Below are positions 1 through 34,987 of a stretch of DNA of 34,987 bases, piece after piece. The notes beneath the pieces were generated by a model that worked only from the letters and a program-made list of their open reading frames with translations, made no database searches and was not told where the DNA came from. This stretch comes from an uncultured Bacteroidales bacterium (GTDB taxonomy: Bacteria; Bacteroidota; Bacteroidia; Bacteroidales; UBA932). How positions within the stretch are numbered: position 1 is the stretch's first letter; every line of letters starts with the position of its first letter. Location of the stretch: the NCBI GenBank assembly GCA_946415345.1, contig CAMKRY010000008.1, positions 1 through 34,987 of the forward strand. Direction: 5' to 3'. Made by a program: the position numbers and the translations under genes.

Positions 1-102
1 TATCCTTTCTCGTTTACGGGACAAAAGCTCATTGTGGATGGGCACAACAGGGTTTTTGATTGAAAAAGCTTTACACTTGAATCCTGCCCAAACGGAGTCG
101 AA

Positions 103-456
103 TTGGTTTATCGCCGCTTCTACGAGGGCAGGATCATCTGTCAGTATGCCCGCTTCGAAGTTCCTTGTGCGGGTACTCTTCATACCGATGCCTGCGCCTG
201 TGAGATTGGCAGAACCTATGTAGGCCGTCTGAAATCAGACCATCGAATGATACGGAACTACCTCAAGGGCACCCTTGGGGACGCCATCAATACGTTGATG
301 GCTGCTGCTGCATACAACATGAGGCATTGGATGAACAAAAATGCCTTGGCTTCTTTTGTTTCCTGGCTGAAGACAGTGGTCGAAGGCCTTGAGAATATGT
401 TATTTGAAAACGAAAACCAATACCCGATACAAGGCCTCCGGTTTTTTCGATTGTAA
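103..456 (+). pseudogene. IS5-like transposase, C-terminal remnant
   Basis: Residues from about 28 to 80 of this frame read like the C-terminal end of IS5-family transposases: a GRLKSDHRMIRNYLKG stretch followed by GDAINTLMAAAAYNMRHWM. These resemble the family's usual GHLKSDHRM..NYLKGTLGDAIN..LAAAAFN. Upstream in the same frame there is a stop at 61-63 and no recognisable DDE core, and the rest of the element lies outside the window or is decayed. The tail after about residue 80 is not transposase-like. This is a broken insertion-sequence remnant, unlikely to be functional, and it marks a past insertion just upstream of the sensor genes. It could instead be a full element cut by the window edge, but the in-frame stop argues against that. 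Confidence 0.7.
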
Positions 457-479
457 ATACCCTTTTTTTAGTATATTTG
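450..479 (+). promoter_or_regulatory. Bacteroidota-type promoter for the sensor pair
   Basis: ATTG at 450-453 is followed after 18 bases by TATATTTG at 472-479, a full match to the Bacteroidota -7 box TAnnTTTG. It lies about 40 bases before the chosen start at 521. The annotated ORF start at 389 lies upstream of this promoter, so 521 is the more credible start. Confidence 0.6.
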
Positions 480-520
480 CAGAACAAGGTACACTGAAAC
501 GCACAAAACCAATTGGATAC

Positions 521-1981
521 ATGTCTAAGCCAAGGGTCTTCATACCCAGAACCGTAGCTGCCAGAATCATCTTCCTGACAGTATCCTACGTTGGTGTTCT
601 CCTTGCAATCACCATTCTGGCAATGACAATCGGCATGCGTATTTCAGTAAAGGAAGAAATCGGACGCCAGGTAGACCAGACATTGGAGGGCGTTGTTTGC
701 AGGATTGACAACACCTTCCTTGGAGTGGAACAGACTGCCCATATTATCGAAGGAGATATTCCAATCTTTCTTGAGAGCCCTCAGAAACTGCTGCAATTGT
801 GTCGTGAAGCCATTAAGGCCAATCCAGACATAAGCGGCTGCGCCATTGCCCTTAACCCGGATTATTATACCGATGGGGGAAAACCTTTCATGGCATATAT
901 ATACAGGAAAGGGGAATCGCTTGTCAGTTCCCAAACCTTCACCTCCCGGCCGTATACTCAGCAGGAATGGTATACAAAACCCGTCTTAGAGGGTACTCCT
1001 TCATGGGTGGGCCCGCTAAAGAATGAGGATACCGAAGAAGAACCCCTTCTTTCCTATGCTGTGCCAATTGTGGATAATGGCAGGACCGTGGGAGTTCTGG
1101 GCGTAGATGTCTCTCTGAGTACCCTCACAGATATTGCCCAGAAATACAAGACAACATCTCATTCCTACATAACCATTCTGGATAACAGCGGTTCATATAT
1201 TGTCCATCCGGACAGCACAAGGCTGTTCAATGTGGACAGCATGTCTTATTACCGTGATTCGGAAGATAACGCCTTCATGGGTGCAATCCAGGAAATGGTA
1301 GCGGGAGAATCCGGAAAGAAATTATTAACTCTTGACTCCGTCCCCTATTACGTAGCATATACGCCATTCAAGCCGTTGGCGCTTCCAGGGCGGCAGATAA
1401 ACAACCTTGGTTGGAGCATAGCTGTTTTTTATCCGCAAAATGAATTGATTAGCCAGTATGACCCCGGCTTCCGCTATTCCATTTTGATAATCCTTGTCGG
1501 CGTACTGCTTCTAATTGCCGGTGCCACAGCCGTTGCGCGTATCGGCCTTAAGCCGCTTCGGAAGCTCACAGATGTATCCCAGAGCGTCGCAAGCGGCAAT
1601 TATTTGTCTACAGACTTTGAGGCAACGCGTACAGACGAGGTTGGGCGGCTCGAGGCTCTTTTCAACAAGATGCAGAAGTCCATTTCGGACCATATGGAAA
1701 GACTTATGGACCTTTCCAGGAAAGAGGAGGCCCGCCGGGAAGATCTTGCCATAGCATATGCCAGAACCAAAGAAGCGGAAAAGCACAGGAGTACCATTCT
1801 CGGTAAAATGACCCATCAGATGACCGATGTCACGACGGATCTATATGCCGACGTGGACAAACTCTATGAAAGCGGCGGTGTCATGGACGAAAAAGAGCTG
1901 AATCGAATACTGGACAGTATTGATAGCAACGGTGTCAAGGTAACCGAAATCCTTTCCGACATGTTAAGCATAAAGAAATGA
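521..1981 (+). CDS. dCache-HAMP sensor with a phosphoacceptor-like helix pair and no kinase domain
   Basis: A membrane sensor of about 486 residues. It has an N-terminal membrane segment (RIIFLTVSYVGVLLAITILAM), a roughly 270-residue periplasmic region of the double-Cache type (LNPDYYT, YTQQEWYTKP and VGVLGVDVSLSTLTDI are typical), a second membrane segment (YSILIILVGVLLLIAGA), a HAMP domain and a coiled coil. The last 60 residues (GKMTHQMTDV...ILSDMLSIKK) align by eye with the H-box helices of the next gene, with a histidine at about residue 432. No N, G1 or G2 box follows: the protein stops where an ATPase domain would begin. The start at 521 was chosen because of the promoter at 450-479; the ORF track's 389 start adds 44 residues with no family resemblance. 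Only 7 bases separate it from the next gene, so the two are probably co-transcribed. I infer a co-receptor or regulator of the downstream kinase. This is not established. Confidence 0.75.
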   Translation: MSKPRVFIPRTVAARIIFLTVSYVGVLLAITILAMTIGMRISVKEEIGRQVDQTLEGVVCRIDNTFLGVEQTAHIIEGDIPIFLESPQKLLQLCREAIKANPDISGCAIALNPDYYTDGGKPFMAYIYRKGESLVSSQTFTSRPYTQQEWYTKPVLEGTPSWVGPLKNEDTEEEPLLSYAVPIVDNGRTVGVLGVDVSLSTLTDIAQKYKTTSHSYITILDNSGSYIVHPDSTRLFNVDSMSYYRDSEDNAFMGAIQEMVAGESGKKLLTLDSVPYYVAYTPFKPLALPGRQINNLGWSIAVFYPQNELISQYDPGFRYSILIILVGVLLLIAGATAVARIGLKPLRKLTDVSQSVASGNYLSTDFEATRTDEVGRLEALFNKMQKSISDHMERLMDLSRKEEARREDLAIAYARTKEAEKHRSTILGKMTHQMTDVTTDLYADVDKLYESGGVMDEKELNRILDSIDSNGVKVTEILSDMLSIKK

Positions 1982-1988
1982 GAGACCT

Positions 1989-3929
1989 ATGCGGAAACTG
2001 ATTGGAAGAATACGGGATTCGCTTCCCACCAAGATAAGCCTCAGCATGTTCTGCATTGCTCTGCTGGTGTTTATCCTGGCCAATATTGTCTCAGTGGCTC
2101 TGTCTCAGTACCATTTTCACTCCGTTGCCATGAACAGTGCCAGGAAAAACCTTAACACTGCCGTTGCCAGGGCTGAACGTTATCTCAGGAGTGTGGAAAA
2201 CGCCACCAATACCACCGCCTGGATTGTCGAAAACAAATTCAGGCCGGATTCCCTGCTGGTACTGTCAAGGCGCATTGTCGAGCAGAACAGTTTCATCTCC
2301 GGCTGTTCCATAACGGCAGAGCCCAATATTTTTCCAAGTCAAGGACGCTATTTTTCTGCATATACAGTCCGAAAAGGAGAGGAAATCATTACCGTCCAGG
2401 AGGACGTGTATGAATACTTCGACTATGAGTGGTACAGTAAAGCAGCAACTGCGGGACATGCCGTCTGGATAGATCCCTTTGTGGACGAAAATGCAGGTTC
2501 GCTTTCGGCCGATCATTTGATTGCCTCATATAGCCGCCCCCTGTTTGACAAGAAGAACCGCCTTATTGGCGTAATCTCCACAGACTTTTCCCTCCCCGAG
2601 TTATCCAGGGCCATGTCTTCCGAAAAGCCCTACCGCAACTCATACTTTTTTCTTCTGGGGCATGATGGCCGGTATTTCGATCACCCGGACACCACCAGGA
2701 TTTTGGTTAATACCATCTTTGACCCCACTTCGGGTCAATATTTCTCTGACAAACTGACCCTGGGACGTGAAATGGTTGCCGGCAAGAGTGGAGCCATGCA
2801 TGCTGACGTTGCCGGCGTCAAAAGCCTGATTTGCTATGAGCCTGTTCCCGGGACTGACTGGAGCGCTGCCCTGGTAAGCCCGGAGAAAGACGTATTGCGC
2901 CGATACCGGCACCTTGACATAGTCATCCTCATTATAGTCTTTGTCGTCTTGCTTTTTATCCTTTTCATTTGCCGGAGAACTGTGGTGCGGGCCTTTGCTC
3001 CACTGAAACTTTTGGAAGAACAGGCCAGGCTCATTACAGATGGGGATTACTTTTCAGAAATGCCTCGCGGCAACGAAAACAGCGTCATAGGCACCCTTCA
3101 AAACAGCTTTGCCCACATGCAGGAGGTGCTCAGAGAAGATATCATTGAAGTTAACGAAAAAACAGAAGAACTGATAAAGCGTAACGACGAATTGGAGAAG
3201 GCAAATACGGCGCTTGAGGAGGCCCTCCTCCGTCAAAGTGATTTTGTCTCCAACATAACCCATCAGGTCCGCACCCCCCTCAATCTTGTCATGGGCTTCG
3301 CCCAGCTTCTTCGGGATTCAGGTGCGGACATGATGCCCCAGCAAGAGCTCAAGAAGATCATTCATGTCATAGACTATAACGCCATGATTCTTCGTCGTAT
3401 GTCCCTGATGCTGTACGACAGCTCAGACCGCGGATATCATGACGAGGTTGTGAGCCTTAGTTTTGCTCCCGTGTCTCCAAATGTAATAGCCAGGGAGTGT
3501 GTCGGTTATGTTAACCGATATTTCCCGGAGTCTACAGTAATGCTCAAGACATCGCTTGAGGATTATTTCACCATTAAAACTGATTATCTTTACCTAATGC
3601 GCAGCATTCGGGAAATCCTTTACAATTCCGCCAAATACTCTGACGGAAAAAACATCTCCATCGGCGTGAGCGCAAACAAAGCCAGTGTCCGTTTTGTCTT
3701 TGAGGATACGGGAAAGGGAATTCCTGAAAATAATAGGGATAATATCTTCAATCCTTTTTTCAAGTGGGACATTTTCTCAGAAGGCCTGGGTATAGGGCTT
3801 TCTCTCACAAAACGACACGTTGTCCTTTTGGGAGGCACCCTGGAATTGGACAATGACTACAAGCAAGGCTGCAGGTTTATCATGGAAATACCTGTCAATG
3901 CTGTTGCCGGTGGGCATTACGGTATTTGA
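1989..3929 (+). CDS. dCache-HAMP sensor histidine kinase
   Basis: A membrane histidine kinase of 646 residues. It has an N-terminal membrane helix (ISLSMFCIALLVFILANIVSVAL), a double-Cache periplasmic domain (YSRPLFD, LIGVISTDFSLPEL), a second membrane helix near residues 310-330, HAMP, a coiled coil, and a HisKA domain with the H box SNITHQVRTPLN (histidine about residue 425). The HATPase_c domain has an N box (EILYNSAKYS), a G1 box (EDTGKGIP) and a G2 box (EGLGIGLSLTK). The ligand is unknown; Cache domains usually bind small organic molecules. No response regulator, receiver or output domain lies next to it, so its partner is elsewhere. It follows a degenerate paralogue by 7 bases, suggesting that the two work as a pair. 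Confidence 0.88.
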   Translation: MRKLIGRIRDSLPTKISLSMFCIALLVFILANIVSVALSQYHFHSVAMNSARKNLNTAVARAERYLRSVENATNTTAWIVENKFRPDSLLVLSRRIVEQNSFISGCSITAEPNIFPSQGRYFSAYTVRKGEEIITVQEDVYEYFDYEWYSKAATAGHAVWIDPFVDENAGSLSADHLIASYSRPLFDKKNRLIGVISTDFSLPELSRAMSSEKPYRNSYFFLLGHDGRYFDHPDTTRILVNTIFDPTSGQYFSDKLTLGREMVAGKSGAMHADVAGVKSLICYEPVPGTDWSAALVSPEKDVLRRYRHLDIVILIIVFVVLLFILFICRRTVVRAFAPLKLLEEQARLITDGDYFSEMPRGNENSVIGTLQNSFAHMQEVLREDIIEVNEKTEELIKRNDELEKANTALEEALLRQSDFVSNITHQVRTPLNLVMGFAQLLRDSGADMMPQQELKKIIHVIDYNAMILRRMSLMLYDSSDRGYHDEVVSLSFAPVSPNVIARECVGYVNRYFPESTVMLKTSLEDYFTIKTDYLYLMRSIREILYNSAKYSDGKNISIGVSANKASVRFVFEDTGKGIPENNRDNIFNPFFKWDIFSEGLGIGLSLTKRHVVLLGGTLELDNDYKQGCRFIMEIPVNAVAGGHYGI

Positions 3930-3933
3930 GGGG

Positions 3934-4104
3934 TTATAGAATCTGCCTTGCGATATAAGCGCATGCCTCTGCATCGGCCAGCGCGTGGTGATGGTGAATA
4001 AGGTCGTATCCGCAGGTGGCGGCAACGGTTTGCAGGCATTGAATGGAGAAACGGTTTCGTATGAGCAACTGCTTAAAGTATGCCGGAAAATGAGACTTCC
4101 ATTT
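3934..4104 (-). pseudogene. DnaQ-type 3'-5' exonuclease, C-terminal remnant
   Basis: Reading the minus strand back from the stop complementary to 3934-3936 gives a short frame ending LQTVAATCGYDL, then HHHHALADAEACAYIA, then RQIL. This is the C-terminal ExoIII motif of DEDDh exonucleases (polymerase III epsilon-like; relatives read YDL.NHHALADAEACA). The frame is closed by a stop near 4105 and carries none of the N-terminal DxE or ExoII motifs, so only about the last 55 residues remain. The ORF track lists only an overlapping shadow frame. It is a gene relic, probably cut when the neighbouring ATPase gene arrived. Confidence 0.65.
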
Positions 4105-4107
4105 TTA

Positions 4108-4139
4108 TTTGGAATTATGTTATAAAAACATTATGTTTG
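4108..4139 (+). promoter_or_regulatory. Promoter of the AAA ATPase gene
   Basis: TTTG at 4108-4111, a 20-base gap, then TATGTTTG at 4132-4139. This is a full match to the Bacteroidota consensus. The start codon at 4161 follows about 21 bases later, which rules out the ORF-track start at 4080. Confidence 0.75.
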
Positions 4140-4160
4140 CGATGCATAATTATTTGTGAT

Positions 4161-5540
4161 ATGGATTTTGTTGATAGAAAGAAAGAGCAACAGCGACTTA
4201 AAGAGCTTCTAAACAGCGGTTCTCCCAGGTTCGTCATCGTAAGGGGACGACGCAGAATTGGGAAGTCGGCGCTGATAGGTAGGGTGCTGAAGGACAGCGA
4301 TATTTATTTTGAGGCTGACAGAACGGCCGCGCCCAATCAGATGCTCTTGTGCTCACAAGTCATCAGCAGGAGGTTTCCGGGCTTTGCTGATGCCGTTTAC
4401 ATGGATTGGAAGGCGCTATTGAAAGCCATCAATCACAGGGTGACTGAACCCATAACCGTTTGTCTGGATGAGTTTCCTTATCTTGTTGAGAACACACCAG
4501 CTTTACCGTCTATAATACAGGGGCTACTGGATGATGATAAAGATCCGGTAAAATATAATTTGGTCCTTTGTGGCTCCTCTCAGCAAATGATGTACGACCT
4601 GTCTCACGACGAGTCTTCTCCTTTGTTTGGGAGAGATGATTCCGATTTCAATATGAGGCCGATAGCAGCACCATTCCTCTCTGAAGCCTTAAATCTGGAT
4701 GCTCAAGAGACAGTGGAGAACTATGCTGTATGGGGAGGCGTACCGCGTTACTGGAAGCTCAGGGAAGATTGCTCCAGCCTGAAAGAGGCCATTAATACGC
4801 ATATCTTTTCTAATCTTGGGGCGCTGTATGAGGAGCCGCTTCATCTTTTCCGTGACGACATTAAAGACCCCGTAAAAACGGCAACCATTATGTCCATTGT
4901 CGGGAACGGTATCCATCGCCTTTCAGAGATAGCTTCTAGGTGCAATGAACCCGCCACAAACCTCTCGCGTCCGCTGGCCAAACTATTGGATCTGGGGTAT
5001 CTGGAAAAAGATATTCCTTTTGGAGAATCGCCCAAATCAAGCAAAAAAAGCCTATATCAGATAGCGGACCCTTTTCTTAGTTTTTATTACAAATTCGTTC
5101 CGGCAAACCGGTCCTTTATCGAGATGGACCGCAGGCTGCCGCTTGAAGAAGCTCTGGCCGATAATCTATCCTCACATATCGGATACTGGTGGGAGCATTT
5201 GTGCCGGGATGCGGTATCCGGGAACCGAATTGACGGAGTTGTCTTCGGCAAAGCCTCCCGATGGTGGGGAAAGGTTCTTCTTGAAGGAGAGGAAAAGCCC
5301 CGCGACGTTGAGTTGGATGTGGTGGCAGAGTCTATAGATGGAAAGACTATCTTGATTGGAGAATGTAAATGGTCCACTGGCGAAAACGGACGTCTTTTGA
5401 CGCGGCAGCTGGAAAAGATTGCTCATAGTCTCCCGTTTACACAAGGTAAAAAAGTATTATTCAAACTGTTTACTAAGAATCGCCCGGAAGAAGACCAGGG
5501 TAATTCCCTTCTTCCTGCCGATGTTTTGGGATTACTATGA
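4161..5540 (+). CDS. AAA-family ATPase with C-terminal DUF234-like domain
   Basis: A protein of 459 residues from the chosen start MDFVDRKKEQQ. It belongs to the ATPase_2/AAA_14 type of archaeal-like ATPases common in gut Bacteroidota. The Walker A motif is GRRRIGKSAL (about residues 27-36) and the Walker B motif is VCLDEFPYL. The middle has a winged-helix part (HRLSEIASRCNEPATNLSRPLAKLLDLGYLEK). The C-terminal third is DUF234-like with a PD-(D/E)XK-type signature (VELDVVAE...ILIGECKW), suggesting a nuclease fold. The biological role of this family is not settled. The gene stands alone, with its own promoter, between an exonuclease relic and hairpin repeats, which fits an accessory gene that moves between genomes. 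The first 27 residues of the ORF-track version precede the promoter and are rejected. Confidence 0.85.
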   Translation: MDFVDRKKEQQRLKELLNSGSPRFVIVRGRRRIGKSALIGRVLKDSDIYFEADRTAAPNQMLLCSQVISRRFPGFADAVYMDWKALLKAINHRVTEPITVCLDEFPYLVENTPALPSIIQGLLDDDKDPVKYNLVLCGSSQQMMYDLSHDESSPLFGRDDSDFNMRPIAAPFLSEALNLDAQETVENYAVWGGVPRYWKLREDCSSLKEAINTHIFSNLGALYEEPLHLFRDDIKDPVKTATIMSIVGNGIHRLSEIASRCNEPATNLSRPLAKLLDLGYLEKDIPFGESPKSSKKSLYQIADPFLSFYYKFVPANRSFIEMDRRLPLEEALADNLSSHIGYWWEHLCRDAVSGNRIDGVVFGKASRWWGKVLLEGEEKPRDVELDVVAESIDGKTILIGECKWSTGENGRLLTRQLEKIAHSLPFTQGKKVLFKLFTKNRPEEDQGNSLLPADVLGLL

Positions 5541-5577
5541 CCGAGATTCCGTCGGCCTGCGGCCGCCGCTATCTCGC
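5541..5577. repeat. Hairpin repeat, copy 1
   Basis: It begins CCGAGATTC right after the ATPase stop codon and ends CTATCTCGC, so CGAGAT pairs with ATCTCG around a GC-rich loop. A second copy starts at 5640, about 99 bases on. Between them, 5578-5639 holds a further GC-rich palindromic stretch (GGCGCCATCAGGCGCC) and no gene. Confidence 0.55.
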
Positions 5578-5639
5578 GGGGCTCCTTGGAGGGCCGTAGG
5601 CCCGATGGCGCCATCAGGCGCCGGAATGGTATTGTCTCT

Positions 5640-5675
5640 CCGAGATTCTGCTTCGCTTCGCTCGCACTATCTCGC
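5640..5675. repeat. Hairpin repeat, copy 2
   Basis: It begins CCGAGATTC and ends CTATCTCGC like copy 1, with a different interior (CTTCGCTTCGCTCGC). From memory, GAGATTC-TTCGCTTCGCTC is a frequent intergenic motif in gut bacterial genomes, which suggests a dispersed REP-like family. I cannot confirm this here. Confidence 0.5.
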
Positions 5676-5697
5676 CCCGCCTAGCCGGCGGGGCTTC

Positions 5698-5756
5698 AAA
5701 ATGCAAACAAAAAACTGCGCTCAAGCAAGCTTGGCGCAGTCTTTTGTTCGCATTTT
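5698..5756 (-). terminator. Terminator hairpin downstream of tRNA-Ser
   Basis: The arms 5698-5720 (ending AAACTGCGC) and 5734-5756 (starting GCGCAGTCTTTTG) form a long stem with a 13-base loop. It lies immediately 3' of the minus-strand tRNA, and A/T runs on both sides would let it work in either direction. Confidence 0.65.
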
Positions 5757-5757
5757 G

Positions 5758-5845
5758 CGGAGAGACCGAGATTCGAACTCGGGATACCCTTTTGGAGTAT
5801 ACACGCTTTCCAGGCGTGCCTCTTAAGCCACTCGAGCATCTCTCC
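5758..5845 (-). tRNA. tRNA-Ser (anticodon GGA)
   Basis: On the minus strand an 88-nt cloverleaf can be folded. The acceptor is GGAGAGA with TCTCTCC plus discriminator G. The D arm contains GTGGCTTAAGAGG. The anticodon stem CACGC/GCGTG holds the loop CTGGAAA, giving anticodon GGA. A long variable arm (TACTCCAAAAGGGTA) is typical of serine tRNAs, and the T arm is CCGAG-TTCGAAT-CTCGG. The 3' CCA is not encoded. The tRNA reads UCC/UCU serine codons. ORFs drawn across this stretch in the track are spurious. Confidence 0.95.
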
Positions 5846-5852
5846 AGTACTT

Positions 5853-5884
5853 AAAAAAAGCAGTCCCGCGGAAAACGGGACTGC
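5853..5884 (-). terminator. Rho-independent terminator of the PorV/PorQ-like gene
   Basis: On the minus strand GCAGTCCCG pairs perfectly with CGGGACTGC across a 7-base loop and is followed by seven T residues. It sits 38 bases past the stop codon at 5922. Confidence 0.85.
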
Positions 5885-5914
5885 AAATGTACGACAATTT
5901 TCGTAATCTGCAAA
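5884..5914 (-). promoter_or_regulatory. Promoter of tRNA-Ser, nested in the upstream terminator
   Basis: On the minus strand TTTG (5911-5914), a 19-base gap and TACATTTG (5884-5891) match the Bacteroidota consensus. Transcription would begin near 5877, inside the loop of the preceding terminator. The tRNA transcript would then carry only one arm and escape termination. Confidence 0.6.
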
Positions 5915-5921
5915 AAATCTT

Positions 5922-6851
5922 TTAGAAACTGTAGCGGAGGCCGAGGCAGAAGCTGTTGCCGAGAGCGTCGTTGGCCGTGATGTATGCGGCGTCGAGGGAG
6001 AGGCCGGCATAACTGACACCGAGGCCGACCGTCAGGAAGGACGGCAGGACGGCATGGTCCGTGGCAAGATGGTAACCGGCGCGTGCGAACAGCATGTTCT
6101 TGAACGCGTACTGGGCGCCGAGAACGGCCGTGAAGTCGCCGCTGAAGTAGTAGTCGGCATCGACGGAGGCCTTGAGGCCGTGGTCAGGGGCGATGGCGGC
6201 ATCCCAGGTGGTGCCGATGGTCATGGACGTCGGGATGTCGTATTTGTTGCCGGCGGCGTCCTCGATGCCGGTGCCGAAATTGGAAAGGCCGAGGGCTGTG
6301 GTAATGTCACCGGTTCTGTAGATGACGGCGAAATCACCGGCGAAGGAGGTGTAGTCGTTGTCCTTCGTGAGAGTCTGCTTGAGGTAGCGGACGTTGACGC
6401 CGACGGAGAGGTCGGTCATGATCTCGTAGCCGAAACCGGCGTTGATCTGCATGTCGGAGGGGGTGAACTTGCCCTCGCTGACGCCCGCGAGCGTGAAGAC
6501 TTCATATTCCTTGCCGGGCATGTAGCTTGCGCCGAGGGCGATACCCATCTTGCCGAAACGGTAGGCCGCGGCGGCGTTGATGTGGCTCAGCATGCCTTCG
6601 TCGGAGGAGGGCATCCAGCCGGCCCAGGAGACGGCGGCGTCCAGCGTCACGGGAGCCATGCCGAGGACGGCGGGATTGCGGAAGGAAGCCCATGCCGCGG
6701 CGCCGAGGTCGGCGTATCCGGCCGTGGCCATGCCGAGGGTGACGGGGTTGTGATCGATGCGGGACCAGGGGAGGGCGATGGTATTGTCCTGCGCGGCGGC
6801 GCTGACGGTAAGCAACGCACAGGCGGGGATGGAAAGGAGTTTCAGCTTCAT
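5922..6851 (-). CDS. PorV/PorQ-family outer-membrane beta-barrel protein
   Basis: A protein of 309 residues starting MKLKLLSIPACALLTVSAAAQ, a clear type I signal peptide, followed by a barrel ending in the aromatic LGLRYSF typical of outer-membrane strands. The early part (TLGMATAGYADLGAAAWASFRNPAVLG) is the usual opening of PorV/PorQ-like proteins, and glycine/aromatic alternation continues throughout. PorV and PorQ are partners of the type IX secretion system, handling cargo with C-terminal sorting domains. The gene is divergent from an S8 protease that carries such a domain, which supports the link. The ORF track runs to 7700, but everything beyond 6851 is a shadow of the protease gene; the promoter at 6872-6903 fixes the start. 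Whether it is PorV, PorQ or a paralogue I cannot tell. Confidence 0.8.
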   Translation of the reverse strand: MKLKLLSIPACALLTVSAAAQDNTIALPWSRIDHNPVTLGMATAGYADLGAAAWASFRNPAVLGMAPVTLDAAVSWAGWMPSSDEGMLSHINAAAAYRFGKMGIALGASYMPGKEYEVFTLAGVSEGKFTPSDMQINAGFGYEIMTDLSVGVNVRYLKQTLTKDNDYTSFAGDFAVIYRTGDITTALGLSNFGTGIEDAAGNKYDIPTSMTIGTTWDAAIAPDHGLKASVDADYYFSGDFTAVLGAQYAFKNMLFARAGYHLATDHAVLPSFLTVGLGVSYAGLSLDAAYITANDALGNSFCLGLRYSF

Positions 6852-6871
6852 TTCATTTTTCTTTTGAAACG

Positions 6872-6903
6872 CAAAGATTGAAATAAAAAACGGGATTCCC
6901 AAA
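6872..6903 (-). promoter_or_regulatory. Promoter of the PorV/PorQ-like gene
   Basis: On the minus strand TTTG (6900-6903), 20 bases, then AATCTTTG (6872-6879), one mismatch to TAnnTTTG. The TTTG is half of a CCCAAATTTGGG palindrome (6898-6909) shared with the divergent promoter region. Confidence 0.55.
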
Positions 6904-6916
6904 TTTGGGCGGCCTT

Positions 6917-6948
6917 TTTGGGGATGTCGGCAATTTATTTTATCTTTG
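6917..6948 (+). promoter_or_regulatory. Promoter of the S8 protease gene
   Basis: TTTG at 6917-6920, a 20-base gap, TATCTTTG at 6941-6948. This is a full consensus match. The ORF-track start at 6918 lies inside the promoter, so translation must begin at 6963 or 6969. Confidence 0.75.
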
Positions 6949-6968
6949 CAACCCTTATCATCATGACT

Positions 6969-9365
6969 ATGAAAAAACATTATATATATTTGACTGCCGC
7001 GCTGGCCTTCCTGGCTGCCGCGTGCACTCAGGTGGAACGTGAATCCGAACCCCTCCCGGCTGAGCCGGAGGAGGATCTTGTCATGCCGCCCGTCGTGGAC
7101 GGCTGCTTTGCCGGCCAGGCGATCGTCGAGTTCGACGATGCGATGATCGAGCTCATCGAAAGCGACCTCGAGGCCGGTCTCGTGGAGACCAAATCCCCGT
7201 CGCTGAATGCCGTTCTGGCGGAGCTCGGCATCGTTTCCCTCGAGCGTGTTTTCCCCGATGCGGGCGAGTTTGAGCCCCGTTCCCGCGCCGCCGGTCTGCA
7301 CCGCTTCTACGTGGTGAACTATAGCGAGGACATGCCCGTGACGAAAGCCGTCATGGAACTCTCCGACCTGCCCGGCATCGTCTCCGTGGATCCGGTCCGT
7401 CCGGTCACGCGCCGCACCGTCTTCAACGACCCGCAGCTGAACAAGCAGTGGCACTACAACGGCGCCTCCGCCTCCAAGTCCCATATCAACGTGGAGAAGG
7501 TCTGGACCGATTATACGACCGGCGAAAACCGCGTCATCGTCTGCGTCGTCGACGAGCCGGTGGATCCGACCCATCCCGACCTCAAGGCCAACCTCTGGAA
7601 AGACTCCCAGGGTCGTACAGGCTACAATTTCGCCCGCAGTAACTATGATATGACGATCCGCCCGGAGGACGGAGACGGAGACATCGGTCACGGCACCCAT
7701 GTAGCCGGCACCGTCGCCGCGGTCAACAACAACGGCATCGGCCTCTGCGGCATCGCCGGCGGCAATGCCGCCCAGGGCATCCAGGGCGCCCTTCTGCAGT
7801 CCTGCGCCATCTTCTCCGGCACGAAATACGCTTCGGACTCACGGACTTGTGCCGCCATCAAGTGGGGCGCGGACCATGGTGCCGTCATCTCCCAGAACAG
7901 CTGGGGCTATGGCGCCGACACCAATGACGACGGCAAGGTCTCTTCTTCCGAGCTGGCCGCCTACAAGAAAGAAACCATCTCCAGCGCCATGAAGGCCGCC
8001 ATCGACTATTTCATCAAGAACGCGGGCTGCGACACCAACGGCAACCAGGCTCCTGATTCCCCGATGAAGGGCGGTCTCGTCTTTTTCGCGGCCGGCAACG
8101 AGAATATCGATTACGACATCATCTGCGCCTATGATCCGGTCATCGCCGTCGGCGCATCCCAGCCGAGCGGTGCCAAGGCCAGCTATTCCAACTATGGCAG
8201 CTGGATTGAAATCGCCGCCCCCGGCGGCGAGGGTACTTCTTCCGGAAACTCCATCTGGAGCACCCTCCCCAACAATGTGAGCGGCGGGTCCTCCGGTTAC
8301 GGCGGTTCCGGCTGGGCCGGCACGTCCATGGCCTGCCCGCACGCCAGCGGTGTCGCCGCCCTAATCATCTCCTATTTCGGCCAGGAAGGTTTCACCAACG
8401 AGGATGCGAAAAAGATTCTCTTCGGCGGCCTCGGCGACAAGATCGGCGGCAGCTCGCCCATCGGCAAGCGGCTCGACGCCCTCGCGTCCTTCGAGTGGGC
8501 CCTGCAGAATGGCTATACCGGCCATGAGCAGTCTTCGGACGCCCAGCCTCCGGTCATCACCTTCCAGGAAACGCAGTTCACCGTCCGGGCCCATGAGACG
8601 ATAACGGTCAACTTCCGCGTTACCGACCCCAACCAAGACAGCTTCACGGTGACCCTTGATCCCGGTTCCAGGGCCGTTACCCTCGACCAGGACGAGACCG
8701 GCACCTGGTTCCTGACCCTGGTCGGCCGGAACGACGAGCCCGGTAAGTATTCGGCCGTCGTCACGGCGGAAGATGCAACCGGTCTCTCCAGCTCGGTGAC
8801 CGTCAACTATACGCTCCTTGAGAACCACGCCCCGAAGCCGTCCCAGACAGTCATCACCCGGTACTTCGAAGGCCCGAACCGGAGCTTCGACTTCTACTGC
8901 AACGACCTCTTCACCGACGAAGACGGGGAAGACCTGACCGAGTTCTCCTTCAATCTGGTCGGCGACAAAGTGGTGGCCCTCTATCCGTCCAAGACCGAAG
9001 GCAAGCTCCATATTATCACCAACAAGCCCGGCTTCTGCGAGATCGAAGTGACCGTCAAGGACGCCCTCGGCGCCAAGGGAACCATCCCGATCCGGATTTT
9101 CGTCAAGAATCCAGACCAGGAAGTCGTCTATTCCTACCCGAACCCGGTCACCGACGTGCTCAACGTCCGCATCGATCGCCAGCAGGCGACGACCCTCGTC
9201 GAGGTGTTCAATGCCGCCGGCGGCAAGGTCTATGAAGAGGAAGTCGCCAACGCTTCCTGTTTCGAGCCCATCGCCGTGGCGCTCGGCCATCTGGCTCCCG
9301 GCCGTTATGTCCTCATGGTGACCTGCGACGGCAAGTCGGCCCAACGGAGTTTCGTCAAAATCTGA
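6969..9365 (+). CDS. S8 subtilisin-like protease with lipobox and T9SS sorting domain
   Basis: About 798 residues from MKKHYIYLTAALAFLAAACTQ (6963, two codons earlier, is possible). The signal peptide ends in a lipobox-like AAAC. A propeptide-like region (about 35-150) precedes the catalytic domain. The aspartate is in VCVVDEPVDPTHPDL (about D195; the usual DTG/DSG is DEP here). The histidine is in GHGTHVAGTVA (about H241), the oxyanion asparagine in FFAAGNEN, and the serine in GTSMACPHASG (about S453). Two Ig-like beta domains follow (about 520-710). The last 75 residues (YSYPNPVTDVLNV...APGRYVLMVTCDG) are a type A T9SS C-terminal sorting domain. The enzyme should be exported and surface-attached or released. 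A lipobox together with a T9SS tail is unusual. The next gene follows after 13 bases. Confidence 0.88.
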   Translation: MKKHYIYLTAALAFLAAACTQVERESEPLPAEPEEDLVMPPVVDGCFAGQAIVEFDDAMIELIESDLEAGLVETKSPSLNAVLAELGIVSLERVFPDAGEFEPRSRAAGLHRFYVVNYSEDMPVTKAVMELSDLPGIVSVDPVRPVTRRTVFNDPQLNKQWHYNGASASKSHINVEKVWTDYTTGENRVIVCVVDEPVDPTHPDLKANLWKDSQGRTGYNFARSNYDMTIRPEDGDGDIGHGTHVAGTVAAVNNNGIGLCGIAGGNAAQGIQGALLQSCAIFSGTKYASDSRTCAAIKWGADHGAVISQNSWGYGADTNDDGKVSSSELAAYKKETISSAMKAAIDYFIKNAGCDTNGNQAPDSPMKGGLVFFAAGNENIDYDIICAYDPVIAVGASQPSGAKASYSNYGSWIEIAAPGGEGTSSGNSIWSTLPNNVSGGSSGYGGSGWAGTSMACPHASGVAALIISYFGQEGFTNEDAKKILFGGLGDKIGGSSPIGKRLDALASFEWALQNGYTGHEQSSDAQPPVITFQETQFTVRAHETITVNFRVTDPNQDSFTVTLDPGSRAVTLDQDETGTWFLTLVGRNDEPGKYSAVVTAEDATGLSSSVTVNYTLLENHAPKPSQTVITRYFEGPNRSFDFYCNDLFTDEDGEDLTEFSFNLVGDKVVALYPSKTEGKLHIITNKPGFCEIEVTVKDALGAKGTIPIRIFVKNPDQEVVYSYPNPVTDVLNVRIDRQQATTLVEVFNAAGGKVYEEEVANASCFEPIAVALGHLAPGRYVLMVTCDGKSAQRSFVKI

Positions 9366-9378
9366 TGCTGCTGCAGAG

Positions 9379-10239
9379 ATGTGGGTGTTCCTGATCATCG
9401 GATCGGCGATTCTGCTCGGTCTTTATGATGTCGCGAAGAAGCATTCCCTCGCCCGGAATGACGCCCTGACCGTGCTCCTGTGCGCGACGGCGCTGTCGAC
9501 CCTTTTCCTCAGCCCGTGGCTCGTGATGGAGCCGGGAACGGTGCAGGGGCATCTCTGCCTGGTGTTCAAGGCGGTGCTGGTAACCTGCTCCTGGGTGAGC
9601 GGCATGCTGGCCCTCGGTCTCCTTCCCATCACCCTTGTCAGCACGATGAAGGCGTCCCGGCCGGTGCTGGTGCTCATTTTCTCTATCGTCCTGTTTGGCG
9701 AACAGCTCAACGCCTGGCAGTGGGGCGGCTCCGTGCTGGCCCTCGCGGCCATTTTCCTGCTGAGCATCACCGGCAAGAGCGATGGCGTTCAGTTTACCCG
9801 CAGCCGCGGCATTCTCCTGCTGACCCTGTCGATTCTCGCCGGCGTCGCGAGCGCTCTCTACGACAAGCATATCCTGCAGGGACTCCATCTCACGCCGCTG
9901 TTTGTCCAGAGCTGGACCAACCTCTACATCACCCTGCTGCTCCTGCTGTGGATCGCCCTCCGGCGCATGTTCTCCCCGGGGTCCGGCAAGCCCTTCCGGT
10001 GGGACTGGACCCTCGTGCTGATCGCCGTGCTGATCACCGGTGCCGACGCGCTCTATTTCTTCGCGGTCCATACCGACGGCGCGCCCCTGTCGTTGATTTC
10101 CATGATCCGCCGCAGCAGCGTCATCGTGACCTTCATCGCGGGCGCCGTCTTCTTCCGCGAAAAGAACGTCGGCCGCAAGTCCATCGCCATGGCTGTGATG
10201 CTCGTCGCCATGATATTGATTTTCATCGGCAGCAGATAG
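9379..10239 (+). CDS. EamA/DMT-superfamily transporter
   Basis: A protein of 286 residues made almost entirely of about ten hydrophobic segments arranged as two repeats of five, the layout of drug/metabolite transporters (EamA). Examples are VFLIIGSAILLGLYDVAKK at the start, LALGLLPITLVSTMKASRPVLVLIFSIVLFGE at the end of the first half, and SLISMIRRSSVIVTFIAGAVFFREKN in the second. The LFGE and FFREKN ends of the fourth helices are typical of the superfamily. The substrate cannot be inferred. It starts 13 bases after the protease stop with no promoter of its own, so it is probably transcribed with the protease and ended by the terminator at 10263-10290. Confidence 0.82.
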   Translation: MWVFLIIGSAILLGLYDVAKKHSLARNDALTVLLCATALSTLFLSPWLVMEPGTVQGHLCLVFKAVLVTCSWVSGMLALGLLPITLVSTMKASRPVLVLIFSIVLFGEQLNAWQWGGSVLALAAIFLLSITGKSDGVQFTRSRGILLLTLSILAGVASALYDKHILQGLHLTPLFVQSWTNLYITLLLLLWIALRRMFSPGSGKPFRWDWTLVLIAVLITGADALYFFAVHTDGAPLSLISMIRRSSVIVTFIAGAVFFREKNVGRKSIAMAVMLVAMILIFIGSR

Positions 10240-10262
10240 GCGGTTCGTCGCAAGGAAAAGCA

Positions 10263-10290
10263 GCGGAAAGAATACCCTTTCCGCTTTTTT
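10263..10290 (+). terminator. Rho-independent terminator after the DMT gene
   Basis: GCGGAAAG pairs with CTTTCCGC over a 6-base loop and is followed by six T residues. Confidence 0.85.
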
Positions 10291-10293
10291 TAT

Positions 10294-10301
10294 TATATTT
10301 G
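10294..10301 (+). promoter_or_regulatory. -7 box of the malQ promoter
   Basis: TATATTTG, a full -7 match, 29 bases before the malQ start. No TTTG is present 19-20 bases upstream, where the preceding terminator stem lies. Either the promoter is weak or it needs help from a regulator. Confidence 0.55.
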
Positions 10302-10330
10302 TGAGAAACTGTAACCAATAAGCTCAAAAT

Positions 10331-12931
10331 ATGAAAATCCGCATTTCCATCCAGTACAATACCGCCTGGGGCGAGGAGGTCGTTCTCGCAGCCGGGAAGA
10401 AAGTCTATCCGATGGAGTTTACCTTCGGCGGCCTCTGGCAGGCCACCTTGCCCGGATCCGCCCTCAAGGACGGCCAGCTCTATGGTTTCCGCATCGTCCG
10501 CGGCAGCGAAACCGTCCGCACGGAATGGCGCAAGCACCGTTTTACCGCTCCGGCGACGGCCCCCAAAGACGCTGTCATTCTCCGCGAGCGCTGGATCGAC
10601 CGCCCGGCTAACTCCGCCTTCTGGAGCAGCGCCTTCACGGACGTCATTTTCCGCCGGGATAAGGATGTGCATAAGGCTGTTGACGGGAATCTGACCCTGC
10701 GCGTCCCTGCGGCGGAGGTCCGTCCCGGCGAAGCCGTCGGCATCGTCGGCAGCGGCAAGGCCCTCGGCGACTGGAAGAAAGCCAAGCTCCTTTCCGACGC
10801 GGAGTTCCCGTGGTGGAGCATCACCCTCAACGTGAAGGAACCCTTCTCTTATAAATTCGTCATCGCGGACCGCAAGACCGGCGAAATCCGCCTCTGGGAG
10901 AACGGTTCGAACCACTGCTTCGCTGAAATCCCGGGCGCCGGCGTGCATGTCATCGATGCGGCCGAGGCTCCGGTGTTCCCGACGCTGCCCTGGCGCGGCG
11001 CGGGCGTTGCCGTTCCGGTCTTCTCCCTCCGCACGGAGGACGGCTACGGCGTCGGTGAGTTCAACGATATCAAAAAGCTCGTCGACTGGGCGGAAAAGAC
11101 CGGCCAGAACGTGATCCAGCTGCTTCCGGTCAATGATACGACCATGACCCACAAGTGGCAGGATTCCTACCCTTACAACGCCGTTTCCTCCTTCGCGCTG
11201 CATCCGCAGTTCCTCAACCTGCAGGCCATCGGCATCAAGGCCGATGCCAGGTTCAAGGCCCGCCGCGCCGAGCTCAACGCCCTGCCGAAGATCGACTATG
11301 AGGCCGTGAACGACGAGAAACTCGCCTATGCCCGCAAGGCCTTCGAAAAGGCTGCCGCCGACCTCGAATCCCCGGCCTACAAGGCCTTCGTCGAAGAGGA
11401 CAAAATCTGGCTCCTCCCGTACGCCGCCTTCTGCGTTCTGCGCGATCAGAACGGCACCGCCGACTTCTCCAAGTGGGGTTCCATGGCCAAGTACAGCCCC
11501 AAGAAACTGCACGATTTCGTCGCGGCGAATCAGAAGGACGTCGATTTCTACTGCTGGCTGCAGTATCAGCTCGATATCCAGCTCAAGGATGCCGTCGCCT
11601 ACGCCCACAAGCACAATGTCGCCCTCAAGGGTGACCTCCCGATCGGCGTGAGCCGGACCAGTGCCGACGCCTGGACGTTCCCCGAGCTCTTCCACATGGA
11701 TTCCCAGGCCGGTGCACCGCCGGATGCCTTCTCCGTCAACGGACAGAACTGGGGTTTCCCGACATACAACTGGGAGAAAATGGCCGAGACCGGCTTTGCC
11801 TGGTGGAAAGCCCGCCTCCGCAAGATGAACGCCTACTTCGACGCCTTCCGCATCGACCACATCCTCGGCTTCTTCCGCATCTGGGAGATTCCGCTCCATG
11901 CCGTCCACGGCCTTCTGGGGCACTTCAACCCCGCCCTGCCGTACTCGGCGGATGAGCTCCGCGGCCGCGGCTTCGACGTCAGCAACGGCGCTTTCGTGAA
12001 CCCGCTGATCAGCGACTGGTCCCTCGAGGAAATCTTCGGCGACCTTGCCGGCGAAGTGCGCACGAAATACATCCGCGACGGGAAGCTCGTTCCCGCGGTG
12101 GACACCCAACGGAAGGTTCTGGAGAAATTCACCGGCGACGACCCGAAATCCTGCCGCCTGCGCGACGGCCTGATGGGCCTGCTGGAGGATGTCCTTTTCA
12201 TCGAGGACCCGCGCCACAAGGGCTACTACCACCCGCGCATCTCCGGCCAGTTCACGCTCAGCTTCCGCGCCCTCGACGGCTGGCTGAAGGACAGTTTCAA
12301 CGCTCTCTACAACGAGTTCTTCTACCGTCGCCACAACGACTTCTGGAAGGACTCCGCCTACCGGAAACTCCCGTCCCTGCTTCGCTCCACGGGCATGCTC
12401 GCCTGCGGTGAGGACCTTGGCATGATCCCGGACTGCGTGCCGGACACCATGGCCGACCTCAACATCCTCTCGCTGGAGATCCAGCGCATGCCTAAGGCGG
12501 TTACCGAGACCTTCGGCAACCCGGCCGCCTATCCGTACTGGTGCGTCTGCGCGACGGGTACGCACGATACGTCCCCGCTCCGCGCCTGGTGGGAGGAAGA
12601 CCGCGAGGCGACGCAGCTCTTCTACAACACGATGCTCCACGAGGGCGGCGAGGCTCCGTACTTCTGCGAGCCGTGGGTGGCCGAGCGCGTGGTCCGCGAC
12701 CATATGAACTGCCCCGCCATGCTGACGATCCTGCCGCTGCAGGACTACCTCGCCACAGACGGCGAAGTCCGCTTCAATGGCGATCCGGCCGAGGAACGCA
12801 TCAACGTGCCGGCGATTCCGCGCTACTACTGGCGCTATCGCCTCCACTGCACAATTGAGTCCCTCGTGGAGAACGAAGGACTCTGCAGCAATATCAGATC
12901 AATGATTCTCGGGGGCGGCCGCGGCTGTTAG
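10331..12931 (+). CDS. malQ: 4-alpha-glucanotransferase (GH77) with two N-terminal CBM20 domains
   Basis: 866 residues with no signal peptide, so cytoplasmic. It transfers alpha-1,4-glucan segments between malto-oligosaccharides and releases glucose (disproportionation). Two CBM20-type starch-binding domains lie at about 1-115 and 118-215 (VGIVGSGKALGDWKKAKLL and FSYKFVIADRKTGEIRLWENG are typical). The GH77 barrel follows from about 225. The nucleophile is in FDAFRIDHILGFFRIWEIP (about D509), the acid/base in ACGEDLGMIPD (about E694), and the third carboxylate in TGTHDTSPLRAWWEED (about D746). The CBM20-CBM20-GH77 plan matches the long form found in Bacteroidota and plants (DPE2-like) rather than the shorter enterobacterial MalQ. 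It heads the starch region and is convergent, with a single base between stop codons, with the LytTR regulator. Confidence 0.93.
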   Translation: MKIRISIQYNTAWGEEVVLAAGKKVYPMEFTFGGLWQATLPGSALKDGQLYGFRIVRGSETVRTEWRKHRFTAPATAPKDAVILRERWIDRPANSAFWSSAFTDVIFRRDKDVHKAVDGNLTLRVPAAEVRPGEAVGIVGSGKALGDWKKAKLLSDAEFPWWSITLNVKEPFSYKFVIADRKTGEIRLWENGSNHCFAEIPGAGVHVIDAAEAPVFPTLPWRGAGVAVPVFSLRTEDGYGVGEFNDIKKLVDWAEKTGQNVIQLLPVNDTTMTHKWQDSYPYNAVSSFALHPQFLNLQAIGIKADARFKARRAELNALPKIDYEAVNDEKLAYARKAFEKAAADLESPAYKAFVEEDKIWLLPYAAFCVLRDQNGTADFSKWGSMAKYSPKKLHDFVAANQKDVDFYCWLQYQLDIQLKDAVAYAHKHNVALKGDLPIGVSRTSADAWTFPELFHMDSQAGAPPDAFSVNGQNWGFPTYNWEKMAETGFAWWKARLRKMNAYFDAFRIDHILGFFRIWEIPLHAVHGLLGHFNPALPYSADELRGRGFDVSNGAFVNPLISDWSLEEIFGDLAGEVRTKYIRDGKLVPAVDTQRKVLEKFTGDDPKSCRLRDGLMGLLEDVLFIEDPRHKGYYHPRISGQFTLSFRALDGWLKDSFNALYNEFFYRRHNDFWKDSAYRKLPSLLRSTGMLACGEDLGMIPDCVPDTMADLNILSLEIQRMPKAVTETFGNPAAYPYWCVCATGTHDTSPLRAWWEEDREATQLFYNTMLHEGGEAPYFCEPWVAERVVRDHMNCPAMLTILPLQDYLATDGEVRFNGDPAEERINVPAIPRYYWRYRLHCTIESLVENEGLCSNIRSMILGGGRGC

Positions 12932-12932
12932 G

Positions 12933-13682
12933 CTACCGTTCCATCCAGTTGATGAACGCGTCGGCGCGTGCACGACTGACCGTCAGGTCCGTGCAGGCGT
13001 CGATGTCTTTTTTCAGAGCGATGCGGAAGCGTCCGCCGATGAGTTTTCCCATGCTCTCGATGGCCTGCTCGTTGATGATGCAGGAGCGGGAGATGCGGAA
13101 GAAGAGGTTGGGGTCGATGTTGCCCTCGATGGTGTCGAGGGAGTCGTCCAACACGAAACTCTTGTTCTCGAAGGTGACGAGATAGGAGTTCTTGGCTTCG
13201 GAATAGAAATAGGCGATGTTACGCACCTCGACGGGCACAATCTGGTCGTTGAGGCGGATGAGAAGGCGCTCCCGCGGGTTGATAATCCGGGCGGGTTCGC
13301 CGACGGCGAGGCGCTCTTTCGCCCGTCCGACGGCCCGTTTCATGCTCTCGGGGTCGAGCGGCTTGAGCAGGTAGTCCAGCGCCTCGGCCTCGAAGGCCTT
13401 GACCGCATATTCGCTGTAAGCGGTCGTCATGATGACATGGGCGGTGACGGTCACCTGCTTGAAGATGTCGAAGCTGTTGCCGTCGGACAGTTCGACGTCC
13501 ATGAAGATGAGATCCGGGGCGAGCGGATCATCCCCGGCGTGGGTTTGCAGGAATTCGACAGAATCCTTCACGGAACTGGTCTCGCCGACCACGGTAATCT
13601 CCGGGAAGAGGTTGTGAAGCATTCCCTTCAGATTCTGGCGGGCGATGGGTTCGTCTTCGATGATGAGTACTTTGATATCCAT
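12933..13682 (-). CDS. LytTR-family response regulator
   Basis: 249 residues. The receiver domain occupies about 1-125, with the acidic pair in LIIEDEP, the phosphorylation aspartate in LIFMDVELSDGNSF, the threonine in IMTTAYSEY and the lysine in DYLLKPLD. The LytTR DNA-binding domain fills about 145-245 (RLLIRLNDQIVPVEVRNIAYFYSEAKNSY, FFRISRSCIINEQAIESM). LytTR regulators usually bind two direct repeats about two helical turns apart. The gene is the second of a two-gene minus-strand operon, 20 bases after its kinase. Its stop codon is one base from the malQ stop. It sits between malQ and the MFS-susCDE operon, so it is the natural candidate regulator of this starch locus. That assignment is inferred from position and the repeat at 14920-14952. 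Confidence 0.92.
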   Translation of the reverse strand: MDIKVLIIEDEPIARQNLKGMLHNLFPEITVVGETSSVKDSVEFLQTHAGDDPLAPDLIFMDVELSDGNSFDIFKQVTVTAHVIMTTAYSEYAVKAFEAEALDYLLKPLDPESMKRAVGRAKERLAVGEPARIINPRERLLIRLNDQIVPVEVRNIAYFYSEAKNSYLVTFENKSFVLDDSLDTIEGNIDPNLFFRISRSCIINEQAIESMGKLIGGRFRIALKKDIDACTDLTVSRARADAFINWMER

Positions 13683-13702
13683 AGGGTATCGGTGCTTTGG
13701 TG

Positions 13703-14827
13703 TTAGTCAAGTAAGGGAACGCGGACGGTGAAGTGCTCCCCGTCGCGGATGATTTCTATGTCGCGTTCGGAAATGTCCTGGTAACGGGATTGGATATAGT
13801 GCAACCCGACACCGGTAGACGGGGCGGGGGAGGTGCGGGGGCGGATGTTGTTGCGGATGGTGAGCCAGCCTTTTTCGCTGGTGAGCTCGATGTCGAGCGG
13901 CTGCTCCTTCGAGAAGGCGTTGTGCTTGGTGGCGTTCTCGAGAAGGATCTGCAGCGAGCAGGGGACGATGCGGGTGCGGAGATCCTCGTCGCGGACGGTG
14001 GTGTGGACCCGGATGGAATCGGGGAAGCGGACCGACAGCAGCTGGATGTAGTCCCGGGCGAAGTTCCGCTCGTCCTCGAGGTATACAAGGCTTTCCTTCT
14101 CGTGGACCGTCATGTAGCGGTAGAGCTGGGACAGGCGGCGGAGATAGTCCTTCGCCGCTTTGTTTTCCGGCTCGATCAGTCCGTCGAGGATGTTGAGGGA
14201 GTTGAACAGGAAGTGCGGATTGACGAGGTTCTTGAGCGTGGCGTAACGGAGGTCGGCGCGGTGGCCGAGCTCGCGCTCGTGCATGGCCACGCCGTAGAGG
14301 ACCACGGCGAAAAAGACCGCGAAGAGCACGGCGACGACGTCCACGACGGCTGAAGGGGCCAGGTCGAGGCCCGAGACGGTGAATCCCTCCGATTTGAGGC
14401 TCGCGGCCATGCGGACCAGAAAGACGCAGATGATGGCGAAGATCAGGATGCCGACGCGCCCGCGGGAAAGACGGATGTACCACGCACGGGGGAGGCGGCC
14501 GGTGCACCAGTAGAGGAGCCAGCCGATGAGTTCCGTGGTGAGGATGGTCGCAATCGTGTTGGGGACCCAATCCGCTTCCATGAACAGGTCGAACAGCCGC
14601 GCCAGGGAGGTGCCGAGCAGGAAGCCGCCGATGTTGACGAAGATGATGGCGAAGGCCGTCGCTTCGACGCGGAGCTCGCGGCTGGTGCAGATGATGACGG
14701 TCATCACCATGGTCATCAGGGTCAGCAGGATGGTGTCCGGCACGCCGACCCGGGCGCACAGGGCGCAGACGGCTCCGTGGAGCACCGCGAACAGGTGAAT
14801 GACGTATGAAAGCCGCAATTTCCGCAT
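13703..14827 (-). CDS. LytS/YehU-type sensor histidine kinase (His_kinase family)
   Basis: 374 residues from ATG at 14827; the ORF-track start at 14842 is a GTG that would sit at the transcription start. The N-terminal half holds about six hydrophobic segments and no large periplasmic domain. The cytoplasmic half carries the H box NPHFLFNSLNILDGLIEPENK of the His_kinase (PF06580) family, then a HATPase region with LQILLENATKHN (N box) and STGVGLHYIQSRY (G box). This family pairs with LytTR regulators, as here. With no external domain, it may sense something within or near the membrane, or the activity of another membrane protein. Its promoter faces that of the MFS transporter operon. Confidence 0.9.
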   Translation of the reverse strand: MRKLRLSYVIHLFAVLHGAVCALCARVGVPDTILLTLMTMVMTVIICTSRELRVEATAFAIIFVNIGGFLLGTSLARLFDLFMEADWVPNTIATILTTELIGWLLYWCTGRLPRAWYIRLSRGRVGILIFAIICVFLVRMAASLKSEGFTVSGLDLAPSAVVDVVAVLFAVFFAVVLYGVAMHERELGHRADLRYATLKNLVNPHFLFNSLNILDGLIEPENKAAKDYLRRLSQLYRYMTVHEKESLVYLEDERNFARDYIQLLSVRFPDSIRVHTTVRDEDLRTRIVPCSLQILLENATKHNAFSKEQPLDIELTSEKGWLTIRNNIRPRTSPAPSTGVGLHYIQSRYQDISERDIEIIRDGEHFTVRVPLLD

Positions 14828-14844
14828 GTCAAATCGAAACACTG

Positions 14845-14876
14845 CGAAATTACTTTATTTGCACCAAAAAAACAAA
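14845..14876 (-). promoter_or_regulatory. Promoter of the LytS-LytTR operon
   Basis: On the minus strand TTTG (14873-14876), 20 bases, then TAATTTCG (14845-14852), one mismatch to TAnnTTTG. The ATG at 14827 lies about 18 bases downstream. Confidence 0.5.
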
Positions 14877-14895
14877 TTTTCCGTTCGTCGGAAAA
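14877..14895. promoter_or_regulatory. Inverted repeat beside the kinase promoter
   Basis: TTTTCCG-TTCGT-CGGAAAA, a perfect 7-bp inverted repeat directly upstream of the -33 box of the kinase operon. It has no T run suited to termination in context, so it is a candidate operator. Confidence 0.45.
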
Positions 14896-14919
14896 TACGT
14901 GCGCTCTGTCCGTCGAATT

Positions 14920-14952
14920 CCTCAAATCGCGCTCGGATAGCGTCAAATCGCG
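14920..14952 (+). promoter_or_regulatory. Tandem direct repeat, candidate LytTR operator
   Basis: TCAAATCGCG occurs at 14922-14931 and again at 14943-14952, identical over 10 bases with a 21-base period; a further C two bases before each is also shared. This spacing, two helical turns, is the arrangement LytTR regulators recognise. It lies just upstream of the -7 box of the MFS-susCDE promoter, which lacks a TTTG element. Confidence 0.6.
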
Positions 14953-14962
14953 AAATTATTAT

Positions 14963-14970
14963 TATATTTG
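14963..14970 (+). promoter_or_regulatory. -7 box of the MFS-susCDE promoter
   Basis: TATATTTG, 26 bases before the MFS start. No TTTG lies 19-20 bases upstream (that position reads AGCG), which suggests dependence on an activator. Confidence 0.65.
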
Positions 14971-14996
14971 TTTGATAAAACCGCAAATGTAAAACT

Positions 14997-16334
14997 ATGG
15001 CCAATCGCAAACTGTCCTTCTGGGACATGTTCAATTTGTCCTTCGGCTTTTTCGGAGTGCAGATTGCCTATGCCCTGCAGAGTGCCAACATCAGCCGTAT
15101 CTTTGCGACGCTCGGTGCCGACCCGCACCAGCTGAGCTTTTTCTGGATTCTTCCCCCGCTCATGGGTATGATCGTTCAGCCGCTGATCGGCAAGTTCTCC
15201 GACAAGACCTGGAACAAGATGGGCCGCCGCAAGCCTTATCTTCTCATCGGTGCCATCATCGCCGTCCTGGTGATGATTCTCCTGCCGAACGCCGGCAGTC
15301 TCGGCTTGTCGACATCCTACGTCCTGCTGGGCCTGAATTCCGCCATGTGGTTCGGTCTCTTCGCCCTCATTTTCCTCGACACCTCCATCAATGTGGCCAT
15401 GCAGCCCTTCAAGATGATGGTCGGTGACATGGTAACCGAGGAGCAGAAGACCCAGGCCTACTCCATCCAGAGTTTCCTCTGCAACGCCGGCCAGCTGGTC
15501 GGCTGCCTGGCTCCGTTCCTGCTGACGTCCATCGGCGTCGCCAATGAGGCCCCCGAGGGCGTGATTCCGGATTCCGTCATCTATTCCTTCTACGCCGGTG
15601 CCGTCATCCTCATCCTCTGCGTCGTCTATACCTTCATGAAGGTCAAGGAGATGCCGCCGAAGGAGTACGCCGAATTCCACGGCATCGACTTGGACGCCCC
15701 GAAGGAAGAAGGCGGCGGCAACCTCTTCAAGCTGCTGGTCAAGGCCCCGAAGACCTTCTGGCAGGTCGGTCTCGTGCAGTTCTTCTGCTGGGCGGCCTTC
15801 CTTTATATGTGGAACTACAGCCCCGGCACCATCGCCGCGAACTGCTGGAACACGACCGATACCGCTTCCGCGGATTATCAGGCTGCCGGCAACTGGGTGG
15901 GCGTCGTTTTCGCCTTCCAGGCCGTGGGCGCCGTGCTCTGGGCTCTCGTCCTCCCGAAGTTCAAGACCGTCAAACTCGGTTACATCGTCAGCCTGCTGAT
16001 CGGTGCCGCTGGCTTCGCCTCGCTGCTCTTCCTGCATGACAAATACGCCATCTGCGTTTCCTATACCCTGATCGGCATGGCCTGGGCCGCGATGCTCGCC
16101 TATCCGTTTACGCTGCTCACCAACGCCCTGGAGGGCAATCCTTACATGGGCAGCTACCTCGGCCTGTTTAACTGCACGATCTGCCTGCCGCAGATTGTCG
16201 CAGCGGCAACGGGCGGCGCCGTCCTCCATTTGCTGGGCAGCGCACAGCCGCGGATGATGCTGATGGCCGGTATTTTCCTTGTCGCCGCAGCCTGCTGCGT
16301 GCCGCTGGTGAATACGAAAAAATCAACCAATTAA
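14997..16334 (+). CDS. MFS sugar transporter, probably for maltose or malto-oligosaccharides
   Basis: 445 residues with about twelve membrane segments. It starts FWDMFNLSFGFFGVQIAYALQSANISRIFATLGADP, an opening shared by SLC45/GPH-like sugar porters (relatives often read FWxMxxGFxGIQxxxxLQ). The loop between helices 2 and 3 is DKTWNKMGRRKPYLLIGAI, matching the family's SDxxxxRxGRRRPYxLxGA. Members near starch genes in Bacteroidota take malto-oligosaccharides across the inner membrane by cation symport. It is the first gene of the operon, 26 bases upstream of susC, so it delivers SusA products to the cytoplasmic GH77. The exact substrate is inferred from context. Confidence 0.85.
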   Translation: MANRKLSFWDMFNLSFGFFGVQIAYALQSANISRIFATLGADPHQLSFFWILPPLMGMIVQPLIGKFSDKTWNKMGRRKPYLLIGAIIAVLVMILLPNAGSLGLSTSYVLLGLNSAMWFGLFALIFLDTSINVAMQPFKMMVGDMVTEEQKTQAYSIQSFLCNAGQLVGCLAPFLLTSIGVANEAPEGVIPDSVIYSFYAGAVILILCVVYTFMKVKEMPPKEYAEFHGIDLDAPKEEGGGNLFKLLVKAPKTFWQVGLVQFFCWAAFLYMWNYSPGTIAANCWNTTDTASADYQAAGNWVGVVFAFQAVGAVLWALVLPKFKTVKLGYIVSLLIGAAGFASLLFLHDKYAICVSYTLIGMAWAAMLAYPFTLLTNALEGNPYMGSYLGLFNCTICLPQIVAAATGGAVLHLLGSAQPRMMLMAGIFLVAAACCVPLVNTKKSTN

Positions 16335-16360
16335 TATATTTAACTAACTACAACCTCTCA

Positions 16361-19300
16361 ATGAAAAGGATTATCACCGCAATGGCCGTCGTGCTGTCTT
16401 GCATCTTCGGTCAGACCGTATTCGCCCAGGGCGGATATCAGGTCAAGGGCGTTGTAGTCGACGAGCTCGGCCCGGTCATGGGCGCCGTCGTTCTCGAACA
16501 GGGAACGGGCAACGGTGTCTCCACCGGTCTGGACGGCGACTACGTCCTGATGGTTTCCGGTCCTGACGCGATCGTGGAAATCAGCTGCATGGGTTTTGCC
16601 ACGCAGTCTTTCCCGGCCAACCAGGTTCCCGCGACCGTCACCCTCGTGGATGACGCCAACTTCCTCGACGAAGTGGTCGTCATCGGTTATGGTACCGTCA
16701 AGAAGAGTGACCTCACCGGTTCCGTCGCGACGGTCAAGGCTGACGAAATCAACAAGGGTGTCATCACGACGCCTGCCGACCTCCTCCGCGGCAAGAGCGC
16801 GGGTGTCGTCGTTACGTCGGGTTCCGGTATGCCGGGCGCCGGCGCTACGGTCCGTATCCGTGGCGGCGCTTCCCTGAATGCCTCCAACGACCCGCTGTAC
16901 ATCATCGACGGTCTGCCCGTTTCCAATGACGGCATTTCCGGCATGAGCGACCCGCTGTCCTCCATCAACCCCGAGGATATCGAGTCCTTCACCGTCCTCA
17001 AGGATGCCTCCGCGACCGCTATCTACGGTTCCCGTGCTTCCAACGGCGTTATCGTCATCACCACGAAGAAGGGTGCCAAGGGCCATGCCTCCACCATCCC
17101 TCACATCACCGTGGACCTGACGACCTCCGTCAACACCATCGCCAAGTACCAGGATGTCCTGACCGGCGACGAGATGCGTACCCTCATCGCCCAGCGCGTG
17201 GCTGACGGCAAGATCGCCCCTGCAGCGCTCGAGGCTCTCGGCACCGCCAACACCGACTGGCAGAAGGAAATCTACCGCACCGCCCCGACCGTGGACGCCA
17301 ATGTTTCCGTCAACGGCAACCTCGCGATCGGCGAGAGCATCACCCTCCCGTACCGCGTTTCCGGCGGCTTCACCATGCAGCAGGGTACCCTGAAGGGCTC
17401 CCAGATGAACCGTGGAACGGCGGCTGTCGCCCTCTCCCCGACCTTCTTCGAGAAGCACCTCAGCGTCAACCTCAACGGCAAATACACCTTCGCCAAGAAC
17501 TGGTACGCCAACCAGGGCGCCATCGGCGAGGCTCTCCGCTATGACCCGACCCAGCCGATTTACGCTACGGATGAGGAAGGCGGCCTCCACGGCTACCGCA
17601 TCTGGCGTGGTACGGATGGCAATCCGAACACCATGGCTACATCCAACCCGGTCGCAACCCTGAACGAGAAGGAAGACTGGGCCACCGCCAACCGTTTCAT
17701 CGGCAACGCACAGTTCGACTACAAGATTCACGGCTTCGAGGATCTCCGCCTCAACCTCAACCTCGGTATCGACTGGGCAAAGAGCTCCGGCGAAACGGAA
17801 GTGGTTCAGGAGTCCGAGCAGTCCTTCCACAATACCCAGCATCAGTATAAGGATCCCGTGAACGATAAAATCAATCACGCAAGCGGTTCCCATACCGACT
17901 ACCACTACGGCCGTCAGGATACGACCCTCGAGTTCTATGCCGACTACAACAAGACCTTCGGCAAGCACTTTGTCGACGTGATGGGCGGTTACAGCTGGCA
18001 GCGTTTCTATAATGACAGCGATTCCTATACTTATTGGCTCAGCGATCCGACCCATGTTATCGGTGACTCCGAAGGGAAGGGTGAGTACTTCCTTGTTTCC
18101 TTCTTCGGACGTGCCAACTATAGCTTCGGTGACCGCTACCTGATTACCGCTACGATTCGTCGTGACGGTACTTCCCGTTTCCAGAACCACAAGTGGGGTC
18201 TCTTCCCGTCCGTGGCTCTCGGATGGAACGTCAAGAAGGAATCCTTCATGCAAGGTCTTGATCTCCTGTCCACTTTGAAGCTCCGCGCTTCCTGGGGCCA
18301 GACCGGTCAGCAGTCCGTCGGTGGCTACTATGACACCTTCGCTACCTTCTACCGCAACCAGCTCGGTTCCTACTATCAATTCAACGGCGAGACGATCATC
18401 CCGATGACGGCCAAAGGTTACAACGCCGACCTGAAGTGGGAGACCACCACGACCTACAACGTCGGTCTCGACTTCGGCTTCTGGAACGACCGCCTCACCG
18501 GTAACATCGACTTCTACAAGCGCGACACCAAGGACCTGCTCTCCTATGTTCAGGTTTCTGCCCTGTCTAACCTAACGAACTACCTCAATACGAACATCGC
18601 TTCCATGACTAACACCGGTGTCGAGCTCGAACTCAACGGCATCATCATCGAAAAGCGTGACATGAGCTGGACGGCCGGTATCAACGCCGCGTGGAACCGC
18701 AACGAGATCACCAAGCTGAACGCCTCCTCCGAGAACAAGGCCGGCGTCCGCACGGGCGGCATCTCCGGCGGTACCGACAACTGGGTCCAGTACCACGACG
18801 TCGGTCATCCGATGAGCTCCTTCTACGTATACCAGCAGGTCTACGACAAGGACGGCAAGCCGATCTTCGGTCAGTACGTCGACCGTAACAACGACGGTGC
18901 CATTACCGACTCCGACCGTTACTTCTACCACAAGCCCTGGGCTGACGTGACCCTTGGTTTCAACACCAACTTCACGTATAAGAACTGGACGGCGGCCCTC
19001 TCCGCCCACGCTTCCCTCGGCAACTGGGTCTACAACAACGTCGCTTCCAACAGCGAAATGTTCAAGGACCTGTGGGTCAACAACTTCATCTCCAACCGTC
19101 TGTCCTCCGCCCTCGATTCCAACTTCGACGACGCTGCGTACATTTCCGACTACTATGTCGAGAACGGTTCCTTCCTCAAGCTGGACAACATCACCGTGGG
19201 TTACACGTTCCCTGAGCTCTTCAAGGTCTTCGGTGACCGCGAGGCTTCCCTGAACGTCTTCGGTACGGTCCAGAACATCTGCACGATCACCGGCTACAAG

Positions 19301-19390
19301 GGCATCGACCCTGAGGTCTTCGGCGGTATCGACGGCACGGTCTATCCTCGCCCGCGTACCTTCGTCATCGGTGCGAAACTTAACTTCTAA
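16361..19390 (+). CDS. susC: SusC-family TonB-dependent outer-membrane transporter
   Basis: 1009 residues. The signal peptide MKRIITAMAVVLSCIFGQTVFAQ precedes a CarboxypepD_reg-like domain (YQVKGVVVDELGPVMGAVVLEQGTGNGVSTGLDGDY). The TonB box region (LDEVVVIGYGTVKKSDLTGSV) follows, then the plug with the SusC signature VRIRGGASLNASNDPLYIIDGLPV and ATAIYGSRASNGVIVITTKKG. A 22-strand barrel ends in RPRTFVIGAKLNF. It imports starch oligosaccharides captured by SusD, with which it forms the lidded pair. It lies 26 bases after the MFS gene and 17 bases before susD. Its assignment to starch rests on the neighbours (GH13, GH77, SusE-type domains). Confidence 0.95.
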   Translation: MKRIITAMAVVLSCIFGQTVFAQGGYQVKGVVVDELGPVMGAVVLEQGTGNGVSTGLDGDYVLMVSGPDAIVEISCMGFATQSFPANQVPATVTLVDDANFLDEVVVIGYGTVKKSDLTGSVATVKADEINKGVITTPADLLRGKSAGVVVTSGSGMPGAGATVRIRGGASLNASNDPLYIIDGLPVSNDGISGMSDPLSSINPEDIESFTVLKDASATAIYGSRASNGVIVITTKKGAKGHASTIPHITVDLTTSVNTIAKYQDVLTGDEMRTLIAQRVADGKIAPAALEALGTANTDWQKEIYRTAPTVDANVSVNGNLAIGESITLPYRVSGGFTMQQGTLKGSQMNRGTAAVALSPTFFEKHLSVNLNGKYTFAKNWYANQGAIGEALRYDPTQPIYATDEEGGLHGYRIWRGTDGNPNTMATSNPVATLNEKEDWATANRFIGNAQFDYKIHGFEDLRLNLNLGIDWAKSSGETEVVQESEQSFHNTQHQYKDPVNDKINHASGSHTDYHYGRQDTTLEFYADYNKTFGKHFVDVMGGYSWQRFYNDSDSYTYWLSDPTHVIGDSEGKGEYFLVSFFGRANYSFGDRYLITATIRRDGTSRFQNHKWGLFPSVALGWNVKKESFMQGLDLLSTLKLRASWGQTGQQSVGGYYDTFATFYRNQLGSYYQFNGETIIPMTAKGYNADLKWETTTTYNVGLDFGFWNDRLTGNIDFYKRDTKDLLSYVQVSALSNLTNYLNTNIASMTNTGVELELNGIIIEKRDMSWTAGINAAWNRNEITKLNASSENKAGVRTGGISGGTDNWVQYHDVGHPMSSFYVYQQVYDKDGKPIFGQYVDRNNDGAITDSDRYFYHKPWADVTLGFNTNFTYKNWTAALSAHASLGNWVYNNVASNSEMFKDLWVNNFISNRLSSALDSNFDDAAYISDYYVENGSFLKLDNITVGYTFPELFKVFGDREASLNVFGTVQNICTITGYKGIDPEVFGGIDGTVYPRPRTFVIGAKLNF

Positions 19391-19392
19391 TC

Positions 19393-19399
19393 AAGGAGG
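19393..19399 (+). promoter_or_regulatory. Strong Shine-Dalgarno site before susD
   Basis: AAGGAGG, 8 bases before the ATG at 19408. Full Shine-Dalgarno sequences are rare in Bacteroidota and none comparable precedes the other genes here. It may raise susD translation relative to susC. Confidence 0.7.
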
Positions 19400-19407
19400 A
19401 TACGACT

Positions 19408-20961
19408 ATGAAAACATTGAAATATATCCTTTCTTCCCTCGCCATCGCCGCTGCGCTGAGCTCCTGCGTCAAGGATCTCGACGTCACGCCGATCGATCCG
19501 AATCTGTCTACCGCTGACAAGGCCCTGACCTCTCCGGAGGATTTTGAGGCCCTCCTCGCCGGTATCTATACGGGTTATGGCACCTCCGGTTATTACGGTC
19601 CTAACGGTGATCCTTCCATTTCCGGTCTGGATGGCGGTATGAGCCAGTATGTCCGTGGCCTGTTCCACCTCTGCGAGCTTTCCACCGACGTCTATGTCTG
19701 CGGTTGGAACGACGAAGGTGTCCCCGCCGTCTGTAAGATGCAGTGGGATGCTTCCACGGGTCTGATCTACTCCATCTACTCCCGTATGTACTTCCAGATT
19801 GCCCACTGCAACGAGTTCATCCGCGAGGCCAACGCCACGTCCGTCAACCTTCCCAAGAAGGATGAGTGGATCGCCGAGGCCCGCGCCCTCCGCGCCCTGA
19901 GCTACTACCACGCCATCGACAACTTCGGTAACGGTCCTTTCGCCGATGAAAATTCCCTCGTGGGGCAGACTCCGAAGCGCAAGACCCGCGCCGAGCTCTA
20001 TGAGTGGCTCGAGACCGAGCTCACGGACATCATCGACAACTCCGCTCTTCCGGCTGCCCGTGCCGCCCAGTACGGCCACATCGACAAGGGCGCTGTCAAG
20101 ATGATCCTCGCCAAGCTCTACCTCAACGCCGAGGTCTACACGGGCACTGCCCAGTGGGGCAAGTGCGCCAATGTCCTCAAGGACCTCATGGATGACGGTT
20201 ACGCCCTCCATACGACCGCCCGTGGCGCCACCTACAATGCCTACCAGGATCTGTTCCTGGCCGACAACGACCAGTGCACCGACGAAATCATCTTCGCGTT
20301 TGAACAGGATGGTACCGACACCCAGAGCTATGGTGTGACCAACTACCTTGTCTTTGCCTTTACGGGTGGTACGATGGATCCTTCCGCTCTCGGTATTTCT
20401 TCCGGTTGGGCCGGCTGCCGCACGACGCCGGAATTCTACCACAAGTTCACCGCCGCTGACAAGCGCGCTCTCTTCTGGACCGACGGACAGACCGAGGATG
20501 TCACCGATTTCGGTGAGTTCACCAACGGTTACGGCTTCCAGAAATACCGCAACATGAATGCGGACGGCACTGCCGGCAAGGCTGCCGGTTTCGTGGATAT
20601 CGACTTCCCGGTGTTCCGCTATGCCGACGTCCTCCTGATGGCCGCCGAGTGCGAAGCCCATGGCGCCGCCGTTGACGGCTATGCCGGCTTCAACGAGGTG
20701 CGTGCCCGTGCCGGTCTCGCCCCGATCGCGACCCCGACCCTCCAGGAAATCCTCGACGAGCGTGCCCGCGAGCTCTATCTCGAGCTCTGGCGCCGTCAGG
20801 ACCTGATCCGTGCCGATCAGTTCACTACCGACAAGTATATCTGGCAGTGGAAGGGCGGTACCCACGACGGCGAAGCTGTCGAGGATTACAAGAACCTCTT
20901 CCCGATTCCGAACTCCGACATGATGGTCAATCCGAACCTCAAGCAGAACGAAGGTTATTAA
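19408..20961 (+). CDS. susD: SusD-family starch-binding outer-membrane lipoprotein
   Basis: 517 residues. The signal peptide MKTLKYILSSLAIAAALSSC has the lipobox LSSC, followed by VKDLDVTPIDPN, the usual SusD opening. The N-terminal part has TPR-like helices (IAHCNEFIREAN, WIAEARALRALSYYHAIDNFGNGPFADE, the last being a strong SusD signature). The C-terminal part has FPVFRYADVLLMAAECEAHG, then LQEILDERARELYLELWRRQDLIRADQF, and ends NPNLKQNEGY. Aromatic residues around 60-110 could form the glucan cradle. It forms the lid on SusC and hands over oligosaccharides. It sits between susC and the SusE-like gene (12-base gap). Confidence 0.95.
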   Translation: MKTLKYILSSLAIAAALSSCVKDLDVTPIDPNLSTADKALTSPEDFEALLAGIYTGYGTSGYYGPNGDPSISGLDGGMSQYVRGLFHLCELSTDVYVCGWNDEGVPAVCKMQWDASTGLIYSIYSRMYFQIAHCNEFIREANATSVNLPKKDEWIAEARALRALSYYHAIDNFGNGPFADENSLVGQTPKRKTRAELYEWLETELTDIIDNSALPAARAAQYGHIDKGAVKMILAKLYLNAEVYTGTAQWGKCANVLKDLMDDGYALHTTARGATYNAYQDLFLADNDQCTDEIIFAFEQDGTDTQSYGVTNYLVFAFTGGTMDPSALGISSGWAGCRTTPEFYHKFTAADKRALFWTDGQTEDVTDFGEFTNGYGFQKYRNMNADGTAGKAAGFVDIDFPVFRYADVLLMAAECEAHGAAVDGYAGFNEVRARAGLAPIATPTLQEILDERARELYLELWRRQDLIRADQFTTDKYIWQWKGGTHDGEAVEDYKNLFPIPNSDMMVNPNLKQNEGY

Positions 20962-20973
20962 TAGATTCCAACC

Positions 20974-22512
20974 ATGAAGAAAATTCTTTCCATCATATCT
21001 GCAGGCCTGCTGGTAGTGCTGGCAGCCTCCTGCAACAAGGATGAAAAGGCTACGTTCGACCCGTCTGACGTGACGGCTCCCGTTCTCGGGACAGTCAACG
21101 TCGGCTCGGATATCGTAGTCAACTACACGCCCGCCGTCTTCTCGATGGATTTCAACGAGAAAATGAATACCTATCATACCCTCGGTATGGTGGCCGTCAA
21201 CGATGAGAAGTGCGACGTGACCCTTTCCAACGCCAAGGACAGCGGTACTTCCCTCAAACTCTCCGGCAAGAACATGACCGCCGCCCTCCAGCTCCGCGGC
21301 TTCGAGATGGGCGAATCGGTCAAGGTTTCGATCGTCGTCCGCGCCTCCATCCAGGATCCGTCCAAGGGCGTGACCAACGGCTACACCGATTCCGAGGACA
21401 GCTATGAGTTCAACTGGACCCTGAAGGAAGAATCCAAGCCCGGTGCACTCCCGACGCACAACGGTGTCCGTGTGTACATCGACGATCAGACCGGTTGGGA
21501 TGCCATCGCCCTCTACATGTGGGGTGATAAAAACGACTTTGGCGGTGGCTGGCCTGGCATGGCGGTCGCTGGTACCGAGTCTCTCGGCGGCACCGATTGG
21601 AAGTACTTCGAATACGATGACACCATCTTCGGTCTTGCTGAGCATCTGATTTTCAACAACAACGGTGGCGGAACCCAGCTGGCCGACTATGACATCACCT
21701 TCGAGGCGGGTGTCGCCGACTACTGGCTGACCGTAACTGCCGAGGGTGTCGAGGCTGCGGAAGCTCCGGCCGTTGGCGGAGTCGATCCGTACGCCGGCTG
21801 GGAACCGACAGCGGTTTGGAGCGTTATCGGATCCATCGCCTCCACGGGTAACAGTTGGGGTCAGGATGAGCCGATGCTCACGGATGGTACATGGTATGTC
21901 TGCCGCGGCATCGAACTCGCTACTACGGACCAGTTCAAGTTCCGCAAGGATCATGACTGGGGTACCAACTTTGGCGCTGCTTCTTCTATCACTGAGGAAC
22001 CGTATGTCGTGACCCTGGGCGAAGAACTGGAAGCTGGTGCCGGCGGCAAGAACCTCGCCGTTCCTGCTGACGGTAAATACGACCTGCTCCTTAACCCGGA
22101 TGCCGGTGTGTATAAAATCATCGAAGCCCAGGAAGCCGTTGCTGCTGATTTCTATGCAGGTTTCGAGGAAACCGAGGTCTGGAGCGTCATCGGTTCCATC
22201 GCTTCTACGGGCAATGGCTGGAATCAGGACGAACCGATGGTTACAGACGGAACCTGGTATGTCTGCCGCGGCATCGAACTTGCCACTACGGACCAGTTCA
22301 AGTTCCGTAAGGACCATGACTGGGGCACCAACTTCGGCGCAGGCCCTGAAATCTCAGAGGAACCCTATGTGGTCACCCTTGGTGAGGAACTTCCTGCCGG
22401 TCCCGGCGGCAAGAATCTCGCTGTGGCAGAGGATGGTACCTATGACCTCCTGCTGAACCCCGAGGATGCTGTTTACAAGATCATCAAGTCCGGCGACGAT
22501 CCGGCTCTCTAG
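20974..22512 (+). CDS. SusE/SusF-like surface starch-binding lipoprotein with a tandem-duplicated domain
   Basis: 512 residues. The signal peptide MKKILSIISAGLLVVLAASC has the lipobox AASC. An N-terminal Ig-like domain (about 30-155) is followed by a CBM26-like starch-binding module (about 160-265: VRVYIDDQTGWDAIALYMWGDKNDFGGGWPGM). Two SusE/SusF-type domains follow, starting YAGWEPTAVWSVIGSIASTGNSW and YAGFEETEVWSVIGSIASTGNGW. These two are nearly identical over 121 residues, including FKFRKDHDWGTNFGA. It should bind starch at the cell surface, not cleave it. Third gene after the SusC transporter; a terminator pair follows. Not a one-to-one orthologue of B. thetaiotaomicron SusE or SusF, so no symbol is given. 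Confidence 0.88.
   Translation: MKKILSIISAGLLVVLAASCNKDEKATFDPSDVTAPVLGTVNVGSDIVVNYTPAVFSMDFNEKMNTYHTLGMVAVNDEKCDVTLSNAKDSGTSLKLSGKNMTAALQLRGFEMGESVKVSIVVRASIQDPSKGVTNGYTDSEDSYEFNWTLKEESKPGALPTHNGVRVYIDDQTGWDAIALYMWGDKNDFGGGWPGMAVAGTESLGGTDWKYFEYDDTIFGLAEHLIFNNNGGGTQLADYDITFEAGVADYWLTVTAEGVEAAEAPAVGGVDPYAGWEPTAVWSVIGSIASTGNSWGQDEPMLTDGTWYVCRGIELATTDQFKFRKDHDWGTNFGAASSITEEPYVVTLGEELEAGAGGKNLAVPADGKYDLLLNPDAGVYKIIEAQEAVAADFYAGFEETEVWSVIGSIASTGNGWNQDEPMVTDGTWYVCRGIELATTDQFKFRKDHDWGTNFGAGPEISEEPYVVTLGEELPAGPGGKNLAVAEDGTYDLLLNPEDAVYKIIKSGDDPAL
21790..22500 (+). repeat. Recent 363-bp tandem duplication inside the SusE-like gene
   Basis: Unit 1 starts at 21790 and unit 2 at 22153, a period of exactly 363 bases (121 codons). 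Long blocks are near identical at the DNA level, for example TGGTATGTCTGCCGCGGCAT in both. The low silent divergence points to a recent duplication or to gene conversion. Confidence 0.85.
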
Positions 22513-22520
22513 CAACGTCA

Positions 22521-22541
22521 TTCCACGGCTTGTCCGTGGAA
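22521..22541 (+). terminator. Hairpin after the SusE-like gene
   Basis: TTCCACGG and CCGTGGAA form a perfect 8-bp stem with a 5-base loop, starting 9 bases after the stop codon. No T run follows directly, so it may protect the mRNA end rather than terminate. Confidence 0.6.
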
Positions 22542-22553
22542 TCTAATACAAAA

Positions 22554-22593
22554 AGACCGGTCCTCCGTCTGGAAGACCGGTCTATTTCTTTTC
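22554..22593. terminator. Bidirectional terminator between the sus operon and the PIN operon
   Basis: AGACCGGTC (22554-22562) pairs with GACCGGTCT (22575-22583). T-rich ATTTCTTTTCT follows on the plus strand, and TTTTTG on the minus strand. The right arm overlaps the stop codon of the minus-strand gene at 22582. Confidence 0.8.
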
Positions 22594-22791
22594 TGATTTA
22601 AGGCCGTATTTTTCTGTCAAGTACTCCCATTTGGCTTGATCATCCAACCGAATTTGTTCTATTGGATCATCCGTGATGTATTTGGGATCAACTTTAATAT
22701 TAAAAGAAAGAGCTTTGATTTCTTCACTAATCTGAAATCCTTTCTCTAGTCTTGGGAATTCTTGGTCTTGCTTTTGTCTTGAAGTGCTCAT
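22582..22791 (-). CDS. Small hypothetical protein, third gene of the RHH-PIN operon
   Basis: 69 charged residues (MSTSRQKQDQEFPRLEKGFQ) with no membrane segment and no family I recognise. The C-terminal half (DDQAKWEYLTEKYGLKSEKK) looks helical. Its ATG overlaps the stop of the PIN gene by 4 bases (22788-22791), so it is translationally coupled to it and is likely a real part of the module. Possible roles are a second antitoxin component or an accessory binder of the PIN protein; nothing in the sequence decides this. Confidence 0.6.
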   Translation of the reverse strand: MSTSRQKQDQEFPRLEKGFQISEEIKALSFNIKVDPKYITDDPIEQIRLDDQAKWEYLTEKYGLKSEKK

Positions 22792-23231
22792 TGTTTTATA
22801 AGATTTATAAAAGCTTGAGGTGAAATAACTTCCATTTCTGTTGATGGGTGTCCGGAGATATCCATTCTTTTATCTCCTGTAATAAAGAATCGACAGAGCA
22901 GATTCTCTGCTTCTTCAAATTGTGCATCATCTTCAAAATCTCCGGAATAGTAATCCAAGGCATTTTGAATGTCTCCATAAGAAATAGAACACGTATTGAT
23001 ATGCTTAAGTAGCATTTTCATCAGCTTCTTGAAAGGCTCGAATGCTTTTTCTTTCTTTTGTGCTACATAAGCAGCATCAATGATGCTTTGTGTAGAGAAA
23101 TACCCCTCAAACCTACCATCCATGATGCCCTGGATAATAAGGAGGGAGGATTCACGATTTGGCCTGTCTTTATCAATAATCAGGTCAATCAAGATGTTTG
23201 TATCAAGGTATACGCGAATCTTGTCAATCAT
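22788..23231 (-). CDS. PIN-domain protein (VapC-like toxin candidate)
   Basis: 147 residues. The opening RVYLDTNILIDLIIDKDRP carries the first PIN aspartate. Conserved acidic residues follow in the middle (SIIDAAYVAQ, SYGDIQNALDYY, DFEDDAQFEEAENL) and near the end (FITGDKRMD). This matches PIN ribonuclease folds (PIN_3-like, typical of Bacteroidota). Toxins of this kind cut RNA, often tRNA or rRNA. It is coupled by a 4-base overlap to the ribbon-helix-helix gene upstream and to the small gene downstream. This order (antitoxin, toxin) is that of VapBC systems. Base composition is visibly more AT-rich than the sus genes, which suggests transfer. Confidence 0.82.
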   Translation of the reverse strand: MIDKIRVYLDTNILIDLIIDKDRPNRESSLLIIQGIMDGRFEGYFSTQSIIDAAYVAQKKEKAFEPFKKLMKMLLKHINTCSISYGDIQNALDYYSGDFEDDAQFEEAENLLCRFFITGDKRMDISGHPSTEMEVISPQAFINLIKQ

Positions 23232-23503
23232 TTGGTAAGGAGATAAGAAAGTTTCGGATCATTTGCCAGTTCTTCATCAGAGAAGCTGTCGATAAAACCT
23301 GTCAATGAGAGAAGATCATTACAGGGTTGATAATCTTTAGGAATGAGAGGATAATCTAATACCGTATTTCTGTCGAATAGCAAATATCCGAAATCATTAA
23401 GGGATAGACCTCTTAGTTTGGCGGTACGCTTAATCCGGGCGATGAAGGCATCGTCGAAGCGGAAAGCGATTTGTTTGCGGTGGTCTTTGGTCTGTGTCAT
23501 CAT
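23228..23503 (-). CDS. Ribbon-helix-helix antitoxin-like protein
   Basis: About 91 residues from ATG at 23503 (or 23500); the ORF-track start at 23524 falls inside the promoter. The N-terminal part KQIAFRFDDAFIARIKRTAKLRGLSLNDFGYLLF fits a ribbon-helix-helix DNA-binding fold with a strand and two helices. The acidic C-terminal tail (DSFSDEELANDPKLSYLL) is the usual toxin-binding part. It overlaps the PIN gene by 4 bases. It probably neutralises the PIN protein and represses its own promoter, where two GTTAAC palindromes lie. The assignment to RHH is from pattern only. Confidence 0.7.
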   Translation of the reverse strand: MMTQTKDHRKQIAFRFDDAFIARIKRTAKLRGLSLNDFGYLLFDRNTVLDYPLIPKDYQPCNDLLSLTGFIDSFSDEELANDPKLSYLLTK

Positions 23504-23521
23504 GGCTTCATCGGTTTTGGG

Positions 23522-23553
23522 CAAAGATAAGGGGAATTGTTAACAAAAACAAA
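23522..23553 (-). promoter_or_regulatory. Promoter of the RHH-PIN operon
   Basis: On the minus strand TTTG (23550-23553), 20 bases, TATCTTTG (23522-23529). This is a full match to the consensus, placing the start near 23515, just before the ATG at 23503. Confidence 0.75.
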
Positions 23554-23564
23554 TAATGTTAACA
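23537..23564. promoter_or_regulatory. Paired GTTAAC palindromes, candidate antitoxin operator
   Basis: TTGTTAACAA at 23537-23546 and TGTTAACA at 23557-23564, centres 19 bases apart. The first lies inside the spacer of the RHH-PIN promoter. The second lies just upstream of the divergent SusA-like gene's promoter. The arrangement suits self-repression by the RHH protein. Confidence 0.5.
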
Positions 23565-23575
23565 TATTTTGCAGA

Positions 23576-23607
23576 TTTGTTTATTATCAAGGGAATCGGT
23601 ATATTTG
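23576..23607 (+). promoter_or_regulatory. Promoter of the SusA-like gene
   Basis: TTTG at 23576-23579, 20 bases, TATATTTG at 23600-23607. This is a perfect consensus, but the ATG begins only 5 bases after the box. Confidence 0.75.
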
Positions 23608-23611
23608 AAGT

Positions 23612-25495
23612 ATGAAACGCAAAGCATTATACACCTTAATTCTTATTGTGATGGCATTGACGGTGACGGCTGCTCCGGCAAGGGGGCAGAAGGCTTCGAT
23701 TCAGCGGGTGGAACCGCTTTCCTGGTGGGTCGGCATGCCGACGCCGCTGCAGCTGATGGTCCAGGGACCGGGCATCGGTGCCTACGATGACGTCAGCGTC
23801 GAGGGCGAGGGCGTCGCGGTCGCCGCCGTGACGAAGGCCGACAGCCCGAACTATCTCTTCATCGATCTCGCCATTGCTCCGGACGCTACTCCGGGCATGT
23901 ATACATTATTATTTAAGAACGGGCGGAAGAAGATCAAGTATTCCTATGAGATTGCCACGCGGGGCGAAGGCTTCCGCGGGGAGAGTTTTTCCACGAAGGA
24001 CCTGATCTACCTGATCGTTCCCGATCGCTTTGCCAACGGCGATCCGGACAACGATTCCACGCCCGATACACGTGACCCCCTGGCCCGCGAAAAGGCCTCC
24101 GGGCGCCATGGGGGCGACCTCCAGGGCATCATCGACCATCTTGACTATATTGCCGACCTCGGCGCGACGGCCATCTGGTCGACGCCTCTTCTGGAGGACA
24201 ACGATCCGCGCGGCTCCTACCATGGCTACGCCTGCACGGACTACTACCATATCGATTCCCGCTTCGGCACGAACGCCCTCTACCGCGACTACGTCCGCCG
24301 GGCGCACAAGAAGGGCCTGAAGGTGATCATGGACGTGGTCACGAACCATTGCAGCAGCGTCCACTGGTGGATGGCGGATCTGCCTTTCAAGGATTGGGTG
24401 CATGTCAAGGATACGCTCGAAATCACCAACCACGCGATGTCGGTGGCGATGGATCCGAACGCCTCGGTGGCGGATACGAAGCGGATGGAGGAGGGCTGGT
24501 TCGTCCCCTCGATGGCGGATATGAACCTCGACAATCCGTTTGTTCTCAGGTACTTCCAGCAGTGGGCGATCTGGTGGATCGAATATGCGGGCCTCGACGG
24601 CATCCGCGTCGACACCTGGCCCTACAACGAGAAATACGCCATGGCGAAATGGGCCAAGGCGGTGACCGACGCCTATCCGGGCCTGAACATCGTCGGCGAG
24701 ATCTGGAACCTTTATCCGGACATGGTCGCCTACTGGCAGAAAGACAACCCCAACCGCGACGGATTCAACTCCCAGCTGCCGTCGGTGATGGATTTCCCGC
24801 TGATGACGGCGATGGTCCAGGCCCTATCCCAGCCGGGCGAGGGGAGGGACAGCCGCAACGGTGACATCGGCGCGGTCTATCAGGCGCTGGCCCATGATTT
24901 CGTCTACCAGGACCTCAGCCACATGATGATTTTCCTCTCGAATCACGACGCCGCCCGCATCGGCGATGTCTTCGAGGGGCATCCGGAGAAACTGAAGCTC
25001 GGCATGACGATGCTGGCGACCCTCCGCGGCATCCCGCAGCTCTTCTATGGCGACGAGATGATGTTCATGACCGGCAATCCGCGCCGCGACGACGGTCGCC
25101 TGCGAATGGACTTCCCGGGCGGCTGGCCTGGCGACAAGCTCAATCTCTTCACGGAAGAGGGACGCAAGGCCGATAAGCAGAAGGCGGAGCTCTACAACTA
25201 CTGCCGGACGCTGTTCCAGTGGCGGAAGGGCAAAGAAGTGATCCACAACGGCAAACTGCTTCACTTCCTGCCGGAGAAGAATACCTATGGCTATTTCCGG
25301 TATAATGAGAAGGAAGTCGTGTTTGTCTTCCTGAACAATTCCGACAAGGACGTGACTGTTCCGTGGACGCGCTACAGCGAGATTTCCGCCGGCCTCGGCG
25401 AGGGACGCAATGTCCTGACAGGAGAGCGGATGCGGGTCTGCGACGAGACGCCCGTGCCCGCCGGCGAAGCGCTTGTCGTGGAATTTGTCCGCTGA
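23612..25495 (+). CDS. susA: SusA-like periplasmic GH13 neopullulanase/alpha-amylase
   Basis: 627 residues. The signal peptide MKRKALYTLILIVMALTVTAAPARGQ has no lipobox, so the protein is periplasmic. A cyclomaltodextrinase-type N-terminal domain (about 28-118: IQRVEPLSWWVGMPTPLQLMVQGPGI) is followed by the GH13 barrel. Landmarks are LIVPDRFANGDPDND, MDVVTNHC, the nucleophile in GIRVDTWP (about D334), the acid/base in IVGEIW (about E363) and the third carboxylate in LSNHDAARIG (about D446). A beta-sandwich domain ends the protein. It should cut alpha-1,4 bonds in imported malto-oligosaccharides or pullulan fragments. The start has almost no leader behind its promoter. A downstream start would destroy the signal peptide. 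Confidence 0.9.
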   Translation: MKRKALYTLILIVMALTVTAAPARGQKASIQRVEPLSWWVGMPTPLQLMVQGPGIGAYDDVSVEGEGVAVAAVTKADSPNYLFIDLAIAPDATPGMYTLLFKNGRKKIKYSYEIATRGEGFRGESFSTKDLIYLIVPDRFANGDPDNDSTPDTRDPLAREKASGRHGGDLQGIIDHLDYIADLGATAIWSTPLLEDNDPRGSYHGYACTDYYHIDSRFGTNALYRDYVRRAHKKGLKVIMDVVTNHCSSVHWWMADLPFKDWVHVKDTLEITNHAMSVAMDPNASVADTKRMEEGWFVPSMADMNLDNPFVLRYFQQWAIWWIEYAGLDGIRVDTWPYNEKYAMAKWAKAVTDAYPGLNIVGEIWNLYPDMVAYWQKDNPNRDGFNSQLPSVMDFPLMTAMVQALSQPGEGRDSRNGDIGAVYQALAHDFVYQDLSHMMIFLSNHDAARIGDVFEGHPEKLKLGMTMLATLRGIPQLFYGDEMMFMTGNPRRDDGRLRMDFPGGWPGDKLNLFTEEGRKADKQKAELYNYCRTLFQWRKGKEVIHNGKLLHFLPEKNTYGYFRYNEKEVVFVFLNNSDKDVTVPWTRYSEISAGLGEGRNVLTGERMRVCDETPVPAGEALVVEFVR

Positions 25496-25520
25496 CGGCG
25501 ACCTCCCGTCGTGAAATCTG

Positions 25521-25550
25521 CCCGGATTCTTTGAATTCCGGGCATTTTTT
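25521..25550 (+). terminator. Terminator of the SusA-like gene
   Basis: CCCGGATTC pairs with GAATTCCGGG (one bulged base) across TTT and is followed by CATTTTTT. The loop and the 3' arm overlap the -33 element of the next promoter. Confidence 0.8.
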
Positions 25551-25560
25551 GCTAATATTG
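25530..25560 (+). promoter_or_regulatory. Promoter of the SusG-like gene
   Basis: TTTG at 25530-25533, 19 bases, TAATATTG at 25553-25560 (one mismatch to TAnnTTTG). The start codon at 25587 is 27 bases further on. Confidence 0.55.
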
Positions 25561-25586
25561 CTTGTTAATAACACTTTTCTCTGACC

Positions 25587-28500
25587 ATGAAAAGATTGAC
25601 CGATATGTTGCTGATGGCCGCCGTGGCGGTCCTCTGCCTTGTTGCGTGTAACAAAACCGAAAAAGATAACGTTCTGCCGTCGTTCGAGCTCTCGACGACG
25701 GGCATCGCCTTCGCCGGCGACGGAGAGACGAGAACCGTGAGCGTCAAGACCGACGCGACGGCCTGGGTCGTGACTGCCGATGCCGACTGGCTGGGCTTCA
25801 ACAAGCCCGGCGGTTCGGGCGACGCCGAGATCGAGGTGCATGCCGCGGCGAACCCGGACAAAACCAAACGATTCGCGACGGTGACCTTCCACGAGGGCGC
25901 CTCGTTTATCAATTTGGCGGTCGTGCAGGCCGGCAAGGGCGAGGAGCGCCCGATCGACCCTCCGGGACCGGGTCCGGACCCTGAGGACCCGATCGACGAC
26001 GGTCCGGACAATTCGTCACTGTATATTCCCCGCGAGGATTTCTCCGTGGAGAGCGTCTGGAGCGTGACGGGTGGCATCATGGACCTGGCCTGGACCAAGG
26101 ACTATACCATGTATGAGGAAGCATCCCACGGCTGGATTGCCGCGTTTGACGTGACGATTACCGCCGAGGAGATTGCTGCGGGCAGCGGCGGCGGTGAGTT
26201 CAAGTTCCGCAAGGACGCCGACTGGGCGACGAACCTCGGTGCCGGCAAGGGCCAGCCCGAGATCGACAAGCGCTACAAGCTGGCGGATGACGGCGGCAAC
26301 TTCAAACTCGAGCCCGGCACCTACGACCTCTACATCCAGCCGACGTTCATGCTCCTCTATGTCGAGGAGGCCGGCGCGGAATTCCGCCATGGCGACGCCG
26401 TGTCGCAGGGTGAGGTCGGCGAGAACGTCCGCATCTATATCCTGAACAACTCCCAGTGGACGAAACCCTACCTCTATGCCTATGCGGCGGGCGGTTCGCT
26501 GCAGCCCAACGGCAGCTGGCCGGGCACCTATGCCGCCGGCACGAAGACTTTCGGCGATTATACCTGGACCTACTGGGAGGCCTCCGGCTTCAACGGCATC
26601 AACGGTATCAACCTGATCCTCAACAATGCCGGTTCCGAGCAGTATCCCGCCCCGGAAGAGACCGAGCCGCTGTGGAGCGACCTGACCATTCTTAATACGC
26701 TTTATTTCATCTGGGACGGCACGAAGGTGACGCAGGTGGAGGATCCGAACAATCCCGGCGTGACCGGCAAGGGCACCGAACCCGACAAGATGGAGTTCGG
26801 CTCCAGCGCCTGGACGGTCATCGGTACGCTCGGCGGCACGAACTGGGACTATGATTTCCCGATGGAGGCCGAGGGCTACTGGGAAGTGGGCCGCGCGATC
26901 CATATCGCCGCCGGCGAGCAGTTCAAGTTCCGCCGCGACCGCAGCTGGGACGTCAATTACGGCTCCGGCGAGTTTTCCGAGACCGGGGCCAATCCGATGC
27001 CCGTCGGATCGAAGATTTCCGTCTCCGCCGGTGCCGGCAACATGACTGTTTCCACTACCGGTGACTACGACCTCTACCTCTGCGCCGAGAACGGCATCGC
27101 CTATATCCTGAACGCGGGCGCCGAATGGACGCATGAAGCCGAAGGCAAGCCCGACTACAGCACGGGCGGCGACTACGACGAGAATCTCGCCCCTTCGGAG
27201 AAAAAGTCCGGCCTGACCTACCAGATCAACGTTTTTAGCTTCAAGGACTCCGACGGCGACGGCTACGGCGACTTCCAGGGCATCATTTCCGAGCTGGATT
27301 ACTTCGACAAACTCGGTGTGACGGCCCTCTGGCTGTCTCCGGTCCAGCCCGCCCAGAGCTATCACGGCTACGACGTGACGGACTATGAGGCCCTCAACAA
27401 GCGCTACGGCACGGAGGAGGACTTCCAGGAGCTCATCACGAAGGCCCACCAGCATAACATCCGTATCTATATGGATTATGTGATGAACCATGCCGGCGAC
27501 CAGAACAAGTGGTTCCTCGACATCAAGGACAACGGTACCAAGAGTCCCTACTGGAACTACTTCTCCCTGTCCAAGAACCCGGAGGCCGATGTCAAGGCCG
27601 GCAAGATCGCCCAGGTACCGCCGTCCTACGGATACAACCAGTACAAATGGTTCCCGGTGACGGTCGGTGGCGGCGGACAGAAGCGCTTCAAGGTCGACCT
27701 CGACTGGACGAACGCTTCCGCCCCGAAGATGACCGTGACCGAGACGACAGGGGATGTGACGACGAGCGGTACCTACAACAACCCCGAGCGCTATCTCTAC
27801 TGGGGTAACGGCACCTACAGCCAGTTTGTCGACAACGGTTCCAACAAGTACACCCTTACGCTGGATTACCAGTCCAGCTGGGGTTGCCTCGTCCGCACGA
27901 CGAAGCAGGATGTCTGGACGGGCAAGAGCAAATGGGGCTTCAACAAGACCGGAGACCAGATGGTCCTCGGCCAGCCGCACACGCTCTATTCCGACGACAA
28001 CCCGGACAATGTCCAGTCCATCATCATGCCGGGCGGTGAAGTGTATTACTACTACACGGAGTTCGGCACGGGCATGTTCGTGGACTTCAACTATGGTCCC
28101 GCCTCTTCCTGCAAGAGCTCCGAAGCGTTCCAGGCCATTATGGTCGGTGTCGACAAGTGGCTCTCGATGGGTGTCGACGGCTTCCGTCTCGACGCCGTGA
28201 AGCATATCTACGCCAACGAGACCGGTCCCGAGAACAAGGCTTTCTGGAAGGCGTTCTATGAGGAGTCCAACAAGCTTTACAAGAAATACGCGAGCAAGCG
28301 CAGCGGCCTCAGCGGCATCGTGGACCAGGATATCTTCATGGTCGGCGAGGTGCTCTCCGGCGACGGCGACTGCACGCCTTTCTATGAAGGCCTGCCCGCC
28401 CTGTTCGAGTTCCAGTTCTTCTGGGATCTGCGCGAGTGCATCAACAATGAGTCGATTTTCCGCGCCGGTTACGGGCAGAACTTCCCGGGCTCGCTGGTCT

Positions 28501-29156
28501 ATCGCTGGAACAACCACAGAAGCGTGCGCGAAAGCGCCATCTCCACGCCGAAGCTCGCCAACCACGATGAGGACCGCACGGCCTCCCAGCTCGGCAACTA
28601 CAAGCCGAAGGTGCGTCTGGCCGCTGCCGTGCTGCTGACCGCTGCCGGCCGTCCGTACATCTACCAGGGCGAGGAACTCGGCTACTGGGGCACCAAGGCC
28701 GGCGGTGACGAATACGTCCGCACGCCGATCCTCTGGACGTCCTCGCAGTCTTCCGCCGCCGCCAAGGGCGTTTCCGGCAAGGTGGATTGGAGCATGCTCC
28801 AGCCGTCCATCTCCGTCGAGCACCAGGCCGCGGACGAGACGTCGCTCCTGACGCTCTACCGCCGCTTCGGCTATGCGCGCAGCACGCACCCCGCTCTCGC
28901 CAACGGCTATCCCGAGGCGGACAACATCACCGTCAACGGCTATGACGGCAAAGTCGCCGGCTGGTATCTCCACGCCATCGACGGCAGCGAGAACGTGCTC
29001 GTGCTCCACAACCTTTCCGGCAGCGACATCACGGTGGACCGTTCAGCCCACGGCGACGACCTCTCCAAGATGATCGTCTCCAACGGCAAGGTGACCGTTT
29101 CCGGCAGCAGCGTGACGCTTCCGGGCTACAGTTCCGTCGTCTTTGAAGTGAAGTAG
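25587..29156 (+). CDS. susG: Giant SusG-like surface alpha-amylase lipoprotein (GH13, multi-CBM)
   Basis: 1189 residues against about 690 for B. thetaiotaomicron SusG. The signal peptide MKRLTDMLLMAAVAVLCLVAC has a lipobox. Domains in order: a BACON domain (about 30-115); a Pro/Asp-rich linker; a SusE-type domain (about 150-250, VWSVTGGI..., FKFRKDADWATNLGA); a CBM26-like module (about 265-375); a second SusE-type domain (about 400-512, WTVIGTLGGTNWDYDFPM); and GH13 from about 540 (INVFSFKDSDGDGYGDFQGI). The nucleophile is in GFRLDAVKH (about D869), the acid/base in MVGEVL (about E921) and the third carboxylate in ANHDEDRTA (about D994). Between MDYVMNHAGDQNKWF and the nucleophile, domain B carries a large insert (about 675-815), where SusG has its CBM58. 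It should cut starch at the cell surface. The symbol is by architecture, not proven orthology. Confidence 0.9.
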   Translation: MKRLTDMLLMAAVAVLCLVACNKTEKDNVLPSFELSTTGIAFAGDGETRTVSVKTDATAWVVTADADWLGFNKPGGSGDAEIEVHAAANPDKTKRFATVTFHEGASFINLAVVQAGKGEERPIDPPGPGPDPEDPIDDGPDNSSLYIPREDFSVESVWSVTGGIMDLAWTKDYTMYEEASHGWIAAFDVTITAEEIAAGSGGGEFKFRKDADWATNLGAGKGQPEIDKRYKLADDGGNFKLEPGTYDLYIQPTFMLLYVEEAGAEFRHGDAVSQGEVGENVRIYILNNSQWTKPYLYAYAAGGSLQPNGSWPGTYAAGTKTFGDYTWTYWEASGFNGINGINLILNNAGSEQYPAPEETEPLWSDLTILNTLYFIWDGTKVTQVEDPNNPGVTGKGTEPDKMEFGSSAWTVIGTLGGTNWDYDFPMEAEGYWEVGRAIHIAAGEQFKFRRDRSWDVNYGSGEFSETGANPMPVGSKISVSAGAGNMTVSTTGDYDLYLCAENGIAYILNAGAEWTHEAEGKPDYSTGGDYDENLAPSEKKSGLTYQINVFSFKDSDGDGYGDFQGIISELDYFDKLGVTALWLSPVQPAQSYHGYDVTDYEALNKRYGTEEDFQELITKAHQHNIRIYMDYVMNHAGDQNKWFLDIKDNGTKSPYWNYFSLSKNPEADVKAGKIAQVPPSYGYNQYKWFPVTVGGGGQKRFKVDLDWTNASAPKMTVTETTGDVTTSGTYNNPERYLYWGNGTYSQFVDNGSNKYTLTLDYQSSWGCLVRTTKQDVWTGKSKWGFNKTGDQMVLGQPHTLYSDDNPDNVQSIIMPGGEVYYYYTEFGTGMFVDFNYGPASSCKSSEAFQAIMVGVDKWLSMGVDGFRLDAVKHIYANETGPENKAFWKAFYEESNKLYKKYASKRSGLSGIVDQDIFMVGEVLSGDGDCTPFYEGLPALFEFQFFWDLRECINNESIFRAGYGQNFPGSLVYRWNNHRSVRESAISTPKLANHDEDRTASQLGNYKPKVRLAAAVLLTAAGRPYIYQGEELGYWGTKAGGDEYVRTPILWTSSQSSAAAKGVSGKVDWSMLQPSISVEHQAADETSLLTLYRRFGYARSTHPALANGYPEADNITVNGYDGKVAGWYLHAIDGSENVLVLHNLSGSDITVDRSAHGDDLSKMIVSNGKVTVSGSSVTLPGYSSVVFEVK

Positions 29157-29158
29157 CG

Positions 29159-29269
29159 ATGGAAGAGAAGAAAAAGAAGAGCAAGGCAGGGGACATCCTT
29201 TTCGTTGTCCTCTGCCTGCTCATTGTTCTGCTTTTTGTCGGCCAGAAATGGCTGGGATGGACCTGGTAA
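29159..29269 (+). CDS. 36-residue single-span membrane peptide
   Basis: ATG begins 2 bases after the SusG-like stop codon. The peptide has a basic start (MEEKKKKSKAGD), one hydrophobic helix (ILFVVLCLLIVLLFVG) and a short QKWLGWTW tail. It is too short for the ORF track. The orderly charge-helix-aromatic layout and the tight spacing to both neighbours (7 bases to the next ATG) suggest it is translated. I know of no family for it. It may be co-transcribed with the amylase. Confidence 0.55.
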   Translation: MEEKKKKSKAGDILFVVLCLLIVLLFVGQKWLGWTW

Positions 29270-29276
29270 TTTTTTT

Positions 29277-30119
29277 ATGGAAGTCATTAAAGACCAATTT
29301 TTTGAGGGCGAACGCCCGCTCTATGCCCGCCACGGACTCCGCATCGAGAACGTGACCATCGGGCCGGGGGAGTCCGCCCTGAAGGAAGGTTCCGACATCG
29401 AGGCCGTCGGCTGTGAGTTCCGTGGCAAGTATCCCTTCTGGGAGACCCGCGGCTTTACTGTCCGGAACTGCATTTTCCGCGACGGCGCCCGGGCCGCTTT
29501 GTGGTATTCCGAGGGCTGCCGGATGTATGATACGCTGGTTGAGGCCCCGAAGATGTTCCGCCGGATTTCCGACGTGACGCTCGAGCGGGTCCGTATTCCG
29601 AATGCCGCTGAGACCTTCTGGGACTGCCGCGGGATCCGCCTGCGGGATGTGGAGGCTTTGAAGGCTGACTACATCTTCATGCACTGCTCCGACATCGATA
29701 TCGACGGCTACCGCCAGCAGGGAAATTATTCCTTCCAATATGCCCGTAACGTCGTGATCCGCAACGCCGAGCTCGACACGAAAGATGCCTTCTGGGAGTC
29801 CGAGAACGTGACGGTGTATGATTCCTACATTCATGGCGAGTATCTTGGCTGGTATGCGAAGAACCTTCGCCTCGTCCGTTGCCGCATCGGCGGCACGCAG
29901 CCGCTCTGTTACTGCGAGGGCCTGATTTTGGAGAACTGCACCTTCGACGAAGACGCCGACCTGGCCTTCGAGTATTCCACCGTTGAGGCGACCGTCAAGG
30001 GCCACGTGGTGAGCATCAAGAACCCCACCTCCGGCCATATCACCGTCGACTCGGTCGGCGAGATCATCATCGACGAAAACCGCAAGGCCCCCGGCGACTG
30101 CGTCATTACATGTCAATAA
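29277..30119 (+). CDS. DUF3737 family right-handed beta-helix protein
   Basis: 280 residues from MEVIKDQFFEGERPLYARHG. The ORF track's earlier start lies inside the small membrane-peptide gene and is rejected. About twelve repeats of roughly 20 residues (ENVTIGPGESALKEG, VRNCIFRDGARAALWYSEG, ITVDSVGEIIIDE) give the regular pattern of a right-handed parallel beta-helix. YSFQYARNVVIRNAELDTKDAFWESENVTVYDS and GTQPLCYCEGLILENCTF are hallmarks of DUF3737. There is no signal peptide, so it is cytoplasmic. Function unknown; the fold is often used for binding or modifying sugars. It lies 7 bases after the membrane peptide, possibly in the same transcript, and is followed by a hairpin terminator. Confidence 0.85.
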   Translation: MEVIKDQFFEGERPLYARHGLRIENVTIGPGESALKEGSDIEAVGCEFRGKYPFWETRGFTVRNCIFRDGARAALWYSEGCRMYDTLVEAPKMFRRISDVTLERVRIPNAAETFWDCRGIRLRDVEALKADYIFMHCSDIDIDGYRQQGNYSFQYARNVVIRNAELDTKDAFWESENVTVYDSYIHGEYLGWYAKNLRLVRCRIGGTQPLCYCEGLILENCTFDEDADLAFEYSTVEATVKGHVVSIKNPTSGHITVDSVGEIIIDENRKAPGDCVITCQ

Positions 30120-30125
30120 ACCGTC

Positions 30126-30153
30126 ATGCCCGGCTCGACCGGGCATCTTTTTT
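30126..30153 (+). terminator. Hairpin with T run between DUF3737 and the C-S lyase gene
   Basis: ATGCCCGG pairs with CCGGGCAT over a 5-base loop and is followed by CTTTTTT. It ends only 3 bases before the next start codon. Confidence 0.8.
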
Positions 30154-30156
30154 CCT

Positions 30157-31326
30157 ATGACTTACAACTTCGACACTTGCCCCTCCCGTTTGAATACCGA
30201 ATCGGTGAAGTGGGACCGCTATGCCCCCGATGTGCTGCCTCTCTGGGTGGCGGATATGGACTTTCAGGCCGCTCCGGCCATCCTCGCCGCGCTGCAGCGG
30301 CGGCTCGACCACGGCGTCTTCGGCTATGAACTCGTGCCGCAGGACTATTACGACGCCATCGCCTCCTGGTTCTCCCGCCGCCATGGCTGGGAGGGCATCA
30401 CGCGGGAGATGGTCATCCCGACAACGGGCGTGATCCCGGCCTATTCCGCCGCGATCAAGGCCTACACCCGGCCGGGCGACCGCGTCATCGTGCAGACGCC
30501 CTGCTACAACGCCTTCTTCCCGGCGGTGCGCAACAACGGCTGCCGCGAGGCCGTGAATCCGCTGGTGTGCCGGGACGGTCGCTTCGAGATGGACTTCGAG
30601 GCGCTGGAGGAACTGGCCGCCGACGAGCGTACGACCGCAATGCTGCTGTGCAACCCTCACAATCCCGTCGGCCGGGTATGGACCCGCGAGGAACTGCAGC
30701 GGGTAGGGGAGATCTGCCTGCGCCATGGCGTGTTCGTGATCTCCGACGAGATCCACTGCGAGCTGACACGCCCCGGCACGGGCTATGTGCCGTTCGCGAC
30801 GCTGCCTTCTGAGCTGGTTCGGAATTCCTGCACCTGCTGCTCGCCGACCAAACCCTTCAACATCGCCGGCATCCAGATCGCGAACATCATCGCCCGCGAT
30901 CCCGACGTGGTCCGCCGCATCGACCGAGCCATCAACGACAACGAGTGCTGCGATGTCAATGTCTTCGGCGTGGCCGCCCTGAAAGCCGCCTACAACGAGT
31001 CCGAAGGCTGGCTCGACGCCCTCCGCGACTATCTCTGGGAGAACGAACGCCTTGTCCGCGAGACCTTCGTCCGCGAGCTCCCCTCCGTCACCATGCCCGC
31101 TCTGGAAGGTACCTATCTGATGTGGCTCGACTGCCGCTCTATTTGTCCATCGTCCGAGCGTCTGGCGGACCACCTTCGTGATAACGCCAAGGTGGCGCTG
31201 TGCCCGGGTTCGTGGTATGGCGAGGCCGGCGAAGGCTTCCTGCGCCTCAACATCGCCTGCCCCCGCTCAACCCTCCTCGCCGCCCTTTCCCGCCTCCTCT
31301 CCGGCCTCCGTTCCTTCCGACCCTGA
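30157..31326 (+). CDS. PatB/MalY-type PLP-dependent C-S lyase (aminotransferase fold)
   Basis: 389 residues, cytoplasmic, fold type I PLP enzyme. The opening MTYNFDTCPSRLNTESVKWDRY and LPLWVADMDFQAAPAI are typical of the PatB/MalY family, which cleaves cystathionine or cysteine conjugates to a thiol, ammonia and pyruvate or related products. Active-site landmarks are TTGVIPAYSAAI, LLCNPHNPVGRVW, FVISDEIHCEL (PLP aspartate) and CSPTKPFNIAGIQ (PLP lysine). The length is normal. E. coli MalY also represses the maltose regulon by binding MalT, so its presence near starch genes is suggestive, but MalT is absent here and the link is only a thought. No promoter is visible between the terminator hairpin and the ATG. 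Confidence 0.88.
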   Translation: MTYNFDTCPSRLNTESVKWDRYAPDVLPLWVADMDFQAAPAILAALQRRLDHGVFGYELVPQDYYDAIASWFSRRHGWEGITREMVIPTTGVIPAYSAAIKAYTRPGDRVIVQTPCYNAFFPAVRNNGCREAVNPLVCRDGRFEMDFEALEELAADERTTAMLLCNPHNPVGRVWTREELQRVGEICLRHGVFVISDEIHCELTRPGTGYVPFATLPSELVRNSCTCCSPTKPFNIAGIQIANIIARDPDVVRRIDRAINDNECCDVNVFGVAALKAAYNESEGWLDALRDYLWENERLVRETFVRELPSVTMPALEGTYLMWLDCRSICPSSERLADHLRDNAKVALCPGSWYGEAGEGFLRLNIACPRSTLLAALSRLLSGLRSFRP

Positions 31327-31334
31327 TGGCGCCT

Positions 31335-31441
31335 GTTGAATGTAACTCTTTAGTACATAGGATATTAAGCAAATGACTACCCTCTCTCGAAGGGGGTAGT
31401 CATTTGCTTAACTGATTAATAATCAATAACTTCTATTCAAC
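31335..31441. repeat. 107-nt palindromic repeat, copy A
   Basis: It starts GTTGAATGTAA and ends TTCTATTCAAC, so the outer ends are complementary. The core is a perfect 18-bp hairpin (31365-31382 with 31394-31411, 11-base loop) containing AAGGGGGTAG. The right end supplies the stop codon of the minus-strand gene at 31433. Aligned without net gaps to copy C in reverse orientation: both share GTTGAATGTAA, TTAAGC at position 31, AAGGGGG near 56, TTAATAATCA at 82 and AACTTCTATTCAAC at the end. Confidence 0.85.
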
Positions 31442-32845
31442 GCAATAGAGTCGCACGTCTGTAATCGGATTGGTTTTCAAAGGTATTTCCGGATAATTCG
31501 AGCTTAGGAGAATCTGGATATGACTGATACGATTGTCGTAATTGTGCATAGGCGATAAAACACCATCTTCATCTTTGTAATAGTGTCCCCAAACAGAATC
31601 CGCTTCGCTATTCAAAGTAACATAGTAGGTCTTGAACCGATTGTCATATCGATCATTGCTCCACTGATACTCGCTAAAAGCCTGGCTTTTACTTCCATCC
31701 GCAAAAGTAACAAGAATGCTGCTGATTTTATAATATCTGGATTCTGGCGTATGATAGAACGATTTTCCGTAATATGAGTTTCTCAACTTCCAAGCGTCCG
31801 CATCGCAGAAGGACATGTCAGTAACGTAGGTTGGTTTATGAAAGGAAATATCAACGGTTTCCGGCGTTGTGCTAGATACTTCAAATAGTTCTGATGCTAT
31901 TTCAAACTCTTTCATTTCCTTCCATGGCTCCGTTTCTTTCCATCGATGCGTGTAATCAGGCTTGAAATAGATTTCCAGAGGCTCTGATTCCGCAAAGTCA
32001 AAGGCTTCTGCGTGATAATTCCAACTGTTACCCTGACGGATGAACCCCGTCCAATTAATGTCGGGGGACTGGGAAATATATGACTTTCCATTATAGGTAT
32101 TTTCATGTCGCCATATAAATGAATCCGAAAGTGTGATTGAGATATCGATGGAACCGGCCTTTCCACATCCCCAATGCTGTGCTGGTGTAAAGTCATAGGT
32201 AATAACTCCTGAAGTTGTATAGTACCGGCTCATGAAAGAATACTGGCTGGGATAGACACTCATGATTTGTTTATGATAGAGATAATAAGTTACCCCTAGC
32301 ACGACAGTTTCCCGCGCTTGAATACTGAATTGTGTATAAGTCCATAGGCGGGAAATCTGTGGAACATCATACCAATCTTCGGGATTGTCAGGATCTGCGT
32401 TTCGCTCGTACGCTTCTCTGTGCTCAAGGGATACGATTTCATCCGCTGAATGCCAGGGTAACATCTGGCCATTCAAAGAAAAAGAAACATCCTTGATGTT
32501 CTTGTCCCACCATCCTGTTTCATAGATGCTTTCTGTAAATCCTTCATCACGAAAACCTCGTTTGTCTTTCGTCCCCTCATAATCGATGGGGAATCCGTAG
32601 TCGATATCCTTGATTGGCTGATAGGAATTGTTCCTTAGCGTATACTCTACATGAATCCTCGTGTAGGGGACTCCCGGTGTAATCGTCAGGGATTCGTGGA
32701 CGATTTCGACTTCGCTGACGGTCCTTGGGACTGGATTACCGGAGCGCGTTACGGAAGAATAGCGAATGACGGGATCGCCGTTGGCTGATGCAACGATGCA
32801 TGAAAGCAGAAAAGCGCAAATGATGAGGGGATAGGAGGGTTTCAT
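31433..32845 (-). CDS. Secreted protein of unknown function
   Basis: 470 residues. The signal peptide MKPSYPLIICAFLLSCIVASANG could be read as type I (ending ASANG); the LLSC inside it is too close to a lipobox to ignore. The first part (ESLTITPGVPYTRIHVEYTLRNNSYQPIKDIDYGFPIDYE) looks like an Ig-like domain resembling DUF4424-type sequences, in which a bacterial surface protein is described by its mixed strands. The last 130 residues (DADAWKLRNSYYG...YDNRISHIQILLSSNYP...TDVRLYCVE) look like a beta-sandwich of the discoidin-like kind. No catalytic motif is visible. The final codons and stop are formed by repeat copy A. AT-rich relative to the sus genes. No clear promoter was found upstream of 32845. 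Confidence 0.65.
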   Translation of the reverse strand: MKPSYPLIICAFLLSCIVASANGDPVIRYSSVTRSGNPVPRTVSEVEIVHESLTITPGVPYTRIHVEYTLRNNSYQPIKDIDYGFPIDYEGTKDKRGFRDEGFTESIYETGWWDKNIKDVSFSLNGQMLPWHSADEIVSLEHREAYERNADPDNPEDWYDVPQISRLWTYTQFSIQARETVVLGVTYYLYHKQIMSVYPSQYSFMSRYYTTSGVITYDFTPAQHWGCGKAGSIDISITLSDSFIWRHENTYNGKSYISQSPDINWTGFIRQGNSWNYHAEAFDFAESEPLEIYFKPDYTHRWKETEPWKEMKEFEIASELFEVSSTTPETVDISFHKPTYVTDMSFCDADAWKLRNSYYGKSFYHTPESRYYKISSILVTFADGSKSQAFSEYQWSNDRYDNRFKTYYVTLNSEADSVWGHYYKDEDGVLSPMHNYDNRISHIQILLSSNYPEIPLKTNPITDVRLYCVE

Positions 32846-32896
32846 AATACTGTGAATGACAAATAATGAGATGCAAATTATATGCCGGGATTATTA

Positions 32897-32927
32897 TTTG
32901 CATTTTGTCCGGAAAACCGTACCTTTG
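32897..32927 (+). promoter_or_regulatory. Promoter reading through repeat B into the RAYT gene
   Basis: TTTG at 32897-32900, 19 bases, TACCTTTG at 32920-32927, a full -7 match. The transcript leader would be about 150 bases long and contain the whole of repeat B. Confidence 0.6.
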
Positions 32928-32970
32928 AACGAGGCTCTTTTCCAACTGCTGGCTTTCCTCCAGGAACGCC

Positions 32971-33077
32971 GTTGAATGGAAATGATTGATAAATAGCAAG
33001 TTGGGTAATTTACTCTCCTATTGCAGTCGGGGGAGTGAATTAACGAAGTTGTTGACTGTCAATTAATAACATTCAAC
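32971..33077. repeat. 107-nt palindromic repeat, copy B
   Basis: It starts GTTGAATGGAA and ends ATAACATTCAAC, again exactly 107 nt, with the core ACTCTCC...GGGGGAGT forming an imperfect hairpin. It has the same orientation as copy A judged by the position of the G5 tract. Conservation with A and C is confined to the ends and the core. It ends 9 bases before the RAYT start codon. Confidence 0.8.
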
Positions 33078-33086
33078 GGTTGTGTT

Positions 33087-34034
33087 ATGAAGAAAACTCG
33101 TCTTTTTTACCGAAATATCGTTCATCATTGTTACCAGAATACCCCGGATGGTTTTCTGTTGTTCTACAACGTCAGTGATTATCTGATGTATTTCACGATT
33201 CTGTGTACCGTCGCTCGCCGATATCCTGTCAAGGTGTTGAAAGTTTGTCCTATGGTAGACCATATCCATCTCTCTGTCATGGCAACGAACAGGACCGGCT
33301 TTTTCGCTTTTATCCAAGAGGTCTCATCCCTCTTTGCCCGTCAACACAATGCTGTTTGTCATTCAAAGGGCCCCGTTTTCAACTCGCCATTTGGATTCGC
33401 TCCCAAAACGAGCGACAAGAAGGTTCGGACCAATTTCATCTATGTAGACAATAACCCGGTAGAACGGAAGCTGGTCAGAAAGGCGGAAGAGTATCGATGG
33501 AATTTTCTGGCCTATGCTGCCAGTGATCATCCTTTTTCTGACAAACTGGTTCTACGGAAGGCCCGATATCCCCTGCAGCAGGCCGTACGCATGATTAAGA
33601 GGCAGCATGCGAAGGGCCATTACCTTTCATATCCTTTGCTTCAGCGCTTGTTTGCACCTCTTACCCGTCCAGAAAAAGAACAACTCACTGATTTCATAGT
33701 AACAACCTATAATATTATTGATTATCAGTACTGTATACGATTCTTTGATTCTCTGGAGAACATGTTGATCAGCACCCACGCCAACACAGGGAGTGAATAT
33801 GATATCAGTGAGATTGAAACAGGCAAGACGGATGCCGTGTATTTCCAAATATCACGCCTGCTTCTGGAAACCGGTCGCTTCCAGGACATCCATGATGTGC
33901 TGGCGTTATCTTCGGAAGCCAAAATGGATCTTTTCGAGTGGCTGCTTCCCAGGACCGCCGCAATCCCTGAGCAAATAGCCAAATACCTTCACATCCGGCT
34001 TGTCCGTCCCCGTGATGCAAAGAATATGCGTTGA
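33087..34034 (+). CDS. RAYT/IS200-like HUH (Y1 transposase-family) protein
   Basis: 315 residues. The N-terminal half has the Y1_Tnp layout: strand FYRNIVHHCYQN, helix, then VLKVCPMVDHIHLSVMA with the metal-binding HUH pair HIH (about H59 and H61), and the family segment NFIYVDNNPVERKLVRKAEEYRWNFLAY (relatives read YIHLNPVRAGLVxxPEDYxWSSY). Where many relatives carry a tyrosine in SYxRxxN, this protein reads SLFARQHN (about F83), so the catalytic tyrosine may be lost or lie elsewhere. The C-terminal 130 residues are not part of the core family and are unrecognised. Such proteins act on REP hairpins; the three flanking 107-nt repeats fit. The stop codon is contributed by repeat C. Confidence 0.8.
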   Translation: MKKTRLFYRNIVHHCYQNTPDGFLLFYNVSDYLMYFTILCTVARRYPVKVLKVCPMVDHIHLSVMATNRTGFFAFIQEVSSLFARQHNAVCHSKGPVFNSPFGFAPKTSDKKVRTNFIYVDNNPVERKLVRKAEEYRWNFLAYAASDHPFSDKLVLRKARYPLQQAVRMIKRQHAKGHYLSYPLLQRLFAPLTRPEKEQLTDFIVTTYNIIDYQYCIRFFDSLENMLISTHANTGSEYDISEIETGKTDAVYFQISRLLLETGRFQDIHDVLALSSEAKMDLFEWLLPRTAAIPEQIAKYLHIRLVRPRDAKNMR

Positions 34035-34136
34035 ATAGAAGTTGCTGATTATTAAACGAATAAACCAATGTCTCCCCCTTGTGGAGATGAGGAGATAATC
34101 GCTTAACTAGCTGCAGGCTAGGAGCTTACATTCAAC
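34030..34136. repeat. 107-nt palindromic repeat, copy C
   Basis: It starts GTTGAATAGAAG and ends CTTACATTCAAC, exactly 107 nt, in inverted orientation relative to copies A and B (C5 tract on the plus strand). Its gene-side end matches that of copy A over 27 of 29 positions. The RAYT stop TGA lies within the GTTGAAT end. Confidence 0.85.
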
Positions 34137-34192
34137 GGCTGGGTGATGGGAAAGAAGTCACGCGACGAGCTGGATACGAAGCACATTGAGGT

Positions 34193-34224
34193 ATTGCAAA
34201 TCAGCGGGGAAAATCGTACATTTG
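34193..34224 (+). promoter_or_regulatory. Promoter of the formimidoyltransferase gene
   Basis: ATTG at 34193-34196, 20 bases, TACATTTG at 34217-34224 (full -7 match). It lies 34 bases before the ATG. The stretch 34137-34192 between repeat C and this promoter holds nothing I recognise. Confidence 0.6.
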
Positions 34225-34258
34225 TTAGCTTAAATGGAATAACCCAATTAACCACATA

Positions 34259-34987
34259 ATGAACCCGATTATTGAATGTGTACCCAATTACAGCGAAGGT
34301 CGTGACCGGGCTGTGATTGACGCCATTGTTGCGGAGATTGCCAAGGTCTCCGGCGTCAAAGTGCTGGACGTGGACCCCGGTGAGGCGACGAACCGCACGG
34401 TCGTGACTTTTGTCGGAGCGCCGGAGCCGGTCTGCGAGGCTGCCTTCCGGGGCGCGAAGAAGGCCCAGGAGCTGATTGACATGCGCCAGCACCATGGCGC
34501 CCATCCCCGCAGCGGAGCGACCGACGTCCTTCCGCTGATCCCCGTAGCTGACATAACCTTAGAAGAATGCGCTTCCCTGGCACGCAAGCTGGCGGAGCGC
34601 CTTTTTACGGAACTCGGCATCCCGTGCTACTGCTATGAGGCCGCGGCCTTCACGCCCGAGCGCCGCAATCTTGCCGTCTGCCGGGCAGGGGAGTATGAGG
34701 CCCTGCAGGAAAAGATGGCCGATCCCGCCCGGAAGCCTGACTTCGGCGGGGAGTGGAACGAAGTGGCCGCCAAGGCCGGCGCCACCAACGTGGGCGCCCG
34801 CAATTTCCTCGTCGCGGTGAACTACAACCTCAATACGACCTCGACTCGCCGCGCCATGGCCGTGGCCTTCGACGTCCGCGAAAAGGGCCGCAAGGCCCGT
34901 GAGGGCGGCAGCCTGACAGGTAAACTCCTCAAGGACGAGAAGGGCAACCAGCTCTGGATCCCCGGCACGCTGAAGGGCTGCAAGGCC
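34259..34987 (+). CDS. ftcD: Glutamate formimidoyltransferase, N-terminal 243 residues (cut by window end)
   Basis: Starts MNPIIECVPNYSEGRDRAVIDAI, the classic opening of formiminotransferase (FTCD N-terminal domain). The catalytic-region histidine lies in MRQHHGAHPRSGATDVLPLIP (relatives read xHxGxHPRMGAxDVxPFIP). A second landmark is GATNVGARNFLVAVNYNLNT. The enzyme moves the formimino group from N-formimino-L-glutamate to tetrahydrofolate in histidine breakdown. The frame is open through the window's last base, so the C-terminal subdomain and any fused cyclodeaminase part are not visible. The ORF track omits it because it has no stop. No other histidine-degradation gene is seen upstream; they would be expected downstream. 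Confidence 0.92.
   Translation, partial: MNPIIECVPNYSEGRDRAVIDAIVAEIAKVSGVKVLDVDPGEATNRTVVTFVGAPEPVCEAAFRGAKKAQELIDMRQHHGAHPRSGATDVLPLIPVADITLEECASLARKLAERLFTELGIPCYCYEAAAFTPERRNLAVCRAGEYEALQEKMADPARKPDFGGEWNEVAAKAGATNVGARNFLVAVNYNLNTTSTRRAMAVAFDVREKGRKAREGGSLTGKLLKDEKGNQLWIPGTLKGCKA

Follow-up and report, generated by a model that had tools for sequence, protein, structure and literature searches.

The starch-uptake operon in the window, by which we mean the whole analysed stretch of 34,987 nucleotides (contig 8 of a 1.34-Mb genome that is 56% complete), is probably controlled by a LytTR two-component system through an array of CCGTTCGTC-type half-sites. The same kind of switch seems to govern the starch-uptake operon of many uncultured Bacteroidales from gut and rumen, a large group in which the conserved repeat CCGTTCGTC recurs every 21 bases. 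LytTR control is very likely at the level of the genus and probable in the window species. An earlier note on this DNA had proposed that a LytTR system governs the sus operon via direct repeats; genus-wide comparison bears out this proposal with other bases (CCGTTCGTC-type), but not the element that the note had named, TCAAATCGCG, which is probably not an operator.

SusR control is the textbook account of starch uptake in gut and rumen Bacteroidales. We found no description of LytTR control of a Bacteroidales sus locus in the literature searched, most subscription journals lying outside its coverage. Regulators of PULs are usually listed as three kinds, namely SusR-like, hybrid two-component and ECF sigma/anti-sigma (PMC3878776), and on our best reading LytTR is a regulator type outside those listed for Bacteroides PULs. 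In much of a genus, a Sus-type locus appears to have come under a LytTR two-component system whose operator is sharply defined, and such an operator would lead directly to regulon prediction from sequence in abundant uncultured Bacteroidales.

The starch locus and its adjoining LytTR genes

The following genes make up the locus, with matches to Pfam, NCBIfam and other domain models in brackets.

10331–12931, plus strand: GH77 4-alpha-glucanotransferase with CBM20, on the far side of the regulator genes (domain matches)
12933–13682, minus strand: LytTR response regulator, 249 aa, with receiver and LytTR DNA-binding domains (over the Pfam cut-offs in both cases: Response_reg 60.1 bits, LytTR 57.8 bits)
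13703–14842, minus strand: membrane histidine kinase of the PF06580 family (Pfam His_kinase 70.2 bits)
14997–16334, plus strand: MFS (GPH-like) sugar transporter, first gene of the operon (Pfam MFS_1/MFS_2; GPH_sucrose partial)
16361–22512, plus strand: susC, susD and a CBM26-bearing SusE-like gene (TIGR04056, 736 bits; NF033071; CBM26)
23612–29156, plus strand: cyclomaltodextrinase-type GH13 and SusG-like amylase (domain matches, including CBM58, CBM26 and BACON)

The Pfam and NCBIfam matches confirmed the gene order read from the sequence in the earlier note, with a kinase and a LytTR regulator divergent from MFS-SusC-SusD-SusE. The locus carries the marks of a Sus-like starch PUL: adjoining susC and susD, TIGR04056, a SusD-family protein, CBM26, SusG_CBM58, GH13 and GH77. 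The susD product reached 392 bits against the SusD model NF033071, under the model cut-off of 725.

The kinase open reading frame begins with GTG at 14842, and the ATG at 14827 (MRKLRL...) is the likelier start. Its translation has a hydrophobic N-terminal half followed by the H-box NPHFLFNSLN. The PF06580 domain and H-box agree with the LytS-type kinase named in the earlier note; PF06580 was the sole Pfam match, the 5TM_5TMR_LYT sensor domain was absent, and the hydrophobic half fitted no family. The LytTR DNA-binding domain of the regulator is conserved genus-wide. Among solved structures, those near enough to match were receiver domains and one histidine-kinase fragment only. No second regulator adjoining the sus operon was detected among the scanned window ORFs, in a scan that used no SusR model on a genome 56% complete. 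Regarding a hybrid two-component system (HTCS) at the locus, no HTCS-type domain was found among these ORFs, and no Y_Y_Y match in the assembled genome.

Elsewhere in the window, two adjoining dCache sensor proteins at the left end (389–3929), one with HAMP and the other a HisKA histidine kinase, form a separate sensory pair, and an ATPase_2/DUF234 protein of an archaeal-type AAA family lies at 4080–5540.

Half-site arrays across the genus

Regions upstream of the MFS gene were collected from named records and from numerous genomes within the genus, genes were marked by tblastn, and the spacers were read. After duplicate removal, 77 loci had an intact kinase-regulator pair, 13 had a shortened regulator, and 43 had neither; the divergent layout of kinase-LytTR regulator and MFS-susC is widespread, with the regulator adjoining in 77 distinct loci plus the 13 shortened ones. 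The named MFS-gene relatives were mostly rumen Bacteroidales MAGs, one match (71% identical) being Candidatus Cryptobacteroides merdipullorum, which makes Cryptobacteroides the probable genus.

The genus spacers contain an intergenic half-site, C[AC][AG]TTC[AG]TC, in one to four copies per locus, 21 bp apart. Its core, TTC[AG]TC, was present in 89 of the 90 loci with a regulator (intact or shortened) vs 6 of the 43 without (Fisher p = 2e-25). Direct repeats about two helical turns apart, named in the earlier note as typical of LytTR binding, are found genus-wide: a half-site pair in register occurred in 61/90 regulated and 1/43 unregulated loci (p = 4e-14), and the pair spacing in intact systems was 21 in 63 cases and 42 in 23, with hardly any other value.

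The core was initially picked by eye, and motif-free counts agree with it. When spacers from regulated loci were scanned for self-similarity at distances of 8–69, the top value, 38.6 per 1000 against a median of 2.0, fell at 21, and another peak stood at 42; the same scan gave no peak at 21 in unregulated spacers. The most regulated-specific hexamer, TTCGTC, occurred in 71/90 regulated vs 1/43 unregulated loci.

Kinship was controlled for with an MFS tree built by FastTree, on which the regulator label needed 18 changes. Over random pairings on this tree, operator pairs were concordant in 8.5 on average of nine independent pairs that differ in regulator across supported branches (median p = 0.004). 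The link between regulator and operator holds on phylogenetically independent pairs.

The half-sites also hold fixed positions relative to the promoter, their starts lying 42, 63 or 84 bp upstream of the -7 box in relatives, with one subset at 74. The first three positions are what an activator bound along a single helical face should give. Fewer regulated than unregulated loci had a -33 TTG (4/47 vs 9/34, p = 0.037), a weak depletion.

Among MFS homologues from other families of the order, the 29 loci read had neither an array nor an adjoining regulator. Within the sample, the MFS-sus loci with neither intact nor shortened regulator (L083–L087, L098, L099, L115 and others) are without a LytTR system and without a half-site array; in several of them, GH77 lies directly upstream of MFS-sus and is co-directional with it.

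The window's predicted operator and the 10-mer pair

Half-sites in the window were scored with a profile trained without the window and without its nearest relative (L082, MFS 91% identical). The intergenic region 14843–14996 would be the divergent control region, and the elements in and around its predicted operator are as follows.

14845–14852, minus strand: possible -7 box of the kinase promoter, CGAAATTA on the plus strand and TAATTTCG on the minus strand (tentative; counterpart boxes in relatives)
14880–14889, plus strand: strong LytTR half-site 1, TCCGTTCGTC, 83 bp upstream of the -7 box (highest profile score in the window, 14.85)
14901–14910, plus strand: weak half-site 2, GCGCTCTGTC, in exact 21-bp register (score -3.5, p = 0.024)
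14922–14931, plus strand: reported repeat copy 1, TCAAATCGCG (profile score -9.2, p ~0.09)
14943–14952, plus strand: reported repeat copy 2, TCAAATCGCG, on the grid, 20 bp upstream of the -7 box
14963–14970, plus strand: -7 promoter element of the MFS-sus operon, TATATTTG, a perfect TAnnTTTG

The strong half-site TCCGTTCGTC, with core CCGTTCGTC, is the usual half-site of the genus and is conserved in the nearest relative; by composition, a single consensus half-site in this intergenic region has a chance of about 1%. At +21 the nearest relative has ACATTTTGTC (score 4.5), better than the window's copy at the same place. An out-of-register alternative in the window, TCTGTCCGTC at 14905–14914, scored 8.6 and lies 25 bp from 14880. 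We predict that the window's array consists of one strong half-site (14880–14889) and a decayed second one (14901–14910).

The promoter claim of the earlier note, a perfect -7 box with no upstream element, was correct: no TTG lies about 15–27 bp upstream of TATATTTG. The two identical 10-mers that it described are likewise present, their starts exactly 21 bp apart. This pair is unique in the 1.34-Mb genome, which has one further single copy elsewhere, and a third TCAAATCG at 14829 is out of register with it. Both copies fall exactly on the 21-bp grid of the operator, at offsets +42 and +63 from 14880. Copy 1 lies 41 bp upstream of the -7 box, a position used by half-sites in many relatives; for copy 2, no relative has a half-site at the corresponding place.

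The search of related sus loci that the earlier note had suggested went against the pair, which is not conserved where the regulator gene is conserved: neither the nearest relative nor any other relative examined has the copies. Across 300 genomes of the genus, only three other TCAAATCG pairs with similar spacing were found, none at a known MFS-sus locus. Absence from relatives ruled out TCAAATCGCG as a conserved element, and its profile score, no better than chance for each copy, together with non-conservation spoke against it as a LytTR half-site. The pair may be a species-specific feature on the operator grid, either extra or decayed half-sites, chance being equally likely.

Whether the pair is a functionless chance repeat in an A+T-rich spacer is evenly balanced. 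Its absence from every relative, including the closest, favors chance, as does the finding that a repeated 10-mer at any spacing arose in 5.6% of dinucleotide-preserving shuffles of the 154-bp intergenic region, many intergenic regions having been read. A repeat spaced 20–22 bp, however, arose in only 0.2% of the same shuffles, a figure that holds per region with many regions having been scanned, and the coincidence with the operator grid is exact.

It is unlikely that the TCAAATCGCG pair itself is the LytTR operator, with its second half-site overlapping the missing -33 element. The exact spacing, the register with 14880 and the position of copy 1 are what such an operator would show, and CAAATCGCG and CAATTCGTC agree at 6/9 bases; nevertheless, the near-invariant terminal TC is replaced by CG, the profile score is that of chance, relatives lack any half-site at about 20 bp from the -7 box, and the pair is missing from all relatives examined.

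Somewhat less likely still is a site for another regulator encoded elsewhere, such as a SusR-like protein or a hybrid two-component protein of AraC type. In Bacteroides, the motifs predicted for HTCS are direct repeats with a mean of 21 bp (PMC3878776), and the spacing of the pair is rare in shuffles; on the other side, the pair is not conserved in the nearest relative and has no second instance in the genome, the assembled half of the genome holds no Y_Y_Y HTCS sensor domain, and 67 or 77 bp separate the centres of predicted SusR motifs (PMC3878776). Because HTCS motifs also average 21 bp, spacing alone cannot name the regulator; sequence and co-occurrence can. The HTCS of PULs share membrane glycan sensing as well as repeat spacing with the system described here, but combine these with an AraC-type DNA-binding domain in one polypeptide, whereas the window encodes a separate PF06580 kinase and LytTR regulator. 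SusR of Bacteroides thetaiotaomicron likewise controls a SusC/SusD/SusG-type starch system, but as a one-piece membrane regulator with widely spaced predicted sites, unlike the two-component pair of the window.

Predicted mechanism, shortened regulators and possible regulon

From the conservation, spacing, position and regulator association of the CCGTTCGTC-type half-sites, we infer a mechanism that covers binding, activation rather than repression, the signal and autoregulation. The operator would consist of tandem LytTR half-sites C[AC][AG]TTC[AG]TC every 21 bp, upstream of the -7-only promoter TATATTTG (no -33 TTG). The PF06580 membrane kinase would phosphorylate the LytTR regulator, whose dimers would occupy the repeats along a single side of the DNA, 42–84 bp upstream of the -7 box. 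Once starch or maltodextrin is sensed, the bound dimers would bring RNA polymerase to the MFS-susCDE promoter. Since these sites overlap or closely neighbour the kinase promoter, which is read from the opposite strand, binding probably also tunes expression of the kinase and regulator. CRAANNTA boxes adjoin the operator in roughly half the relatives, and the minus-strand -7 box on the kinase side often lies 17, 40 or 61 bp before the first half-site, a spacing that suggests autoregulation.

It is very improbable that the CCGTTCGTC array is a repressor site for autoregulation of the kinase-regulator operon and stands only incidentally before MFS-sus: the CRAANNTA box 17 bp before the first half-site in many relatives would place the array over the kinase -33 region, but the half-sites keep fixed distances of 42/63/84 from the MFS -7 box, the pair still stands before MFS in a locus where kinase, regulator and MFS are co-directional (L047), and pairs also precede a pullulanase gene without an adjoining regulator.

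The predicted LytTR control through the array has partial counterparts in three known systems. AlgR/AlgZ of Pseudomonas aeruginosa pairs a LytTR response regulator with a PF06580-type kinase, and the core site of AlgR is identical, CCGTTCGTC (PMC4064291). AlgR sites, however, are scattered, in both orientations and often distant from the promoter, whereas here a fixed 21-bp array stands just upstream of the -7 box of a starch-uptake operon. AgrA of Staphylococcus aureus is a LytTR activator that binds two direct repeats centred near -60 (PMC4227749); it serves quorum sensing at sigma-70 promoters, in contrast to the Bacteroidales -7 promoter and nutrient locus considered here. CoxC of Afipia carboxidovorans joins a membrane sensor to LytTR and has been shown to bind three direct repeats at 18–21 bp intervals (PMC11347149); it represses over the -35 box and senses CO, whereas the window system has a separate kinase and regulator.

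The CoxC-like layout is common to several relatives of the window, which encode one-protein fusions with the membrane part of the kinase joined directly to LytTR, without kinase and without receiver.

L091, 3729–4853: fused membrane sensor-LytTR, 374 aa
L093, 3866–4810: fused membrane sensor-LytTR, 314 aa
L285, 4831–5727: fused membrane sensor-LytTR, 298 aa (LytTR 49.7 bits)

Further loci without a full receiver are L090, L095, L106, L112, L114, L169, L216, L221, L222 and L228. At least some of the 13 shortened loci encode a sensor-LytTR fusion. Half-sites were kept in all 13, and the DNA-binding domains have remained similar. On the MFS tree, the supported branches require at least six changes of the shortened-regulator label. 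Loci with an intact, a shortened or no regulator, whose operators vary accordingly, form a natural series for sensor-operator co-evolution. A broader reading, unlikely as a whole, makes these systems a further class of PUL regulator: LytTR two-component systems with 21-bp arrays would control starch uptake genus-wide and would more than once have been shortened to a one-piece membrane sensor-LytTR protein with an unchanged operator, and in the window species the array would be undergoing rewriting, the TCAAATCGCG copies serving as new half-sites on the old grid.

Operator pairs were also found immediately upstream of a pullulanase-type GH13 gene that neighbours a second susCD pair, with no regulator adjoining (L271, 4691–4720, and L273, 4468–4497; genomes G063 and G024). 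This placement suggests that the pullulanase-type GH13 is a probable second target of the regulator, within a small starch regulon. Genome-wide, the strict two-site pattern matched the sus site and scattered positions, mostly coding, and for that reason the list of likely regulon members was kept to the pullulanase sites.

A candidate second operator before GH77 in the window was rejected. Four weak half-site-like words, spaced 21, 21 and 22, lie at 10176–10249, upstream of the GH77 ATG at 10331; three are in coding sequence, the stretch being mostly within the preceding gene, and they are absent in the nearest relative and most others. In another genome (G140), an operator-like pair lies about 120 bp upstream of GH77 (L286, 980–1009), and GH77 may belong to the regulon there.
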